Shown here: piece by piece, positions 1 to 64,000 of the stretch
How the letters are laid out: the number at the start of each line of letters is the position of its first letter
Numbering within the stretch: position 1 is the stretch's first letter
From: a virus
Strand: one strand, 5' to 3'
Virus record (IMG/VR): IMGVR_UViG_3300020442_000007
Span: 62,001-126,000 of that record
Length of the DNA: 64,000 nt
The notes under the pieces: model-generated
What the model saw: only the letters and a program-made list of their open reading frames with translations
What the model was told of the DNA's origin: nothing
The model's database searches: none
Made by a program: the position numbers and the translations under genes

Positions 1-64
1 AGTTATTTCACTTTAGCCTGCCCACATTTGAAATATAAGTAAATAATACGAAGGAGAAATACTT

Positions 65-367
65 ATGAGCGAAGACGCAAAGATCAACGAACTAGGAGAT
101 ATTTCCGCTGCCGCGCCAACACCAGAGCAAAATAAAGATGCTGGTAAGCCTGCAGATCCTGCTACACCTCCAGGAGAAGGAAAGACCTTAGAATTAACTG
201 TAAACGATTTACAGTTATTACGCCAATCAATTGAAGTGGCAACATCAAGAGGTGCTTTTAAAGCAAATGAAATGTTGACTATCGGAACGGTATTTAATAA
301 GTTAGAAACCTTTTTAAATATGGTTGCCCAGCAACAACAAAAACAAGGAGACGCAAATGGCTCTTAA
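65..367 (+). CDS. Small conserved phage protein, Ala/Pro-rich N-terminus
   Basis: A 100-residue protein of unknown function. Residues about 14-38 are rich in Ala, Pro and Gly and look disordered. Residues about 42-88 form one amphipathic helical segment (ELTVNDLQLLRQSIEVA, then VFNKLETFLNMV), and the end is glutamine-rich. A good Shine-Dalgarno, AAGGAG at 51-56, lies eight bases before the ATG, so the start is secure. It overlaps the next gene by 11 bases and belongs to a compact plus-strand group. The helical core recalls small proteins conserved in marine T4-like phages, but I cannot assign a role. A small structural or chaperone-like part is one possibility. Confidence 0.75.
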   Translation: MSEDAKINELGDISAAAPTPEQNKDAGKPADPATPPGEGKTLELTVNDLQLLRQSIEVATSRGAFKANEMLTIGTVFNKLETFLNMVAQQQQKQGDANGS

Positions 368-974
368 ACATGTCGGAAGACTAAAAAACAATAAAAATAA
401 AGTTGTAGTAGCATATAGAACTGTACCTGGCGATGCCAAACATGCAGTTGTAGTAAACACTCCAGCTTTGTCCGCAGACGAACATGATTCATTGATGAAA
501 TATGTAGAATCACAAGCAGGACAGGATGCTTATGAGTTTGCAGAAATGATGGCTAGAGCAACATTACCAGATGGTAGAAATATGTTAGCCGCATTTCATA
601 CTACAGGAAAAATGATGAAAGTTGCAGTTGAAGAAGTAGAAATGCAACCTGATCATCAAACTGTAATGCCTTTAGATGAACTCAATCAAATGATTGCAGA
701 ACAAAAAGGTGTAACTATTGACGAACTTGCAATCAAACCAGATGTGCCAGTAAATGAAAGCACAGAAGCAACACCAGTTGCGAGTATGCAAACAGCTGAT
801 ATACCAACTTCACAGGACAATAATGTATTGTCAGATGCAGACTTAGCTGCACAATATCGTAGTCAGGCAGATGGTTTGTACAAAGAAGCAAAAGCTCTTA
901 GAGCGAAAGCTGAAGAACTAGTACCGACTATTAAAAAGTCTAAAGCAAAAGCTACGTCAAGTGTCGCCGGATAA
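357..974 (+). CDS. Conserved phage protein of unknown function (205 aa)
   Basis: I place the start at the ATG at 357 (protein begins MALKHVGRLKN), because AAGGAG lies directly upstream at 345-350; an in-frame ATG at 324 would need an unlikely long overlap with the previous gene. The first about 90 residues look like a small beta-rich domain (KVVVAYRTVPGDAKHAVVV). The middle is acidic and low complexity, and the last 40 residues are an Ala/Lys-rich helix (YRSQADGLYKEAKALRAKAEELV), possibly a coiled coil. The protein resembles conserved hypothetical proteins of marine T4-like phages. Its position among small genes beside a tail-fibre-like gene fits a structural or assembly role, but this is inference. 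Confidence 0.75.
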   Translation: MALKHVGRLKNNKNKVVVAYRTVPGDAKHAVVVNTPALSADEHDSLMKYVESQAGQDAYEFAEMMARATLPDGRNMLAAFHTTGKMMKVAVEEVEMQPDHQTVMPLDELNQMIAEQKGVTIDELAIKPDVPVNESTEATPVASMQTADIPTSQDNNVLSDADLAAQYRSQADGLYKEAKALRAKAEELVPTIKKSKAKATSSVAG

Positions 975-1281
975 GACAAAACTTCCGAAGCATGTAATAG
1001 ATATATGGCCGGATGTATTTAAAGACATAGACTTAAAAGTAGTCCCAATCGACTACATACATACCATTAGGGTAGTGTTTCATGATGGCAAAATATGGGA
1101 CATAGACATACAAAAGTCTAAAGATGAAAATGGACGTAAAGTAAATGTTCAAAAAGAACTTGAAGGCATCTTTAGACAGTATGAAAAAGATATTTCCAAT
1201 GTAGATTTTAGACTAGATACTGAACGTTTGAAAAGGGACATCAAGAAAAGAACTGCTCTTTTTATGAAAAAACGAAGGTAG
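961..1281 (+). CDS. Conserved hypothetical phage protein (106 aa), GTG start
   Basis: A short, charged protein read from a GTG at 961, overlapping the previous gene by 14 bases. The first half has a motif of the type DIWPDVFKDIDLKVVPIDY, followed by a small beta pattern (TIRVVFHDGKIWDIDI). The C-terminus is very basic (KRDIKKRTALFMKKRR) and could touch nucleic acid or an acidic partner. No clear Shine-Dalgarno precedes the GTG, so translation is probably coupled to the upstream gene. I do not recognise a function. The order of three small overlapping genes suggests a conserved phage cassette. Confidence 0.65.
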   Translation: MSPDKTKLPKHVIDIWPDVFKDIDLKVVPIDYIHTIRVVFHDGKIWDIDIQKSKDENGRKVNVQKELEGIFRQYEKDISNVDFRLDTERLKRDIKKRTALFMKKRR

Positions 1282-1286
1282 ATCTA

Positions 1287-2420
1287 ATGAAAGCATTTGT
1301 TATACAACATGATAATCCTTTAGATTCTTGGTTTTATCGAGTAGTAACAAACTATACAAAATTAAACTTTGATTATTGTATGGCAAATCGTTTCAAAGAA
1401 AATCAAGACTGGAAATTCTTTGAATCTTATTCTCCTATTGATAATTGCATTGAAGATTTTGAATATACAATAGTTGTCAAACCAGGAGTAATTTTTCCTT
1501 ATTCTTATTTCCAACGTGAGATAGAACATAAACTTGGAAAGTACAAAATTACAAAAATCGGTCCTGCTAAAGTTTATCATTCAGATTTAAGCCTACCACA
1601 AGAGGGCACTTTACATGTGTCTTATAGATTTCCTTATATTGATCCAACAAACGAAGATACATTTGCTTCAACTCACGATCAAGGAATAGAAATGTTGTTG
1701 AAGAATTCTAACTTGTCTTATGTTGTACACAATGAAATACCAGAACCAACCTACAATTTAAATATGCCTATAAAATGGGCAATGACTGTGAGTTCTGGCT
1801 TTTATATAAATTATATTTTAGATGCCGGAGGTTTTGATACTGATACTATTATCAATCACGTTGATATAAGCAAAAGTAGTTTGGAAGTTAGAAGGTATAC
1901 GATAGATTATTGGAATGGGTTAGATTATTTAAAATGGCTTGATCATTTATATGAAAAATTTCCTCTATTGAATGTATTTAACGGAAAACAGTTTAGACGT
2001 GGACATCAACCTACACATAAAGTATTAGACCATATGCGAGAAAAATGGTCAGAAGAAGCATGGCTCAAACATTGGAACAAATATCAAAAATGCACACACA
2101 ACTATTACCATTGTAATTTTGCTGATACTAAAAATCTACGGAAAATTTTGAAAAAATTTCATGCTCCTTACTATGGTAGTGTATTTTGGTATGATGGAGC
2201 ATTGAAAAGAATGCCTGCTAATATAAACAAAACTAGTGAACAAAGCCATAAAAATGCAAAAGCATTTATGCGTTCATTAGTAGATTACAATCCAAGTATG
2301 CTAGTATATGGTTCAGATCATTGTTGTGCTACATTCAATGGAATAAGTGCTGCAGATGCCCTAGCAAATATGCAAGAGGATACAAGGCAAAAATTATGGA
2401 GGGAAATTAATGCGATATAG
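1287..2420 (+). CDS. Hypothetical protein, possible methyltransferase-like C-terminal half
   Basis: A 377-residue protein I cannot name. The N-terminal third (FVIQHDNPLDSWFYRVV, then TIVVKPGVIFPYSYF) looks alpha/beta. Around residues 165-215 the pattern MTVSSGFYINYIL, followed by VDISKSSLEVRRYTIDYW, faintly resembles a methyltransferase-type nucleotide-binding segment in which an acidic residue follows a strand. No clear glycine-rich motif I is present. The gene sits 5 bases after its neighbour and overlaps the oxygenase-like gene at 2410 by 11 bases, so the two are probably translated together and may act on the same substrate. Function is unknown; methyltransferase is only a weak suggestion. 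Confidence 0.7.
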   Translation: MKAFVIQHDNPLDSWFYRVVTNYTKLNFDYCMANRFKENQDWKFFESYSPIDNCIEDFEYTIVVKPGVIFPYSYFQREIEHKLGKYKITKIGPAKVYHSDLSLPQEGTLHVSYRFPYIDPTNEDTFASTHDQGIEMLLKNSNLSYVVHNEIPEPTYNLNMPIKWAMTVSSGFYINYILDAGGFDTDTIINHVDISKSSLEVRRYTIDYWNGLDYLKWLDHLYEKFPLLNVFNGKQFRRGHQPTHKVLDHMREKWSEEAWLKHWNKYQKCTHNYYHCNFADTKNLRKILKKFHAPYYGSVFWYDGALKRMPANINKTSEQSHKNAKAFMRSLVDYNPSMLVYGSDHCCATFNGISAADALANMQEDTRQKLWREINAI

Positions 2421-3024
2421 AGGTATATCAGAAGCTGAGCATCATCGGGTCTTACATGAAATAAAAATAGATAGACAATCGTTTATAGACTTTTACAATA
2501 TGTTTCCAAAAGAAACACATCTTCCTTGGAATGAATTTAAATTAAAATATAATGCGAATAATCCTTACAGACGCAATCTTACAGACAAATTTAAAATGGT
2601 ATATGCTCCTGCATATGAAGGTAAAGAACTTATAGAATATCCAATTATACAAGAATTAATTAGTAAATTTAATTTCAGGAATCCACTGATAGTCACTGAT
2701 ATACAAATACTAACTTATGACCCTGGCTTTAGATTTAAAACACATATTGATGCAGAAGTTAATTGGAGTATGTTTTTGCCTTTGATACCAGAAGATGGTG
2801 GAGAACCTTTAGTGTATCACGAAGGCGAAAATATGAAAGATCCTGGTCCAGAAATATACCGTGTGCATTATTGTACTGAACACTTGACTCTTACAACAGG
2901 AGCAGTAATACATAGAGTTCCGGAAATGGCTGGGCCAAGAGTGCTTTTACGCATCAGGAGTGGCGATGAAACCTATCAAGAGCTTATTGATAAGATTAAT
3001 AAAGGCACATTCTTTAATATATAA
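2410..3024 (+). CDS. 2OG-Fe(II) oxygenase-like (aspartyl/asparaginyl hydroxylase type) protein
   Basis: A 204-residue protein with the residue pattern of a double-stranded beta-helix Fe(II)/2-oxoglutarate dioxygenase: H112-x-D114 in THIDAEVNW, then H168 and a conserved R177 in VIHRVPEMAGPRVLL. In this superfamily the HxD...H triad binds iron and the late Arg binds 2-oxoglutarate. The preceding strand reads ILTYDPGFRF, typical of the region just before HxD. GGAGGG precedes the ATG at 2410. The substrate cannot be read from sequence. It is one of five such proteins in the window and is more like the one at 18623 than the three at 9044, 14241 and 16657. Prolyl- or aspartyl-type hydroxylation of a peptide or small molecule is possible. 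Confidence 0.7.
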   Translation: MRYRGISEAEHHRVLHEIKIDRQSFIDFYNMFPKETHLPWNEFKLKYNANNPYRRNLTDKFKMVYAPAYEGKELIEYPIIQELISKFNFRNPLIVTDIQILTYDPGFRFKTHIDAEVNWSMFLPLIPEDGGEPLVYHEGENMKDPGPEIYRVHYCTEHLTLTTGAVIHRVPEMAGPRVLLRIRSGDETYQELIDKINKGTFFNI

Positions 3025-3034
3025 GTATTTTGCT

Positions 3035-3042
3035 TATAAATA
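3035..3042 (+). promoter_or_regulatory. T4-type late promoter octamer TATAAATA
   Basis: An exact TATAAATA lies 86 bases before the tail-fibre-like gene at 3128. In T4 this octamer alone forms the late promoter, recognised by the phage sigma factor gp55. Its place in one of the few intergenic gaps, ahead of a structural gene, supports function. Confidence 0.6.
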
Positions 3043-3086
3043 CATTATACAAAGCAAAAACGAAGATAAGTATTATTGCAATATGG

Positions 3087-3095
3087 CATAAATAC
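3087..3095 (+). promoter_or_regulatory. Second late-type promoter motif CATAAATAC
   Basis: A near-consensus late octamer 33 bases before the ATG at 3128. With the exact TATAAATA at 3035 it gives a tandem pair. Its spacing to the start codon matches that of the minus-strand motifs near 34189 and 36695. Confidence 0.55.
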
Positions 3096-3127
3096 ATATA
3101 AGAAACGATATTTCAGGAGTTCTATAA

Positions 3128-4522
3128 ATGGCTTTAAGACTTAGACGTGGTACTAATGCAGAAAGACTGTTAGTTACCCCATTAGAGGGCGAATTAGTAT
3201 ATACCACAGACACAAAAAAGATTTTCGCGGGAGATGGCACAACTATTGGCGGTACAGAAATTGCGGGCCTGAATAGTGTAGTAGCAGATACTACTCCTCA
3301 ACTAGGTGGAAACCTAGATTTAAATAGTCAAAATATAACAGGTATAGGTAACATCACAATAGATGGTACTATTACTGCACCACAATTTGAAGGTAACATA
3401 TTAGCAGACGATAGTACATTGGTGTTCAATAGTGCTACTCAAGCACTAGCAATTACAAACTTAACAATTTCCGGTGATGTAGATTTAACCGAAGCTACAA
3501 ATAAATTAGACGTATTTTCCAATCATGCTAGTACATCTAGCAACATAGTTTTAAATAGATCAAAAGGGACTAAAGCCAGCCCAACTGCTCTTAGTGATAA
3601 TGACAATATTTTTGGTATTAAATTTGTAGGACATGATGGGACTAGCTATACCGGTGGTGCAAGTATTATTTCTGATATTGATGGAACAGTATCAACAGGT
3701 AATGTACCAGCTGATTTATCTTTCAAAGTAACTAATTCAAGTGGTACAGAATTAACACCTATTAAATTAAATTCAAGTGGTATAATTGAAACTAACACAC
3801 AAGTAAACAATTTTGAAAGTTCATTTTTTTATAGTGTAGGAAATTCATCAAATGCTAGAAGTATAGAAAGATACAGATCAAGAGGCTCAGTCGCCGCTCC
3901 AGTAGTCAATAATGTAAACGATCTAATCTACCAAGACAAGTACTATGGTTATGATGGTGCGGCTCATAAGATGGTTGTAAGAACACAAGGTATGGTTGGT
4001 AACAGTAGTATATCATCAGGTGTAATGAGTGGTAGATATCGTGTGCGTATGACAGACGCATCAGGTACAGAAAAGACGTACTTAGATATCAGAGGTAATG
4101 ATGATAAAATACAAATTCGTAGTGATTTAGAAATTCCACAATTTAGTTTAGTAGTAGGTGGTATAAAACATTTTGAGAATAGAATTGTTGGTCTTGATTC
4201 AAACGCAGATATTGAAATCCAAGCATCTGGTACAGGTGATGTAGTAGTATCAGGTGGTTTAAGATCAGATGGTATTAAATTTGAAGGCAACACTATTAAA
4301 ACTACGGATTCCAACGCACCATTAGAGCTTTCAGCTTCAGGCACAGGCATTGTTTCAGCAACAAATTTGACTGCTTTGAATTACATGCAACTTCCGGTGT
4401 ATGCTAACAATACTGCAAGAGATTCAGCAATAAGTTCACCAAACGCAGGTATGCTTATATTCAATTCAACAGGCACTAAATTCCAAGGTTATACTGGTGC
4501 TGCTTGGGTAGACCTAAATTAA
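3128..4522 (+). CDS. Tail fibre / virion structural protein with tropism-determinant-like N-terminus
   Basis: A 464-residue protein starting MALRLRRGTNAERLL, followed by PLEGELVYTTDTKKIFAGDG. This is the hallmark of the N-terminal attachment domain found in phage tail fibres and in the major tropism determinant. The middle is beta-rich with repeated Thr/Ser/Gly strands (NGNITIDGTITAPQF-like patterns). The C-terminus (SPNAGMLIFNSTGTKFQGY, then TGAAWVDLN) is the short repeat common at fibre tips. SD TCAGGAG lies upstream, and two late promoter motifs precede the gene, so it should be made late with the virion. It is the only clearly structural gene on the plus strand, far from the main structural block. 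It probably contacts the host surface or another fibre. Confidence 0.8.
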   Translation: MALRLRRGTNAERLLVTPLEGELVYTTDTKKIFAGDGTTIGGTEIAGLNSVVADTTPQLGGNLDLNSQNITGIGNITIDGTITAPQFEGNILADDSTLVFNSATQALAITNLTISGDVDLTEATNKLDVFSNHASTSSNIVLNRSKGTKASPTALSDNDNIFGIKFVGHDGTSYTGGASIISDIDGTVSTGNVPADLSFKVTNSSGTELTPIKLNSSGIIETNTQVNNFESSFFYSVGNSSNARSIERYRSRGSVAAPVVNNVNDLIYQDKYYGYDGAAHKMVVRTQGMVGNSSISSGVMSGRYRVRMTDASGTEKTYLDIRGNDDKIQIRSDLEIPQFSLVVGGIKHFENRIVGLDSNADIEIQASGTGDVVVSGGLRSDGIKFEGNTIKTTDSNAPLELSASGTGIVSATNLTALNYMQLPVYANNTARDSAISSPNAGMLIFNSTGTKFQGYTGAAWVDLN

Positions 4523-4525
4523 CAG

Positions 4526-4554
4526 TTGACAATATAAGTAATTCATAGTATAAT
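4526..4554 (+). promoter_or_regulatory. Perfect sigma-70 promoter (TTGACA, 17 bp, TATAAT)
   Basis: TTGACA at 4526-4531 and TATAAT at 4549-4554 are separated by exactly 17 bases. The expected transcription start, about seven bases after the -10 box, coincides with the ATG at 4561, so the mRNA would be leaderless or nearly so. This is a host-polymerase (early) promoter, unlike the late motifs at 3035 and 3087. Confidence 0.85.
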
Positions 4555-4560
4555 TAAACT

Positions 4561-5208
4561 ATGAAAACTAATCCCATTATAGTAGTAAACGCCCTTATGG
4601 GTTCTAAAGGACATCAGATTGCAAGACTGATAGCTAGTTGTTCTAATGTGCGATGGTATGATCATCATTGGAATGGTGCCAATCCTTGGGAACCTTGTAG
4701 TCATATCTTAAATCATGAATATAGCAAATATCATTTTGATAGAAGATTTAGTGATAACTCAACTATACCTCCTGTACTAGATTTTGCAGAACGTAGCAAT
4801 CATGAAGCACAAAAAATTCCATATGATATATTAGGCAAAGATGAAAAATTGATTTATGTTACACATGGAGATTTGGGCGAATCACGTGATTTCTTTAATG
4901 GCAAACATTTGGTAGTTTTTGATAAAGATATAAAAAGATTTTTTGAAACATCTTGGAAATACAAAGTGGGAAAAACAAGAACTCTTATAAGTGAACTATA
5001 TACTGTAGCAGAAGCAAAAGCTATGCTAAAAGGCGTCTTAGACAGCTATACAACGCATCTAAGCGGTGATGACTTTGCTATACATAGTGTAGAGGACCTT
5101 CTTAATATAGACATGTTTAAAATGCTTTGTAGCAAGTTTAATTTGAATTTTGACGAGAACGCATATAATAAAGTATGTAAATTTATAGATGAAAATAGAA
5201 ATAATTAA
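4561..5208 (+). CDS. Hypothetical protein with P-loop/sulfotransferase-like N-terminus
   Basis: A 215-residue protein. The N-terminus (NPIIVVNALMGSKGHQIARL) has the strand-glycine loop-helix layout seen in the P-loop-like proteins at 7533, 10024, 15169, 24082 and 27688, although the lysine pattern is not a strict Walker A. The rest is mixed alpha/beta with no recognisable catalytic motif. It is the first gene of an early-type operon running to 7550 and overlaps the next gene by 20 bases. No Shine-Dalgarno precedes the ATG, consistent with a leaderless transcript from the promoter at 4526. A sulfotransferase-type or kinase-type fold is possible; the function is unknown. Confidence 0.7.
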   Translation: MKTNPIIVVNALMGSKGHQIARLIASCSNVRWYDHHWNGANPWEPCSHILNHEYSKYHFDRRFSDNSTIPPVLDFAERSNHEAQKIPYDILGKDEKLIYVTHGDLGESRDFFNGKHLVVFDKDIKRFFETSWKYKVGKTRTLISELYTVAEAKAMLKGVLDSYTTHLSGDDFAIHSVEDLLNIDMFKMLCSKFNLNFDENAYNKVCKFIDENRNN

Positions 5209-5740
5209 TGATAACCTAAAACCAAAATTGAGATCCTTTTGCCAAAAAGCAGAAGCACTAGGGTATAGTAATAATGCTAGTCTTGATGCAATGAAATTTG
5301 ATTGGTGCCAAGAAATTGGTAAATGGCTATGTGCAATAGAAAATGATGAAATAATTGCAGTAGCAGGATGCCATCCCCTTCCAGAAGTTTCAAAAAATGC
5401 TTGGAGAATAATGTTCAGAGGTTGCGAGCTACCCAAAAAAGATAATTTTAAAGGATTAGGCAAAGGAGATTGGAATAGTATTACACAACGTGAAATGATT
5501 CCATATTTCATTAATTACTGTCCTACAAAGGAAATTTACATAACTACTAATATAGACAACGAACATTCTAATGGCAAGGCTAGCCGTAACCATAGATTAA
5601 TGGGGTTACTAGCCAAACAAGGAATACTTGATTGGCACTCTAATATTACATTATACTATACTGAACAAACTGTTTGGAAACTTAATATAGAGGAATATAC
5701 AAGACGCAGGAATTTGTTAGGAGGAAAATATGTGGGTTAA
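5189..5740 (+). CDS. GNAT-like acyltransferase-family phage protein
   Basis: A 183-residue protein. Residues about 48-62 (KWLCAIENDEIIAVAGCHPL) look like the paired strands of a GNAT fold, where a protein describes its own environment and then forms the central strand. A later segment (IYITTNIDNEHSNGKASRNHRLMG) may correspond to the acetyl-CoA region, but a classic Q/RxxGxG/A motif is not obvious, so the call is tentative. It overlaps the gene before by 20 bases and the gene after by 11. Its neighbours handle amino and acyl groups (class IV aminotransferase, adenylate-forming enzyme), which would fit an N-acylation step. Confidence 0.5.
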   Translation: MKIEIINDNLKPKLRSFCQKAEALGYSNNASLDAMKFDWCQEIGKWLCAIENDEIIAVAGCHPLPEVSKNAWRIMFRGCELPKKDNFKGLGKGDWNSITQREMIPYFINYCPTKEIYITTNIDNEHSNGKASRNHRLMGLLAKQGILDWHSNITLYYTEQTVWKLNIEEYTRRRNLLGGKYVG

Positions 5741-5987
5741 TTGGAAACATTTAAATGAAGCGAAAACAAAAGCAGGAAGACCAGATGCTGGTTATTTTTG
5801 GCACTTTAAACTTGCAATTAACGAATTCTTTTTCTTGCTTTTTGTATGCATAGGTAGTTTGATACATGCTTTCTTTCCGTGGGTGCTTGATTTTAAATTG
5901 TTAGAATGGCGCATAAACAGGTTAAAAGAATTAAAGAAAAAATTACCAGATGATCCACAACTTAAAAAGGTGAAGTTTTATGACTAA
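5730..5987 (+). CDS. Small membrane protein, DUF6356-like
   Basis: An 85-residue protein with a motif GYFWHFKLAINEFFFLLFV, a hydrophobic segment at about residues 31-55, then SLIHAFFPWVLDF and a basic helical tail. The pattern of aromatic-rich helix followed by HAFFP matches what I recall of the DUF6356 family of small phage and bacterial proteins of unknown role. A second member occurs at 18378 (YWKHL followed by IHGIFPCWYKADGP). It overlaps both neighbours and has GGAGG (5721-5725) before its start. One transmembrane or membrane-associated helix is likely. Two copies in two accessory operons suggest it accompanies the modification enzymes. Confidence 0.65.
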   Translation: MWVNWKHLNEAKTKAGRPDAGYFWHFKLAINEFFFLLFVCIGSLIHAFFPWVLDFKLLEWRINRLKELKKKLPDDPQLKKVKFYD

Positions 5988-6816
5988 TGTTTTAGATTTA
6001 ATTGCATATAAAAATGGAGAATATAAACCATTAGGACAAATAGGTCCAACAATTTTAGATTTTGGATTTATTCATTGCGATGCTACATATGATGTGATGC
6101 CAGTATATGACGGAAAAGCATTTTGTTATGATAGACATTTGCAGAGATTTAAAAATAGTGCTGAACGATACGGACTTACACTTCCAGACGTTGATCCTTT
6201 AGAAATAATAAAAGAATTAGCAAAACGCAATCCTATTGAAAATGCATTTGTTTGGTTTTTGATATGGCGTGGTTATCCACCTAGTGGAAATCCAAGAGAC
6301 TTAGAAAATTGTCCTGTAAATTTTGCAATGTATATAAAACCAAGTTATCCTATAGCAAGTACGCCTCAAGTGAAATTATTTTTAGATAGAGATACAAAAC
6401 GTGTAAATGATGATTATTATGGACAAACATATAAAAACATGGCTTGGATAGAACTTACAATGAGTCAACGTAACAGGCCAAATAATTATGATACAACTGT
6501 TTTAGTTGACACAAACGGTTTTATAACCGAAGGTCCTGGATTTAATGTTGGCATTGTTAAAGATAAAATTATAATGACATCTGATAAAAATGTACTAAAA
6601 GGTATAACAATGAGTGTCGTTGAAGACATTGCCAACGAAAACGGTTCTACTTTCAAACGCTTACCTATAAGTGCAGAATTTTTTGAATCTGCTGATGAAG
6701 TTTTTATTACAAGCTCAAGTGGAGGTGTAACGGCTACTGATAAAACAGGTGTGGTCACAGATTTTTTGATTGCACAATATGAGAAGAAAAAAACTGAGTA
6801 TGCAACAGAGTTATGA
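5980..6816 (+). CDS. Class IV PLP-dependent aminotransferase (IlvE / D-amino-acid transaminase type)
   Basis: A 278-residue protein, normal length for fold-type IV aminotransferases. The catalytic lysine is probably K152 (GQTYKNMAWI), followed about 30 residues on by DTNGFITEGPGFNV (residues 177-190), the family signature with E184 that contacts the pyridine nitrogen. VLKGITMSVVEDIA (205-218) and ADEVFITSSSGGV (238-250) match the phosphate-binding and late conserved segments. The family includes branched-chain and D-amino-acid transaminases and aminodeoxychorismate lyase; the sequence does not separate these. It overlaps the next gene, an adenylate-forming enzyme, by four bases (ATGA), so the pair may work on one metabolite. 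Confidence 0.85.
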   Translation: MTNVLDLIAYKNGEYKPLGQIGPTILDFGFIHCDATYDVMPVYDGKAFCYDRHLQRFKNSAERYGLTLPDVDPLEIIKELAKRNPIENAFVWFLIWRGYPPSGNPRDLENCPVNFAMYIKPSYPIASTPQVKLFLDRDTKRVNDDYYGQTYKNMAWIELTMSQRNRPNNYDTTVLVDTNGFITEGPGFNVGIVKDKIIMTSDKNVLKGITMSVVEDIANENGSTFKRLPISAEFFESADEVFITSSSGGVTATDKTGVVTDFLIAQYEKKKTEYATEL

Positions 6817-7550
6817 CAGACTTCAAACAAATATTAAAAGAAGGTTGCACTATATCAAGTAGTGGAACCACTGGCACGCCTAAACAAATTTTTAGATCTC
6901 CAAAAAATTTAGAAGCATGTAATGCTGTTGCTATCAAGGATCAGCATATCACATCAAAGAGCAAAATATTTACTTGCACAAGAATGACTCATGCTGGAGG
7001 GTTATTACTGCAAAGTTTACCTGCATATACATTAGGATGTGATATTCACATTACAAAATTTAATCCTTTTAGTTTTATTAAAGATTTTGAAAAATACACA
7101 CACACCTTTTTACCTCCTGCTATGTGTGAAGCCATAATAAAAACTAAAGGATTTTCAAACGCTAATTTTAACGGAAAAATAATAGCAATGGGCAGTGATA
7201 TAATACCTTGGGATCATATTCGTAAATTTGTAAGCAAAGGCGCAACAGTTATTGCTAATTGGGGTATGAGTGAAATAGGTCCATGTGCAATAAACACAAC
7301 ATTTGAGACACTAAAGTATGTTGACAGGCATGCAGAATGGGCACCTAATGGATTACCTATTATGGGTGAAAATTTAAATTGTTGCTATCAAATTGATTAT
7401 AAAACAGACGAACTACTTGTTAAAGGAGATATCTGTATTCATGATGATTGGTTTGCAACAGGCGATAAAGTGCATTTACATTATAAAATGCCGCAACTAG
7501 GTTATTTTCCTATATTATATTATAAAGCAAGATTAGCACACGCCAGTTGA
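6813..7550 (+). CDS. Minimal AMP-binding (ANL superfamily) adenylate-forming enzyme
   Basis: A 245-residue protein, about half the length of usual acyl-CoA synthetases. It keeps the A3 phosphate loop SSSGTTGTPK (residues 15-24), an A5-like NWGMSEIGPC (149-158) and an A7-like WFATGDK (213-219) with the ribose-binding Asp. The C-terminal mobile subdomain with the catalytic A10 lysine is missing; the protein ends soon after the A7 region. The reaction expected from the core is activation of a carboxylate as an acyl-adenylate. It is translationally coupled to the aminotransferase gene. Its last 18 bases overlap the end of the opposite-strand gene at 7533, so truncation by that convergent gene is possible. 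Confidence 0.8.
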   Translation: MTDFKQILKEGCTISSSGTTGTPKQIFRSPKNLEACNAVAIKDQHITSKSKIFTCTRMTHAGGLLLQSLPAYTLGCDIHITKFNPFSFIKDFEKYTHTFLPPAMCEAIIKTKGFSNANFNGKIIAMGSDIIPWDHIRKFVSKGATVIANWGMSEIGPCAINTTFETLKYVDRHAEWAPNGLPIMGENLNCCYQIDYKTDELLVKGDICIHDDWFATGDKVHLHYKMPQLGYFPILYYKARLAHAS

Positions 7551-8264
7551 AATTCTTTCAACTATGTGATTTAAGGCTGGATAATAATCATCATCTTTTG
7601 GGTCATGCTTACTTAACACATCAGCAAGTTTATCATCTCTTTTACAAAATTCATTAAAACTTATCGTTTTATTTGGTAAACCTAACCCTTCGAAAATTTC
7701 TTGTACTGTATTATTTCTTATAGTAGGAAAAAAATTTGTGATATTTTGATTTTCAATAGCAATTTGTTTTTTCATACCTACATCATCTTTATACCAAAAA
7801 TAATGAGGATATGATATATCCCAACCTCCACAGATATGCCACCATTCAAAACATTCTTCATTAGTTCTTTGAACACCTATAAACTTTGCATCTGGAAACA
7901 TATTTTTTAGATAGTCAAGATGATAAGCAAACCAATGACTTTTGATTATTTTTTTACCATGATTCCAGTCTGTGTAAGGTTTTTTAAAATCCTCAACAAT
8001 TTGTTCTTTGCTAAGTGTATCAAGTATATCAAACTGTTTTCCAAACTCATGATCAGGACCCCAATACGCACCTCTATGCCAACCCCTGGTAACTAATTTA
8101 CCTGTATCAGGATTGATAGTCTCATGATTGTAAACTCTATCAGGGGTTTCATCAGAAATATTTATATCTATGTTTGATGTTATCATACGTAGTATTCCGC
8201 TCCATCTACTGCCTGGAGCACCTGTCGCTAAAATTAAATCTTTACCTGTGTAATCTTCATACAT
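7533..8264 (-). CDS. Sulfotransferase-like P-loop protein (copy 1)
   Basis: A 243-residue protein. The N-terminus has a strand and loop LILATGAPGSRWSGILRMI (residues 10-28), similar to the phosphosulfate-binding loop of sulfotransferases. About residues 107-145 (KKIIKSHWFAYHLDY, then DAKFIGVQRTNEECFEWW) match the second region of that fold, where an Arg after a strand contacts the 3'-phosphate of PAPS. A paralogue with the same layout lies at 10024 (TGAPGSKWSAV, RVYTHTR, GAYWGPG, KIMIVLRTE). It overlaps the SGNH hydrolase gene by eight bases and ends head-on with the plus-strand gene. A sulfotransferase is plausible; other P-loop transferases or kinases are not excluded. Confidence 0.65.
   Translation of the reverse strand: MYEDYTGKDLILATGAPGSRWSGILRMITSNIDINISDETPDRVYNHETINPDTGKLVTRGWHRGAYWGPDHEFGKQFDILDTLSKEQIVEDFKKPYTDWNHGKKIIKSHWFAYHLDYLKNMFPDAKFIGVQRTNEECFEWWHICGGWDISYPHYFWYKDDVGMKKQIAIENQNITNFFPTIRNNTVQEIFEGLGLPNKTISFNEFCKRDDKLADVLSKHDPKDDDYYPALNHIVERISTGVC
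7545..7563. other. Inverted repeat at a convergent gene junction
   Basis: AGTTGAAA, a three-base loop TTC, and TTTCAACT form a perfect 8-bp stem exactly where the plus- and minus-strand genes meet tail to tail. It is A+T-rich and has no clear T-run on either side, so a bidirectional terminator is possible but not well supported. Confidence 0.3.
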
Positions 8265-9051
8265 TTTTTATTCCTTCTAAAATCATTTCTGCCATAATTT
8301 TATGTGATTCAACTCCAGGATGAAACCCATCTCTTGCTAAATCTACTACAGTTTCTTTTGCTTCAAACGGCACCTTGGATATATTATGTAGACTTGGCAC
8401 AATAGACTTCCACGCCCTTCTTTCACAATATGCAAGAATTAGTCTTGAATTCGGAAACAAACCTTTTAAAAAAAAGTCAAATAATTTTAAACAGTCAACA
8501 TCTGAATTAGTAAAATGTTTTTTGTATCCTTCTTCTTGTTCTAACTTTCTTATTTTATATATTTCACGTAAAGCCCAACCATAATTTTGAAAAAACCTTG
8601 TATCATTTAAAACAACATAATCAGGATTAAAATTTTTAAATTCTATTAATGGATCTATAATATCAGTTAATGAATCAGCTGAGCTAAAATTTATATAAGA
8701 TGCATTTAATTTTTCTGCCACTAAATATGGAAAACTTTCTTCTACATTCACTCCGGTACCTAGACATAAACTTCCACCGGCAAATATAATCTTAACATCA
8801 GCGTCATAATTTGGTTCAGGTCCTCGGAGACCTAAGCTATTCCATCTATATTCTACATGTTTATTTACAGCATCTTTTTGAGCTATATGTGCCGTAAATA
8901 GATCTCTCCCTCTGCCCCCAACCCAAGGTTTACTATTTTCCTCATTATCTTTTCCGTTCCAAAGATCTATTGTGCAAGGTTCGTTAAACATTTGTTTACG
9001 TATCTTAGGTTGTTGTCCTTTTGTTTTTCTTGGGGTAATAGGTTCAGACAT
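8257..9051 (-). CDS. SGNH/GDSL-type hydrolase
   Basis: A 264-residue protein. Block I is IIFAGGSLCLGTG (residues 88-100), with S94 as the likely nucleophile and a GGSL in place of GDSL. YVVLNDTRF (145-153) fits block III with its Asn, and ARDGFHPGVESH (239-250) contains the DxxH catalytic pair of block V. Members remove or transfer acyl groups from carbohydrates, lipids or peptidoglycan. No signal peptide is visible, so it should act in the cytoplasm, for example on a nucleotide-sugar-linked or lipid-linked glycan. It overlaps both neighbours (sulfotransferase-like, 2OG oxygenase) by eight bases, showing tight co-expression. Confidence 0.75.
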   Translation of the reverse strand: MSEPITPRKTKGQQPKIRKQMFNEPCTIDLWNGKDNEENSKPWVGGRGRDLFTAHIAQKDAVNKHVEYRWNSLGLRGPEPNYDADVKIIFAGGSLCLGTGVNVEESFPYLVAEKLNASYINFSSADSLTDIIDPLIEFKNFNPDYVVLNDTRFFQNYGWALREIYKIRKLEQEEGYKKHFTNSDVDCLKLFDFFLKGLFPNSRLILAYCERRAWKSIVPSLHNISKVPFEAKETVVDLARDGFHPGVESHKIMAEMILEGIKNV

Positions 9052-10015
9052 TAATTATATGCTCTTTAGATCCGTTGTTCATTAAATTAGTAAACTTTTC
9101 ATTTATAAATCCAGTAGCTTGTAAAGTTATTCTTGGTGTGTAGCCCATATTAGAAGCAGCATGCGGCATATTACACCAATCATACACAACACATTCACCT
9201 GCATCATAACCTTGATAATATGTATTTCCGAACTGCCATACATGTCCATAATCCCAAGGTGTTAAAGCTATCAGTATCCTACGTAACATAAGTGGATTTT
9301 TATCTGCTCCTGCGGCAATCCATTTTTCTCTCCATTCTGGTCTAGCATATCTCATCTGTTGATCAATATGGAAAGGTGTTACTTCTCCTAGACGTTGTAT
9401 ATGCACTCTTGATTGATGTACATCATACATACCTACTGCTTCTAACATTCTAAAAAAAACAGCAGAATCAGGATGAGTATCTCTTCTTTCATTATGAGCA
9501 ATTTGATGATGATACATGCAAGATACATCATCTTTGCCTGATGCACGTTTAATGTCCATCATTTCACCTTCATGTAAATCTTTATCTTGCTGACTAGAAT
9601 TACGTGGTCTATAGTTTCCTATAGTATGTTCTTTACATTTTCTTAAAGCTCTTTGTACACCAGCTTCCCAGTCACCTTTAAATTTACACATAACTGTAAA
9701 AGTTTTTTCTTGTGGATCACCTTTTGGATCAAAATGCCAAGTAGACCGCAATTTATTATGATACCATCTACTAGGAATTCCGTCAACCGTGTAAACATTC
9801 ATGTTAGATTTTTTATGACGTTGTAGTTGCTCCTCTGAATACATATCATCTTGGTAATTGCTATCATTAATGTTCACACCTTCTTCAAGTTGTGGAATTT
9901 GATCCGGTACAAGATCTTTGACACGATCACCGGAATAATAATTAACATTATCTTTATCACCTTCAATTGATTTTTTTAAAATTTTGTTTGCATCATCTGC
10001 GTAATCTTTTTCCAT
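9044..10015 (-). CDS. 2OG-Fe(II) oxygenase-like protein, long form
   Basis: A 323-residue protein. Residues 1-75 are acidic and probably disordered. The C-terminal domain has the iron/2-oxoglutarate pattern: H216-x-D218 in VTPFHIDQQM, H285 in YDWCNMPHAASN and R295 in TPRITLQATG. The same segments occur in the shorter proteins at 14241 (H153, D155, H209, R219) and 16657 (H145, D147, H201, R211), with the shared GDW-type and DWPNVPH-type words, so the three are clear paralogues. Hydroxylation of a peptide side chain or metabolite is the expected chemistry. It overlaps the SGNH hydrolase gene by eight bases. Confidence 0.75.
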   Translation of the reverse strand: MEKDYADDANKILKKSIEGDKDNVNYYSGDRVKDLVPDQIPQLEEGVNINDSNYQDDMYSEEQLQRHKKSNMNVYTVDGIPSRWYHNKLRSTWHFDPKGDPQEKTFTVMCKFKGDWEAGVQRALRKCKEHTIGNYRPRNSSQQDKDLHEGEMMDIKRASGKDDVSCMYHHQIAHNERRDTHPDSAVFFRMLEAVGMYDVHQSRVHIQRLGEVTPFHIDQQMRYARPEWREKWIAAGADKNPLMLRRILIALTPWDYGHVWQFGNTYYQGYDAGECVVYDWCNMPHAASNMGYTPRITLQATGFINEKFTNLMNNGSKEHIINV

Positions 10016-10023
10016 ATTTGCTC

Positions 10024-10731
10024 CTAAAAATTGTATTCACACACGTTTACATCAAGCACATATCTTCCATTAAAATTATTAACTTCTTTCGGTTGGCTTT
10101 TCTCTATAGAAGAAATATAAAAATCTAACCAATCATATTCTTCTTTTGATTCTAACCCCCAGCGTTCTTTAAAATAATACCTATCACAAACATTAACTCT
10201 TAATTTGTTTTCTCCTACCCAATTATTCGCTGCGGCTACTTCTTCAAATATTTTTTCTTTGAGTAGGTCATAATTTTTATAATATGTATGATAATCTGGA
10301 TAATCAATAGACTCAAATCCTCCAGCACCTTTCCAGCCTCTGAAATTTTTTATTTCAGTTCTAAGCACAATCATTATTTTTGCTAATGGAAAAGTTTTTC
10401 TTATGTAATCTAATTGTAAGGAAAAATGATGACATTTAATAATTCTATAAGTATCCCAAGTTTTGTCAGCATATGGTCCGTCTATTTCTTGAATTATTTC
10501 TTCTTTAGTCAAAGTATCTAGTTTATCAAATTTTTGTCCGTATTCTTGTCCAGGACCCCAGTACGCTCCTAAGTGCTGTACTGGAGATCTTGTATGTGTA
10601 TACACTCTGTCATCTCTGTGATCAGATATGTTAATTGGCATAATAGTATTTTTTGATATTACGTTAGATACTGCACTCCATTTACTACCTGGGGCTCCAG
10701 TAAAGAATATTAGTTTACTTTCATCATACAT
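10024..10731 (-). CDS. Sulfotransferase-like P-loop protein (copy 2)
   Basis: A 235-residue paralogue of the protein at 7533. Shared landmarks, in order: the loop FFTGAPGSKWSAV (residues 9-21), an INISD segment, RVYTHTR, GAYWGPGQEYGQKFD, LDTLTKEEI, and the strand-Arg element KIMIVLRTEIKNF. The two copies flank an SGNH hydrolase and a 2OG oxygenase, so one may have arisen by tandem duplication followed by insertion. The expected role by analogy is transfer of a sulfuryl or similar group from a nucleotide donor. PAPS could come from the APS-kinase-like protein encoded at 15807. Substrate is unknown. Confidence 0.65.
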   Translation of the reverse strand: MYDESKLIFFTGAPGSKWSAVSNVISKNTIMPINISDHRDDRVYTHTRSPVQHLGAYWGPGQEYGQKFDKLDTLTKEEIIQEIDGPYADKTWDTYRIIKCHHFSLQLDYIRKTFPLAKIMIVLRTEIKNFRGWKGAGGFESIDYPDYHTYYKNYDLLKEKIFEEVAAANNWVGENKLRVNVCDRYYFKERWGLESKEEYDWLDFYISSIEKSQPKEVNNFNGRYVLDVNVCEYNF

Positions 10732-10754
10732 TAATTTTTTTCCTATGTAAATAT

Positions 10755-11495
10755 TTATTTTGGCTTGTAAAACTCAAAATACAATCTGTCACCGTTATCT
10801 TTTTTAAACTTTTCTAATTCAAGATTGTGTTCTTTTGCTAGTTCATATGCTACTTCAAACGACCAAGGAAAGATATCTACAAAAGGTCCTTTTGGCCATA
10901 AATGCCCAGGATTAGCACGAAAATACATTCTACCTCCAGGCATTAATATTTCTACAAGTTTTGCAAATCTTGTATTAATATCACCTCTATCACCGAAGTT
11001 TAAACTACCGAACACTATGATATGATCATAGCTCTCTGGCTCAACAGCAAATTCTAATATATCAACCATATAGTCTGCACTATTATTATATGGATCTATA
11101 CCAATTAGATTTTTAATTCTATTTTTAAATGGATGATATCCACAACCAAAGTCTAACACCGCTTTTGGATCTGTATTGTTTATTGTATCTACTAATGCCC
11201 ATCCGCTGTATTGATATATTTCAGTTTTAGGTTGCCAAATCTCCCCAAAAAACCTATGCATATATCTTGAATCAAGATCAGATACTAATTCTTTCACAGT
11301 AACATCTAAAGTTTCTATATCAAGTTGTAACTTAGATGACACATTGTCTTTAAACTTACGTAACCTAGCTGGTGACCAAGGTAACGAACCGATATTTGTA
11401 TCGATTGTAATCTGATCATTAATATTGTTATACTTAGGTAAATTGAAGGAGTTTTTTAAATTTTCGTCGATTAGACTAAAAATTCGAGTGTTCAT
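10755..11495 (-). CDS. Class I SAM-dependent methyltransferase
   Basis: A 246-residue protein with motif I AVLDFGCGYHPF (residues 112-123), an acidic post-I residue in IGIDPYNNS, and later YDHIIVFGSLNFGDRG and LMPGGRMYFRANPG, the motif IV/post-motif pattern of Rossmann methyltransferases. The first 110 residues are a separate helical region. It is the first gene of the minus-strand operon ending at 7533, with AAAAAGGAG 10 bases before the ATG. A smaller methyltransferase with the same GCGxxP signature (AGCGVNPYKKYFPN) lies at 17744, suggesting related substrates. Target is unknown; small-molecule or glycan O-methylation would fit the neighbours. Confidence 0.85.
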   Translation of the reverse strand: MNTRIFSLIDENLKNSFNLPKYNNINDQITIDTNIGSLPWSPARLRKFKDNVSSKLQLDIETLDVTVKELVSDLDSRYMHRFFGEIWQPKTEIYQYSGWALVDTINNTDPKAVLDFGCGYHPFKNRIKNLIGIDPYNNSADYMVDILEFAVEPESYDHIIVFGSLNFGDRGDINTRFAKLVEILMPGGRMYFRANPGHLWPKGPFVDIFPWSFEVAYELAKEHNLELEKFKKDNGDRLYFEFYKPK

Positions 11496-11668
11496 AAAAA
11501 AAATCTCCTTTTTGATAAATAAATGTATGCAATAATAAAAAAAGATTCACTTTTAAAAATTTTTTTATCCGCATCATATAATTACTTATGTTATATGTAT
11601 TATTTAAGGATCAACTCTGAAACTTAAAAATTTAATAATGAAGTATAAACTAAAGGAGATATAACATT
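11496..11668. other. Divergent intergenic region between minus operon and tctC
   Basis: The largest gap in the window, strongly A+T-rich. It must hold the promoter for the minus-strand methyltransferase operon and for tctC. I see no sigma-70 -35/-10 pair as clean as those elsewhere. A late-type GATAAATAA occurs at 11514-11522 on the plus strand, and a TATAAT at 11577-11582 lacks a -35 match at 17 bases. The tctC leader would be about 80-140 bases depending on which is used. Confidence 0.5.
11514..11522 (+). promoter_or_regulatory. Possible late-type promoter GATAAATAA for tctC
   Basis: The same nonamer GATAAATAA precedes the gene at 19248 with ordinary spacing. Here it lies about 147 bases before the tctC start, giving a long leader. 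It matches the core ATAAATA of the late motifs, but in such A+T-rich DNA it may occur by chance. Confidence 0.3.
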
Positions 11669-12724
11669 ATGAAGAAACTAATCATTGGAGTCTTTATGGC
11701 TTTGACGATGTCAGCTACAACAGCTTTTGCTGATTATACGCTGATTGTTCCTCAGGCACCTGGTAAGGGTACTTCTGTATGGAGCGAAATTATCGCTAAG
11801 AACTTAGAAAAGTTCATCGGTGAACCAGTCGTGGTTCGTCATATTCCAGGCGCAAGAGATATTCCTGGTTTTAACAAGTTCCACAACAGCCTACGTTTTG
11901 ATGACAAAACAATTATGGTTGCACACGGTGGTAACGGTGTGTCGTACTTGTTGGATAAAGTTGACTACAACTATTTCGACTATGAACTAATGGGTTCTAT
12001 GAACAATGATATTGTTCTTGGTAAACATGCTGGTGCTGATGAAAAATCAGGAAACTGGACTATTGCAGGTGGATCAGGTTTTGAACCAGATGCAGCGGCA
12101 GTGGCAATGTTACTTTGTGGTCCACAAGGTGACAACACAGTAGACGACTATCTAAAATGTTGGAGAGAACGTGTAACTTGGGTTAACGGTGTATCAGGAG
12201 GCGAAAAGCGTCTTGGTTTTAAAAACGGTGAATTTGATGTAGCACGTGAATCGCCTGCGGCTTGGAAACGTTTCTACGAAGGTATCGAAGGTAATGAACT
12301 TTGGTTCACACACGGTATCCTAGACTTGGAAAATAAAGTACAAATGGCAGACCCAAACTTTCCAGGTACACAGTTCGAGGACTTGTACGAAAAGTTATGG
12401 GGCGAAGCACCAAAAGGTGATTTGTATGAAGCATATCGCTTAACACGTAACTGGCGTGATGCTATCCAAAAGTCTCTTTGGGTAAACAAAGGCAATCCTA
12501 ATGCGGCAAAGATCAAAGCTGCTGTAACTGAAATGATTAATGATCCAGTTGCGAGTGCTGAAATTTATGCTAAAACAGGAACTTATCCTTGGATCCAAGA
12601 TGGCCCAGCATTATTAGCTACTCTAAAATCCCTAATTACAGAGAAAGCTCTTAAAGATGCGGTTAAATGGAATCAGGAAGCATATGGCTTTCCATCAATT
12701 TATAAGCCAGAGCTTTTAAAGTAA
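11669..12724 (+). CDS. tctC: TctC-type periplasmic substrate-binding protein of a tripartite tricarboxylate transporter
   Basis: A 351-residue protein with a clear signal peptide: basic MKK, a hydrophobic stretch LIIGVFMALTMSATTAFA, likely cleavage after about residue 21. The mature start YTLIVPQAPGKGTSVWSEII matches the TctC/Bug opening, in which a strand ending in VP is followed by a Gly-rich turn; VVVRHIPGARDIPG is the second family signature. Length is about normal (300-350). The protein would bind an organic acid in the periplasm and hand it to TctA, encoded 12 bases downstream. AAAGGAG precedes the ATG. Two 60-base lines I counted (12181-12240, 12301-12360) are 42% and 40% G+C, against 33% and 25% in two lines from neighbouring genes, suggesting a different origin or constraint. 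Confidence 0.85.
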   Translation: MKKLIIGVFMALTMSATTAFADYTLIVPQAPGKGTSVWSEIIAKNLEKFIGEPVVVRHIPGARDIPGFNKFHNSLRFDDKTIMVAHGGNGVSYLLDKVDYNYFDYELMGSMNNDIVLGKHAGADEKSGNWTIAGGSGFEPDAAAVAMLLCGPQGDNTVDDYLKCWRERVTWVNGVSGGEKRLGFKNGEFDVARESPAAWKRFYEGIEGNELWFTHGILDLENKVQMADPNFPGTQFEDLYEKLWGEAPKGDLYEAYRLTRNWRDAIQKSLWVNKGNPNAAKIKAAVTEMINDPVASAEIYAKTGTYPWIQDGPALLATLKSLITEKALKDAVKWNQEAYGFPSIYKPELLK

Positions 12725-12735
12725 AGGATTAACCT

Positions 12736-14244
12736 ATGGACTATGTTATCTGGGCATTAATTGGCACCATGTATGGAATGCTAGTTGGTATTATACCTAT
12801 TGCAGGTGTAACTACCGCCCTGATAACTGTCTTTAGCATGGGAGCATACTTTATGGCTGACCCTTATTTGGGGTTAGTCTTTCTTACTGCAATAGTAGCA
12901 AGTTGTGCAAGTGCAGATAGTTATACAAGTATTCTTACAGGCATACCAGGAGCAAGTACAACTGCGGCCTGTGTTATAGATGGTTATCCAATGGCGAAAA
13001 AAGGCCAAGCCTCAAGAGCAATGGGCATTGCTATTGCTGACTCTACTTTTAACGGAGTTGTATTTGCAGCACTGACATTCTTTTTACTTCCTTATTATGG
13101 GAAGATTATAGTATTATTTGGACGTCCAGAGTTTCTGGGCTTCATGACAATGGCACTAGCCTGTGTAGGCTTTGTGGCAAGTAAAAACGTATTTTTAAGT
13201 ATATGTGCAATCATATTCGGACTAGCAGTAGGTATGGTTGGCGAAGATGTTGTAAGTAATCCTAGACTAACATTTGGTTGGGAATATTTACAAAATGGAA
13301 TAGGAATGGTAGTTTTACTATCAGGCCTGTTTGGAGTACCAGAATTATTAGATGGATTTAGAAGAAAATTAAAATCCGCAGCACCACCAATAAATGGAAG
13401 TTATTGGACAGGTCTTTTCCAAGGCTTCCGTGATGTAAAAACACACTGGCGTGATATGATACGTGGTGGGTTGATTGGTTTCGTTACTGGTTTATTACCA
13501 GGTGTAGGAGGCGCAGTAGGTGACTTCTTAGCATACGGTGCCACAAAGGCTGCACATAAAGAAAAAGACCAAGAAGTTCCTTTTGGTGAAGGTAACCCTG
13601 TAGGATTATTAGGGTGTGAAGGAGCAAACAATGCACAAAAGGTGTCTAGTATGATTCCTGCATGTTTGTTTGGAATACCAGCTGCGCCTTTTGCCGCAAT
13701 GGTAATGGCAATATGTATGTATTTCGGTATGGAGATTGGTACACCAAGTCTATTAGATGATATACAGTTTACAAATAGTTTAGCATTTGGTTATATTTTT
13801 GGGACTATTGGTGTTGCATTGTTAAGTATATTTTTATACAAGTATATACTTAAAATATTAGAAGTGCCTTTTTGGATTTACGCAACTTTTATTTTAGCAG
13901 TAATTGTTTATGCTAATATGCAATACACAGGTGGTTGGGAAGATTTAGCTTTACTTGCTATCTTAAGTGCTATAGGAGTCTTATGTAAAATGTGGAACAT
14001 TAGTAGACCAGCAATTCTAGTTGCATACGTTGTAGCTTTTAAGATAGATGAATACTTTTGGGGAACATTGCAGATTTATGGTTATAAACAATGGAAACCA
14101 GGATTAAGTTCAATGTCTGACTTTAGGTGGTTTGAATTATTTAACATATATAACCATCCTATATTCCTTATATGTATTGTTGTTGCATTAGGAATATTTA
14201 TAAACAGTTTAGTTAGAAAAGATAAAGGACTTGATTACGTATGA
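12736..14244 (+). CDS. tctA: TctA-type large membrane subunit of a tripartite tricarboxylate transporter
   Basis: A 502-residue, highly hydrophobic protein of the normal length for TctA (about 500), with roughly 11-12 membrane segments. Family landmarks include an N-terminal GMLVGIIPIAGVTTALI segment, SADSYTSILTGIPGAST (a conserved TctA loop of the type ITSILLNTPGxP), CVIDGYPMAKKGQASRA and, in the second half, GFVTGLLPGVGGAVGDFLAYG, an internal repeat of the first half's PG-containing loop. TctA carries the ion-coupled transport path for tricarboxylates or related organic acids. It lies directly behind tctC and overlaps the next gene by four bases. No recognisable tctB gene is present. Confidence 0.9.
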   Translation: MDYVIWALIGTMYGMLVGIIPIAGVTTALITVFSMGAYFMADPYLGLVFLTAIVASCASADSYTSILTGIPGASTTAACVIDGYPMAKKGQASRAMGIAIADSTFNGVVFAALTFFLLPYYGKIIVLFGRPEFLGFMTMALACVGFVASKNVFLSICAIIFGLAVGMVGEDVVSNPRLTFGWEYLQNGIGMVVLLSGLFGVPELLDGFRRKLKSAAPPINGSYWTGLFQGFRDVKTHWRDMIRGGLIGFVTGLLPGVGGAVGDFLAYGATKAAHKEKDQEVPFGEGNPVGLLGCEGANNAQKVSSMIPACLFGIPAAPFAAMVMAICMYFGMEIGTPSLLDDIQFTNSLAFGYIFGTIGVALLSIFLYKYILKILEVPFWIYATFILAVIVYANMQYTGGWEDLALLAILSAIGVLCKMWNISRPAILVAYVVAFKIDEYFWGTLQIYGYKQWKPGLSSMSDFRWFELFNIYNHPIFLICIVVALGIFINSLVRKDKGLDYV

Positions 14245-14987
14245 TGCACAAAACAAATTGGACTAAAACTTTAGAACCTGCAGACAATTATAAAAGTAAT
14301 TGGGATTGGACTGTAGCACACAGTGAATATCATTTTGATAATAATATTCAAGACAAGGAAGGCGAATGGGTTAAAGTTTTAGGCCGATTTGATAATCCTG
14401 AGTTATGGAAAGCAGATAGAGATAGATTAGTTAAAAATGCGACTAAAGCTATAAATTGGGAAACAAGAAAATTCTTTGGACATAAAGAAGATGCATCTCC
14501 AATGTTGAAACAAGAAGAATATGATATTACACAAGGAGGGGGTGATCCTAAAAAACTTATGCTTACAAATATGAAAGATGAGTTAGAGGATTATCCAATG
14601 CTTGTAAAAATGAAAGAACACTTTGGCGTAGTAGGTGGTAAGGACGAATTAAAATATCGTGCCCATGTTCAACTTACAGGTCAAATGTTTAATTTACACA
14701 TTGACAAACTTTGGGATAGATGCATAGAAGATCCTGAACAAGTATGTCGTATTACATTTTTCTTAGATGATTGGCAACCAGGACAGTTCTATATGTATGG
14801 TAATTTTATCTATGAAAGATGGAAAGCCGGAGAAGCTCATATATTTGATTGGCCTAATGTGCCACACGCAACCGCTAACGCAAGTAATTTTGCAAGACCC
14901 TGCATACAGATTACAGGCTTAAAATCAGATAAAACTAGGGAAATTATTGCTAATGGATCGCGTGATACAGTATGGACACTAAAGTAA
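14241..14987 (+). CDS. 2OG-Fe(II) oxygenase-like protein, paralogue A
   Basis: A 248-residue protein. The N-terminal part has an NYKSNWDWTVAHSEYHFD segment shared with the protein at 16657 (DYKSNWEWTKSNSNYHFD). The catalytic region contains H153-x-D155 in NLHIDKLWD, then RWKAGEAHIFDWPNVPH with H209, and R219 in ARPCIQITG. These match iron and 2-oxoglutarate ligands. Between them lies DDWQPGQFYMYGN, nearly identical in 16657. Coupled to tctA by an ATGA overlap and followed by a DUF2061-like gene overlapping by 16 bases. Being next to an organic-acid transporter is interesting, since these enzymes consume 2-oxoglutarate, but a functional link is speculative. Confidence 0.75.
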   Translation: MMHKTNWTKTLEPADNYKSNWDWTVAHSEYHFDNNIQDKEGEWVKVLGRFDNPELWKADRDRLVKNATKAINWETRKFFGHKEDASPMLKQEEYDITQGGGDPKKLMLTNMKDELEDYPMLVKMKEHFGVVGGKDELKYRAHVQLTGQMFNLHIDKLWDRCIEDPEQVCRITFFLDDWQPGQFYMYGNFIYERWKAGEAHIFDWPNVPHATANASNFARPCIQITGLKSDKTREIIANGSRDTVWTLK

Positions 14988-15172
14988 GAAGTCTCGTAAA
15001 GACAGTATCATGGAGATTAACTGGTACACTTTGCACATTTTTAATTAGTTACGCAATATTACGTGACATTAGTATAAGCGGTTCTATTGCAATTATACAA
15101 CTTACTGCTAACACATTTATATTTTATATACACGAACGTATATGGAATATAATAAAATGGGGTAAACTTTGA
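14972..15172 (+). CDS. DUF2061-like small membrane protein
   Basis: A 66-residue protein that matches the small DUF2061 family: RSLVKTVSWRLTGTLCTFLI at the start, two hydrophobic segments (about residues 17-30 and 36-52) and the closing motif IHERIWNIIKWG. In members of this family the KxxSWR and HERxW motifs are the conserved parts. Its function is unknown. It overlaps the preceding oxygenase by 16 bases, and its stop overlaps the next gene's TTG start. It probably sits in the inner membrane. Confidence 0.8.
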   Translation: MDTKVRSLVKTVSWRLTGTLCTFLISYAILRDISISGSIAIIQLTANTFIFYIHERIWNIIKWGKL

Positions 15173-15810
15173 AACCTTTACTTACTATAATGACTGGCCC
15201 GCAAGGAGCCGGTAATCACTTATTCAGTAAAGCACTAGGACAAAATAAAAATATATTTGTATGGCCTGCATTACAAGAAAAGTATTGGGAAGGTCATGAT
15301 TTAGAACCTTTTGCAGAATGCTGGAAAGATCCTTTAAAACTAAATGATTTTGACTGGAAACAAAGTCAGTATTTCATCACAAGTATCAGTTGCCCATATT
15401 TTGATGATGGTGTAGAAACTATTCCAGCATATGATAATTTTATAGAAGTAGCAAGAAAGTTTTGTAGAATTCAATTTCTCATAATAGGGAGAGATAGTAA
15501 TATTTTAAAATTACAACAAGAACGTGTAAGAGAAAAACACACAACACCGTTTTTTATGAAACAGTTAGATAGTATAATACTTGGCAATAAAACAATATTT
15601 GCTAGTCAAGAGTTATTATACTTGTACAAGATAAGATATTTACAATCGTTAGAAAAACAACTAGGATTGTTACCAAATGAAGTAACATTAGATGATACTA
15701 AACTACTAGAAATATTATCTAAAGATGCGAATAAGAAATACATATCACAAGCAGAATCAACATTAGATAAAACAATTCAATTAGCAAGTAGCAGGAAAGG
15801 CGCAGTATGA
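15169..15810 (+). CDS. P-loop protein, sulfotransferase/kinase-like, TTG start
   Basis: A 213-residue protein beginning at a TTG that overlaps the upstream TGA; GGGG lies just before it. The N-terminus LLTIMTGPQGAGNHLFSKAL (residues 4-23) is a phosphate-binding loop with an Asn-His in place of the Lys-Thr of Walker A, a variant I associate with phage sulfotransferase-like proteins. The strand FLIIGRDSNIL may carry the donor-contacting Arg. It sits directly before an APS-kinase-like gene, overlapping it by four bases, which is the best contextual argument for a PAPS-using transferase. No other motif is clear, and nucleotide kinase remains possible. Confidence 0.65.
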   Translation: MKPLLTIMTGPQGAGNHLFSKALGQNKNIFVWPALQEKYWEGHDLEPFAECWKDPLKLNDFDWKQSQYFITSISCPYFDDGVETIPAYDNFIEVARKFCRIQFLIIGRDSNILKLQQERVREKHTTPFFMKQLDSIILGNKTIFASQELLYLYKIRYLQSLEKQLGLLPNEVTLDDTKLLEILSKDANKKYISQAESTLDKTIQLASSRKGAV

Positions 15811-16232
15811 AAATATTAATATTTGGCTTGCCTGGTAGTGGTAAAACCACGCTGGCAAAACCTTTTGCAGAATTAATTGGTGCAATTCATATAAATGCAG
15901 ATGCTGTAAGAGACAAATATAAAGACTGGGATTTTAGTTTAGAAGGCAGAGTCAGACAAGCACAAAGAATGCGTTATCTAGCGGATGGTGTTGTTAGTGC
16001 AGGAAAAGTTGCAGTTGCTGACTTTATTTGTCCTACAGAAAGAGCAAGACAAGAATTTGATGCAGATTATCAAGTTTGGATGGATACTATTAAGGAAGGT
16101 AGATACGAAGACACAAATAAAATGTTTGAAAAACCTTCTAGCGTTAACTATCATGTTTCAAAATGGTTTGAGGATACACATGCACAATTAATGGAGGTAG
16201 TGAAAAATTACATGGAGAAAAATAATGTTTAA
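15807..16232 (+). CDS. Adenylylsulfate (APS) kinase-like P-loop kinase
   Basis: A 141-residue protein with Walker A GLPGSGKTTLA (residues 7-17), then AIHINADAVRDKY (27-38), where APS kinases have a similar NxDxxR segment, and VAVADFICPTERAR, which parallels their ASxISPxRxxR strand. It is shorter than free-standing CysC (about 200), the C-terminal part being reduced. The expected reaction is ATP-dependent phosphorylation of APS to PAPS, the donor for sulfotransferases. Small kinases of nucleotides or polynucleotides share the P-loop, so the substrate is not certain. It is coupled to both neighbours, a sulfotransferase-like P-loop gene and a nucleotidyltransferase gene. Confidence 0.7.
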   Translation: MKILIFGLPGSGKTTLAKPFAELIGAIHINADAVRDKYKDWDFSLEGRVRQAQRMRYLADGVVSAGKVAVADFICPTERARQEFDADYQVWMDTIKEGRYEDTNKMFEKPSSVNYHVSKWFEDTHAQLMEVVKNYMEKNNV

Positions 16233-16635
16233 CGTTTTTAAGCCTACAACACAAATGTTAGGACGTTGGCAACCTTGGCACAAAGGACACACTGAATTAT
16301 TTAAACGTGCTTTAGCTGAAACAGGACAAGTATGTATTATGATCAGAACTGTGCCGCAAGACACAGATGCATCAGGCGGACGTACAATGACGCAGGATGA
16401 CAATCCATTTATTGTGGCTGATGTAGAAGATAATATAAAAAAGGAACTTGCTAAAGAGGGTTTTGAATATTATAGGGAATACAATATTATGATTGTTCCG
16501 AATATTGTAGATATTAGTTATGGTCGTGGGGTAGGATATACCTTTACAGAGCATGACTTAGGAAAAGAGATACATAGTATTAGTGCTACAGAATTACGTG
16601 CCAAGATGCGTAAAGAAGGTAAGCTGCAGACTTAA
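16225..16635 (+). CDS. Nucleotidyltransferase of the HxGH/cytidylyltransferase superfamily
   Basis: A 136-residue protein with GRWQPWHKGH (residues 13-22), the HxGH nucleotide-binding motif, and HSISATELRAKM (117-128), the second signature of the type ISxTxxR. The size fits single-domain cytidylyl- or adenylyltransferases. Such proteins join NMP to phosphate-containing substrates (as in NMN adenylyl- or glycerol-3-phosphate cytidylyltransferase); the ATP-sulfurylase core uses a related HxGH/ISGT fold. Beside an APS-kinase-like gene, an ATP-sulfurylase-like or surface-glycan precursor role is plausible, but the sequence does not decide. It overlaps the kinase gene by eight bases. Confidence 0.75.
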   Translation: MFNVFKPTTQMLGRWQPWHKGHTELFKRALAETGQVCIMIRTVPQDTDASGGRTMTQDDNPFIVADVEDNIKKELAKEGFEYYREYNIMIVPNIVDISYGRGVGYTFTEHDLGKEIHSISATELRAKMRKEGKLQT

Positions 16636-16656
16636 ATACTAGAAAGGTAGATATGT

Positions 16657-17373
16657 ATGGCATTTAGATTTGATAAAGATAAGATGAAATATTTGACTAA
16701 TCCTGATGACTATAAAAGTAATTGGGAATGGACAAAAAGTAATAGTAATTACCATTTTGATAAAAACACTATCGATGGTGTCAGTGAAACATTTAGAGTG
16801 TGTGGAACTTTTCATGGTGATTGGGAAGAAGAATTAAAACAAGTTATAAAAGATAGCAAACCAGTTACTTGGGCAACAAGAGGTAAAAAAGGCGAACGTA
16901 AAGACAAGTTTATAGAACAAGAAGAATATGATCTTACATCTGCAGGAGCAAGTGCTGACTTAGAAGTTTCTAACTTTAATAGAAAATGTGAGAAGTATAC
17001 CAAGATAAATGAAATAGCAGAATATTTTAAACTTGAAAATTTTCAAAAAAGAATACATGTACAAACTACAGGGCAAGTTTGGAATCTACACATAGACAAA
17101 CTTTATCAATTTAATCCTGAGGATCCATCTAAAGTAGTAAGAATAACAATCATGCTGAATGACTGGGAACCAGGACAATTTTATATGTATGGTAATCGAA
17201 TGTATGAAAGATGGAAAGCAGGTGAAATACATATATTTGATTGGCCTAATGTTCCTCATTCTACTGCAAATACAAGTTATGTACCAAGAGTAAGTTTACA
17301 ACTTACAGGTGTTAAAACAGAAGACACTGACAGAATACTTAACGAACGAGATCACTATTATTCTGTGGAATGA
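16657..17373 (+). CDS. 2OG-Fe(II) oxygenase-like protein, paralogue B
   Basis: A 238-residue close relative of the protein at 14241. Likely iron ligands are H145, D147 (NLHIDKLYQ) and H201 (FDWPNVPHSTAN), with R211 (YVPRVSLQLTG) as the likely 2-oxoglutarate contact. Shared words include SNWEW, the NDWEPGQFYMYGN segment and RWKAGEIHIFDWPNVPH. The two copies are separated by the P-loop, kinase and nucleotidyltransferase genes, so the whole block may have expanded by duplication. A Shine-Dalgarno GAAAGGTAG lies about 10 bases upstream. A weak late-like CTTAAATAC at 16632-16640 precedes it but is not convincing. Confidence 0.75.
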   Translation: MAFRFDKDKMKYLTNPDDYKSNWEWTKSNSNYHFDKNTIDGVSETFRVCGTFHGDWEEELKQVIKDSKPVTWATRGKKGERKDKFIEQEEYDLTSAGASADLEVSNFNRKCEKYTKINEIAEYFKLENFQKRIHVQTTGQVWNLHIDKLYQFNPEDPSKVVRITIMLNDWEPGQFYMYGNRMYERWKAGEIHIFDWPNVPHSTANTSYVPRVSLQLTGVKTEDTDRILNERDHYYSVE

Positions 17374-17378
17374 TTTGA

Positions 17379-17732
17379 ATGATAGACATACTAGTTGCAA
17401 ATATAATCTATGTATCTTATAGATTGCTTGTAACTGCTCATATAGTAAAATTTTTATACAAGTACATTCCTTACGGCTTTGCAGTTTTATTAGCCGCACA
17501 AATAAGTTTTTTATACGATGGGGGTGTATTTGCTTATCTATTTCAGGCAAAAGAATTACCAGCACTAATGGATTTTGTTCAAGCTAACGTATTATATACT
17601 TTTCGAGTTGGTGTGGCATGGTGGATTATTAAGATACTATGGGATCAATTGAGTAATTATTATTTGGCTGTGTTTATGGGTGCTCAGCTTACATTCATAG
17701 TAGACTATTTTATTTTTGAGGGAGTGTTTTAG
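17379..17732 (+). CDS. Small membrane protein with an internal two-fold repeat
   Basis: A 117-residue hydrophobic protein with about four membrane segments (roughly 6-28, 32-53, 62-86, 93-114). The two halves align: the first contains YGFAVLLAAQISFLYDGGVF and the second YYLAVFMGAQLTFIVDYFIF, each preceded by a V/A-rich helix with I/VKxL (HIVKFLYKY; WIIKILWDQ). This points to tandem duplication of a two-helix unit. I do not recognise the family. It lies in the same operon as TctA/TctC, and TctB, the small subunit missing here, has four segments, but the sequence does not look like TctB. It could be a phage membrane-stress or transport accessory protein. Confidence 0.6.
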   Translation: MIDILVANIIYVSYRLLVTAHIVKFLYKYIPYGFAVLLAAQISFLYDGGVFAYLFQAKELPALMDFVQANVLYTFRVGVAWWIIKILWDQLSNYYLAVFMGAQLTFIVDYFIFEGVF

Positions 17733-17743
17733 AGGTTAAATAC

Positions 17744-18385
17744 ATGCAAGGAACTAGTTTTATGGATATACAAGATTTTACAGAGTTTGATCAAAGTAGA
17801 TTAAAATTTTTCCAATTGCCTGAAAATTTATCTAGGTTTAGTGCAAAAAGAAACAATGCAAAAATCTCTAAAGAACACGATATACGTGAAATATTTCCTC
17901 TTGATGCAAATATAGTTGATGCTGGTTGTGGAGTAAATCCTTACAAAAAGTATTTTCCTAATTTGATAGGATTTGATTTTGTTGATTATGGTAATCAAGA
18001 TTATGTATGCAAAATTTTAGATGCTCCAATCGAACTAGAAAGTCAAGACGGTGTCTTGTGTTTAGGAGTTTTACATGAGTGTCCGGATGATTATCATCTA
18101 CCTAACATAGAAAAAATGTTATCTTGGTTACGGCCAGGCGGGCTACTTATAATGAGACATAAAAAAGAAACAGAAGCTGATTATGAAGAAAGAAGAAAAC
18201 AACACGGATTTTGGATAGGAATAGGATCTTGGCCACGTAGTAGGATTGATGAATTTACAAATAATTTAAATGTTAATTTAGAATGGATTGTTGAACATTC
18301 AACAAAAAGAACATTTAAACATAATGGTCAAGATTTAAAAAAGACATTTGATGGTCATATATGGTGTTGGAGGAAATATGTATAA
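17744..18385 (+). CDS. SAM-dependent methyltransferase
   Basis: A 213-residue protein. Motif I is NIVDAGCGVNPYKKYFPN (residues about 56-73), followed by LIGFDFVDYGNQDY with an acidic residue after the second strand, and GVLCLGVLHECPDD and LRPGGLLIMRHKK as later methyltransferase motifs. It shares the GCG-x-x-P signature with the larger enzyme at 10755. GAGGT precedes the ATG at 17744; an ATG seven codons later (17762) is possible but has a weaker site. It overlaps the small DUF6356-like gene. Substrate is unknown. Confidence 0.8.
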   Translation: MQGTSFMDIQDFTEFDQSRLKFFQLPENLSRFSAKRNNAKISKEHDIREIFPLDANIVDAGCGVNPYKKYFPNLIGFDFVDYGNQDYVCKILDAPIELESQDGVLCLGVLHECPDDYHLPNIEKMLSWLRPGGLLIMRHKKETEADYEERRKQHGFWIGIGSWPRSRIDEFTNNLNVNLEWIVEHSTKRTFKHNGQDLKKTFDGHIWCWRKYV

Positions 18386-18623
18386 AAAAATTAAAGAACA
18401 TTTAGAAGAAACAGAATGGGGATATTGGAAACACTTAACGCATAGTGTTCACCAAAGTAATAAACTGATAGCCTGTGCAATTAAATCTTACATACATGGA
18501 ATTTTTCCATGTTGGTATAAAGCTGATGGGCCAATAACTATTTTTAAAATGTATCATCAAATAAAACGTATTCATCATGTAGCAAAATTAGAACGTGAAA
18601 TGAAAGACAAGGGTGAAATATAA
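18378..18623 (+). CDS. Small membrane protein, DUF6356-like (second copy)
   Basis: I start this at the ATG at 18378, ten codons inside the longer reading frame, because GGAGG lies just before it (18369-18373) and the earlier ATG would sit deep in the methyltransferase gene. The 81-residue protein carries GYWKHLTHSVHQSNK, a hydrophobic helix (LIACAIKSYIHGIFP) and CWYKADGP, then a charged helical tail. It is recognisably like the protein at 5730. Membrane-associated, function unknown. It overlaps the methyltransferase gene by eight bases and the next gene by one base. Confidence 0.65.
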   Translation: MYKKIKEHLEETEWGYWKHLTHSVHQSNKLIACAIKSYIHGIFPCWYKADGPITIFKMYHQIKRIHHVAKLEREMKDKGEI

Positions 18624-19207
18624 TGGATGTGATGAGCTTACATAGTATACTTTGTTCATATGGAGACGTGGTAGAATTAGATTATAAATTTTCAGAAAAA
18701 ACAATTACAGAACTAAAACAAATAAAGGATTGGTTACCAGGGCCTAATGGAAAAACTGCAATCAATCTAACTGGTCCTATAGAAGATTTAGGTTTAGACA
18801 CTCCTGCCGAAATTAAGCATGCAAGAAATCAACCATATAATGATAACTTATTAAAATGTCCTAGTATTATAAAGTTTTTTGATAAATGGACAGAACTTGC
18901 AAGGTGTAGGGTAGCAACTATGGACAAAGGTAGTTTTTTTAGATTACACAGAGATGCATTTAGACTAAACGATCAATTTCGTATTTTTATTCCTTTAAAT
19001 AAAACTACAGATGATGAATGGATGTTTATATATGACGGAAAAATACAAAGATTTAAAGAAGGCGTTCCATACGTACTAAACACAAGAAAAACACACGGCA
19101 GTTTCGCAATGGCAGACGATATATATCACATTCTAATGAGTTTATACATTAACGAAAATAATATTAAACAAATAGCAAAAATGCTACCTAATTGTAAAGA
19201 ACACTAA
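18623..19207 (+). CDS. 2OG-Fe(II) oxygenase-like protein (aspartyl/asparaginyl hydroxylase type)
   Basis: A 194-residue protein with H109-x-D111 in SFFRLHRDAFRL, then FRIFIPLNKTT and H158 in NTRKTHGSFAMAD, followed by IYHILMSLYIN. This is the HxD...H pattern seen in aspartyl/asparaginyl beta-hydroxylase relatives, where the strand between holds the IPL-type motif (IFIPL). It is only distantly like the three-member group at 9044, 14241 and 16657, and closer in layout to the protein at 2410. It is the last gene of this plus-strand run; a separate late-type promoter follows. Substrate is unknown. Confidence 0.65.
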   Translation: MDVMSLHSILCSYGDVVELDYKFSEKTITELKQIKDWLPGPNGKTAINLTGPIEDLGLDTPAEIKHARNQPYNDNLLKCPSIIKFFDKWTELARCRVATMDKGSFFRLHRDAFRLNDQFRIFIPLNKTTDDEWMFIYDGKIQRFKEGVPYVLNTRKTHGSFAMADDIYHILMSLYINENNIKQIAKMLPNCKEH

Positions 19208-19211
19208 TTAT

Positions 19212-19220
19212 GATAAATAA
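19212..19220 (+). promoter_or_regulatory. Late-type promoter motif GATAAATAA
   Basis: Lies 28 bases before the ATG at 19248, in the 40-base gap after the oxygenase gene. Its spacing matches that of the minus-strand GATAAATAC motifs before the structural genes (about 30 bases). Confidence 0.5.
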
Positions 19221-19247
19221 ACATAGTAAGTCTAACGGAGAAAAAAT

Positions 19248-19976
19248 ATGAATTATTACTTAATTGTAGGCTTTGGATTTGGTGAAATACGAACTATTGC
19301 AACTAAATTAACTGAAAAGCTATCTGCAAAATATGGCGAAAAAACTGTGCTTAGAGAACAATGGGGCGTACTAAGAGCATGGCGACATAATGATGAGCAA
19401 AATGGTATTAATAATTTTATTATGCCAGCAGGTTTAAGTGGTTTAGCTAGATTTGGTGATAGATTAGCCAAAAATATAACTGATGATACACAACACATTG
19501 TATTACATGGTCCAGGTGTTCTTTTAAATTACGAAAAATTATCTAATATTTTAGCAAGTAATAAAACTGATAGTGTAGATCATGTTAAATTAACCGTAGA
19601 TTCAACCGTTACAACTTATCTAGTCAAGACTACAGAAAACTCAGCAACAATGGCAAATCGTTTACAAACTCAATGGGATACGACTGTTGGTGATATGGTA
19701 CATAGTGGTACAGGAATTGTTAATCCTACAGCTGAACAAATACAAGCATCTAAAGATGCATACTACAAATGGTGTACAAACTATGCTAATACAGCCGCTA
19801 CAATGTTTGGAGATTATGATGAAGAAGCATGGCAACCATGGGGTGGTTGGCAAGATGATTTATCGCCTACTTCAGTTGGTGTAGGAATAACAGACGTCAA
19901 CACTTTTACTAGAAAAGACGGAACAATTTCTAAATTTACACCACATAGTCATCAAATATATTGGACTACACCTTAA
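19248..19976 (+). CDS. Hypothetical protein with its own late-type promoter
   Basis: A 242-residue protein of unknown function. The first about 100 residues look alpha/beta (YLIVGFGFGEIRTIATKL, ADRLAK-like helices, TQHIVLHGPGVLLNYEKL). The rest is mixed and Thr/Trp-rich, with a C-terminal WQPWGGWQDDLSPTSVGVG segment. No catalytic motif or signal peptide is clear. GGAG precedes the ATG and a late-type GATAAATAA lies upstream, so it should be expressed late, unlike the modification genes before it. A virion-associated or assembly role is possible. It faces the minus-strand operon end at 19978 with a one-base gap and no visible terminator. Confidence 0.65.
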   Translation: MNYYLIVGFGFGEIRTIATKLTEKLSAKYGEKTVLREQWGVLRAWRHNDEQNGINNFIMPAGLSGLARFGDRLAKNITDDTQHIVLHGPGVLLNYEKLSNILASNKTDSVDHVKLTVDSTVTTYLVKTTENSATMANRLQTQWDTTVGDMVHSGTGIVNPTAEQIQASKDAYYKWCTNYANTAATMFGDYDEEAWQPWGGWQDDLSPTSVGVGITDVNTFTRKDGTISKFTPHSHQIYWTTP

Positions 19977-19977
19977 T

Positions 19978-20619
19978 TTATTTGATACCAATTTTCATAA
20001 ATCTAATATAACCGCCTTGATCTGTGAGATCAAGTTCTCCTTCGTAAAGTGTTTCTGACATATGTACACTTTCACTAAATTCTTTAAGACTTTTACTACA
20101 ATTTACGTGTTCTTCTAATTTTGTAAAATTATTACTCTGCAAAATTACCAGCTTGTCTTTAGGAATATTTGAGTACCAATCACTGAAGTTAGCAATATGT
20201 TCACAACTTGTGTTTATAATAGTATCTGGCATATCAGTTAATGTAACAAACTTTTTATCATATGTTAAAGTTTCATAAGTTGTTGGGTATTGCATAGTAT
20301 TAATATCTAACGTTGTTGCTTTAAACTTCCAATTATCAACTACCCAAGGCATATTAAATTTTTCTGCTATTTCTTTACAACTGTCATCCACATCAAAACT
20401 TCTAATTTTTGTTACAAGAACATTAGATTCAAATAACATTGTAGCAAGTGTAGCATACCAACCCGCACATAAAAAAACTATGCCAAGATCAGGACAGTAT
20501 TCTTCTACTTTTTTAACAAGCCATTCTTTACTTTTTAATTGTCCGCCACTAATGCAATCCTTATTAAAATCAGGATTGTCTAAAACATAATATAGACTTT
20601 TAATTAATTGTGATGTCAT
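19978..20619 (-). CDS. Putative SAM methyltransferase-like protein
   Basis: A 213-residue protein that ends the minus-strand early operon. Residues about 45-70 (LGIVFLCAGWYATLATMLF) resemble a motif-I loop, with IRSFDVDDSCKEIAEKFN following as the acidic strand-helix element and TLTDMPDTIINTSCEHI as motif IV. The glycine pattern is unusual (CAGWYAT), so the call is moderate. It overlaps the glycosyltransferase gene by 20 bases. I recall related methyltransferase-like proteins next to glycosyltransferases in marine T4-like phages. A role in finishing or capping a glycan is a guess. Confidence 0.6.
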   Translation of the reverse strand: MTSQLIKSLYYVLDNPDFNKDCISGGQLKSKEWLVKKVEEYCPDLGIVFLCAGWYATLATMLFESNVLVTKIRSFDVDDSCKEIAEKFNMPWVVDNWKFKATTLDINTMQYPTTYETLTYDKKFVTLTDMPDTIINTSCEHIANFSDWYSNIPKDKLVILQSNNFTKLEEHVNCSKSLKEFSESVHMSETLYEGELDLTDQGGYIRFMKIGIK

Positions 20620-21631
20620 TAAACTTTTCTTTTAACCAAACAAAATCGTTAATTTTTTTTAGTTCAGTTGCATTTCCCTTCCATTTTTGACCATATTCTT
20701 TACCAGCGTTAGCACCAGCAATACAATATTCACCAAAAGACTTATTTTTTCCTTTGGTGCACCATTCATTTAATCTTATCTCTGTTTCTTTATCATTTTG
20801 TCCTTGAATTACTTTACTACTGAGTTTTACACATTCTCTAAATGCACTTTTCCAAGTGCTGAATGGATCTGTATTAAATAAAGAAATATTACTTACCTCA
20901 GGCATTGCTTTAAAACGCACACTTATGCTTGTAGTCATATCTGTACTTTCTGTATCTACGTTAAGTGTAAGTTTCCTTGGTAATAATTTTACTCCTCCGT
21001 TGCCATATGTAAGCCTGTTTATAGGATTTTGACTCCTCCATACATGTACAATATTTTGCTCATTAATAGATACTGTCATTTGAAAATCAAAATTATCATT
21101 TATATAAGCATCTCCATCAACAACATAAAACATATCAGATTTACAAAGTTTTGCTGCCTCTATATGAGCTTGATGTATACCAGAAACACCATGTACTCTC
21201 TTAGCCCAAGGCATTTTGTCTAAAAGACGCCTGTAATTTACATCTGCATTAGGTTCATCATAGCTTATAAACACAACATCATACGTTGGTTTAGGTGTAC
21301 TTGCTAATATATCTATTTCTTTCTTGTCTGCGAAAAATCTATATTGTGCTTCTCTAGGATGTACTTCAACTCTTTTAGGGTACAAACAAATGCCATTATA
21401 CTTGTCAGCATTTTTAAATACATGAATTACTTTTTGATCCCATTTTTCAGGTGCATAAGAAAAATCAAAATTATTTTCAACTAGCAAGTCGTCCCATATA
21501 ACCCAAAACATAGTTGTAACTGCTAATTTTTGAGCAGAATCAAAATCTGGAGCATATTTAAGTCCAAAAAATTTATCTTTCAAATCTGTATAATGTTGTG
21601 TCTTTTCACCAACAAAAATTATATCATACAT
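20600..21631 (-). CDS. Glycosyltransferase-like protein, paralogue of 29548
   Basis: A 343-residue protein. A central domain beginning at YDVVFISYDEPNADVNYRRLL and continuing PWAKRVHGVSG and FYVVDGDAYINDNF (a DxD motif, usually metal and nucleotide-sugar binding) is shared in order with the protein at 29548 (DVVYLSYDEPNAEENY, PWAKRVHGVKG, FITVDGDNKIKNNF). Both continue with NRLTYGNGGVKLLP or NGLVYGNGGLKCWP. The N-terminal 100 residues are extra here. Its own perfect sigma-70 promoter lies immediately upstream, and the ATG coincides with the predicted transcription start, so the mRNA is probably leaderless. Sugar donor and acceptor are unknown. Confidence 0.75.
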   Translation of the reverse strand: MYDIIFVGEKTQHYTDLKDKFFGLKYAPDFDSAQKLAVTTMFWVIWDDLLVENNFDFSYAPEKWDQKVIHVFKNADKYNGICLYPKRVEVHPREAQYRFFADKKEIDILASTPKPTYDVVFISYDEPNADVNYRRLLDKMPWAKRVHGVSGIHQAHIEAAKLCKSDMFYVVDGDAYINDNFDFQMTVSINEQNIVHVWRSQNPINRLTYGNGGVKLLPRKLTLNVDTESTDMTTSISVRFKAMPEVSNISLFNTDPFSTWKSAFRECVKLSSKVIQGQNDKETEIRLNEWCTKGKNKSFGEYCIAGANAGKEYGQKWKGNATELKKINDFVWLKEKFNDITIN

Positions 21632-21636
21632 TCTTA

Positions 21637-21665
21637 ATTATATACTTTCTTATGCAAAATGTCAA
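21637..21665 (-). promoter_or_regulatory. Perfect sigma-70 promoter inside the early operon
   Basis: On the minus strand, TTGACA (21660-21665), a 17-base spacer and TATAAT (21637-21642). The -35 box contains the TGA stop of the upstream gene. The predicted start site, about seven bases past the -10, falls on the ATG at 21631, giving a leaderless message for the last two genes. Confidence 0.85.
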
Positions 21666-22825
21666 CCATATCGTATTGCGTCAAATAATTTTAGAAACAT
21701 AGGCATGTGGGACCTTTCTAAGAATTTGGCTTTATTAACTTTAGCAAATTTATTCAACGTTTTCAACGCATTTTTTGTTTCTTCTGATCTACAATTATTT
21801 TTTAACCTTGTTAATTCATGACAAATTAAGTCAGCACGTATACTTACATCTGCATATGTATCATATTTTTCATTTAACAAATCAAAAAAAGTAAAATATC
21901 CTTGCTGATTTAAATATTTCATAGTTTGTTGACATCCAAAAACCATAAATGGCTTTCCCATTACTAGTAACTGCCAAATATCCAGATTAGTGAACAAAGC
22001 GTTTACTTCACTCATGTAAGCCATTCTGTTATTAGGTGCCCAAGGTGTTAAAATTGATATAAGACTATTAGCATGATAATCAATACTATCGTTCTTATGT
22101 ATTATACTACCATGATCATACAATTCGTTTGCCTCTAAAGCAGAATATAGCTGTACACAATTTGGTGCTTGTGGGTATTCTGAAAAATTATGAAATAAAA
22201 GTTTAGGATTGAATTGATCTATGTCAAAATCTAACACAGGCATAGGATCATTTATTGGTTTAAAAAAATTTTTATATTTTACCGTGTCGTTATTGATAAT
22301 TAATCTTGATTCAATTTGCCACCAATCTATAGAATATGACTTATAAGGATCTAATAGCTCTTGGTATGTATTATTCAAATCAGCGGTAACTAAAATAATA
22401 TTTTCCACAGGAACTTTGCATCTCATAAACATTTCTGCCACATGTCTAAGCCTAATTACTTCGTTAGCACCTTGTAATGTTTGCCCTAGCAATAAGACTT
22501 TCATTTTTCCTGCACGTAAATAGTCTAAAGTTTTATGCGGTATATTAATATTGATACCATAAGATACTTCAAATGGGTAGAATATGTCTTCTTTAAATCC
22601 TCTTACAGGATTAAATATATCATCTCCTGTGAATAACTGTATTTCACAATCATTTTTTACCATAGTATAATAAAAACTAGAAATAACTTCTACCATACTG
22701 TCTATGCTGTCTCTATCACCAAACGGATAAGGCCAAGTCTCAGGATGATTATCATGATAAGATGTTATACCGTTAGGAACAGGCCCGCAATCCTTAATAA
22801 CATCATAATAAAAATTAATCGCCAT
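21662..22825 (-). CDS. Hypothetical glycosyltransferase-cluster protein (387 aa)
   Basis: A 387-residue protein of unknown function. Residues about 300-350 (MGKPFMVFGCQQTMKYLNQ, QGYFTFFDLLNEKYD) follow a pattern found in phage proteins near glycan genes, in which KPF, a Gly and a YFTF...EKYD word are conserved. I recall this type of motif from glycosyltransferase-like proteins, but no metal-binding DxD is certain. ALL-alpha/beta layout with a VLLLGQTLQGANEVIRL segment near residue 112. It overlaps the radical SAM gene by 11 bases and precedes the internal promoter. A transferase role is plausible but not shown. Confidence 0.55.
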   Translation of the reverse strand: MAINFYYDVIKDCGPVPNGITSYHDNHPETWPYPFGDRDSIDSMVEVISSFYYTMVKNDCEIQLFTGDDIFNPVRGFKEDIFYPFEVSYGININIPHKTLDYLRAGKMKVLLLGQTLQGANEVIRLRHVAEMFMRCKVPVENIILVTADLNNTYQELLDPYKSYSIDWWQIESRLIINNDTVKYKNFFKPINDPMPVLDFDIDQFNPKLLFHNFSEYPQAPNCVQLYSALEANELYDHGSIIHKNDSIDYHANSLISILTPWAPNNRMAYMSEVNALFTNLDIWQLLVMGKPFMVFGCQQTMKYLNQQGYFTFFDLLNEKYDTYADVSIRADLICHELTRLKNNCRSEETKNALKTLNKFAKVNKAKFLERSHMPMFLKLFDAIRYG

Positions 22826-24098
22826 ATTCTTTATACCATTTATTCCATATTTCAGTTAATTTAGGATGAATTTTTGTTACATCTTGATTCCTAATTCTAT
22901 CATAGGTAATTGTTCTTCTTACAAAATGTGTACGCCAATTTTTGTATTTGTCTATTGTTTCTAAATCTACTGGATCTGGTAATTCTAATCTTGCAATAAC
23001 ATGAGGCAAACGACTAATCCTTAATTGTTCATCTGTCAATAGATGTAATCTTGATTTTAATTCTTCTGCTATTTCGATTTTATAACTAAAAGGTATAAGA
23101 TCTATCATTAAATCTATAGGGCCATTTACTGGATTAAACACAATGTTTGTAGATTTGCCATGCTTATACCAATAATCTACTAATTTAGGTAAATCCCATG
23201 CATTGTAAATTTGTGCTGTTGCAAGTAATTGTACTGTGACTGGCATTTTTAAATAATGCTGATATGCTTTATCTAATTCATTCCAGTTTGCTCCATATCT
23301 TATGTAATCGTTTGCATATCCTATACCACACATACTAAATTGCAAGTCAACTTGTCTAAATTTAGGCAAAAGATTTGTTGTTTTACTCTTTAATCTACTG
23401 CCATTGGTAGTAATATCAAGCATTAAATGTGTATTTCCGCTTTCTACACACCATTTTAGTAGTTTATACACGCCTGGCATGAATAACGGTTCGCCGCCTG
23501 CCAGTTTTATAGAAGCCATTTTAGGAATATGTTTTTTTACACTTTCAAAACATACAGGATCGTCAATCCAATCTTGTACATCTTTCCATTCTTCGTTCAT
23601 TATTTCTTGTGTTTCAGGATGTTGTTGCTGTTCTTTAGCAATAGTGCTACTAATTGCACCAAAACACATTCTGCAACCAAAATTACAAAGACGTCCTGGT
23701 CTATAATCCGCCCATGTTGGACCGCCGGTATTATTACCTTTCTCAATATCAAGACGCAAATCTGGATTCTTTTTGAGTCTATATTTTAAATAAACCTCAT
23801 TCAAACTTTCTCTGTCTGAGCCGCCACCTTGTTTATCTTGTTTCCAGCAAGTTGTACAACGTTTTTCAAATTTTCCTTCTAACATTGTCTTACGAACCTC
23901 TTGCATGTCTTCACTTTCCCATACTTCTTGTAAATCATGCCCTTGTACATTTTTTACAATAGGAAAATTATAGTCTGCTAAACAACAAAGATTAACAAAT
24001 CCGTCAGTTGCAATATATTGATGTGTAAAAGGCATGGTACAAAATGCAGGATTATTTTTTATTTGCCATTCTACATTTAAATTATATTTCTTTTCCAT
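22815..24098 (-). CDS. Radical SAM protein, twitch-domain type
   Basis: A 427-residue protein. I prefer the ATG at 24098 over a GTG one codon earlier. The radical SAM cluster motif is CNFGCRMC (C138, C142, C145). Before it lies an auxiliary-type segment with C20 (NPAFCTMPF), C38-C39 (NLCCLADY) and C81/C84 (CTTCWKQ), which could bind a further Fe-S cluster. KLAGGEPLFMPGVY is the GGEP motif contacting SAM. Order: auxiliary cysteine region first, radical core second. The enzyme should cleave SAM to a 5'-deoxyadenosyl radical; substrate unknown. It is one of four such proteins in this operon. It overlaps the gene at 24082 by 17 bases. Confidence 0.85.
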   Translation of the reverse strand: MEKKYNLNVEWQIKNNPAFCTMPFTHQYIATDGFVNLCCLADYNFPIVKNVQGHDLQEVWESEDMQEVRKTMLEGKFEKRCTTCWKQDKQGGGSDRESLNEVYLKYRLKKNPDLRLDIEKGNNTGGPTWADYRPGRLCNFGCRMCFGAISSTIAKEQQQHPETQEIMNEEWKDVQDWIDDPVCFESVKKHIPKMASIKLAGGEPLFMPGVYKLLKWCVESGNTHLMLDITTNGSRLKSKTTNLLPKFRQVDLQFSMCGIGYANDYIRYGANWNELDKAYQHYLKMPVTVQLLATAQIYNAWDLPKLVDYWYKHGKSTNIVFNPVNGPIDLMIDLIPFSYKIEIAEELKSRLHLLTDEQLRISRLPHVIARLELPDPVDLETIDKYKNWRTHFVRRTITYDRIRNQDVTKIHPKLTEIWNKWYKEYGD

Positions 24099-26334
24099 CA
24101 CAATCCTTTATCATTTGTGCAATATCTGACAACGAGTCTTGCCAAGATTCATTTCTTATTTTATCTAATCTCTCCATCCAAGGCCACAAACCTTCATATG
24201 CTACTTCGTCTGGCTCTTTATCCCACATATGTGTTAATATACTTTTGCATCTCTGTTCCACTCTTCTACAAAAAGCAACTTCATCTACATTAGAATCCCA
24301 TCTAGCATACAATCTATCTAGGAAATTTTTGTACTTTTTATCAATGTATTTTTTATATACCACAGGTAAATTTTGTATGTTAAGGACATCAGGTCCATAT
24401 AAATTATGTACAATAATAACTTCTTCAATCCTATTCCAATTTTGCTCCTTCATCCACCATTGCATTTCAGGATAGTGCAAAACGTTTTGTATACTTAATG
24501 TAAGGGTAATACTTGCAATAAGTTTTTCAAATCCATCTTCTCTATCTACACGGCGCATATTTTTTAATACAGTTGAAAACTTTCCTGGATGCCGAATAAA
24601 TTCAAAATGTTTGTTTATCCCATCTATACTCATTCCTAGATTGACTTGCTTAAAATGTTTCCATTGCTTGAATACTGCACTAGGTACTCCTGCCATATTA
24701 GTATTATAGTCTAAAGTAACTTCGTTTGCAGTTCCTTTGTCAATATAGTAATCTAATAATTCTCTATGTTTTAAATTAATTGTTGGTTCGCCGCCTGTAA
24801 AATAATACCTTTTGATAGTATCTAAATTATTCATTATATGTTTCCATAAACTAGAATATGTTTGATCTGGATCAAATAGGTCAGGCACAGTATTTGTACC
24901 GTCTGGTAAAGTTTCAATTTTGACTTTGTTATGTCCTCTATAGTTAAAACGTGTATCTTCAGGATGGAGTTTTACCCAATCGTCGTACCATAAACTGCTA
25001 TCTGTAGGACCACAGCTTCTGCATTTGAGATTACATTTGTTTCCAAATCTTAAGTCCATATATGTAATAGGAAAATCAGTATCTTTAATCGAACCATCTT
25101 TTTCTGTGTTAACTATTGCTTTGTAATAAACATCAGTATACAACTTGCGAGTCCATTGTCTTTTGCTACCTATACCATTAGTCTCCTCGTTAGTACATAG
25201 TTTACATATTTCAGGATCTATACCACTTATCATCTCTTTTCTAATTTGTTTCCATACTGGTGAATTTCTATGTTTAGTGATATCATCTTTGCCGGTCAAA
25301 AGTGTACCATCTTCTTTGTATACAGTTCCAAACGGTGAATTTATCATTTGACAACACATTCTAATGCTTCCGTCAGCATTTGTAGCTAAATGATTCCAGG
25401 GTATAGGGCAAAAAGCATTCCATCTATCTTTATGTACAAGCATGTTTTCCTGTACTGCATCTATGACTTCAGTAGGTTTAATAAGCCTACTTCTTAAATA
25501 AGTTTTAATTCTTTTTCCTTGCGGAGTATCATTATCTACTAAACCTGGCTTACGATAAAGTGCTTCGAGTACTTCTTGATCAGTGTCATGTAAAGCAACA
25601 ATTTCTAAAACATCGTCAGGACAGTCTGGATGTAATATCATTTCTATTCTTTGTTCTGAAGTTCTTACAATATCTAAATCAAATGATATATTATTTGTTT
25701 GTGTTATTTCGCGTTGTACTATGGGTTTGACAAAACCCTGTAAAACTTTATTATTTTTCTTAATCCATTTTTGCACAATTTTTTTAAACTTTTTTGTATC
25801 TAAATTAGGAAAAATTCTTTGTAATTGTACAATAAGACTACCACTAGATTCATGCAATCCATCTATGTTTATAAGATGCATGTTAGCAAAATGATTTTTA
25901 TATTGTTTTAAAGCATCTAAATCTTTTTGAAACTGTCCTACGTGATTTTCAACAAACTTTGTAGGTAAATTTTCTACTTTATTAAGTTTTTGCCAAGCTA
26001 AATTAGTCCAATATTCGAAATTTTTTGTTAAGTGAAATCCAAGAACGGTCATTCTTTGATCCCAATAATTAATTACTTCAGGATCATAGTGATCTTTGTA
26101 CAAATCATGTTTATTTGGATCGTCTTCTCCAACATATTCCCACGGCAAATTTCTATCTCTACAATATCCTATTTTACATTTTGTAAACCATCTGTTTTCT
26201 CCAACGTCTTTTGTAGGTATGGCATTGATTTCAGGTACACATTGGCTCAAAGCGTATGTGATAATTTCTCCGCCGGTGCCGGCTGTATATAATACAAGGT
26301 AATTAACCCTGTTGTTGGAAAAATCTAATTTCAT
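24082..26334 (-). CDS. Fusion of a P-loop-like domain with a radical SAM domain
   Basis: About 750 residues. I start at the ATG at 26334; a GTG two codons earlier is less likely. The N-terminus VLYTAGTGGEIITYALSQC (residues 14-32) is like the free-standing P-loop protein at 27688 (VMYPSGACGEYLTQLVANH). After a helical linker, the radical SAM part begins near residue 305: C309 (NAFCPIPWNHL), C327-C328 (IRMCCQM), C377/C380 (ICKLC), then the cluster motif CNLKCRSC (C434, C438, C441) and GGEP at 514-517. So the order is P-loop-like, auxiliary cysteines, radical SAM. The fusion implies that the two activities act together on one substrate. It overlaps both neighbours. Confidence 0.85.
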   Translation of the reverse strand: MKLDFSNNRVNYLVLYTAGTGGEIITYALSQCVPEINAIPTKDVGENRWFTKCKIGYCRDRNLPWEYVGEDDPNKHDLYKDHYDPEVINYWDQRMTVLGFHLTKNFEYWTNLAWQKLNKVENLPTKFVENHVGQFQKDLDALKQYKNHFANMHLINIDGLHESSGSLIVQLQRIFPNLDTKKFKKIVQKWIKKNNKVLQGFVKPIVQREITQTNNISFDLDIVRTSEQRIEMILHPDCPDDVLEIVALHDTDQEVLEALYRKPGLVDNDTPQGKRIKTYLRSRLIKPTEVIDAVQENMLVHKDRWNAFCPIPWNHLATNADGSIRMCCQMINSPFGTVYKEDGTLLTGKDDITKHRNSPVWKQIRKEMISGIDPEICKLCTNEETNGIGSKRQWTRKLYTDVYYKAIVNTEKDGSIKDTDFPITYMDLRFGNKCNLKCRSCGPTDSSLWYDDWVKLHPEDTRFNYRGHNKVKIETLPDGTNTVPDLFDPDQTYSSLWKHIMNNLDTIKRYYFTGGEPTINLKHRELLDYYIDKGTANEVTLDYNTNMAGVPSAVFKQWKHFKQVNLGMSIDGINKHFEFIRHPGKFSTVLKNMRRVDREDGFEKLIASITLTLSIQNVLHYPEMQWWMKEQNWNRIEEVIIVHNLYGPDVLNIQNLPVVYKKYIDKKYKNFLDRLYARWDSNVDEVAFCRRVEQRCKSILTHMWDKEPDEVAYEGLWPWMERLDKIRNESWQDSLSDIAQMIKDCDGKEI

Positions 26335-27688
26335 TATCACTATATCCTACTAGCTTACCGCTATCATGACCCCTTATAGGTACTAAACTTATTGCTCCTA
26401 TCTGCCTACCATTTGCTCCTAAATCATTTATTCCTAATTTAATAATTTTATCATAAAAACTTTGAGCTCTATCTAACATGCCAGGCGGTGTCATTAATTT
26501 AATTTCTAACCAATGATCATCTGGTACTTTTTTATGCCTTTGAATAATAATTTCACAGTTTTTAATAAACCTTTCTTCATTACCAGGATAAAGATCCATA
26601 CTTCCGAAATGAGCACTCATATTTACACTATTAATATATTTACTTGCTTCAGTCCAGTATTTTGTGCTACGACTACCATTTGTAGTAACAAGGACCCATT
26701 GATTCCTACTTTTTAAATGTTTCAAGATATCTAAAAATTTAGGATTCATTGTAGGCTCACCGCCTCCAAAATTCCATCTTATAGTTTCTCCTTTACTCCA
26801 AGAGTCTATGGCTTTATCTATTGTTTCTATAATTTTTTCATAGTCATGATGTGCTTCTTTATTATTATGCACACTTGGCCAGCAATAATCACAATCATAA
26901 TTACATCTTCTTGTTATATCCCACAAGATTTGATGATTAATTGGAAAATTCATTTCTATACCGACTGGAGTAGTATCAAATGCATTTTGTGGATTTTTTA
27001 CTGGGTCTTGAAAATGGCCTTTATCTTGACCATCATAACCATATCTAGTTACATTTAAATTTTCTAAAGCAGGCTCGTCTTTTGCTTTACTTAAAATTAC
27101 ATCTGCTCCGCAACCACAGCTATCAAAAGGACAACTAGTCCATTGTTTAGGAGTTTCCCAACCTGTAAAAATACTTCCCTGTAATCCCCAAATATCATCA
27201 TTCTTTTCTGCTTTCCATTGCCAAGTAGCAGGATCCTTCATAAATTGTTTATACGGATCATCAAAGAATTGTTTTTCTAATTTTTTAATAAAGGACATTA
27301 GCGTAATATGTTGCTCACAAGTTTCCCAATTTTTTTTTGGCATAGGCCAACCATCTCTTGTATTTTCTTCAATCCATTCTTTGTGCGGATATGCTCCTAT
27401 AAATGATTCTCTATATTCTTTCCATAATCTATCAACTAAATCAGGATCATGATTTGTAAAATTTTTAACTTTTTGTTCATGAACTTTACCGTACTGAGAT
27501 GCACTTGCACAATTTGCAATCCACACATTACCATCATAGTCTATGTATAAACTTCTTACACCTGCACTACATTTCCAATCTTTCCAATGGTTAAGATTAT
27601 TAGCAATAACTTCATCAACACTATACAGACTATACTGATTATTTTTATTGTATATTCTTAATTGCCTATTGCCTGTAGGTTGGTCCAT
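26303..27688 (-). CDS. Radical SAM protein with an N-terminal auxiliary cysteine module
   Basis: A 461-residue protein. The radical SAM core is C-terminal: CNYDCDYC (C262, C266, C269) and WNFGGGEPTMNP (306-316). The N-terminal 200 residues contain C40 and C60 (WKCSAGVRSLYIDYDGNVWI, then ANC) and a C186-x4-C191-x-C193 cluster (CPFDSCGCGAD). The protein encoded at 28572 has the same module at its C-terminus, with identical spacing (C263, C283, then C307-x4-C312-x-C314). The module order is therefore reversed here, as in a circular permutation or a gene fusion. It overlaps the genes on both sides. The substrate is unknown. Confidence 0.85.
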   Translation of the reverse strand: MDQPTGNRQLRIYNKNNQYSLYSVDEVIANNLNHWKDWKCSAGVRSLYIDYDGNVWIANCASASQYGKVHEQKVKNFTNHDPDLVDRLWKEYRESFIGAYPHKEWIEENTRDGWPMPKKNWETCEQHITLMSFIKKLEKQFFDDPYKQFMKDPATWQWKAEKNDDIWGLQGSIFTGWETPKQWTSCPFDSCGCGADVILSKAKDEPALENLNVTRYGYDGQDKGHFQDPVKNPQNAFDTTPVGIEMNFPINHQILWDITRRCNYDCDYCWPSVHNNKEAHHDYEKIIETIDKAIDSWSKGETIRWNFGGGEPTMNPKFLDILKHLKSRNQWVLVTTNGSRSTKYWTEASKYINSVNMSAHFGSMDLYPGNEERFIKNCEIIIQRHKKVPDDHWLEIKLMTPPGMLDRAQSFYDKIIKLGINDLGANGRQIGAISLVPIRGHDSGKLVGYSDNEIRFFQQQG

Positions 27689-28572
27689 TAGATATACCCG
27701 CCTCGCATAGAGTTATATACAACATTGTTTCTGTTAATGTAATTTGCTAATTCTGGTTTTGCAGTATCTATAGCAAAATCTCTATACAATATTCTCAACT
27801 GTTTAACGATGCGATCTGCTGATTTAGGTAAAGTATCTATATCTAATGTATAATAAGAGTTAAATTTTGATCGTAAATTATCTAACAAATAATCATTTTC
27901 TTTGTATTTTTTTGAAAAACTTGTTATAGAATCTTTTATAGATTTTTTGTGTTCGTATGGTGCTGAATCGTTATTAATAATTTTATGATAAAGAGACCAT
28001 ACGTCATTCAACCAAACCCATTCATATTCCAAACCTATTCTATCTGAAATTTTTTGTGCAATATCATCACTACAACCTATTCTGTATGTTATAAAATTAG
28101 GATCAACAGGAGTTTTTAATTTATGAGCTGTTTTAGCATAATACAATGTAGCAAAATATTCATAGGCATAAGATGAACTAAACTTAATGTGTAAAACATT
28201 TACCTTATCTGCAATAGGCGTCAACAATTTTATTGTAGTGCGATCTACATGATCACGAACAACAAAGTTTTTTGTTAAATCTAAATCATTTGTCAAATAG
28301 TATTCTTCATTTATCCAATTACTTTTATTTTCCCTTTCATGTAGTTGACCTATGAAATGTAATCTGGGAATAATACATTGACATTCATATCTATTGCTAG
28401 GAATATTTAAATTATGGTTCCATTGTATACTATAAGAAGGTACATTATTGAAAGATGCAGTATGATTAGCAACAAGTTGGGTAAGATATTCACCGCATGC
28501 TCCTGATGGATACATAACCACAGTAATTTTTTTTTCGTCTAAAAGTTTGTTTACTAGATCACCTTTATCCAT
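27688..28572 (-). CDS. P-loop/sulfotransferase-like protein
   Basis: A 294-residue protein with a phosphate-loop-like N-terminus VVMYPSGACGEYLTQLVANH (residues 18-37), similar to the start of the fusion protein at 24082. The remaining sequence is alpha/beta, with NFVVRDHVDRTTIKLL and NVLHIKFSSSYAYEYFATL as possible donor-binding strands; the last third is helical and charged. No Walker A lysine is present. It is squeezed between two radical SAM genes with stop/start overlaps (TAATG) on both sides, so a constant ratio of products is likely. It may bind a nucleotide donor or the substrate for the radical enzymes. Confidence 0.65.
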   Translation of the reverse strand: MDKGDLVNKLLDEKKITVVMYPSGACGEYLTQLVANHTASFNNVPSYSIQWNHNLNIPSNRYECQCIIPRLHFIGQLHERENKSNWINEEYYLTNDLDLTKNFVVRDHVDRTTIKLLTPIADKVNVLHIKFSSSYAYEYFATLYYAKTAHKLKTPVDPNFITYRIGCSDDIAQKISDRIGLEYEWVWLNDVWSLYHKIINNDSAPYEHKKSIKDSITSFSKKYKENDYLLDNLRSKFNSYYTLDIDTLPKSADRIVKQLRILYRDFAIDTAKPELANYINRNNVVYNSMRGGYI

Positions 28573-29546
28573 TACTTTTCCTTTTTACTCATAATATCAA
28601 AATTACAATGGCAGTAGCTTTTATTACAAATGACTGGTTTTGTTGGCCAAGCAATACTTTCTGGCTCTTTCATATTACCCAATGAGCCTCCAACTCTACA
28701 CCAACCTATCATTACAGTACCGTCAAAATCTACTACGATTTGTTCAACACCGCTATAACATTTCCATCCTTCCCAGTTATTTGTATTATCAGCAATAAAT
28801 CTATGTGCGGCACGATTTTTTGTTTCACCCGTTTTAGAATTAATCATGTCCATACTACCTCTATACAGTTTGAAGTCGTTGTCTCCTGTATACTTAATAT
28901 GTTTGCCAAAATCTTCCCATTGTCTATCTATAATATCTAGCTGTTCTTGTGTATAAGGAAACCTTTCACTTCCAAAATCAATCACTAGTGGTTGTAGAGC
29001 AAGGCTGAAATTTGTTGCTTCTTTTACTAATTTTTTTGTTAATTCTACGCCGTTGTTAAATCTATCAATGTCAGTGTGCATCATTATATTTACATGTGTT
29101 CTACACACCTTGGTCATAATTTTAACAACTTCTAAAAAATGATCAGCTTCTGCACTTTCAGGATGAAAACTTAAACATACATGATCAAAGTTATTTTTAT
29201 TTTTCTCCCACCATCTTATTGTACGACTAGCGTTACTTATAAAGCCTATATCGTGACCTTTAGACTTAATGTATTGGGCACACTTTATAAAGTCTTTCCA
29301 TAGTGTAACCTCTCCACCTGTAAATTCAAAATAAACTTTTCTTGGTGCATAATGTTTTTCACATGCATCAATAAATTTTTTTATAATTTCAAAATCATTC
29401 CATCCATATGAACCATTATTAAGTACAGGAGGGCAGTAACTACAAGAGTAGTTGCAGGTATTACCTAGATTCCAATTGACAACAACCCAATCTTTAGCTT
29501 CCTTGTGATGATGGTCTAAGACATCATACACCATATCAGTTTGCAT
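28572..29546 (-). CDS. Radical SAM protein with C-terminal SPASM-like cysteine module
   Basis: A 324-residue protein in standard order. The radical core opens with NWNLGNTCNYSCSYC (C31, C35, C38) and has FEFTGGEVTLW near residues 73-83 as the GGEP equivalent. The C-terminus holds an auxiliary module: C263 (WEGWKCYSGV), C283 (IGWCRVGG), then C307-x4-C312-x-C314 (CNKSYCHCNFD). Such SPASM-like regions bind one or two extra Fe-S clusters in enzymes that modify peptides or sugars. It is the first radical SAM gene after the glycosyltransferase at 29548. No short precursor peptide gene is visible beside it. Confidence 0.85.
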   Translation of the reverse strand: MQTDMVYDVLDHHHKEAKDWVVVNWNLGNTCNYSCSYCPPVLNNGSYGWNDFEIIKKFIDACEKHYAPRKVYFEFTGGEVTLWKDFIKCAQYIKSKGHDIGFISNASRTIRWWEKNKNNFDHVCLSFHPESAEADHFLEVVKIMTKVCRTHVNIMMHTDIDRFNNGVELTKKLVKEATNFSLALQPLVIDFGSERFPYTQEQLDIIDRQWEDFGKHIKYTGDNDFKLYRGSMDMINSKTGETKNRAAHRFIADNTNNWEGWKCYSGVEQIVVDFDGTVMIGWCRVGGSLGNMKEPESIAWPTKPVICNKSYCHCNFDIMSKKEK

Positions 29547-29547
29547 A

Positions 29548-30477
29548 TTATTTTACCCCCGATCCGCTTAATCCTTTGTGTCGATTAACACGATCAGGCT
29601 GTTGATATATTGATTTAAAAAATTTACTTGCACCTGGTGTAAAAGGCTCGCTATCAATTGGCAACTGTAATTCATTTATTAATTTAATTCCGTAATCCTT
29701 AGAAGAATTAGTCACATCTTCAACACTAGAAAATTCACTTTTCCATAAATCATTAAGATATTCAAAGTCACGAACATTTACATAATCCCAGTCTGTACAC
29801 ATTGTTTTATACACAGCTGCTCTTGTACCAAGCATTGCCCAATCACCATTTTTTACATCTGCTCCAACCATTGCCCAAATATACAACCAATGTAAACATC
29901 TCCAATGCAAATTTAAAAATTCATCTTTGTTTGGTTTGATACCCTGATTAAGTGATAATTTTACACCTTCTCTAAAACCAGCTCTCCATGCTTGTTGAGG
30001 TGTAGCATTATTATATACATCAGAGAAGCAACTATTCATTTGTACATATTTGAGGTCCCAACAAAAATCTACTTGTGCATGTTCATTATCTGGATCTGCG
30101 TTTTCGTGTGTACGCATATTTAACACGTATTCTTTTGGCCAGCATTTTAAACCGCCATTACCATAAACAAGTCCGTTAACTTCATTTTTTCCTGCCCAAC
30201 TTATAACACAATTTTCTAATTCTACGTCATCTTCAAAAGATATTTCTTCTTTTAAAAAATTATTTTTTATTTTATTATCACCGTCTACTGTGATAAATCT
30301 ATCCGTTTCACTTAACTTTGCACATTCTTTATGTGCAGCGTCTGAACCTTTAACTCCATGAACACGTTTTGCCCAAGGAACCTTTGTTAATAAGTCAGCA
30401 TAATTTTCTTCTGCATTGGGTTCATCATAACTTAAATATACTACATCATAATCAAGTACTTTAAATTTATTAGGCAT
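29548..30477 (-). CDS. Glycosyltransferase-like protein, paralogue of 20600
   Basis: A 309-residue protein with the same domain as the protein at 20600, here starting almost at residue 1: DVVYLSYDEPNAEENY, PWAKRVHGVKG, HKECAKLSETDRFITVDGDN (a DxD-type motif), then NGLVYGNGGLKCWP and FREGVKLSLNQG. The domain looks like a GT-A transferase. The two copies lie near the two ends of the operon, with the radical SAM genes between them, which suggests a shared pathway. Cofactor and substrate are not visible from sequence. It lies one base from the radical SAM gene and eight bases from the gene upstream. Confidence 0.75.
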   Translation of the reverse strand: MPNKFKVLDYDVVYLSYDEPNAEENYADLLTKVPWAKRVHGVKGSDAAHKECAKLSETDRFITVDGDNKIKNNFLKEEISFEDDVELENCVISWAGKNEVNGLVYGNGGLKCWPKEYVLNMRTHENADPDNEHAQVDFCWDLKYVQMNSCFSDVYNNATPQQAWRAGFREGVKLSLNQGIKPNKDEFLNLHWRCLHWLYIWAMVGADVKNGDWAMLGTRAAVYKTMCTDWDYVNVRDFEYLNDLWKSEFSSVEDVTNSSKDYGIKLINELQLPIDSEPFTPGASKFFKSIYQQPDRVNRHKGLSGSGVK

Positions 30478-30484
30478 CTGGCAA

Positions 30485-31048
30485 TCATTTCCTTACGATA
30501 TGATAAAAATTTTCATCATTTACAGGACAATACAAACTTATTTTATCTAATGTTACTAAATGTGCATCATCTGTTTCTATATCGAATAATTTTTTGTTAG
30601 TAAATTTTTTCATATCAATAGTAAGTTGTCCTAGTAAAATATTAGGGTTATTTTCTTCTGTAACATATACTTTTTTAAACTGACTTAAATATTTATTGTT
30701 GATAATTCTTGACTCAACTAGTCCTGAAATATGTGCTTTACCTTGCCATTTTTCTTTCTTTTTGTCTTGGAAGATATAAAAAGATAAAGGATCATAGCCG
30801 GTAATCTTATCTAGCCGTTTTATTTCATGAATACTTTTATCTACATCAAAATTTTCTGTTTCATCTTTTCTTAAAAATTTTGGAGGAGCTTCAGGACTTA
30901 GTAAAACATAATAATCAACAAGGTTACACTTACCTGATACAAAATCTACATATAAGTCTTTATCGATAACTAAGTGTGGATCATCACTTTTGTTTTCATT
31001 TGTTACTGATAATAAATCTCCTGATTCACTGTAATACACATAAAACAT
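30485..31048 (-). CDS. Hypothetical protein in glycosyltransferase operon (187 aa)
   Basis: A 187-residue protein with no motif I recognise. The N-terminus (MFYVYYSESGDLLSVTNEN) and the middle (YYVLLSPEAPPKFL, VYVTEENNPNILLGQLTID) suggest a beta-rich fold. No signal peptide or membrane segment is present. It overlaps the GT8-like gene at 31048 by one base and lies seven bases before the next gene, so it is expressed with the transferases. An accessory or binding role in glycan modification is only a guess. Confidence 0.6.
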   Translation of the reverse strand: MFYVYYSESGDLLSVTNENKSDDPHLVIDKDLYVDFVSGKCNLVDYYVLLSPEAPPKFLRKDETENFDVDKSIHEIKRLDKITGYDPLSFYIFQDKKKEKWQGKAHISGLVESRIINNKYLSQFKKVYVTEENNPNILLGQLTIDMKKFTNKKLFDIETDDAHLVTLDKISLYCPVNDENFYHIVRK

Positions 31049-31875
31049 TAAACTGACTCCAATCTACTGATTAACCTATCAGTGAGAAATTCTGGTTCAA
31101 CATAATGTAAAATATTTCGTTGTAAAAAATTTCCAATCATCATAGTTTTATCTTTTGTAAAATAACCACCTAATACTGTGGTCCATTTACTAGGTACTTC
31201 ATGCCAATTTTGACAATGAGGTTTCATGTGAGTAAATGTAATAAAAGAGTTTGGATCTGTTATGTCTAAAGTATTATCTAATATCTTACTAGCAATACTA
31301 CAACTTAAATCCATACTACACCATTTTTGATAATAGTTCCCTGCGAATCTTCCATAAAATAATTCCCAGTTGATCATAATTATTTCTAAAAGTTTAAAAA
31401 ACTCATGAGCTTCGTCGCTTTTCTTAAAATAATAAAATGCAGAATATAAATTAGGCAAATTATTTTCGTCCCATGTTTTTCTGTAATACCTAGTAGTTAC
31501 ATTTTCATTACGATAATTCTTTACATTACTTACAAAAAATAAATTTCTTTTTTTAAGTTCGGACCACCAATGAGTAATATCATGTAATATTAACATATCA
31601 ACATCCATTACAATAGTATGTTCATAAGGAGAAGCATGGTATACTTTCCATCTATTTTCAATCTTCCAATTAGTATCCTTTGCTTGATCTGTCCAAGGAA
31701 TATCTATAATCTTATCAAACACAGATTTGTACTTTTCAGGTACTTTATCATTTGTAATTAATGATATATTTTGATCTTTATTAAATTTATGTATGCTAGT
31801 AGCTAAAGCATATGCCTGCTTAATATAATCAACTTCAGCATTATTCTGTGCTAGTAAACAAAATCCGTCACTCAT
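31048..31875 (-). CDS. GT8-like glycosyltransferase (copy 2)
   Basis: About 275 residues, started at the ATG at 31875; a TTG two codons earlier is possible. The opening CLLAQNNAEVDYIKQAYALATSI and the DxD word TIVMDVDMLILHDI (near residues 91-103) match GT8-type transferases, which use the DxD to bind a metal-nucleotide sugar. RWKVYHASPYEHT just before the DxD is the region shared with the copy at 31868. It overlaps that gene by eight bases, indicating a tandem duplication. The C-terminal half contains FVSNVKNYRN and HMKPHCQNWHEVPSKWT. The sugar and acceptor are unknown. Confidence 0.75.
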   Translation of the reverse strand: MSDGFCLLAQNNAEVDYIKQAYALATSIHKFNKDQNISLITNDKVPEKYKSVFDKIIDIPWTDQAKDTNWKIENRWKVYHASPYEHTIVMDVDMLILHDITHWWSELKKRNLFFVSNVKNYRNENVTTRYYRKTWDENNLPNLYSAFYYFKKSDEAHEFFKLLEIIMINWELFYGRFAGNYYQKWCSMDLSCSIASKILDNTLDITDPNSFITFTHMKPHCQNWHEVPSKWTTVLGGYFTKDKTMMIGNFLQRNILHYVEPEFLTDRLISRLESV

Positions 31876-32725
31876 TTTCAAACTCTTTATCTATTGCTCT
31901 ACCTAAACTAAATTTATTCATAACATGTACATTTGCATCTTCAACTGTAGCACCTACAAAACTTCCTCCACTTGTGTAATCACAAATAAATGTCATTTTA
32001 TTTCCATCTAGATTGTGTAACATATCTCCATCTGAAGCCATATACATATTTCCTGGCATAGTACGTGGCCAAGGACCTAGTTGAAATCCTTGCAATATAT
32101 GAATTGCAATGCTAAAAGCAAAATCATTTCTATAATTGTTATTAGGTATTTGATATATTAATCTATAATAGTTCCAATTGTCTTTTATGTGCTGTATTAA
32201 ATTAAAATACATTTGCATAAAGTCAGATTTCTTAAAATAAAATCCAGTAGCCCACCACATGTCTATTGAACGATCACTTATCCTATCAAATTTTTGTAAT
32301 CTTCTTAAAGTTTTTGCAACATCTGTTGGATGCCTATAAATCAAAAAATCTTGATCCATATTAAAACAATTTAATAATTGATTATTACAAATAATAAAAT
32401 CAACATCTAACACAATAGTTTCATCAAACGGAGTAAGATTGTAACAATCTGGTCTTGAATGATTTTTCCAAGCTAATTTTTTTGTACTATATACTCCGTC
32501 TAAAAAAATTCTTTTTTGTTCTGTATGGGTTATTGGTATTGGTAGAACTTGATCAATATACTTTTGATAGAAAGTGAAAGCTCTTTCGAGATATTCAGGA
32601 TTGTCTGTAACTAATGCTACAGGCAACTTCAAATGTTCTTTTATTTTCTTTGCACAAAAAACTGCTTGTTTTATATAATCTACTTCTAAATTGTTAAGTG
32701 CAAAGAGTAACACACCTTGCGTCAT
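31868..32725 (-). CDS. GT8-like glycosyltransferase (copy 1)
   Basis: A 285-residue protein. The start VLLFALNNLEVDYIKQAVFCAKKI closely parallels the copy at 31048 (CLLAQNNAEVDYIKQAYALATSI). The DxD word ETIVLDVDFIICNNQLL lies near residues 104-120, after NLTPFDET. Later segments (DMWWATGFYFKKSDFMQMYF) also parallel the other copy. This is a GT-A family transferase using a nucleotide sugar. It overlaps the small gene at 32722 by four bases, which is translated first from the promoter at 33095. Two neighbouring copies may add two different sugars. Confidence 0.75.
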   Translation of the reverse strand: MTQGVLLFALNNLEVDYIKQAVFCAKKIKEHLKLPVALVTDNPEYLERAFTFYQKYIDQVLPIPITHTEQKRIFLDGVYSTKKLAWKNHSRPDCYNLTPFDETIVLDVDFIICNNQLLNCFNMDQDFLIYRHPTDVAKTLRRLQKFDRISDRSIDMWWATGFYFKKSDFMQMYFNLIQHIKDNWNYYRLIYQIPNNNYRNDFAFSIAIHILQGFQLGPWPRTMPGNMYMASDGDMLHNLDGNKMTFICDYTSGGSFVGATVEDANVHVMNKFSLGRAIDKEFENE

Positions 32726-33069
32726 AAATTTAGAATGCCTTCAATTGTTCTAGTCTTTTTAAGCTCATTAAATTTTTGTAGATATGCATTTGCATTTGTA
32801 GAATAGATATTCAAAATTTCGTCTAAGAAATCTTGTAAATTTTCTATTTCTATAGGTGAATTATTATCATCTAATAAAATTGAACTGGATTGATTATTTT
32901 GTATTAAAGTATTACAAAAATTAATTAATTCTCTGTTTACATTAAATTTCCCACCATTTACATAATGTACACAATTTTCCAAAAATTTTTCATGTATAAG
33001 ATTACGCTGGTTATTTAACGTAATCATGTGATTAGAAAAATCTAGTGCTTTTTCTAGCCTATCGTCCAT
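32722..33069 (-). CDS. Small helical protein, first gene of the early operon
   Basis: A 115-residue, largely helical and acidic protein of unknown function. No motif is recognisable; the sequence has repeated Leu/Ile heptad-like spacing (ALDFSNHMITLNNQRNLIHEKF, then FLDEILNIYSTNANAYLQKF), so a coiled-coil or helical bundle is likely. CTTAAGGAG lies upstream of the ATG, giving a short normal leader of about 19 bases from the promoter at 33095. Being first in a host-promoter operon, it is produced early. It may be a regulator or adaptor for the transferases downstream, but this is a guess. Confidence 0.65.
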   Translation of the reverse strand: MDDRLEKALDFSNHMITLNNQRNLIHEKFLENCVHYVNGGKFNVNRELINFCNTLIQNNQSSSILLDDNNSPIEIENLQDFLDEILNIYSTNANAYLQKFNELKKTRTIEGILNL

Positions 33070-33094
33070 AGAATACTCCTTAAGTAATACTACT

Positions 33095-33123
33095 ATTATA
33101 TACTAAAAATTGCTTGTTGTCAA
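33095..33123 (-). promoter_or_regulatory. Perfect sigma-70 promoter driving the 13-kb early operon
   Basis: On the minus strand, TTGACA at 33118-33123 and TATAAT at 33095-33100, separated by 17 bases. The transcription start should be near 33088, leaving about 19 bases before the ATG at 33069 with a normal AAGGAG. It divides the late structural genes (upstream, 33137 on) from the early glycosyltransferase/radical SAM operon (downstream). Confidence 0.85.
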
Positions 33124-33136
33124 TGGTATAATTGGC

Positions 33137-34159
33137 TTATGCTATTCCTGAGCCAACGAACGCATATGTTGGTGTTGCTATAGAAATTGGACCGTTACAA
33201 CGGGTTTGTGACATGGTAAGATCTATGTCCAAATCTACTTGTTCATCTGTAAAAGGGTCGCCAGTATCAGCATCAGTCCATGAAAATTTGAAAGTAATAG
33301 TCCCATTATTATCATGTTTTGCTTCTACCTTTATACTGTTTTCTGCATACAATACATCAGATCCAAATTTTACAGCAATATCTTGATAACTTGTTGTTAA
33401 ATCTTCTGAACCAAACCCAGCTCCTACTGTTGCTGTTCCGGTTGTTGTAGTTGAACTATTTTTAAATGTTATGGTGCCAAAATTAGATAACATAGTTGCC
33501 CAATCTGCTGACTTAGTACCTGAACCATTTGAACCTGAAGTTGAAAATCTTATGTCTCCTCCAGTATTAAAAAAATGTCTTCTATGGTCATCACCGGTAG
33601 CAGTGACAGCACTACCATCATCATTCTTACATGTATATCCTCCAGCAAAAGTTACATTTACTTCTGCTGTAAGTGTAGTATTCCAACTAGATGTATATGA
33701 TGCTCCTGAAGTAGACGGCGTAATTTTTGATTCTAATACTAAGTGACTTGCAAACACTTGTTCAGGATCTGCTTCTATAGCTGTGAACGTTGGTCCAAAA
33801 TCATTTACGCCTTTATTAGCATCTGGATTTACAATAGTAAATGTATCTGTTGGATTGTCTCTCAACACCGTACTACCTGTACCAACATTTGATTCATCAG
33901 CACCGATAATATTACCACTTACTATTTCACCAATAGCAGTAGAAGTATTCAACTGATGTGCATGTATTAAATTTAAATCTGTTCTTAATCCAGCCCACTG
34001 AGCAGCTGTAATATCAGTAGTCCCAACTATTGCTGTGCCGGTGTTAGCCATAGCTACACCATATCCTCTTTTACCTGTGCCGATACCTAATATTGCATTG
34101 ACTCGTTGAACATAGTCATTGTACAAAGCCGCTTCAACATTAGATCCTACAGATGGCAT
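33137..34159 (-). CDS. Virion structural protein, tail/fibre-like (paralogue 1)
   Basis: A 340-residue protein. It shares with the protein at 34217 an N-terminal pattern of the kind YNDYVQRVNAILGIG (or FNGLQSRIETVLGQG), an L-rich AQW/THLQNLK region, and the striking RRHFFNTGGDIRF, SADWATMLSNFGTI words near residues 185-225. The C-terminus is beta-rich (IKVEAKHDNNGTITFKFSW). The fold and layout are typical of phage virion proteins. A late GATAAATAC lies 30 bases before the ATG. It is the last structural gene before the early operon. It may be a fibre or decoration subunit on the baseplate. Confidence 0.7.
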   Translation of the reverse strand: MPSVGSNVEAALYNDYVQRVNAILGIGTGKRGYGVAMANTGTAIVGTTDITAAQWAGLRTDLNLIHAHQLNTSTAIGEIVSGNIIGADESNVGTGSTVLRDNPTDTFTIVNPDANKGVNDFGPTFTAIEADPEQVFASHLVLESKITPSTSGASYTSSWNTTLTAEVNVTFAGGYTCKNDDGSAVTATGDDHRRHFFNTGGDIRFSTSGSNGSGTKSADWATMLSNFGTITFKNSSTTTTGTATVGAGFGSEDLTTSYQDIAVKFGSDVLYAENSIKVEAKHDNNGTITFKFSWTDADTGDPFTDEQVDLDIDLTMSQTRCNGPISIATPTYAFVGSGIA

Positions 34160-34188
34160 ATTTTTTCTCCATTATACGGTAATATAAT

Positions 34189-34197
34189 GTATTTATC
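34189..34197 (-). promoter_or_regulatory. Late promoter motif GATAAATAC
   Basis: On the minus strand, 30 bases before the ATG at 34159. The identical nonamer occurs at the same spacing before 36661 and before 41264, which argues for function. Confidence 0.65.
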
Positions 34198-34216
34198 GGA
34201 ATCTAAGGTAATTGTT

Positions 34217-35116
34217 TTATAGTTCTGACGTGTTGTTATACGTCGGAGAAGGAACAGATACATATGTTCCTGATGGTCGTCTGTGGGTGATTGAGCTTAA
34301 TATATCTCCAGTAACGTTTGGATCACCTCCGCCATCTGCGTTATCTTGAAATTGTACATCAAACTCTATTACATTATCAGCTAGTGTACGTGCATTTATT
34401 TGATACATGTTGTTATTGTAGTCATATGCTGTACCTAATTTATGAAATATTCTTTGTGAAGTACCTGTTAATTCAAAGTTACCAATAGCAGTTGGTACTC
34501 CTGATCCTGTTTGTGTAGTTGCATGTGATGCCATTGATATGGTTCCCATACCTGCTAACATAGATGCCCAATCAGAATCTTTTCCGCCGCTTCCGTTTGA
34601 AAGATTAGCTTGAAATCTTATTTGTCCGCCAGCATTGAAAAAATGACGTCTTGCGGCTGCATCAGTAAATGTCACAGTAAAAACATGAGTTATAGTACCA
34701 TTCCATTCAGATACTCTTGTGCTTTGTAATACTGATTCTACAGATGCTTGTGTATCATCACAAAGTTGTCTATCTGCTTCAAGACTGTTGACTAATGTGA
34801 GATAATCATTTATACCTTTTGAAGTATCTGTTGTACCGTCTTTATCAATAGATTCAGATGCACCTATTCTATCTGTTGGATTAATAAGTGCCAAACTTGT
34901 AACACTACCAGTTTGATGTGCTCTACATTTATCTATATCTGATTTTAAATTTTGTAAATGTGTTGCTGTAATGACTGTGTTGGCAGCAACAATTGAACTG
35001 CTTAGTGTCTGACCATATCCTGTATCTGCAAAGCCTTGGCCAAGAACAGTCTCAATTCTACTTTGCAAACCATTAAAGGTTGCAGCTGTAATTAGTTCTT
35101 GGGCGTTAACGGTCAT
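34217..35116 (-). CDS. Virion structural protein, tail/fibre-like (paralogue 2)
   Basis: A 299-residue paralogue of the protein at 33137, with the same RRHFFNAGGQIRF, SDWASMLAGMGTI words and a similar N-terminus (ELITAATFNGLQSRIETVLGQG). The two are adjacent, showing tandem duplication of a structural subunit. The C-terminus TYVSVPSPTYNNTSEL ends in an extended segment. A role in the tail or as a fibre is likely, since the fibre genes follow upstream. Start ATG at 35116 with an upstream GGAA-type site. Confidence 0.7.
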   Translation of the reverse strand: MTVNAQELITAATFNGLQSRIETVLGQGFADTGYGQTLSSSIVAANTVITATHLQNLKSDIDKCRAHQTGSVTSLALINPTDRIGASESIDKDGTTDTSKGINDYLTLVNSLEADRQLCDDTQASVESVLQSTRVSEWNGTITHVFTVTFTDAAARRHFFNAGGQIRFQANLSNGSGGKDSDWASMLAGMGTISMASHATTQTGSGVPTAIGNFELTGTSQRIFHKLGTAYDYNNNMYQINARTLADNVIEFDVQFQDNADGGGDPNVTGDILSSITHRRPSGTYVSVPSPTYNNTSEL

Positions 35117-35134
35117 AACGAGCGATTCCTATTT

Positions 35135-36661
35135 TTAAACTTTTAACACACATTCAACCAGCTTTTCATTTACATCTTCATTAGACTCTAATGCAATACC
35201 TACAATATCTCTGCCTTCTGAATCAGCTGATTGACATACACCATGATCTCCTACATATACAGGATCGCCCTTTTCTACTCTTCCTATAACACGAACTGGT
35301 ACTCTTCCTTTTAACGCTATTGGTTGTCCTTCACTTTCTGCATTCATAAGTAAAGCAGGTGAATCTGATATTACACCTATACAAATATTACTGCCAGAAG
35401 CAGGACCTGCTTCATGATCAGCATCTGTGCAAATTGCCATAGCTGTTCCTACTGCAAATTCTTTTTGAGTAGTGTACTTTTCTGCTAGGTCAGCATATTG
35501 TGCTTGTGTTGAAACACCAACAAAATAATTAGCTTTGAGTGAACCTGCTGGAATTGTTTGTGCGTTAATTACTTCTGATGTATTTGTACGTGTTGCTACA
35601 GTTCCGTTTGCAACTGTTTCTGAACCTGCTCTGTTTGTACCAGCAACAACGAGATTAGTTGCTTTTTCTGCAAGCCCTGTAAAGTTACTTGCATATACAT
35701 TATTAAATTGATGATCAGCAGTACCTAACGTCACAGTTTCTGTTGATATGCCATCGGCTGCCAAACCTGGGAAGACCGAGTTTGCTTGAATTTTCAAAGT
35801 ATTCTTTATAGATCCGCCTGTATCTTTAGCTCTGATAGTAATTAAAGTACCTATTTCGTTTGCAATTACTGCTTCATTACCATTTTCAACCTTAATTCTA
35901 AAATCATTTGAATCACCAACAGCTAAACCTACATCAGCAAATTCTGCAAGAGCAGTAAAGTTTGCATCTCCTGCTTTTAGATAAGCTGATGAATCAAATC
36001 CGCCTAACTTATCTGCGTTAGATGCTGTACCCCAATATCTAAAGTTTGTAGAAGTTACTCCTCCTGTAGCATTAACAGTATTTTTCAGTGTCATACCTTG
36101 TTTGACAACATCAAATCCTGCTATAGCATTTGTTGCATCTGTACTATCAATTGTAAACGCTTGATTAGACACAATCATCACAACTTCGTCGTTGATAATT
36201 GCTTTAATTATTGAACGAGAAACGCCAGCGTTATCATTTATTGTTGCACTCTTCCATTGTGTAAGAAGAGATCCTGCATCCTGTGGTCCAACTAAAACAA
36301 ATGTTGTTCCATTGAACGCATATAATTGTTCGTTAGCAGTATCCCACCAAAAATCACCTTCTGTTAGTCCTGCTGGTTCTGTAGCACTTACTTCTGCGCC
36401 ACCTGTTGTACGGAATTTTGTTCCATCATAAAACTTTAACTTCTTAGTCGAACTATCAAACCAAATTTGCCCTGAAATTGCTTTAGGAGGTGCTGATGTT
36501 CCTGAAAAGTTTTCTAATAGGAAAACAAAATTTTCATTCTGTATTTCTCCGTATCCGGCATAATTCTTACCAACTAATTTTAAGTCAGTAGTTTGGTCAA
36601 TGGTTCCATCTTCGACAACTGTAAGTTGAGAATTATTATATCTGTCAATTGTGTATGCCAT
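35135..36661 (-). CDS. Virion structural / tail fibre protein (paralogue 1 of 3)
   Basis: A 508-residue protein starting MAYTIDRYNNSQLTVVEDG. The N-terminal module is shared with the two proteins upstream: a line like GQIWFDSSTKKLKFYDGTKF followed by EGDFWWDTANEQLYAFNG. It is the attachment domain; repeated WFD/YDG words suggest a beta-propeller-like or fibre N-terminal structure. The C-terminus (AQYADLAEKYTTQKEFAVGT, then VPVRVIGRVEKGDPVYVGD) is a beta domain I associate with phage tail-spike ends. A late GATAAATAC lies 34 bases before the ATG. This is the shortest of the three. Confidence 0.75.
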   Translation of the reverse strand: MAYTIDRYNNSQLTVVEDGTIDQTTDLKLVGKNYAGYGEIQNENFVFLLENFSGTSAPPKAISGQIWFDSSTKKLKFYDGTKFRTTGGAEVSATEPAGLTEGDFWWDTANEQLYAFNGTTFVLVGPQDAGSLLTQWKSATINDNAGVSRSIIKAIINDEVVMIVSNQAFTIDSTDATNAIAGFDVVKQGMTLKNTVNATGGVTSTNFRYWGTASNADKLGGFDSSAYLKAGDANFTALAEFADVGLAVGDSNDFRIKVENGNEAVIANEIGTLITIRAKDTGGSIKNTLKIQANSVFPGLAADGISTETVTLGTADHQFNNVYASNFTGLAEKATNLVVAGTNRAGSETVANGTVATRTNTSEVINAQTIPAGSLKANYFVGVSTQAQYADLAEKYTTQKEFAVGTAMAICTDADHEAGPASGSNICIGVISDSPALLMNAESEGQPIALKGRVPVRVIGRVEKGDPVYVGDHGVCQSADSEGRDIVGIALESNEDVNEKLVECVLKV

Positions 36662-36694
36662 TTTTATTAACCCCTAATATGCATTATATTAATA

Positions 36695-36703
36695 GTATTT
36701 ATC
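36695..36703 (-). promoter_or_regulatory. Late promoter motif GATAAATAC
   Basis: On the minus strand, 34 bases upstream of the ATG at 36661, in the short gap before the stop of the neighbouring fibre gene. Confidence 0.65.
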
Positions 36704-36707
36704 AGCA

Positions 36708-38621
36708 TTACGGATAATTAGTCGTACTACCATGTGACCAAGTAGTCCCATTACTAGTAAAAGTCATTGTATATCTTGTCGGTGTAATGGTTGCTGAACC
36801 TGACACACCTGCCGCATCTACTGCTAAATCTTGCATCACAGACGTCGAAGACGCTACATTGTCTTTATCTACTGCTATATACGACTTATTAAGTGCCGCA
36901 GACAGCAATCCCTGGCTAATATTAATACTTGCACCTGCATAGTTTGTGCAATGTACAGTGGCTATTGCCCCGTTTTTTGTATTTGCAGGATACAATGTTT
37001 GTAAAACTGCAATTACATCATTTACTGGTCCGTTTCCTACTCCTCCAGCGTTAGGATTTGAAAAACCTGTAATATCTAATGCTAACCCTACATTTTCTGA
37101 ATCAATAGTAGTATCAACATAATTCTTTGTTGCAACTCCTTGTGCTGCTACTGGGTCAACAACACCTGTTATTTTTTGTGTGTTTATTGTAATATCACCT
37201 GATGATACTACATTTAATCCCCCGCCTGTAACAGTAATTGTTGAACCATCTAAATTGATGTTGTCAATATCGATAGCACCTAATGTTCCTATATTTACAA
37301 GTCCTGTTGCTGTTGTGACTGTAGAAGCAAGTTCTGTTTTTGTTAAAACTGAAGTTCCATCAATTTTAAAAGCAGGATCAGGATTTATTGCATTAGTTGT
37401 TAAATCAACATTTTGATTAAATGTCCAACTATTTGTTGCATCATACCATAATATATCCTTACTGCCATCAATAGAACGCAGAATTATACCACCACCATCA
37501 ACAGCGGCGTCATTTGCTTGAGTGCTATCGCTTTGTAAACCTAATTCAATATTTTTATCTTCTACACGTAAAGTTGTTGTATCTAAAAATGTTGTATCAC
37601 CTGATACAAGTAAATTTCCACCTACTGTAACATTGCCTGAAAATTTTCCTGCTCCAACTACGTCTAATTCAACAGTAGGAGTATCATTGAAAACGCCTAC
37701 CCTTTCATTAGTTGCATCAATAATGATTCCTGAAATATAAGCATTTCCTTTTCTTACTTTTAAGTTTATATCAGTATTTGCTTGTTGTGCTTCTAATTCT
37801 AATTGATTTGTTCCAGAATTTACTTTTAATATTCCGTATTCGATATCACCTACACCTACTGCTAGTCCTGCTTGATTTTTTACGGATAATTTTCCTGTTG
37901 TCTGTGTTGCACCTACTGCACTCATAAAACTTGCAGTATTAAATTTTGCACCTGATCCGTCTATCAAACTTTCTGCTGATTCTGCAATACCAAAATATTT
38001 AAAATCTGCAGCGATAGGGTTGAATCCTTTTTTGAATAATTGGCGTTTTGGAACTTGAGTGTCGTTGGCATCTTGTGGATATCCAGGAATTCCATTTACA
38101 AGTTCCACAAAATATTGACTGTCAGCAAATACACCAACTAATGTACCGCCAATGAATAATTTTAATGCAGTTCTTGTTACGTTTACAGAGTCAATTACAG
38201 ATTGAACTTCGAATCCAGTTTTTTGTTGACCAGCTTGATATGGTGGTCCTGCTAAAACTAATTCAGATCCATCAAAGAAATACAGCTGATTATTTTTACT
38301 ATCAATCCACAGATCTCCCGCTACCATTGTAGGTTGTGAAGCTGAAACAATAGGTCCTCCTGCAGATTTAAAAGCAGTACCATTATATATTTTTAATCTT
38401 TGCTCTTGAGTGTCAAACCAAAGCTGGCCAGTTATTGGTGTATTTGGTGCAGTAGTGCTAGAAAAATTTTCTAGCAACTTTACAAAATTTTCATTAAATG
38501 CTTCACCAAAACCTGTGTAGTTTCTACCTACTAAAGTTAAACTAGAAGTACTTACATCAATTTGTCCATCAACTAAATCTACAAGTAAGTCACCATTTGT
38601 TTTATTAATTCTATAACTCAT
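36708..38621 (-). CDS. Virion structural / tail fibre protein (paralogue 2 of 3)
   Basis: A 637-residue protein. The N-terminal module resembles the other two (TLVGRNYTGFGEAFNENFV, GQLWFDTQEQRLKIYNGTAF, GDLWIDSKNNQLYFFDG). The middle carries fibre-type repeats (GKFSGNVTVGGNLLVSGDTT) ending with NKNIELGLQSD, and the C-terminus IALDITGFSNPNA, then VIAVLQTLYPANT, is a beta domain different from those of the neighbours. The start ATG overlaps the upstream stop by one base (TAATG). Likely a fibre or adhesin with a unique tip; the paralogues may recognise different receptor forms. Confidence 0.75.
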   Translation of the reverse strand: MSYRINKTNGDLLVDLVDGQIDVSTSSLTLVGRNYTGFGEAFNENFVKLLENFSSTTAPNTPITGQLWFDTQEQRLKIYNGTAFKSAGGPIVSASQPTMVAGDLWIDSKNNQLYFFDGSELVLAGPPYQAGQQKTGFEVQSVIDSVNVTRTALKLFIGGTLVGVFADSQYFVELVNGIPGYPQDANDTQVPKRQLFKKGFNPIAADFKYFGIAESAESLIDGSGAKFNTASFMSAVGATQTTGKLSVKNQAGLAVGVGDIEYGILKVNSGTNQLELEAQQANTDINLKVRKGNAYISGIIIDATNERVGVFNDTPTVELDVVGAGKFSGNVTVGGNLLVSGDTTFLDTTTLRVEDKNIELGLQSDSTQANDAAVDGGGIILRSIDGSKDILWYDATNSWTFNQNVDLTTNAINPDPAFKIDGTSVLTKTELASTVTTATGLVNIGTLGAIDIDNINLDGSTITVTGGGLNVVSSGDITINTQKITGVVDPVAAQGVATKNYVDTTIDSENVGLALDITGFSNPNAGGVGNGPVNDVIAVLQTLYPANTKNGAIATVHCTNYAGASINISQGLLSAALNKSYIAVDKDNVASSTSVMQDLAVDAAGVSGSATITPTRYTMTFTSNGTTWSHGSTTNYP

Positions 38622-40645
38622 TATGTACTCCTACCAGTGTAGATTATGTAATTTATAATTAAATGCGGATTCATTAAATTTAAAGGTTGTCCAACGGCAG
38701 AATCAGATTCAATTCCTCCACTGTTTGGAAGATATTGTCCGCCATTAGTAGCAGTTGGCCCATCACCTCTAAAGGCTCCTGTGTCTGTTGTAGGCGCTGC
38801 TAAATCATTTATTGCATAAAACTGTGTTAAAGCATCACCACGTAGATCGTGCTTGTGATCTGGCAAATTAGTAACTTGAATATTTGTTTTTTCTTGTCCG
38901 TCTTGTGAACCCATAATATCAGCAGATTCGTCTGTAATAACATTTGCACTAGTTCCGCCCATGTTATCTTTACCTACAGTAGTCCTACCTCTTAAATCAG
39001 GAACTTTAAAAAATCCTGTCGTAACAGATGCTTCAGCACCAAAATTATAACCTATTGCAGCAAACAGCAAAGTATAATCTGAAATTCTATATTCAGTACC
39101 GTCACACATTAACCAATCTTGTGGTGCAGTATTTCCTCCATAAGCCATCATAACACCAGCTGGATTAGTTGCTACTGAAGCAAATAAATTTGCCCTAGAA
39201 ATTTTAGCTAATCCTGTTGCACCTGTAACTCTGTTTAACAAAAATTCGTCGTCTGCTTGTGAACTTACAGTAGCACTTTTACCACCAATAATTGTGTTAC
39301 TAATTACTGCATTAAAAGTTTTTGTAGATCCTCCAGTTTGACCATCAAATGTAAATGCTGGGGCTGTAACATCTCCCGCTAATTGAAATGAAGTTGCAGA
39401 AGTAAGTTTATCTGCAGAGCCTGCTCTACCAGACACAGTACCACTTACATTACCTACTAAGTTTCCTGTAAATGCTGTTGAATAAATGTTTTTCCATTTA
39501 ATAGCATCTGTGCCTAAATTATATGTGTTATGTGCAAGCGGCATAATATCTGTTAATGTGCTTGTACCTGCAACATTTAAAGTACCACCTGCATGTACAT
39601 TTTTTGCTACACCGATACCACCCTTAGTTACAATAGAACCTGTGCCTATAGTTTCACTTTGTGTTGTTGAATCTATTGAAGCTGTACCGCTTGCTTTGAT
39701 ATTTCCTGTTACGTCAAGTGCTTCGTCTGGTGCAGTATTATTGATACCTACTCTTAGATTTGAATCTACTCTTAATACAGTAGTTAAAATGCCGTTATTT
39801 TTTACTCTTATATCAATATTAGAACCTTCAATCTGATGTTGAATAACTCCTGCAGATCCTTCAATACCAATGTTTAATTCTGCATTCAGTCCATAATTGA
39901 TTCCTGTATTATTTTGAATATTGATTGGATAATTTGTTGTACTAACAACATCTGCTCTTAAGAAATTTGATGCAGCGATAGCAGAACCTGCTACTACTAA
40001 ACTTTCTGCTTTTTCGCTTATGCCTCTATATTTTAAACTACCTGCTCCTGTAATATCTTTATCACTTAAATTAATTCCTGGCGATATTGTCGAAAAGCCT
40101 TCAATAGCTGTTTTAGGAGTAAACGAATTTGTACTTATAATTGCGGCAGGTTTAGATAGTACATCAAGTTGTATTACTGTGTAGGATACATTATCTGTAC
40201 CTATAATATTAGCTGGTGTTACTCCAGTTGCTAAACCGTCACTAAATTCAGGACCAATAAGAACCCAACCAGAACCAGAAAACAAATATAATTGTTGATT
40301 ATCAGTATCAACCCATAAATCACCAAGTTGTGATGCTGATACATCAGGTGCAGAAACTGCTTTTTTAATTCCTGCTGCAGATACCCAGTTAGTGCCATCG
40401 TAAACTTTTAGCGTTTCAGAGCCTGCTGTATTATCGTACCATAACTGTCCTTCTACACCATTACTAGGTGCAGTATTAAAAGCAAAATTTTCTAATAGAT
40501 GTAAAAAATTTGTTGCAATGGCGCTACCGTATGCAGTAGTATTTCTACCAGGCAACCGTAAAGATGTAGTAGTATTTAATGTGTTATCTTCTAATACTAT
40601 TGTGCCTTTATTAGCGGCATCTGTGTATGAAATAGTATACGCCAT
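38621..40645 (-). CDS. Tail fibre protein with phage tail collar domain (paralogue 3 of 3)
   Basis: A 674-residue protein, the longest of the three paralogues. N-terminal attachment module: LRLPGRNTTAYGSAIATNFL, GQLWYDNTAGSETLKVYDG, GDLWVDTDNQQLYLFSG. The C-terminal quarter has the tail collar domain: PAGVMMAYGGNTAPQDWLMC (near residues 497-516), RISDYTLLFAAIGYNFG, and FFKVPDLRGRTTVGKDN, followed by a His-rich VTNLPDHKHDLRG, as in T4 gp12-type short fibres and other collar fibres. It therefore probably contacts the host cell surface. It ends overlapping the next gene by one base. Confidence 0.85.
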   Translation of the reverse strand: MAYTISYTDAANKGTIVLEDNTLNTTTSLRLPGRNTTAYGSAIATNFLHLLENFAFNTAPSNGVEGQLWYDNTAGSETLKVYDGTNWVSAAGIKKAVSAPDVSASQLGDLWVDTDNQQLYLFSGSGWVLIGPEFSDGLATGVTPANIIGTDNVSYTVIQLDVLSKPAAIISTNSFTPKTAIEGFSTISPGINLSDKDITGAGSLKYRGISEKAESLVVAGSAIAASNFLRADVVSTTNYPINIQNNTGINYGLNAELNIGIEGSAGVIQHQIEGSNIDIRVKNNGILTTVLRVDSNLRVGINNTAPDEALDVTGNIKASGTASIDSTTQSETIGTGSIVTKGGIGVAKNVHAGGTLNVAGTSTLTDIMPLAHNTYNLGTDAIKWKNIYSTAFTGNLVGNVSGTVSGRAGSADKLTSATSFQLAGDVTAPAFTFDGQTGGSTKTFNAVISNTIIGGKSATVSSQADDEFLLNRVTGATGLAKISRANLFASVATNPAGVMMAYGGNTAPQDWLMCDGTEYRISDYTLLFAAIGYNFGAEASVTTGFFKVPDLRGRTTVGKDNMGGTSANVITDESADIMGSQDGQEKTNIQVTNLPDHKHDLRGDALTQFYAINDLAAPTTDTGAFRGDGPTATNGGQYLPNSGGIESDSAVGQPLNLMNPHLIINYIIYTGRST

Positions 40646-40649
40646 CTAT

Positions 40650-41264
40650 CTACGCCTCATTAAAACCAGTTAAACTTTGTACTCTAACTGTGTAGTCAAT
40701 TTGTATTAGTCTATTAAGAGACTTTTGTACAGGATGGAAAATTACATGTGTCAGTAATCTACCTGCGCCATCAGCTGAATATGCCTTAAGTCCTAATTCA
40801 TCAAAAACATATAAACTAGATCCATCAGTTGCAGTATCATATGCATCTTGCCCACTAGGCTCACTATAATCTAGCAAACATGTAACTAAAACATCTGTGT
40901 AGTTTGTACCACTTACGTGTCTTGTTTCAATTTTATTTCTGACAGGATCTAAATTATTAACACTACGATCATCTACTACTTTAGTATGTGTTTGATTATA
41001 TAAACTTGCATTTGTGCCTGTTGAATTTGGTGTTAAGTATGTAATAATTCCAGTAGGATCAACACTTGTACCACCATTTCCAAAACTCATTTCATATATC
41101 CAACCTGCACCTCCGTTGCCTATGCTTTCTGCAAGACTTAAACTCATATTTTCATAATGGATTGCATTACGCTTATCTACAAACGTATGATTAGACTCTG
41201 GATCGTGGATTTTGATGTGTCCTTGTATCAAAACTCCGCTCATATCATGTAAATTGTCTGTCAT
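40650..41264 (-). CDS. Virion structural protein, small (204 aa)
   Basis: I place the start at the ATG at 41264 (protein begins MTDNLHDMSG), because a late-type GATAAATAC (41283-41291) and AGGA (41272-41275) lie immediately upstream, whereas a longer reading to 41306 would put the promoter inside the gene and needs a TTG-type start. The protein has SHTFVDKRNAIHYENMSLS, then GTSVDPTGIITYLTPNS and SLNRLIQIDYTVRVQSL. It is beta-rich, without catalytic motifs. Its position between the giant baseplate protein and the fibres fits a baseplate-fibre connector. I recall similar genes in marine T4-like phages. Confidence 0.75.
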   Translation of the reverse strand: MTDNLHDMSGVLIQGHIKIHDPESNHTFVDKRNAIHYENMSLSLAESIGNGGAGWIYEMSFGNGGTSVDPTGIITYLTPNSTGTNASLYNQTHTKVVDDRSVNNLDPVRNKIETRHVSGTNYTDVLVTCLLDYSEPSGQDAYDTATDGSSLYVFDELGLKAYSADGAGRLLTHVIFHPVQKSLNRLIQIDYTVRVQSLTGFNEA

Positions 41265-41282
41265 ATTATTTTTCCTGTCATT

Positions 41283-41291
41283 GTATTTATC
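41283..41291 (-). promoter_or_regulatory. Late promoter motif GATAAATAC
   Basis: On the minus strand, overlapping the end of the giant gene (stop at 41287) and 19 bases before the ATG at 41264. Its sequence is identical to the motifs at 34189 and 36695. Confidence 0.6.
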
Positions 41292-44200
41292 GAGGTAAGT
41301 CAACACTTGTAGCTCGTAAGAATCTTCCTATATCAGAATCTGCTTGGCTAAGTGGTTCACCTGGATCTGTCCATATTTTTCCTTGTTTTCGTATAATTAT
41401 AACCTTTTGATTTTCTCCTGGAGTATTAAGTAAAGTAACAGTACTACCCGCTAGTGTAAATTCTGCTGGTAAAGTTTCGTCACCTTCTGGACTATCTTGG
41501 GCTATACTACTTGTTGTTACACCATTAATTGTAGTTTCAAACTTATAAGATGCTATTGCATTTTTTCTTAACCGCTTTCCTGCTACAAATACATCAAACT
41601 CGTTCACTCCGTTAGCTCCCGGTGTAAAATCTAATTCAAACGTAGAACTTGTACCGTCTGCTGTAAATACTGTGCTTATTGTTTCGTCTTTGTAAGGCAT
41701 TGAAGCATCAATACTTTGATCATATACTTCTGTACCATGTGTATGTATATCTTTTACACCTGTACCTAATGTGCCTCTTTGTAATTGTTTTAACAAATTT
41801 CCTTCTTTTTGTCTATATTCAATTCTCTCTCCATTAACAAATACTATGCCTGGATATTCAGAACCTTCTGTAGGATTAGTAATGCCACTTGCATCAACAA
41901 GTTCTATAACTTTATCATATGGTTTAAGATCTTTTCCTAAAATATAATTTTTGTCTCCATCTATTCTCTTGTAGTGTGTCCTATTCAACATATCCTTAAA
42001 TTGTCTAAAACCAAATTTTGTAATAACAGTTGGATTACCAAAATGTAAAACCTCTATCCTATCTCCTTGAGACAAAGGACTGACTAATTTTACAAAATTC
42101 TTATCTGTTGTAACACTATAATCTACATCAGGTTTTAACAACTTATTGTTTAGTATAACCCAAACGTATTTAGAATCAACAGCTTGATTTCTTAATTTAA
42201 ATAAACCTGCTCTTAAATTATTTAAGAAATAATAATCTGCACTTCCTTTAGTTATAGGAGTGTTTTCTTGAACTGTGTATGATTCTCTTGAAAATTTCTG
42301 TGCAGTACTGTTACTAAATTGGAATACTCTCATTCTTGTACCAATTGGTCTGTCGACTTCAAAAGAGCAAATAGTCGGCGTCGGCACAAACACAGATGAT
42401 GAATCACCTTGTTGCTCAAAGTATCCAAACCTATATTGACTTTCGGTGATAATATATACAAGGAGTTTATCACCTGCTACACCTACTCCGTCTGCTAATT
42501 TTACTGTGTTACCTTTCTGTTGGTCTAAAGGTGTATCACTATCAAACGCTTCTGCTGATATAAATGTCCAATCAGTTGTATAAGTCAATTCTCTACCATT
42601 TAGATATACTTGAACTTGTGCGGCTTGGATTAATGCAATTGGTATCTGCCAAAGGTCTAATTTATATTCATTTTCAGCAGATACTGTAAATTCTTGATTG
42701 TACCCTGAATGTAATATATCGTCACCTACTTGTACAAGTGTATGTATACCCGAAGGACCATATGAAAAAGGTGCTTGACTTAAAACAAGTGTATCATTTC
42801 CTTGCGGTGTTGTTGCAATAAAGTCATCCACTACTACTTGACTGAAAGAATCTATTTCATTACCGTCGCCTATAAACAACGCATATCGTACAACATCTCC
42901 TGCTTGAAGAGGACTTGCTAATACTAACTCTACATTGTTAGGATATTCACCTGTACTTTTTGTTAAAACAGCATCTAGTTTTTTTCCATTACTTGTAGCT
43001 ATTCCTTGTACATTATCTGTCCATCTAACATTTGTTTCAAACGTATTTGAACTTCCATCACTTACAAAACTATCTATATCTAATATTTGCAATCCTGCTA
43101 CTTCGACTAAGGTTAAATTTATTTTTGCACCATCTGCAGGTGCTACTTCAAAGTCTACAGTTTTATTTGCATAATTTACTTTGTATCCTAGCGTAGAATC
43201 ATCTGTTGTCGGCTCCATAATATCCGAATCAACTTTAACAAACAATGAACTACCTGTGAAAGGTGATTTACCTATGTCAAATGATTTTGTAGATCCATCA
43301 CCAGTATGATTTCTATTTACAACAATACTGCTTCCACCTACTGGTCTTTCAAACACTGAAATATCTACAGCATCAATTACTTGTCCTGGTACAACTTCTT
43401 CTGGACCTTTGCTTGTTGTTGGAGTAACAAAGCCGTCGCCGTCTATTGTAATATCTTCTGCTTTTAAACCTGTAGCTGAATTATAAGCAAGAGATCCTCC
43501 GCTAATAGATGTGTCATAACTTTCTGGGTCATTAATAAAGCTACCATCACTAGTTTCTTTTCTTACAATAATTACATCATCAGCTTGCGTAGGTACTTCG
43601 TATTCTTGTAATTCTATTACAGTAGTAACTCCGTCTCCTGTAATACTCTGCATAATTGCATTAGGATTTTTAATTAATGTAGAATCATAATTAGGTTCTG
43701 GTGCCCAATTAGGATCATCTAACCTAATACCATTTCTATATAAATTATAAACTACACCATTTTCTAATGGTTTGCTTAAAGTAATGCTAATTGTACTACC
43801 GTCTAATTTAAATACTTCATCTTCGTATGTAGTATCATATGTATCCCAAGAATCTGTAAACCAAGGAGCAGAGTCCCAACCAGTGTTACCGCCAAATTCA
43901 AAACTTTTTACTTCAACACCGCCATAGTCAATACCGTCCATTACTTGTGATAAATCATTACCAAATTGACCTGCAACAGGATTGTATTCTAAACTAACTC
44001 TATCAGAAGCTGTCAAATATTCTACAGGTTTTTTGTAATTTATAACAATTGAAGTATTACTAGCAGGAGGTTTAGTAAAAGTTACTCTACCAAAATATCT
44101 ATCATAACCTTTTGAAGTGTCTTTTACATTTTCATATGTATATTCACTTTGCAATGCAAGTTCGCCCGATACAGTAATTTCTACAGTATTTGTTCTCAAA

Positions 44201-47200
44201 TCCATAGGAAATATTAAATCAAATATATAAGCACTACCACTACCTACAAATGTTTGTGTTTCGCTTAATTTTGTTACAACAAATTTTCCTGTAACTCTGT
44301 CAAATTTGACTGTTGTGTGCATTCCTCTTACTAAGCCATCGCCTAGCACGGCAATTAATCTTGCTGGTCTACCTCCTTCGGATATAGAACCGTTAATTTC
44401 TACTACTGGAGGATTTAAATAACCAGTACCTTGATTTGTTATTTCTACAGATGCTATTTTTCCGCCTTGTCCTAATTTGGCTAAAGCTGTAGCTCCTGTA
44501 CCTGTTTCTGAAGTAGACAGGTCTTGTCCAACAAATTTTAATACAGGAGGTTGTGTATATCCGCTACCTGCATCTGCAATTTCAATACGCTTAATTTTGT
44601 AGGATAAATTATCAACCCAATTTTTATTAGGATAGGTTGTTAAATCAGTATCAGTCCCTACTATTGCGTTATCTATAACTTTAACAGCAGGTGGTATAAT
44701 AGACTTACTTGAATTATCATACCTTGGCGGTAAATCAAAATCAGTCACTAGATTTGATGCAACATTAAGCTGATTGTAATCACTTATATATTCGCGTAAC
44801 TTACTCTTGAATGGTTTTACTTCTTTTAGATACTCTTCGTAACTAGGTAAATTGTCATTTTGGAATGTAATTTTTTTACTTAAATCTCCGACATTGTGTC
44901 TTGCTTTAATAAAGCTCGTCTTAAATGCCCAATCAACTAATCCCTGTTCCGCAAAAACATATTTCAAACTTGATAAAAACAAATTATTATATTCTACTGC
45001 AAGTTCATCTACAAATAGATTATCTCTTAATGCTTCTAAAATTATTCTTGTCTCTTTTACTGGCTGTACATCATATACTTTAATATCATAACTTGCACTA
45101 TCAAATCCTGAACCAACCGCTGTGTTAAATAGAGATGGTAAAAATCTTATAGTTCCGTTTTGACGTCCTATTGTTTTATAATTCCTTGTATAATCAATTG
45201 AATCAGCATTATCTATCTTTTCTAATAGAAGCCAACCGCCTGATCCAACGTTTGCTATTTTAACAATATCGCCAGTTGTGTCATCTATAGATTCTAATTC
45301 ATAACTAGAATTTATTAAGTGATTAATTGTTGTGAATTCATTATATCCTGTGTCATACCAATCTATATACTCCCAGAATAAAGATACATCAAATACTTGA
45401 CTTTGTTTTCTTACCCACAGAGTGTTGTTTACATTTCTTTCATATATTGACCATTTTCCAGATAATGTACTGTCGCTGTTTACTAAGACTGCAAATCTTC
45501 TTACTGACAATGTTGTTAATGTTGAACTATAACCGCTACCTTGAGAATCCACTGTTGCAGATATAACTGCACCTACATTGTTTAATGTCAAAGTAATATT
45601 TGCGGCTGTTTCAAAATTTCCAGTTATTTCTACTGTAGGCACAACTTTATAGCCTCTACCAGGATCATCAATTGTTACCCTTACTATTTTACCATCTACA
45701 ATTACCGGAGTCAAAATCGCTTGCTTCACTTTAGCTGTACCTACAAATTCTAAATCTTCAAATGTATCTACAGCTAAATCATATGTGTTGCCAGCTGCTA
45801 ACGGCGCCGCTTGTTTAGAAAGTAACGGTGTAATAATTTTATCATCTACAATTAAATTTTCTTTAAGTACAAGATTGGCTCTATCAATAACTTGCTTAAG
45901 AGCTTCTGTTTTATTTACAAACCAGGATTGCCTTGGATCATTTAAAATTCCATATTTTTCCTTAGCTGATAAATTCGGATCTGGTACTATTCTGCCAGCA
46001 TCATCGTATCCAATTAAACTATCAAACCATTTTCTTTCTATATCAGCATTTGGTTTGCTTGTATCTAAACCAGCAGTATATAATTGATATTGGTTGTGTA
46101 TGTTTATATCTTGATTTTCAATAGTCCAATATTGTATACTTAATGCAACTTCTTTATCTTTTAATAAACTTTCACAATTATGTATAACAAAGCTAGTTGG
46201 ACTTATAAAGTTTATAAATCTATAGCCCATACTTGCAGGATCATCAATATATTTTGCTACATTAAATGCACTTAATTTTCTTGATTCTAATCTTGGAGCA
46301 GTAATTTTGCCTTTTACCCAATAATAATATTTTGTAGAAAATGTTTGTGCAACATCGTCGTAGATTCTTCTAGTTGAATATATTGTATCATCATATTTTG
46401 TAGTGCCACTAATACCTTCTGTGACTCCTTCTGCAGATGCAGATAAAGTATTCCATTCTGAAGGAAGTAATGTAGTTTCAACCCATTCATACACATCAAT
46501 GCTGTTGCCGGTAAATTGTGTGTTCCAATTATTAACACTATAAATTGTGTTGTTCTGATAAGGATTTAAAAATTTAGTAGTAGATAAATCCCACCAAAGC
46601 TCTCCAACTTGATTTTCTCCCCATACTTCAGATTTGCTTGTATTAACATCTGATGTACCAACTGTATATACAGCTGGATCATAATGCAATTTATAACTTA
46701 ATTCTTGTTCTGCAATACCTGGAATTTTTCCTTGTATAGGATCTACATAATCTAAATAGCTTACTAATTTATTTTCTTTTGTATTATACAACAATACTTT
46801 TTTAATTTTTGCAACGTCTACTGTATCTTTAGGTTGAGAATGTGTTTTCCAAATATTAGCAGTTGGTTCTTTTCTATAATCTATAACTGCACCATTTTCT
46901 CCATCAGCCACAGTCTGTTTTGGTAATCCAACATATACATGACTATTATTTGTGTATAAGTTCATACCAAAATCTTTAATGCTATTACTAGAATCTGAAT
47001 TTGCAACTGCTTGCGTTGAATCTTGTAGTTCGTCGTATGCTAATTTCTGGCCATAAACTAAATTTCCGCTAATATTTTCATATAGATATACAACACCAGT
47101 ATCGACAAATTTCTTTGCAAATGTAGTAAAATTATTATCCCAAGTTGTTTGCGGCACCCCTTCTGTTGAATCAAATGTAGTTTTTGCATCTGAGTCGGCA

Positions 47201-50200
47201 TTCTTTGCAGTAATAGCTAGAATGTTTTCATCAAACGCTAATCTAATACCAAATAGTTCAACTTTTTCGTTTGCTCTACTATAAAGTGTTTGAGACAATT
47301 CAAACATTCCTGTAGCAGTATTTTTCTTTAGCACAAAGACTCTACCTTGATCGATTTGTATACGAGACGGGTCTTCTTCGCTACGTTGTGTTTCAGCAAA
47401 CGGCTCACCTATTGCAATAATGTTACCATCACTGCTAAGTGCTATATCAGCACCCCACAAAGTTTTACCTGTCGACCATAAATCAAGATCTACAGCATTC
47501 AAAGGTGCAGGAAAGCTGTTTTCTAATATACTTTGACTTCTTTGATAATTTCCGTTCTTGTTTCTATATACGACTACTTGTGCTTTATCGCCTCCAGAAT
47601 ATCTAGCTAGACCTATTAATACTTCGCCGTCATCTGAAACATCAATTCTATTAAAATTAAATAATCCACCTTGATCTAAAATTGTACTCGGATCAGCACT
47701 ATCAAAAATTGGTTGTATTTCTGTGTTGTTAGGTACATAACCTAAGTAATCTAAAGGTTGTGTCTGTTGTGTCCAATTTGCTCCATTAAAAATGCCTGGA
47801 GATAAATTAGTATTTGCCTTGTAAATACCACGATCTAAATATATAATATCTCCTGTTTGGTAACTTACCAATGGAGAAAACGTACCTTGAAATTTCTTAT
47901 CTTTTGCAAGTTCCCAATCCCAAACATCTCCGTTTATATCTGTGCCATTCTTTATAAAATACGTTCGTCCAGGTATAAATGTGCTATCATCAAGTTCTTT
48001 TCCTATATTCCTAAAATCTCTTAATCTAGTGTAATCTTGTCCTGCGTGAACAAAAAGCCTGTAAAGATCATTTTGTTTTGCAGTTTTAATTTCAGAACCT
48101 AAATAAAAATCTTCATGTGCTTCTGGTACAATATAACTTCTTAAAAACTGGAATCTATTTGTGTTACCAGTTCCAAATACTGAATACATTCCTTGATTTT
48201 CAAAGGTACTTGCTGTTGCTCCGGACACAGCAGGAATACTATAAACGTTTATCCAATCATTATTTCCTGCACTAGGTAAATTTGCGGATACAGGCACACC
48301 TGCTACTGTATTTTCTTCATAAAACCAATACTCTGTATCAATCTGTCTTGAAACTGACGGAATATCTATATTTTCACCTGAATCAATTACAATTAATTTA
48401 CCTATTCCTTCAGCTGAAAGTCCTAATGATTTCTTTTGTATTTCGCCCATTACCCTGTCAACTTGATAAATTGGACTTGTATCTGTAGGCACCCCTATAA
48501 ATTTAATTTCTGCATTGTTACCAAACTGTGATCCATTTGAAAAATCTCCTACTGCATTTTTTACAAAAATTGTAGCGTTCAAAGCATCTCGCTGATAGAA
48601 TGTTACTTCTGCTGTAGCACCTGTTGTAACATCTTGTACAGTATCGCCTATCCTTGGTTCAAAAGGTTCACCAAATAGATTAAATTTTGTAAACTGAAAC
48701 TTTATATAACCGTCCCATAAATCATATACAGTTAATTCTTTGTTTGTTTTCGCATATGATAATCCTATAGCTGAAGGATCATTATTCGTTCCTGTTACAT
48801 ATCGTGAAAGGCTAGGAATTAAAAATTTAAATTTATCACCGTTAGACAAAGTATCTGTAAGATCTTTAGGAGCTCTAATAACATACAAAGGACTTAAGAA
48901 AGGCGTAGTAGCTCCTCCTGCTCCAGGTAATCCTTGATAGCTCAAAGTTTCAATATAACTTGCTAAAGTATCTTCACTCTGTATTGTACTTGTTTCATAA
49001 TCACGTGAATTGTAATAATAGTTAGAAGGAGTCGAACTATCAGTAATTGCTTCTTGAAAAACAAGACCTTTGCCTTCATCTGATGTTGTTGTAAATATGT
49101 TATAGCCGCCTGGGACTGTAAGCATAATGTAACCACCATAGTAACTACTTACATCAATTGTCTCTGCAGGCGCGGATGTAACATATTCACCAACAAAATC
49201 TCCGTTGACTAAAAATAAACTATCAGTACTATCAAAACTACCAGTTATGTTATTTAAATATAAACCTAAACTGCCGCCTACTTCATATGAATATGCAACT
49301 GTAGCCGAGCCTGTTTGAGTCTGTACCTTATCTCCTGCTACAGGTTGGTTTGTAAATGCATTAATATTAAGAATTAAATCTACTTTCATCTGTACTTGAT
49401 GTACGCTACTAAAGAAAGTTGAGTCTAATTCTGGCATACCTCCGCCTGGAAAAGGCTCTCTACTTGTGTATAAAGATTGCTCTTGATTTGCTATAGTTTT
49501 GCTATTCCACTTTAGTTTTACTTGATCGTTGATATCTAAACCAGCATACATTAACTTAGGTGTTTTAACTAAAACATGATCTACATTAATACCTGTAAAA
49601 GGATACTTTCCTGTTAGAAGTACGTCCACTTGTTCTGATGCTTCTGTTGTATTTCCAATTGATTCAATTTGTTGAACAACACTACCAAAGCTAGTAAATT
49701 GAATGCTGTCTGACTGTGGTACAATAGACGTAGTAGCTTTCCATAACTTGTTATTGTATGTTACAATGTCATCTAAAACATAAGCAGAACTAGGATTATA
49801 GTTTTGTTTATATCTTGTTTTTACATTACTTGCATTTGGAGAACCAACAACTAAATACTTTCCATCTGCTGTTACTGAAACTGCTGAACCAAATTTTTGT
49901 AATTTTGGTGGAGTTGTCAAAGGGACAAATTTTGTTACATCAAAATTTTCTCCACCTACGTGTGTTTCACTAACTGTGTAAAATATATTATTTGCTTTGA
50001 CTAATTCACCTTCGGTATAAGTCGCACCAGTATAAAATCTTTTAAATGTAAATGCAGTATCTGTTGGTGCGGTTACAACCTGAGACAAAACAAAATTAGC
50101 ACTTGCTGATCCTCTTGTGTATATATAAACTTGACCATCATCTTCGTCTGGAGAACCTACTGCAAGAACTGTATTGTTTTTATTAGAAGAAATTGCAGTA

Positions 50201-53200
50201 GCGAAAGTTTCATTAGCAATACTTTCCCCACTACTTACATCTTGTAATTTTTGAAAGGCTTCGCTTGCTTCGTATACTCTCCAATTATCTCCGTCTGCTT
50301 TATCGACCCAAAATTTAGATTTTACTTGAGCTAATTTTTGTGCTACATCATTTAATTTAGAAAGTGAATCAGTCCTTACAGAAACTAGTCTACTTAATCT
50401 ACCTTTACAATCTTCAATATCATCTACTTTATCAGGACTTATAAAAGTTATTTTTTCTAAGCTAACAGATTTTACTTTAAAGAATGCACCTATTGCAGAT
50501 TTACTAGTTGACGCTGTAGCAAATGTGCTATCTGCTTGATCTAAAGTTGTTGAAATTAAATCATATACTCCGAATATATCTCCTGCTTTAATATTTTGAG
50601 GAGTAGATGTTAATGATACAGTAAATTCAGTTTCACCGCCAGTAACTTTTTCAACTACAAAATCAGTGTCATCATGTCTGTAAATATTCCAAGTAAGATT
50701 ATCATTACCTACCCAAATAAGATCACCTTGATTACAATTTGCAAAATCAATATCTAAAATACTATCGAAATCTTTAACAATAAATTTTACATCTTCTTGA
50801 TTTACATATCCACTGTCTTTTGCATATCCTTGTTCAGGAGCAACATATTTCTTTGGAAAAGGAGAATGGTCATAGCCTTTTGGTTTTAGATAAGTTTCAT
50901 AAGGTAATATTCTATAAACTAAATCTGTTTCTTCACCAGTTACATTTTTAACAAGCTCAATTGGTTGAGGTGAAAGTCTAAATTTATCTTCATCTAGTTT
51001 ATATTCTACTTCATCAAATCCTGCAGCCGCTCCGTATTGGCCTCTTTTAATTGCCCATTCTTCATAAAATTCTAAACTATCTTTATCTGCATTTCCAAGA
51101 ACATCAAATAATTTTGTTAATGCATTTTTTGTACCTTTATCTTGTATAAATCCTTGATAAAATTTATACTGCGATACATCATCATTAATAATATTTTCTA
51201 AATATTTTCTTTTTTGATATCCAATTAAATGTTGTGCTAATCTTTGCTGTTCGCTATCAAAGTTATCACTGTCTAGATCATAAAAATCTGCAAATTGGTT
51301 TGTTTTATATTCGAAGTTTGGACTCAATCCTGACTCTGGTTTGTAATCTAATCTAGTCCATTGTGTATCTATGAATGATTCTGTACCAGGAACTTTACTG
51401 TTTGCTGTATAATAAAATTCTTTATATTTTACTATATCACCTATAAAATAATCTTTGTTAGACTGCCAATCTTCTATAGTAGCTTGATCATAAACAAATC
51501 CTTCAATGTTCAAACTTCCATCCCAATTAGTAGTTCTATAACCAAGAACTTTAATTCTTTCTTGTCTATATCCTGGTTCTGGATCATAAATTGTATCATT
51601 AAACACAGTTTTGTTGTCAAGTAAAACTACATGCTCTTTTTGAACACACGGTAATTTTATAGCAAAAATGCCGTCGGCAGTATTTTTTGGTCTGAGTATA
51701 AATTCATTTGGATCTTGTCTATCAACTTGTACAAAATCACTTGTGAGTTTTTGTCCGTCAACTTTTAATAAAGTATATCCAAAAAATCCGTCAAAAATAT
51801 TATCTACTACACTATATTCTGTTCTAAACTTTAATTGGTTTGCACCAGGGCTTAAACTAATGAGTGTGCCTGCTGACCAATTATGAAGTGTCCAAAAAGC
51901 AAACTCCTTTGTTGATGTCTCCCAATCATCAACAACGCTTGCACTTTTCCTAAAATTATCAAACACAAATCCTATAGACTCTAAATACTTGCCATAACCT
52001 TGTAAGAAATCACAAACATCTTGTATAGTATTCAATATCGTACCATAAGGTAATTCTAAAGGAGCAAATGTTGCAAATTCTCTCCTTAAGATTATTTCTC
52101 TACCACCCCTTACTGGAACTTTAGGAATTGATGCAAAATTTGATTCCTCAAATGTGTCACCAGCAATGTGCTGTTTTGTAACTCTATAATATTTTCCAGC
52201 TTGTTCAACTATACTTCCTATAGTGTATGTACGTCCACCTTCAAATTCTAAAAATGATTCTGTAGTACCTCCTACTGTAACTACAGGATCTCTATCTCTT
52301 TCAAAATGAGGAAAATATTTAAATGCCGTTGTACTGTCATCGTAGCCTTTGATCTTATAACCATTTGGTCTTTTTTCGATCATTACACCACTATAACTTA
52401 TTGTTTTTACAGGTGCACTTTTATTTAAAAATATGCTATAGTTTTCATCAGGAACAAAAACGTTTCCTTCATTTAAAGGAGTTCTACTATCTAAAATAAG
52501 TTTAAATTTATTCTTATCTGTATATCCTCCAACTTTAAAACCAATTTGATTTGTAATATTTTGAATATTATTTTTATACTGACTATATGATGTAGTAACA
52601 CTAGAAGCCATATAACCTGCAATATAATTTATTAAACCAGAAGTATAAGTTTGCGTAGTATCTAAGTGTGTGTTTGGAAACACTAAACTAGATAATTTTA
52701 TTTGATTACTCTGTGTTTTGTAAATAATCTGTTGTGTTAAATTTCTTATTTGATTAGCTCTATCAAATCCTGTTGCTAACACTTTAGATGGCTGACTCAA
52801 TGTCCAAGCTGTAATTAAACTAAATGGATATTCACTACTTCTTCTCCAAGCAGTCTCTACAGGTGCTTCATCGCCAAATTTAAATGAATCGCCTAATTTA
52901 GCAGAATCAAAACTTTGTACATATCCTGAGTCATTTGGACTTATTAAATTTCCGCTTTCGTTTACAGGAATATAATCTAATAATCCTGGTCGTTTATACT
53001 TGTTTAAAATTTTAATTTTTTTGTTTGGTTCTCTTACAACACCATTTTGTAGATCAGTCCATAAAACTAAATTATCTTTTGTATATGGTGCTGGCCCATA
53101 TTGTGCGTCCCACCAAGTGGGTTTAATTGTAAATCCAAGCATTTCCCATGGGTGTGTATGAGGTCTGTCTGTGTCAAATGCATGTCTATATACACCTCGC

Positions 53201-56200
53201 CAAAATCCTGGCATAGTAGTGCCATTTGGTGATGCCGCAGTTCCATAATTAAATGTAAAAGTATTTGTTCTATTGTAAAAATCATGTAAAGTATAATCTT
53301 TATCTACTAATTTTGTCCATTGTATAAAATCAGATAACATTGGACTGTCTACACTATTTTTATTAAAATCTGTTTTCCTGTATTCACCGCCTTGAAAATC
53401 ATGTATATCAAAAAGAGAACTATCATATTTTACTTTAATATTGTTAAAAATTCTTAATTCTAATTCTAATATTAAATTATCTCTAAAGTCTTTGTAAGCA
53501 ACTGTTTTACTACCATCATGTCCTTGAATTATAGGAGTACCTTCTACCCATTCGTTAATATTTTCTGCAGGTTCTGTAGTACCGTGGTTTGAACTACTAT
53601 TAGGCATATAGAAAGTTCTATTCAAACCTTTAAAAGTATGTGTATGGGCTGATCCTGCTCCGCCTTGTTCTATATCTTTAGTAATTGCTTCTGCTCGAGT
53701 AGCATACAATGGCCAGAACCAACCTAGTTTGCCTGCACCTTTTTGATTTTCTCCTGCTACACCATATAACTTATATGCCCCAGATGGAGACACTGGTGCT
53801 TCAATTTGTACAGTATTATCAATATAAATTTCAGGTTCGTAACTTGGATACAAACCTAATTTTGTAGGCGTTGGTGGTACATAACTTCCGTTGGTTGTTT
53901 CATATTCGTAAATATCTAACAAATCACCGTTTGATTTATTTGCTGTTACACGACAAAAACCTTCACTGTTAAAAGTATAATCCTTGTTGTGTGTTAACTG
54001 TCTCCCATTAAGGTATACTTGTACAGAATCTCTACTTACTGTATCTAAAGTAAATGATTTTGAAAGCAAGAAATATTCTTCTGTATTATCGTCTACGTTG
54101 TGTGTAGTTTTAGTGAAAGATCCTTGTGGTACCATATCTGAGAAATAAAATGGCATTGAGTTAATTTTATCTTTATTCAACTCGGCCATAATTTTATCTA
54201 CATGATCTTTGACAGGACCTTCATAACCTAGGTCATATGCAACTTGCATAAAAGATCTTTTAAATTTTCCATATTCTCTTCTTGCATATTTTAATGCAGA
54301 TATTAGATTAGAGTCTTTATCTAACAAGCTATACATAGATAAGTTTAAAGGAGAACTATGTTTAACAAATCTATTTCCGTATTTTGTAACGTCACCTAGA
54401 TCTCTTAAATTACTCCTGCCAGGGAATTTACCTTTGAAATCTGGTAAATCTTCAACAATACTAGAAACATGATTATTGACTTCTCCAACAGTAAATTCAT
54501 TTAAATTATTATTAAGTGGATTTCTTTCTAAATTACTTGGAAAATCATAATAACCGTTGTCATTTTTTTGAGCTGACGAAGTTGTTTTTAAAATTATTTT
54601 GTCACCAATTGTCAAACCCGTTCTTGAAGTGAATGCAGGAGACAAAAATTTAATTGTTTTAAAATTGTTAGGTGATGTGCCTAATTCGTAATCTATATCT
54701 TTTAATTTAAGTTCATTATTTAAAAAAACTGTAAGATTAAGATCTGCTAATGAAGCACTATTTTCATAGACGTCAATCTCAAATGTAGATGTTGTGTTAT
54801 CAAAAACATATTGTCTAATTACTGGTTGTTTACTATCTGTAGGAGCTTTTTGCCATGCATTTAAATTTGTATACTTTTCAATTGCAGAGTATTTTTGTAA
54901 AAAACCTACATCTGTGTTTTTATAATAAAGTTGGCTACCTATTAGGTATTCAAAATATTCTGTGAGTAAATCAAATTTAAAAGTTATATCGCCAACATTA
55001 GTAATTGTTCTGTAAGAAAGCACAATTCCAACTTCACTATCTAATGTACCAATGTTACCTTCTTTATAACTGAATATTTTATTACCTTTAAAAGTAGAAG
55101 AATTATAAACAGAAGTGTCACTAAAACTTTTATTATTCTCATCAAATAAATCAAACAAAGGTGCCTGATTAACTTTTGTTTTAGTTTGTGCTTGTTTCCA
55201 CTCAGTGCCATTATAATAATACATCAAACCTTTGTATGTCGTACCTTGTGACACTAAAACCACTTCGTTTGTAATGGGTTTGGAATCTGGAACTTCGATA
55301 AGAGATATTTGTTTTTTATTTTGATCTATTTCTATTTCAGGTCCATCAAATTTGAAAAATTTTACTTCGAATATTCTGCCTTTAACTAACGGGTCTGGAT
55401 CAGCAGTAAATAATACACGCATACCATCAATTAGATCTACTCCATCAATATTGTAACCTGTACTTCCTTCTATAGTAGAAAATACATCTTTAGTATGAGT
55501 GTCTAATAAGTTGACATTTTCTTTTGTTTGGGTACCAAAATCAAATAATTTTAATCCTTTATTAAATTCAATAATAGGCCTTTTAGCCCTAGCAGATTCA
55601 TCAATACTTACAGGTTGATCATTTAATAATGCCGCTTGTTCAATTACTGATTTATGAAACCACCTGTTATACCTACTCCATAAGTTACCATCGTTCGCGG
55701 AACGGTTGATAAGCATGTAATCTCTTACAGTAGGATAACCTATTGCAGTATCAAAAGGTTGCCTATCAAATCCTTGTCTGTCAAAATTAATATCTACATT
55801 ATCTACAAATGCACTTGGTACTGTAAGTTCTTTTTCATCAATTAAAACAATCTTATCTCCTACACCTTCAACAAAATATTCGCTTTCAGCATATTTTGCA
55901 GGAGTAACATCACCTATGAATTTTATTTTCATTCCATTAGTAAGATCAAATCCTGCACCTGTAGTATATGTTTTTTTACCTAACACTTCTGCGTCTATAT
56001 CAATAGCAGAAGCTTCTTCAATATTAGCAACTTTAATCAATCCAGCCGCCTCAATATCATTACCTGCTACATAGTATAAAACATTAGGAGTAGTTTCTGT
56101 AGGTGTAAAAGTAATTACACCTTCTTCAGTGCCTTGATTATCAATCAAACTTGTGTCAGATGTTAAAAGAAAACTTTCGTCTAAAGTTCTTTTTGTTTTA

Positions 56201-56847
56201 ATAGTAAAAGGCAACCCAGGAGTGTTAATATCAAATTTATAAGTTACGCCTCTAAATAATTTTATTGTTGGGTTTTGTGTTAACCCATCAGGTGAAAATA
56301 CAAAACCGAAATTATCTAAATTATCAGCAAGTGTAACAGTATAGGTACTAACTACTTCTGTAGTCTGTCCTCTTACATCTACAGTTTGTGGACCACTAGG
56401 CAACCAATAATATTCTCTAAAATTGATAAATTTATCCCAATCAATATGCGGATCCCAACTATAATATTCTTGTTTATTTGTAATACTGTGATCTTTAACT
56501 TTATCATTAAAACTAACCAACTGATTCATATAATCATTATAATCTTTATAAAATTTTACTGAATCTAAATTATCTTTGATTACTGCTGCTGGTTCAAATT
56601 GGTAATTTGCTCTGCTATCAGTAAAGTCACCAATATAATTGTCATCTTTTTGGAAAGATGTAGACGCTTCTCTTCCGTAGTAACCATTTAGTTTTTCTAC
56701 AACGCCAGGTTGTAATAGTTGGTCTAACGTACTAGATAAAAATTTGCTGTTTGGAACTGTTCTAAAATATTTAGGTAAGTGCTGTTCCGATTTTCTTTTG
56801 GCGTTTGGATCAGCTTTTCCATCTTTTTGATGATTATCAAAAGCCAT
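41287..56847 (-). CDS. Giant baseplate-associated structural protein (5186 aa)
   Basis: About 15.6 kb for one protein, a quarter of the window. It starts MAFDNHQKDGKADPNAKRK and continues FINFREYYWLPSGPQ, a block I associate with very large structural proteins of marine T4-like phages, at the position of T4 gp7. A cupredoxin-like strand pattern (residues about 165-280) ends in VLYYVAGNDIEAAGLI. FG-GAP-like words occur between about 2200 and 3350 (VGSPDEDDGQVYIY, VVGSPNAS, AIGEPFAETQ, VGLPKQTVADGENG), suggesting a beta-propeller. Short modules of the type YxxGDxVxYxxxxYxA recur near 1540, 1800, 2280, 2360 and 3000, and GxGYxxPP words near 3740-4150. The C-terminal IVFVNGERIEYRQK, LQRGTLGTG is a phage structural motif. 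It overlaps gp6 by one base. Confidence 0.85.
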   Translation of the reverse strand: MAFDNHQKDGKADPNAKRKSEQHLPKYFRTVPNSKFLSSTLDQLLQPGVVEKLNGYYGREASTSFQKDDNYIGDFTDSRANYQFEPAAVIKDNLDSVKFYKDYNDYMNQLVSFNDKVKDHSITNKQEYYSWDPHIDWDKFINFREYYWLPSGPQTVDVRGQTTEVVSTYTVTLADNLDNFGFVFSPDGLTQNPTIKLFRGVTYKFDINTPGLPFTIKTKRTLDESFLLTSDTSLIDNQGTEEGVITFTPTETTPNVLYYVAGNDIEAAGLIKVANIEEASAIDIDAEVLGKKTYTTGAGFDLTNGMKIKFIGDVTPAKYAESEYFVEGVGDKIVLIDEKELTVPSAFVDNVDINFDRQGFDRQPFDTAIGYPTVRDYMLINRSANDGNLWSRYNRWFHKSVIEQAALLNDQPVSIDESARAKRPIIEFNKGLKLFDFGTQTKENVNLLDTHTKDVFSTIEGSTGYNIDGVDLIDGMRVLFTADPDPLVKGRIFEVKFFKFDGPEIEIDQNKKQISLIEVPDSKPITNEVVLVSQGTTYKGLMYYYNGTEWKQAQTKTKVNQAPLFDLFDENNKSFSDTSVYNSSTFKGNKIFSYKEGNIGTLDSEVGIVLSYRTITNVGDITFKFDLLTEYFEYLIGSQLYYKNTDVGFLQKYSAIEKYTNLNAWQKAPTDSKQPVIRQYVFDNTTSTFEIDVYENSASLADLNLTVFLNNELKLKDIDYELGTSPNNFKTIKFLSPAFTSRTGLTIGDKIILKTTSSAQKNDNGYYDFPSNLERNPLNNNLNEFTVGEVNNHVSSIVEDLPDFKGKFPGRSNLRDLGDVTKYGNRFVKHSSPLNLSMYSLLDKDSNLISALKYARREYGKFKRSFMQVAYDLGYEGPVKDHVDKIMAELNKDKINSMPFYFSDMVPQGSFTKTTHNVDDNTEEYFLLSKSFTLDTVSRDSVQVYLNGRQLTHNKDYTFNSEGFCRVTANKSNGDLLDIYEYETTNGSYVPPTPTKLGLYPSYEPEIYIDNTVQIEAPVSPSGAYKLYGVAGENQKGAGKLGWFWPLYATRAEAITKDIEQGGAGSAHTHTFKGLNRTFYMPNSSSNHGTTEPAENINEWVEGTPIIQGHDGSKTVAYKDFRDNLILELELRIFNNIKVKYDSSLFDIHDFQGGEYRKTDFNKNSVDSPMLSDFIQWTKLVDKDYTLHDFYNRTNTFTFNYGTAASPNGTTMPGFWRGVYRHAFDTDRPHTHPWEMLGFTIKPTWWDAQYGPAPYTKDNLVLWTDLQNGVVREPNKKIKILNKYKRPGLLDYIPVNESGNLISPNDSGYVQSFDSAKLGDSFKFGDEAPVETAWRRSSEYPFSLITAWTLSQPSKVLATGFDRANQIRNLTQQIIYKTQSNQIKLSSLVFPNTHLDTTQTYTSGLINYIAGYMASSVTTSYSQYKNNIQNITNQIGFKVGGYTDKNKFKLILDSRTPLNEGNVFVPDENYSIFLNKSAPVKTISYSGVMIEKRPNGYKIKGYDDSTTAFKYFPHFERDRDPVVTVGGTTESFLEFEGGRTYTIGSIVEQAGKYYRVTKQHIAGDTFEESNFASIPKVPVRGGREIILRREFATFAPLELPYGTILNTIQDVCDFLQGYGKYLESIGFVFDNFRKSASVVDDWETSTKEFAFWTLHNWSAGTLISLSPGANQLKFRTEYSVVDNIFDGFFGYTLLKVDGQKLTSDFVQVDRQDPNEFILRPKNTADGIFAIKLPCVQKEHVVLLDNKTVFNDTIYDPEPGYRQERIKVLGYRTTNWDGSLNIEGFVYDQATIEDWQSNKDYFIGDIVKYKEFYYTANSKVPGTESFIDTQWTRLDYKPESGLSPNFEYKTNQFADFYDLDSDNFDSEQQRLAQHLIGYQKRKYLENIINDDVSQYKFYQGFIQDKGTKNALTKLFDVLGNADKDSLEFYEEWAIKRGQYGAAAGFDEVEYKLDEDKFRLSPQPIELVKNVTGEETDLVYRILPYETYLKPKGYDHSPFPKKYVAPEQGYAKDSGYVNQEDVKFIVKDFDSILDIDFANCNQGDLIWVGNDNLTWNIYRHDDTDFVVEKVTGGETEFTVSLTSTPQNIKAGDIFGVYDLISTTLDQADSTFATASTSKSAIGAFFKVKSVSLEKITFISPDKVDDIEDCKGRLSRLVSVRTDSLSKLNDVAQKLAQVKSKFWVDKADGDNWRVYEASEAFQKLQDVSSGESIANETFATAISSNKNNTVLAVGSPDEDDGQVYIYTRGSASANFVLSQVVTAPTDTAFTFKRFYTGATYTEGELVKANNIFYTVSETHVGGENFDVTKFVPLTTPPKLQKFGSAVSVTADGKYLVVGSPNASNVKTRYKQNYNPSSAYVLDDIVTYNNKLWKATTSIVPQSDSIQFTSFGSVVQQIESIGNTTEASEQVDVLLTGKYPFTGINVDHVLVKTPKLMYAGLDINDQVKLKWNSKTIANQEQSLYTSREPFPGGGMPELDSTFFSSVHQVQMKVDLILNINAFTNQPVAGDKVQTQTGSATVAYSYEVGGSLGLYLNNITGSFDSTDSLFLVNGDFVGEYVTSAPAETIDVSSYYGGYIMLTVPGGYNIFTTTSDEGKGLVFQEAITDSSTPSNYYYNSRDYETSTIQSEDTLASYIETLSYQGLPGAGGATTPFLSPLYVIRAPKDLTDTLSNGDKFKFLIPSLSRYVTGTNNDPSAIGLSYAKTNKELTVYDLWDGYIKFQFTKFNLFGEPFEPRIGDTVQDVTTGATAEVTFYQRDALNATIFVKNAVGDFSNGSQFGNNAEIKFIGVPTDTSPIYQVDRVMGEIQKKSLGLSAEGIGKLIVIDSGENIDIPSVSRQIDTEYWFYEENTVAGVPVSANLPSAGNNDWINVYSIPAVSGATASTFENQGMYSVFGTGNTNRFQFLRSYIVPEAHEDFYLGSEIKTAKQNDLYRLFVHAGQDYTRLRDFRNIGKELDDSTFIPGRTYFIKNGTDINGDVWDWELAKDKKFQGTFSPLVSYQTGDIIYLDRGIYKANTNLSPGIFNGANWTQQTQPLDYLGYVPNNTEIQPIFDSADPSTILDQGGLFNFNRIDVSDDGEVLIGLARYSGGDKAQVVVYRNKNGNYQRSQSILENSFPAPLNAVDLDLWSTGKTLWGADIALSSDGNIIAIGEPFAETQRSEEDPSRIQIDQGRVFVLKKNTATGMFELSQTLYSRANEKVELFGIRLAFDENILAITAKNADSDAKTTFDSTEGVPQTTWDNNFTTFAKKFVDTGVVYLYENISGNLVYGQKLAYDELQDSTQAVANSDSSNSIKDFGMNLYTNNSHVYVGLPKQTVADGENGAVIDYRKEPTANIWKTHSQPKDTVDVAKIKKVLLYNTKENKLVSYLDYVDPIQGKIPGIAEQELSYKLHYDPAVYTVGTSDVNTSKSEVWGENQVGELWWDLSTTKFLNPYQNNTIYSVNNWNTQFTGNSIDVYEWVETTLLPSEWNTLSASAEGVTEGISGTTKYDDTIYSTRRIYDDVAQTFSTKYYYWVKGKITAPRLESRKLSAFNVAKYIDDPASMGYRFINFISPTSFVIHNCESLLKDKEVALSIQYWTIENQDINIHNQYQLYTAGLDTSKPNADIERKWFDSLIGYDDAGRIVPDPNLSAKEKYGILNDPRQSWFVNKTEALKQVIDRANLVLKENLIVDDKIITPLLSKQAAPLAAGNTYDLAVDTFEDLEFVGTAKVKQAILTPVIVDGKIVRVTIDDPGRGYKVVPTVEITGNFETAANITLTLNNVGAVISATVDSQGSGYSSTLTTLSVRRFAVLVNSDSTLSGKWSIYERNVNNTLWVRKQSQVFDVSLFWEYIDWYDTGYNEFTTINHLINSSYELESIDDTTGDIVKIANVGSGGWLLLEKIDNADSIDYTRNYKTIGRQNGTIRFLPSLFNTAVGSGFDSASYDIKVYDVQPVKETRIILEALRDNLFVDELAVEYNNLFLSSLKYVFAEQGLVDWAFKTSFIKARHNVGDLSKKITFQNDNLPSYEEYLKEVKPFKSKLREYISDYNQLNVASNLVTDFDLPPRYDNSSKSIIPPAVKVIDNAIVGTDTDLTTYPNKNWVDNLSYKIKRIEIADAGSGYTQPPVLKFVGQDLSTSETGTGATALAKLGQGGKIASVEITNQGTGYLNPPVVEINGSISEGGRPARLIAVLGDGLVRGMHTTVKFDRVTGKFVVTKLSETQTFVGSGSAYIFDLIFPMDLRTNTVEITVSGELALQSEYTYENVKDTSKGYDRYFGRVTFTKPPASNTSIVINYKKPVEYLTASDRVSLEYNPVAGQFGNDLSQVMDGIDYGGVEVKSFEFGGNTGWDSAPWFTDSWDTYDTTYEDEVFKLDGSTISITLSKPLENGVVYNLYRNGIRLDDPNWAPEPNYDSTLIKNPNAIMQSITGDGVTTVIELQEYEVPTQADDVIIVRKETSDGSFINDPESYDTSISGGSLAYNSATGLKAEDITIDGDGFVTPTTSKGPEEVVPGQVIDAVDISVFERPVGGSSIVVNRNHTGDGSTKSFDIGKSPFTGSSLFVKVDSDIMEPTTDDSTLGYKVNYANKTVDFEVAPADGAKINLTLVEVAGLQILDIDSFVSDGSSNTFETNVRWTDNVQGIATSNGKKLDAVLTKSTGEYPNNVELVLASPLQAGDVVRYALFIGDGNEIDSFSQVVVDDFIATTPQGNDTLVLSQAPFSYGPSGIHTLVQVGDDILHSGYNQEFTVSAENEYKLDLWQIPIALIQAAQVQVYLNGRELTYTTDWTFISAEAFDSDTPLDQQKGNTVKLADGVGVAGDKLLVYIITESQYRFGYFEQQGDSSSVFVPTPTICSFEVDRPIGTRMRVFQFSNSTAQKFSRESYTVQENTPITKGSADYYFLNNLRAGLFKLRNQAVDSKYVWVILNNKLLKPDVDYSVTTDKNFVKLVSPLSQGDRIEVLHFGNPTVITKFGFRQFKDMLNRTHYKRIDGDKNYILGKDLKPYDKVIELVDASGITNPTEGSEYPGIVFVNGERIEYRQKEGNLLKQLQRGTLGTGVKDIHTHGTEVYDQSIDASMPYKDETISTVFTADGTSSTFELDFTPGANGVNEFDVFVAGKRLRKNAIASYKFETTINGVTTSSIAQDSPEGDETLPAEFTLAGSTVTLLNTPGENQKVIIIRKQGKIWTDPGEPLSQADSDIGRFLRATSVDLPR

Positions 56848-59800
56848 TAGTAACCTCCGCTATAACCTGAACCTGAGCTACCTGATGAACCGCTTGATGA
56901 ACCGCTTGATGAACTGCTTGATGAACCGCTTGATGAACCGCTTGATGAACCTGTACCATAATTACTTCCAGTTGCTCCTGTTGATCCTGTTGCTGAGCTA
57001 GAACTGCTCGCTCCGCTTGATGTGGTATTACTTGTCGCTACACCTGTTGTGTTTGCAGAAGTTGTTGTAGAGCTTTGTATACCTGCAGATACTCTTGTAC
57101 TTGCTGTAACCACAGTACCATCTGCTCGCAACCTACTTGCTGTCACTGCATCAATTACTTCAATGTTATCAACTGTAGCTCCGCTTATGAAGATTTCATC
57201 GCTTTCTGATTTAATTTCATATAAACTACCAAACACTTGAGATGATTGATTAGGCACAATAATAAATGTAACCAAATCTGGTGTCATAGTAGACATAACA
57301 TAATTTGCCATTTCTGAGAAGAAAAATTTATCTCCAAAATCCCAATTTTCAAGAGCAAAATATTGGTTTATTGCGGCAATAATTCTTGATTTTATATCGT
57401 TGTCATTTAAAACAAGATCTGGATTTTTTACTACCTTAAATATTGCTTGCAAATCTGCCTCCGATTTTTCTCCAAATAGCACTTTGTACTTAACTGGATG
57501 ATATATTATTTCATCTGATAATGATTTGATCTTTGATAATGCTGTATTGTACGATAAAGCAAGAGCATCTGAACTAGGCGGTAAAGGTTGTGTTCCTGCT
57601 CCATTCAAATATAATCTAAAGTCTGTATCGTAACTTTTTGTTAAAATGTAAGTGTCAATAATATTACTTGCACTAGGATCAATCCGTGAGCTATCATCTG
57701 CACCGTGAATATAATGGAAAGTAATATCGTCTCGACCGACTCTAGCTCTGTAATCTGTTGTCTGTTCTAACACTCCTGTGGTGTTGTTATAAAATTTAAA
57801 AATATTAGAATTTGAAAAATAAAAAAGTTGTCCGTTGGTATATGAACTTAGGGGATTTAATGAGCCTTCATTATTTAAAACTATAATATTAAGTGTACTT
57901 GCAGGCACGTAATTATAATCCTCTACGCCATCTGTAGTAGTAACTTTCTGTTGAAAAATATATTTTGTCAACGGATTTGTTGTTTCGTCTACAATAGTAT
58001 CAAAAATATCTGGATCATCTACTACTCCGTCATCATCACTGTCGAAGAATGTCACTTCAATTTTTTTACTATCAACATAACCTTCTGCATCTCTATATTC
58101 TTCTGTTAATTCCCAATCATAGTTTACCGTAAAAGGTAAAGCACTATCTGGTTGTGTGTTTATATTCAAAACACTTATTTTATCTTTAACTATTTTTCCG
58201 GTCAAATTATTATAAATTTTGTCAGTCTTATCAAAGTAAAATCTCATTTCTTGATTACTTTCAAAGATATATCTCATTGCTCTGTTTTTAATAGTGTAAG
58301 TTTCACCATTAGTTTCAAAAAGTAACATCCAACTACTATCTAATTGTTGATTTGATATATCTCCTGTTTTACCAGTACTGAACGGAGCATTGACATTTAA
58401 ATTATTTTCTGTAACAATTCTCCAAGATTGTGAATCAGTGCTGTATCTTAATCCGAATGTTTTATATGCAAATACTTGGTCAATCAATTGTGTTGCTACG
58501 TCTGCTTCAAGGGAACCTGCAAGACCAGGAATTATTTCTGCTAATCTAGATCCTGTAGGAATAACATCATTTAATGATACTGGGCCTTGTCCTGAACTTG
58601 CTACTATTGTTCCGTCTCCTGAAACTGCGGCAATTTTGACCCATTTATAATCAACAACACCTTTCTTACCTTGATAACCTGTAGTGCTTACTAGATCAGT
58701 GTTCAAAAAACTCTGTCCTGCAGGTGGTAAAACTTTTATTAACGATCCTGGAACCATTAATTTTAAAAGAGATGAAGTAAATGATCCTAGTTGTGATGTT
58801 ACATCTGCTGTGTTTTTAAAATATCCAGTGCTTAAATTTGTTGTTTTAGTAGATTGTACCCATGTAACGCCTAAATCAATAGTTGAAATTTTAGGAAAAT
58901 TATTATAGTAATAATTTCGAACTTTTTTATCTCTCAAAATAGGTTGTATTACATTAACTATTGCGCCTTCTACATCAGTTTTTGTAACAAAACTAAAAGT
59001 TGTTTTAGGTTCTAAATTTTCTTTGAATAAAACTCCATCTGTTCCATACAAATTTGTTTTACTGTATTTTCCAGTTGCATCAATTAGATCAAAATATCTT
59101 GAAATACCACTTGATGTTCTATTAATAGATTTTACTTTAATAATTTCTTGGCTTACTCCTAAAGGAGAAATTTGATAGTCTTCTCCTGTAACCATTCTAT
59201 TTTGTGTATAATATGTAGAAGGAGCATTTTGTTTAATACTTGCATTAGTTTCACTTACAGTTGAATTATCAACTGTATACTTTAGTTCATAAGTTAAAGT
59301 CAAAGTTTCTACTTTATCTGTTTTTGACAAATATGGTATAGTGACTGTTATTCCACGCATATCATCTGGAGTAATAATAACTCTTTCATTTTTGCTTACT
59401 CTATAAAATACTCTAAAACTTCCTTTTGGTAAATTTCCAAAGACTCCATCTGAGAACATTAAACTAATTCTATCATCTACTCTTGTAAGGACTGCGTAAA
59501 TGTTATTCACACTTTTTGCTAAACTATTATATACTACATTATTTCCTTCAACAGAATCTACTTTTGTCCATAGTTCTTGTTCTGCGCCAAAAGAGTCTAA
59601 TTTATAAAGCCACACATCTGTATTGTTCACGTTTGTAGCATCAATGGCTACAACTTGATTTGTGCTAGGAGTAGTAATATTAAATACTCCTTCGTCTATT
59701 GCACCTTCACGGAAATGACTAAAAAATCCTGTATTAGAACTTGCACTTCCTCTTCCATCATCTCTATATAAAAACGCAAAATTGTTTCCAGGAAATGGTG

Positions 59801-60482
59801 CTTCTTCTTGAATTACTCTATCGTTAACATCGGTAGAAACAATTTCAAATCTTACACTCCTACCGTCTATATTTTTTGAAAAACTATATACAGGAACTTC
59901 TGTATTAGTGCTTAACATTCTGTATTGTTCTGTTGGGATACCATTTGATGTATCTTTTTTAATGGGTCTGCCAAATTTTGCATTTACAGGTAAAGTTGAA
60001 TTTATTACTTTTACAAATTGCTCATACCAATCAGGATTAGTAGGATCGTTCCATACTATAGTTTGATTTGCTAAATTAACATTATTAGAATCTAAAATTT
60101 CTTCTGTTGTGCTTACACTTTCTACTTTCAAAAGTCCGTTAGCTGCTTGATTTCTTTTTGGATTATAAGAAAGTAGCCGTGCTAATCTTAGCACACTTTC
60201 TCTACGTTCAGCTAATTCTAAGTAATTTTCTCTAGCATTTAAGTCGATTCTAAATGATATGTTTTGACCCATATATGCTATAAGATCAATTAACGCTAGA
60301 TATTCACTTGATTCGATATAATCGTTAAAATCTTCCGGATAATTTTCACGCAGATAGTTAATCATCGTACGGCGAAGGTTGTCAAAGTCGTAACTTTGAA
60401 AATCTGCATTTCTAAAAGATTGATATATACGTCTCCAATCTTCCGCTAATAATAATCTATTCTGTCTATCTGTTGCCGGCAT
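56847..60482 (-). CDS. 6: Baseplate wedge protein gp6 with long low-complexity C-terminus
   Basis: A 1211-residue protein, nearly twice the 660 of T4 gp6. The N-terminus (EDWRRIYQSFRNADFQSYDF, LRENYPEDFNDYIESSEYLA, MGQNISFRIDLNARENYLEL) is the conserved gp6 opening. The central region is a J-like domain (GVSQEIIKVKSINRTSSG). The last about 60 residues are almost only Ser and Gly (GSSSGSSSGSSSSSSSGSS), encoded by a 12-bp DNA repeat at 56884-56950. Gp6 forms the baseplate ring. A late-type AATAAATAG precedes it, and AAGGAA before its ATG is the ribosome site. The extra length suggests added domains or fibre-docking regions. Confidence 0.9.
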   Translation of the reverse strand: MPATDRQNRLLLAEDWRRIYQSFRNADFQSYDFDNLRRTMINYLRENYPEDFNDYIESSEYLALIDLIAYMGQNISFRIDLNARENYLELAERRESVLRLARLLSYNPKRNQAANGLLKVESVSTTEEILDSNNVNLANQTIVWNDPTNPDWYEQFVKVINSTLPVNAKFGRPIKKDTSNGIPTEQYRMLSTNTEVPVYSFSKNIDGRSVRFEIVSTDVNDRVIQEEAPFPGNNFAFLYRDDGRGSASSNTGFFSHFREGAIDEGVFNITTPSTNQVVAIDATNVNNTDVWLYKLDSFGAEQELWTKVDSVEGNNVVYNSLAKSVNNIYAVLTRVDDRISLMFSDGVFGNLPKGSFRVFYRVSKNERVIITPDDMRGITVTIPYLSKTDKVETLTLTYELKYTVDNSTVSETNASIKQNAPSTYYTQNRMVTGEDYQISPLGVSQEIIKVKSINRTSSGISRYFDLIDATGKYSKTNLYGTDGVLFKENLEPKTTFSFVTKTDVEGAIVNVIQPILRDKKVRNYYYNNFPKISTIDLGVTWVQSTKTTNLSTGYFKNTADVTSQLGSFTSSLLKLMVPGSLIKVLPPAGQSFLNTDLVSTTGYQGKKGVVDYKWVKIAAVSGDGTIVASSGQGPVSLNDVIPTGSRLAEIIPGLAGSLEADVATQLIDQVFAYKTFGLRYSTDSQSWRIVTENNLNVNAPFSTGKTGDISNQQLDSSWMLLFETNGETYTIKNRAMRYIFESNQEMRFYFDKTDKIYNNLTGKIVKDKISVLNINTQPDSALPFTVNYDWELTEEYRDAEGYVDSKKIEVTFFDSDDDGVVDDPDIFDTIVDETTNPLTKYIFQQKVTTTDGVEDYNYVPASTLNIIVLNNEGSLNPLSSYTNGQLFYFSNSNIFKFYNNTTGVLEQTTDYRARVGRDDITFHYIHGADDSSRIDPSASNIIDTYILTKSYDTDFRLYLNGAGTQPLPPSSDALALSYNTALSKIKSLSDEIIYHPVKYKVLFGEKSEADLQAIFKVVKNPDLVLNDNDIKSRIIAAINQYFALENWDFGDKFFFSEMANYVMSTMTPDLVTFIIVPNQSSQVFGSLYEIKSESDEIFISGATVDNIEVIDAVTASRLRADGTVVTASTRVSAGIQSSTTTSANTTGVATSNTTSSGASSSSSATGSTGATGSNYGTGSSSGSSSGSSSSSSSGSSSGSSGSSGSGYSGGY
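56884..56950 (-). repeat. 12-bp tandem repeat encoding the Ser/Gly tail of gp6
   Basis: About 5.6 copies of a 12-base unit (plus strand GATGAACCGCTT, one copy with CTGCTT) encode the repeated SGSS/SSGS tail. Such repeats can change length by slippage without shifting the frame. Confidence 0.8.
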
Positions 60483-60502
60483 ATGTAATATTCCTTATTA
60501 CA

Positions 60503-60511
60503 CTATTTATT
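60503..60511 (-). promoter_or_regulatory. Late-type promoter motif AATAAATAG
   Basis: On the minus strand, 21 bases before the gp6 ATG at 60482. It matches the ATAAATA core of the other late motifs and lies in the 53-base gap between the gp25 and gp6 genes. Confidence 0.5.
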
Positions 60512-60535
60512 GTATACAGTAAAGTACGTATATAA

Positions 60536-60985
60536 TTAGGACTTTAAAAAGCCCGCATCTTCGTCGAATCTCATGCGTAAAGTTTCTGAAATATTAAACG
60601 GAAGATATGTTATAGTGCATTCAATTTGTATTCCTTGTTCGTATTGATCAATTACAATTCTGTCTACATTTGTTCTTGGATCATTGTTTATGATTTTTGT
60701 AACATTTTGCGTAATTGCATCTTTAAGTGTTTCAGTAAGCGGTTCAAATAATGCGTCCCAAATTATTGTACCAAACTCAGGATTACTCAACTTTTCGCCT
60801 TGACGTATGTGGAAATGATTAATTAAGTCTTGCTTAATTAAGGAGATATCATATAGGCTTACAGTATTATTTTCAGGATTTACTGTACTCATACCCCTAT
60901 ATGTGGTCTTAGAATTTACAGATTGCTCGCTTTTGTTGCCTGGTACTGTAATTTCTGCATAAATTTTTTTCTCTCTACTACTCAT
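60536..60985 (-). CDS. 25: Baseplate wedge protein gp25
   Basis: A 149-residue protein of the gp25/GPW family (T4 gp25, about 132 residues). Features: NTVSLYDISLIKQDLINHF, then RQGEKLSNPEFGTIIWDALF (the EFGT/W motif of the family) and ALFEPLTETLKDAI followed by the strand YEQGIQIECTITYLP. Gp25 forms part of the baseplate wedge and triggers sheath assembly; its relatives also occur in contractile injection systems. A Shine-Dalgarno GGAGG lies 12 bases upstream of the ATG; an overlapping GATAAATA there is too near the start to be its promoter. It lies between the PAAR and gp6 genes. Confidence 0.9.
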   Translation of the reverse strand: MSSREKKIYAEITVPGNKSEQSVNSKTTYRGMSTVNPENNTVSLYDISLIKQDLINHFHIRQGEKLSNPEFGTIIWDALFEPLTETLKDAITQNVTKIINNDPRTNVDRIVIDQYEQGIQIECTITYLPFNISETLRMRFDEDAGFLKS

Positions 60986-60993
60986 ATCAATAT

Positions 60994-61272
60994 TTATCCT
61001 CCAGCAAAAACGTCAGGACTGCCTTCTTTTACTGCGGTGCAATTTTTTCCGCCAACGTCATCACCAACTCTTCCACAACCTAAGTTATTAACAAATACTG
61101 TAGTTGAGCCAACTGTTATGACTTCTGAATGTCCACCACAATGTGCTGTGTTAGGATCACTCTGTCTGCTTATTGCGATTCCGTTTGCAAATACATTACC
61201 AGAACCTTTAGCTCTTACCATACCACCACAATGAGGTACATCATCATCGCCTATTCTTGTGACTGCTGGCAT
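60994..61272 (-). CDS. PAAR-domain spike tip protein
   Basis: A 92-residue protein of the PAAR family: MPAVTRIGDDDVPHCGGMV (with the first His and Cys), NVFANGIAISRQSD, HCGGHSEVITVGSTTVFVN and NCTAVKEGSPDVFAGG. The His and Cys residues (HC, HCGGH, NC) probably bind the metal that stiffens the tip. PAAR proteins cap the central spike of contractile tails, as T4 gp5.4 does. Its place directly between the spike (61785) and gp25 genes fits this role. A short gene (61275) separates it from the spike gene. Start ATG at 61272 with GGAG upstream. Confidence 0.9.
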   Translation of the reverse strand: MPAVTRIGDDDVPHCGGMVRAKGSGNVFANGIAISRQSDPNTAHCGGHSEVITVGSTTVFVNNLGCGRVGDDVGGKNCTAVKEGSPDVFAGG

Positions 61273-61274
61273 GT

Positions 61275-61784
61275 TTATCTCCTATCATTGTAGTCATAAT
61301 TGTTGTTGTCCATAAACTGTCTTATTGCTTGCTCATTATTATGACATTTGTGTTGTATAGTAATTGTACCTTGTTTAACCACTGGTGTTACAGCAGGAGG
61401 TACTCCAACTAATTCTGTATAATTAACATCTACATTGTAAACTTTATATTTGAACGGACTTAAATCTTGGCTTAATGAAAACAAATTTTTTCCGTCTGGC
61501 ATTTTATGAGCTCCAATTACAGTTTGTGGAGTTTGTTCTTTATCACTTGTTTTTGCATCGCAAAAAGTAAAAACATCGTTCCATCCAGAAATGTATTTTC
61601 CTACAGCAGTAAAGCCTGTGTTAGAATTTGTAATTGTTACTGTATCATCTTCAGCAGTTCCATGTGTTGCTACAACAGAATTTATAGTGCCTCCTGTGCC
61701 TTCAAGAAAACTTACATTTAAAACAAAGTCTACACCTCTAGTAGCTTCTGCTAAATTTTCTACTCCTCCAGTTATAGCGAACAT
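61275..61784 (-). CDS. Hypothetical virion protein between spike and PAAR genes (169 aa)
   Basis: A 169-residue protein in the gap between the spike and PAAR genes. It starts MFAITGGVENLAEATRGVD and continues with beta-rich segments (DFVLNVSFLEGTGGTINSVV, DDTVTITNSNTGFTAVGKY), ending in a charged PVVKQGTITIQHKCHNNE and a helical, basic IRQFMDNNNYDYNDRR tail. The repeated Thr/Ser strands look like an immunoglobulin-like or beta-sandwich domain. It could be an adaptor joining tip and spike or a hub-associated subunit. I do not recognise the family. It lies one base from the spike gene's stop. Confidence 0.6.
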   Translation of the reverse strand: MFAITGGVENLAEATRGVDFVLNVSFLEGTGGTINSVVATHGTAEDDTVTITNSNTGFTAVGKYISGWNDVFTFCDAKTSDKEQTPQTVIGAHKMPDGKNLFSLSQDLSPFKYKVYNVDVNYTELVGVPPAVTPVVKQGTITIQHKCHNNEQAIRQFMDNNNYDYNDRR

Positions 61785-63257
61785 TTATGTAACCAATCCT
61801 GATTGCTCAACACATTTCTTTTTCATGGTGTCGTCTGTTGCACTTTTTTCTTCAGTTTTTGTTGCAGTATCTGCCACTGTAGTTGATGTAGTGCCTTTAG
61901 CTGTACCAACAGGATTAACAATAGCAATACTTGCATCTGTTGCAATAGAATTATGCGATTCTGGAGAATAATTTTCGTGTCCTGCCCAAGGTTCGACTTG
62001 TGGTGACCTTGTAGGTGCTTTGGCATCTGTTGCTGTTGCCGCTGGAGGTCCGTTCATATCAATTTTGTCAGCTGTTTCAAGGTGGTGTTTACTTGTAATA
62101 TTACTTGTTCCACCGCATGTAATTTTTCCGTCTGCACTTACTTTCACTTCCCAATTTCCGCCTGCTGTAGTTTGCTTAATGTCTTTTGCCGCTGTTATAT
62201 TAATATTCCTTCCGGCTTCAATATTAATATCCCTGTCTGCTGTAATATTGTAATCATTCTCAGTATGCACACTGACACTATCTTTTGCGTAGATATCAAT
62301 TTTTCCGTTTGATGTTAATTCAATCCATGTTGTTCCTCTTGCATTTGCAATGTAAATTAAGTCTTCAGAATTATGCATTAAAATCTGATGACCTGTTCTT
62401 GTTTGCAAACGTATTAATTCATTTCTTGGAATAGTAGGATCTCCGCCTTTTTCCATACTTTCCACATTAGCATATTCAGGTCCTGAACTAGATGCCGGAC
62501 CTTTTCTTAAAAAGTTTGCATCTCCGTCATCCATTACAAATGATGAACCGCCTAACCTTGATGCAGGAACTTGTGATTGCGATCCTAAATTTCCATATTT
62601 GTATTTTGGTGCGCCTGGACGTCTATCATAAGGTCCGGGTGTACTCCAACCAAACACCATGCTAGGTAATTCTCGTCTTGCACTAGACGAAGACACACCT
62701 CTGGTATTATCGCCTATTAATCCTGCATTAGTAAGTCTAGTTTCTAGATCGGTGTTTACAGGTTTTACAAATTTCGTAGGGTCATTTCCTTTATGTTTAG
62801 CAAGTTTTTTATTATATTCACCGACAGGTAAATTTTTTGATTTATCTTTATCGTTGAAAGTAGTTGATGCATATCCTGGAATTTGAAAATTCATAAATTC
62901 ATCTGGTACACATCCAATCCAATATCCCATAGATATGTTACCCTCAACAAATATTACTAAAACAATATTTCCCACATCCGGTGGTACTGCCCACATACCA
63001 TAGCTTTGTTGTGAAAACTTGTATCCTTCATTTTCTGTGTTAGCATTAAATGGAGTTACGCCGTAAAATCCTGGTAAGTATTTTACTTGTGCAGTTTGCC
63101 CTGTAGTTTCAGCATTGTTACCTTCTTCAGTAACCTTAAGAATTTCTACTTCTAGACCTCCCATATACGTAGTATCTAGATGACTTACTATTCTAGCTAA
63201 AAAAGGACCAGGATCACCTTTAAGATCTATACTACTAGTTCTTGATTCAACAGCCAT
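61785..63257 (-). CDS. 5: gp5-like baseplate hub/spike protein (OB-fold and beta-helix)
   Basis: A 490-residue protein. N-terminal part (residues about 15-130: GPFLARIVSHLDTTYMGGLE, then VKYLPGFYGVTPF and GMWAVPPDVGNIVLVIFVEG) is the OB-fold domain of gp5/VgrG proteins. Residues about 285-395 (GHQILMHNSEDLIYIANARG, TSNGKIDIYAKDSVSVHTEN, DRDINIEAGRNINITAAKD) form the repetitive beta-helix needle. The lysozyme domain found in T4 gp5 is absent: no glycosidase catalytic motif is present, only a linker of Gly/Ser between. The C-terminal tail is Thr/Ala-rich. It overlaps the adjacent structural gene by one base. Confidence 0.85.
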   Translation of the reverse strand: MAVESRTSSIDLKGDPGPFLARIVSHLDTTYMGGLEVEILKVTEEGNNAETTGQTAQVKYLPGFYGVTPFNANTENEGYKFSQQSYGMWAVPPDVGNIVLVIFVEGNISMGYWIGCVPDEFMNFQIPGYASTTFNDKDKSKNLPVGEYNKKLAKHKGNDPTKFVKPVNTDLETRLTNAGLIGDNTRGVSSSSARRELPSMVFGWSTPGPYDRRPGAPKYKYGNLGSQSQVPASRLGGSSFVMDDGDANFLRKGPASSSGPEYANVESMEKGGDPTIPRNELIRLQTRTGHQILMHNSEDLIYIANARGTTWIELTSNGKIDIYAKDSVSVHTENDYNITADRDINIEAGRNINITAAKDIKQTTAGGNWEVKVSADGKITCGGTSNITSKHHLETADKIDMNGPPAATATDAKAPTRSPQVEPWAGHENYSPESHNSIATDASIAIVNPVGTAKGTTSTTVADTATKTEEKSATDDTMKKKCVEQSGLVT

Positions 63258-64000
63258 TACGTGCCTCCATGGTCGATTTGATTTTCTTCATTACCTTCAA
63301 TATAAAGAGCATTCTGCGATTTAGATGGTTGTGTAGGATTAGTTATTTCTAAGCCGTCCACTGTTTTAGTTTTTTGTGCTTGATTTTGTTCTTTCTTAGG
63401 TTCTTCCTGATTTCTACGTCTAATTAAATTTAATGTTTGTTCAAACTTACCACCACTAAATTCACTTGTGACGCCAATACATTGGTATAATCCACTAAAT
63501 GCTTTTGTAGGTATAGTTTTTCCGTTAAATTGCATAAATCCCTCATCACGTAAATCAAACGGAGTTCTAAAATTTAAAATACAATCTATTTCTGAGCTTT
63601 GATAATCTGCACTTCCATCTTTTGTTATATTAATAAATTCAGTTTGTTCTGCTGTATAATTTCCTACACCACTATCTGTAATCCAGTACGGATCTCCCCA
63701 AATTTTTAAATCAACTTCTATTAAATCTGCTGGACTGTCTAACAAAGCTTCACTGAATTGTCTTGCTACTTGTACTTCGCTCCATTCTTGAGCTCCTCCA
63801 CCAGTAGTTGTAACGGTTTTTTTAGATTTTTCTGATACTTTTGCAACCCCTTCTGGTGGTAATACTTTTGCATCTCCTTCGTTTTGTTTGTTAGGAGCTT
63901 CTTTATCCGCCTTAACAGCAGCTCCTTGTGAACTTGTCTTACTATCTTTGGATGCTTGTCCTCTTTGAGCACCAATACCTACAAAAAAAGCATTATTAAA
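63257..64000 (-). CDS. Baseplate/tail structural protein, C-terminal part (continues beyond the window)
   Basis: The stop is at 63257, and the frame is open to the end of the window without any stop (the first Met candidate at 63745 is only a TTG inside the open frame), so this is the C-terminal part of a larger gene. The visible 248 residues contain a basic, Ser/Lys-rich low-complexity stretch (SEKSKKTVTTTGGG), then EWSEVQVARQFSEALLDSPA and KIWGDPYWITDSGVGNY, and finish with YQCIGVTSEFSGGKFEQTL, NLIRRRNQEEPKK. The last block is typical of the strand-rich ends of tail and baseplate hub proteins. The identity is uncertain; a hub (gp27-like) or large tail protein is possible. Confidence 0.7.
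   Translation of the reverse strand, partial: FNNAFFVGIGAQRGQASKDSKTSSQGAAVKADKEAPNKQNEGDAKVLPPEGVAKVSEKSKKTVTTTGGGAQEWSEVQVARQFSEALLDSPADLIEVDLKIWGDPYWITDSGVGNYTAEQTEFINITKDGSADYQSSEIDCILNFRTPFDLRDEGFMQFNGKTIPTKAFSGLYQCIGVTSEFSGGKFEQTLNLIRRRNQEEPKKEQNQAQKTKTVDGLEITNPTQPSKSQNALYIEGNEENQIDHGGT

Follow-up and report, generated by a model that had tools for sequence, protein, structure and literature searches.

What does a phage do with four radical SAM proteins and several glycosyltransferase-like proteins encoded together beside its tail fibres? The question is raised by a stretch of DNA of 64,000 nucleotides from an uncultured virus (the window; positions 62,001 to 126,000 of the 165 kb IMG/VR record IMGVR_UViG_3300020442_000007). 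Most likely, the operon found there serves to make an elaborate surface glycan while infection is under way. The combination of glycosyltransferases and radical SAM enzymes points to a glycoconjugate as its product.

The operon and its phage

The operon consists of 13 consecutive minus-strand ORFs running from 33069 to 19978, with spacings of −38 to +30 nt between genes. The first-pass annotation of this DNA had described thirteen tightly packed minus-strand genes, and its coordinates were exact. Genes are named here by their lower coordinate, and all features described lie on the minus strand. The annotation had also suggested comparing the gene neighbourhood in marine T4-like phages. This virus is not a typical member of that group: the gp6-like protein is ~35% identical to its counterparts in Salicola phage SCTP-2 and Atu_ph07 and, judged by this protein, the source virus is a jumbo-like phage.

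The glycosyltransferase core

The first gene of the locus, 32722 (32722..33069; family F5), encodes a phage-specific protein of 115 aa, and its family comes first in 105 of 105 GT8-GT8 loci having upstream sequence. It is followed by two paralogous GT8-type glycosyltransferases, 31868 (31868..32725) and 31048 (31048..31881; TTG start, phrog_1903). Their family profile matched glycogenin (GT8) with E=6e-7, and the DxD residues D93/D95 are nearly invariant; the pair was assigned to GT8 on this profile similarity to a member and on the DxD. The Pfam search retrieved no GT8 match, neither for the family nor for single members. The gap between the GT8 pair and the next glycosyltransferase holds a small, fast-evolving protein, 30485 (30485..31048), which keeps its position in 105 of 109 loci; its families A7, A8, and A9 are homologous to one another. 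By eye, and from sequence alone, 30485 looked beta-rich.

The core ends with 29548 (29548..30477), a GT-A fold glycosyltransferase of what we call the DEPNA family, identified by AlphaFold, Foldseek, and conservation. Its model had a pLDDT of 88.7, and nearly all its Foldseek matches were glycosyltransferases (prob up to 1.0, with TM-scores near 0.3); the PDB profile search gave no match. D65/D67 of the VDGD motif are invariant in the family alignment. The family is present in 109/109 distinct loci, and viral contigs contain no fewer than 593 relatives of 29548. A second member, 20600 (20600..21631), is 36% identical to 29548 and carries an N-terminal extension; fold and DxD-type acidic motif place both in GT-A. 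Thus, profile, fold, and paralogy bear out the glycosyltransferase-like calls previously made at 20600, 29548, 31048, and 31868.

The fold matches of 29548 also bear on the acceptor. Ser, Thr, and Tyr are targets of GT8 and GT-A enzymes, and amino acid residues are altered by radical SAM enzymes. As a serious rival to a host acceptor, though the less likely of the two, the operon products may therefore act on fibres of the phage itself or on the small protein 30485, diversifying or shielding the adhesin. Matches to SunS (a peptide glycosyltransferase), the PBCV-1 capsid transferase, and a Che8 transferase favor this reading, but lipopolysaccharide transferases (WrtF) are found among them too.

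Radical SAM proteins and their partners

The four radical SAM proteins that had been proposed, all with an intact CX3CX2C motif, were confirmed by PF04055, SPASM, and NF033640, and they are the only ones in the 165 kb record. 28572 (28572..29546; PF04055 E=2e-9, 103 viral relatives) has a C-terminal twitch/SPASM-like part, with post-core cysteines arranged as C-X20-C ... CX4CXC. In 26303 (26303..27688) the auxiliary-cluster domain comes first: residues 5-71 match 28572 residues 220-294, and residues 256-360 match 28572 residues 25-128. From these swapped matches and the motif order, 26303 is, at the sequence level, a circular permutation of 28572. The other two pass the 170-bit cut-off of the N-terminal-twitch family NF033640 (N_Twi_rSAM): 22815 (22815..24101) with 293.5 bits and 24082 (24082..26340) with 333 bits, the latter differing from the family by a fused P-loop-like domain. 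Both 26303 (34.6 bits) and 28572 (29.3 bits) fall short of it. PF04055 was above its cut-off for 24082, 26303, and 28572; 22815 reached 20.0 bits against 29.5, and its assignment rests on SPASM (36.8 bits) and NF033640. A viperin label (NF038283) for 26303 and 28572 was rejected, with 62.7 and 48.8 bits against a cut-off of 180, despite being their top-listed NCBIfam match.

Twitch/SPASM enzymes frequently act on peptides, which counts against a glycan product. With four such enzymes, a small variable protein at a fixed place, and a SunS-like fold match, 32722 or 30485 could be a ribosomal substrate that is matured by the radical SAM enzymes and glycosylated, as in RiPPs. All 13 operon genes encode at least 115 aa, in a check that covered ORFs from 60 aa up. 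We consider a RiPP-like product improbable. In their makeup, 30485 (187 aa) and 32722 (115 aa), each with 2 Cys, look less like leader-core peptides than like conserved proteins of an ordinary kind. Neither a transporter nor a protease was seen, and none of the RiPP maturase models reached its cut-off against the operon proteins. Moreover, the number of radical SAM genes after the core ranges from 0 to 7 per locus, and in 9 of 87 relatives no such gene lies close by, so these genes are dispensable for the locus.

The P-loop-like domain of 24082 (AlphaFold pLDDT 88.4) has a homologous, extra stand-alone copy in 27688 (27688..28572; GxGGE-type loop), which is absent from relatives L007 and L008. 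Fold matches of 27688 and the 24082 N-terminus were weak (E 0.008-0.05), to nucleotide kinases and to the sulfotransferase StaL (E=0.008). The 27688 profile did not match the sulfotransferase-like proteins of relatives. The earlier P-loop-like claim thus keeps weak support for these two regions at the fold level.

Two proteins gave no match in the profile libraries searched, PDB included. 21662 (21662..22825), with relatives in 12 loci, may be a further transferase, and its previous label of unknown stands. The last gene, 19978 (19978..20619), had been called methyltransferase-like, but no library searched supported this with a Class I methyltransferase profile; from a look at its sequence, we retain it as a putative methyltransferase-like partner of the second DEPNA gene. 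Of 52 distinct cases, 33 have a gene of its type directly after a DEPNA gene, among them the bacterial loci L108 and L116.

Promoters and timing

A perfect sigma-70 promoter ahead of the operon had been reported, and we found it at 33095..33123 (TTGACA-17-TATAAT), matching 12/12 positions of the sigma-70 consensus. Perfect sites are rare: only 10 occur in the 165 kb record, against 0 in the reversed control, and the window contains 3 where 0.30 are expected. Another one, previously overlooked, lies at 21637..21665, upstream of 20600, and at the equivalent place in L007, L008, and L009-L011. Since it precedes the last two genes, transcription is predicted to occur probably as two early units, of 11 and 2 genes. 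The hexamers of the operon promoter are conserved in relatives where the spacer has diverged. Conserved promoter sites support a predicted early switch-on of the operon in the source phage.

Early timing, which the first-pass annotation had proposed, fits this apparently co-transcribed locus but is not a general property, because some relatives lack the sigma-70 promoter and have the first start codon within a strong hairpin. Among 107 distinct leaders, 57 carry a promoter of at least 11/12 and 36 a start-site hairpin, with both together in only 4. Hairpins were scored by folding each sequence and counting pairs; RNAalifold on the leader alignment recovered the hairpin only in part because some 5′ arms were shifted. 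In some relatives, expression of the first gene seems to be late. An ATAAATA ahead of the 28572 gene in some relatives was rejected as a late promoter, because it falls within the coding region of the gene before it.

Of the adjoining virion and tail-fibre genes (33137, 34217, 35135, 36708, 38621, and 40650; 33137..41306), three (35135, 36708, and 38621) matched tail/virion phrogs, and relatives have like neighbors. T4-type late motifs (ATAAATA at 34196, 36702, and 41290) precede these structural genes and not the operon. This difference in promoter type argues against decoration of the phage's own fibres, whereas the late-type leaders of some relatives favor it. So does composition, with 22–23% S/T in 33137 and 34217 against ~9–13% in most operon proteins.

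Conservation of the locus and comparison with known systems

The order virion/fibre gene, 32722, GT8, GT8, small protein, GT-A is almost invariant in ~109 distinct loci of related water viruses. The possibility that these genes are scattered in other phages was looked at, and they are syntenic instead. Virion or fibre genes lie directly upstream in 102 of 103 loci, a linkage that, with the constant 32722 and small protein, again favors the phage's own fibres as acceptor.

The linkage to tail fibres rather than replication genes also bears on DNA hypermodification, that is, glycosylated or otherwise altered bases. Phage DNA is indeed modified by glycosyltransferases, kinases, and radical SAM enzymes, and early timing would be compatible. 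We regard it as very improbable, given that linkage, the relatives in bacterial glycan clusters, and a 165 kb record (possibly a fragment) without any gene of the thymidylate-synthase/hydroxymethylase family.

Relatives' loci also carry sulfotransferase-like, carbamoyltransferase, and B12-radical SAM proteins, known glycan- or natural-product-tailoring types. In Ruegeria, DEPNA relatives adjoin GT28/GT4/FkbM genes. In Bdellovibrionota, they adjoin GT2, radical SAM, and hydroxylase-like genes, with no fibre genes nearby, which speaks against fibres as the acceptor. These chromosomal clusters resemble the locus in having DEPNA, methyltransferase-like, and radical SAM families adjacent, but the GT8 pair, 32722/30485, and tail fibres were not seen in the stretches examined.

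Catalogued isolate phages gave no match for 29548, 31048, 28572, 26303, or 32722, and weak matches for two other proteins. The isolate Vibrio phages K566/K567 similarly have three radical SAM genes beside unknown genes, but identity is just 23–28% and confined to part of the proteins, and none of the first four was matched. A split of relatives into marine and freshwater was dropped, as habitats were not given.

In pelagimyophages, a similar tail-linked position holds glycosyltransferases together with radical SAM cassettes, interpreted as altering the host surface (PMC7029224). As here, their host recognition cluster is a variable region by tail fibres, with several glycosyltransferases (GT8 commonest) and radical SAM cassettes (PMC7029224). 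Unlike the locus described here, it is described as non-syntenic and lies between VrlC and gp14 (PMC7029224), whereas ours is a six-gene block of near-invariant order in jumbo-type phages, with a defined early-type promoter. The gp6-like protein of the source phage points to SCTP-2/Atu_ph07 relatives.

A proposed glycan pathway linked to tail fibres

We give about even chances to a glycoconjugate pathway that moves along with the tail-fibre genes and has a host envelope glycan as likeliest acceptor. The two GT8-type enzymes and the DEPNA enzyme, assigned by profile, fold, and conservation, would assemble a short glycan. Judging by gene co-occurrence and by the chemistry of the families, we infer that the replaceable radical SAM set, the sulfotransferase-like P-loop protein, and the second DEPNA/methyltransferase-like pair would then tailor it. 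Turned on early from sigma-70 promoters in the source phage, the genes would alter the host envelope glycan and may mask the receptor of the neighboring fibres against competitors or progeny re-adsorption.

In favor of this pathway count the GT8 profile match, the GT-A fold, the core order, the conserved promoter and, by analogy, the tailoring genes in relatives, the bacterial glycan-cluster relatives, and the pelagimyophage precedent (PMC7029224). Against it count the apparently late first gene of some relatives and that no sugar-nucleotide synthesis gene was found within the operon. The host envelope is the probable acceptor, with the phage's own fibres a serious rival: the virion-gene linkage is unbroken, and the non-enzymatic, phage-specific 32722 and 30485 suit a virion substrate at least equally. 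Of the original interpretation, the co-transcribed-looking early-type locus and the glycoconjugate stand, and the genes are syntenic in other phages. The host surface as target is only the likelier of two candidates, and early timing does not extend to all relatives.

So far, glycosyltransferase/radical SAM cassettes of water phages have received brief mention as auxiliary genes. In the present case they form a single locus, ordered and regulated, with 29548 as marker gene, which opens a testable question: is it the receptor on the host or the fibre of the phage that is modified? We know of no precedent for radical SAM enzymes acting on a surface glycan or an adhesin in lytic infection. Tentatively, in a widespread system linked to tail fibres, an invariable set of glycosyltransferases and an exchangeable set of radical SAM enzymes, one of them a natural circular permutant, may modify the adhesin or the receptor with a glycan from a novel pathway, with timing switched between an early promoter and a hairpin-locked late leader.

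Operon architecture and promoters

The operon comprises 13 genes on the minus strand, from 33069 down to 19978, with intergenic spacings of -38 to +30 nt, and its coordinates are identical to those in the first-pass annotation. The perfect sigma-70 promoter reported ahead of it was recovered as well (33123-33095, minus strand, 12/12 match). The 165 kb record holds 10 such perfect sites vs. none in the reversed control. A second one (21665-21637, minus strand) serves genes 20600-19978 and keeps its place in related loci L007-L011. Another (4526-4554) lies just after a gene (3128-4522) whose product has an N-terminal domain of the Major tropism determinant type (Mtd_N).

ATAAATA, the expected T4-type late signal, precedes several structural genes but not the operon. 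Together with the depletion of TATAAATA in positions 1-64000 of the window (3 found vs. 14.7 expected), this placement suggests that the jumbo-like phage has a late promoter of the T4 type. The closest matches of the gp6-like protein (56847) come from the jumbo phages Salicola phage SCTP-2, Atu_ph07, and PA5oct, at ~35%. A 5186-aa ORF (41287-56847), flanked by baseplate and fibre genes, includes a CBM5/12 carbohydrate-binding module within the middle third of its length.

Radical SAM proteins

Paralogous pairs are found inside the operon: 31048/31868, 29548/20600, and the radical SAM proteins 24082/22815 and 26303/28572. As first annotated, all four radical SAM proteins present CX3CX2C; there are none elsewhere in the record. 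Proteins 22815 and 24082 both belong fully to NF033640, and in each the auxiliary-cluster domain precedes the catalytic core. In 28572 (28572-29546), the auxiliary cysteines (C-X20-C, then CX4CXC) follow the core, whereas in 26303 (26303-27688) the same motifs precede it. Both halves align in swapped order; judged by alignment and motif order, 26303 is thus a natural circular permutant of its neighbour. Among the members of this family in relatives, the auxiliary domain follows the core in 75 and precedes it in 48. Protein 24082 is a fusion whose residues 1-210 are homologous to the P-loop-fold-like protein 27688 (hhalign, 98.7%), a type encoded by its own gene just upstream in many relatives. 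This fusion suggests that the P-loop-like and radical SAM parts act together.

TRANSFERASES

The profile of 31048/31868 (the GT8 pair) matched glycogenin, a GT8 enzyme (E=6e-7). For the 29548 model (pLDDT 88.7), structural neighbours in the PDB were glycosyltransferases (SunS, WrtF, the PBCV-1 capsid transferase, and GalNAc-transferases), and likewise among viral models; since TM-scores are near 0.3, a glycosyltransferase is predicted at fold level only. The P-loop-like domain (pLDDT 88.4) first matched the sulfotransferase StaL and nucleotide kinases, at E 0.008 or worse. Neither 19978, previously called a terminal methyltransferase-like gene, nor 21662 found profile or PDB support, so their functional labels are guesses.

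Locus order in relatives

Scans retrieved 103 relatives of 28572 and at least 593 of 29548. Gene neighbourhoods were compared over 109 distinct GT8-pair loci, gathered by similarity to two of the locus genes, so that counts describe relatives, not all phages. The core genes are not scattered, and their order is near-constant: a relative of 32722 (the first operon gene) lies directly upstream of the GT8 pair (105/105), preceded by a virion or fibre gene (102/103), and the pair is followed by a small protein (105/109) and then a GT-A gene (109/109). The next ten genes include between 0 and 7 radical SAM genes. The locus thus has a constant part, the glycosyltransferase core, and a variable one, its complement of radical SAM genes. 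Additional genes seen in relatives are of sulfotransferase-like, carbamoyltransferase, and B12-radical SAM type.

DEPNA genes (the GT-A family of 29548 and 20600) sit among glycosyltransferase and FkbM genes in Ruegeria, and are accompanied by radical SAM and 19978-like genes in Bdellovibrionota. The chromosomal Bdellovibrionota clusters L106, L108, L114, and L116 combine DEPNA with radical SAM genes and represent a putative cellular pathway; the last three add 19978-like genes, and L108 and L116 also encode a QueC/LarE-like PP-loop protein. The contigs L096-L098, L100-L104, L107, L111, L122, and L123, which stand in bacterial or archaeal MAGs, are probably mis-binned phage DNA, because the phage locus is present on them, in most cases together with fibre genes.

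Product and acceptor

A glycoconjugate pathway is the reading with most evidence behind it, and we consider it quite probable; a RiPP product or DNA modification is unlikely. As acceptor, the host envelope has roughly an even chance, favoured by the early promoter, by relatives that lie in glycan clusters of bacteria, and by the way similar cassettes have been interpreted in the literature. A virion adhesin is the less likely acceptor, favoured by the unbroken linkage to virion genes and by the two phage-only proteins.

Leader control and novelty

Close relatives keep both promoter hexamers, while the spacer has diverged. Leaders of the 32722-type gene were compared in 107 distinct cases: 57 match sigma-70 at 11/12 or better, 36 fold into a hairpin at the start site (z ≤ -2.5), and just 4 show the two together (Fisher p=3.6e-10, too small a value because related leaders are not independent). 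Hairpin base pairs are kept in 83.6% vs. 29-44% in slid controls, and the 5′ arm of many hairpin leaders holds a motif of the TAAATA type that does not vary across 15 aligned leaders. In L041-L080 (e.g., L042:6795-6860), a strong hairpin whose 5′ arm contains an invariant TCTAAATA sequesters the start codon; the L053 leader has the same layout in unrelated sequence.

In T4 genes e and soc, a helix sequesters the start region, read-through early transcripts are translated poorly, and late promoters lie within the region encoding the 5′ strand of the helix (PMC3014915). The hairpin leaders share this layout and resemble the e/soc early-translation lock; by analogy, their TAAATA motif would be a late promoter. 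The early timing first proposed is backed by the sigma-70 promoter in this phage, but not in relatives with a hairpin in place of that promoter, where control would be late.

Glycosyltransferases and cassettes of radical SAM genes next to tail fibres were already known from pelagimyophages (PMC7029224); the fixed core order and the phage group are new here. Among the papers searched, none combined jumbo phage, glycosyltransferase, and radical SAM. Also new are the circular permutant 26303, the 24082 fusion, the paired promoters, and the alternation of promoter and hairpin: given these leaders and the T4 layout, the locus appears to have changed its timing from lineage to lineage.
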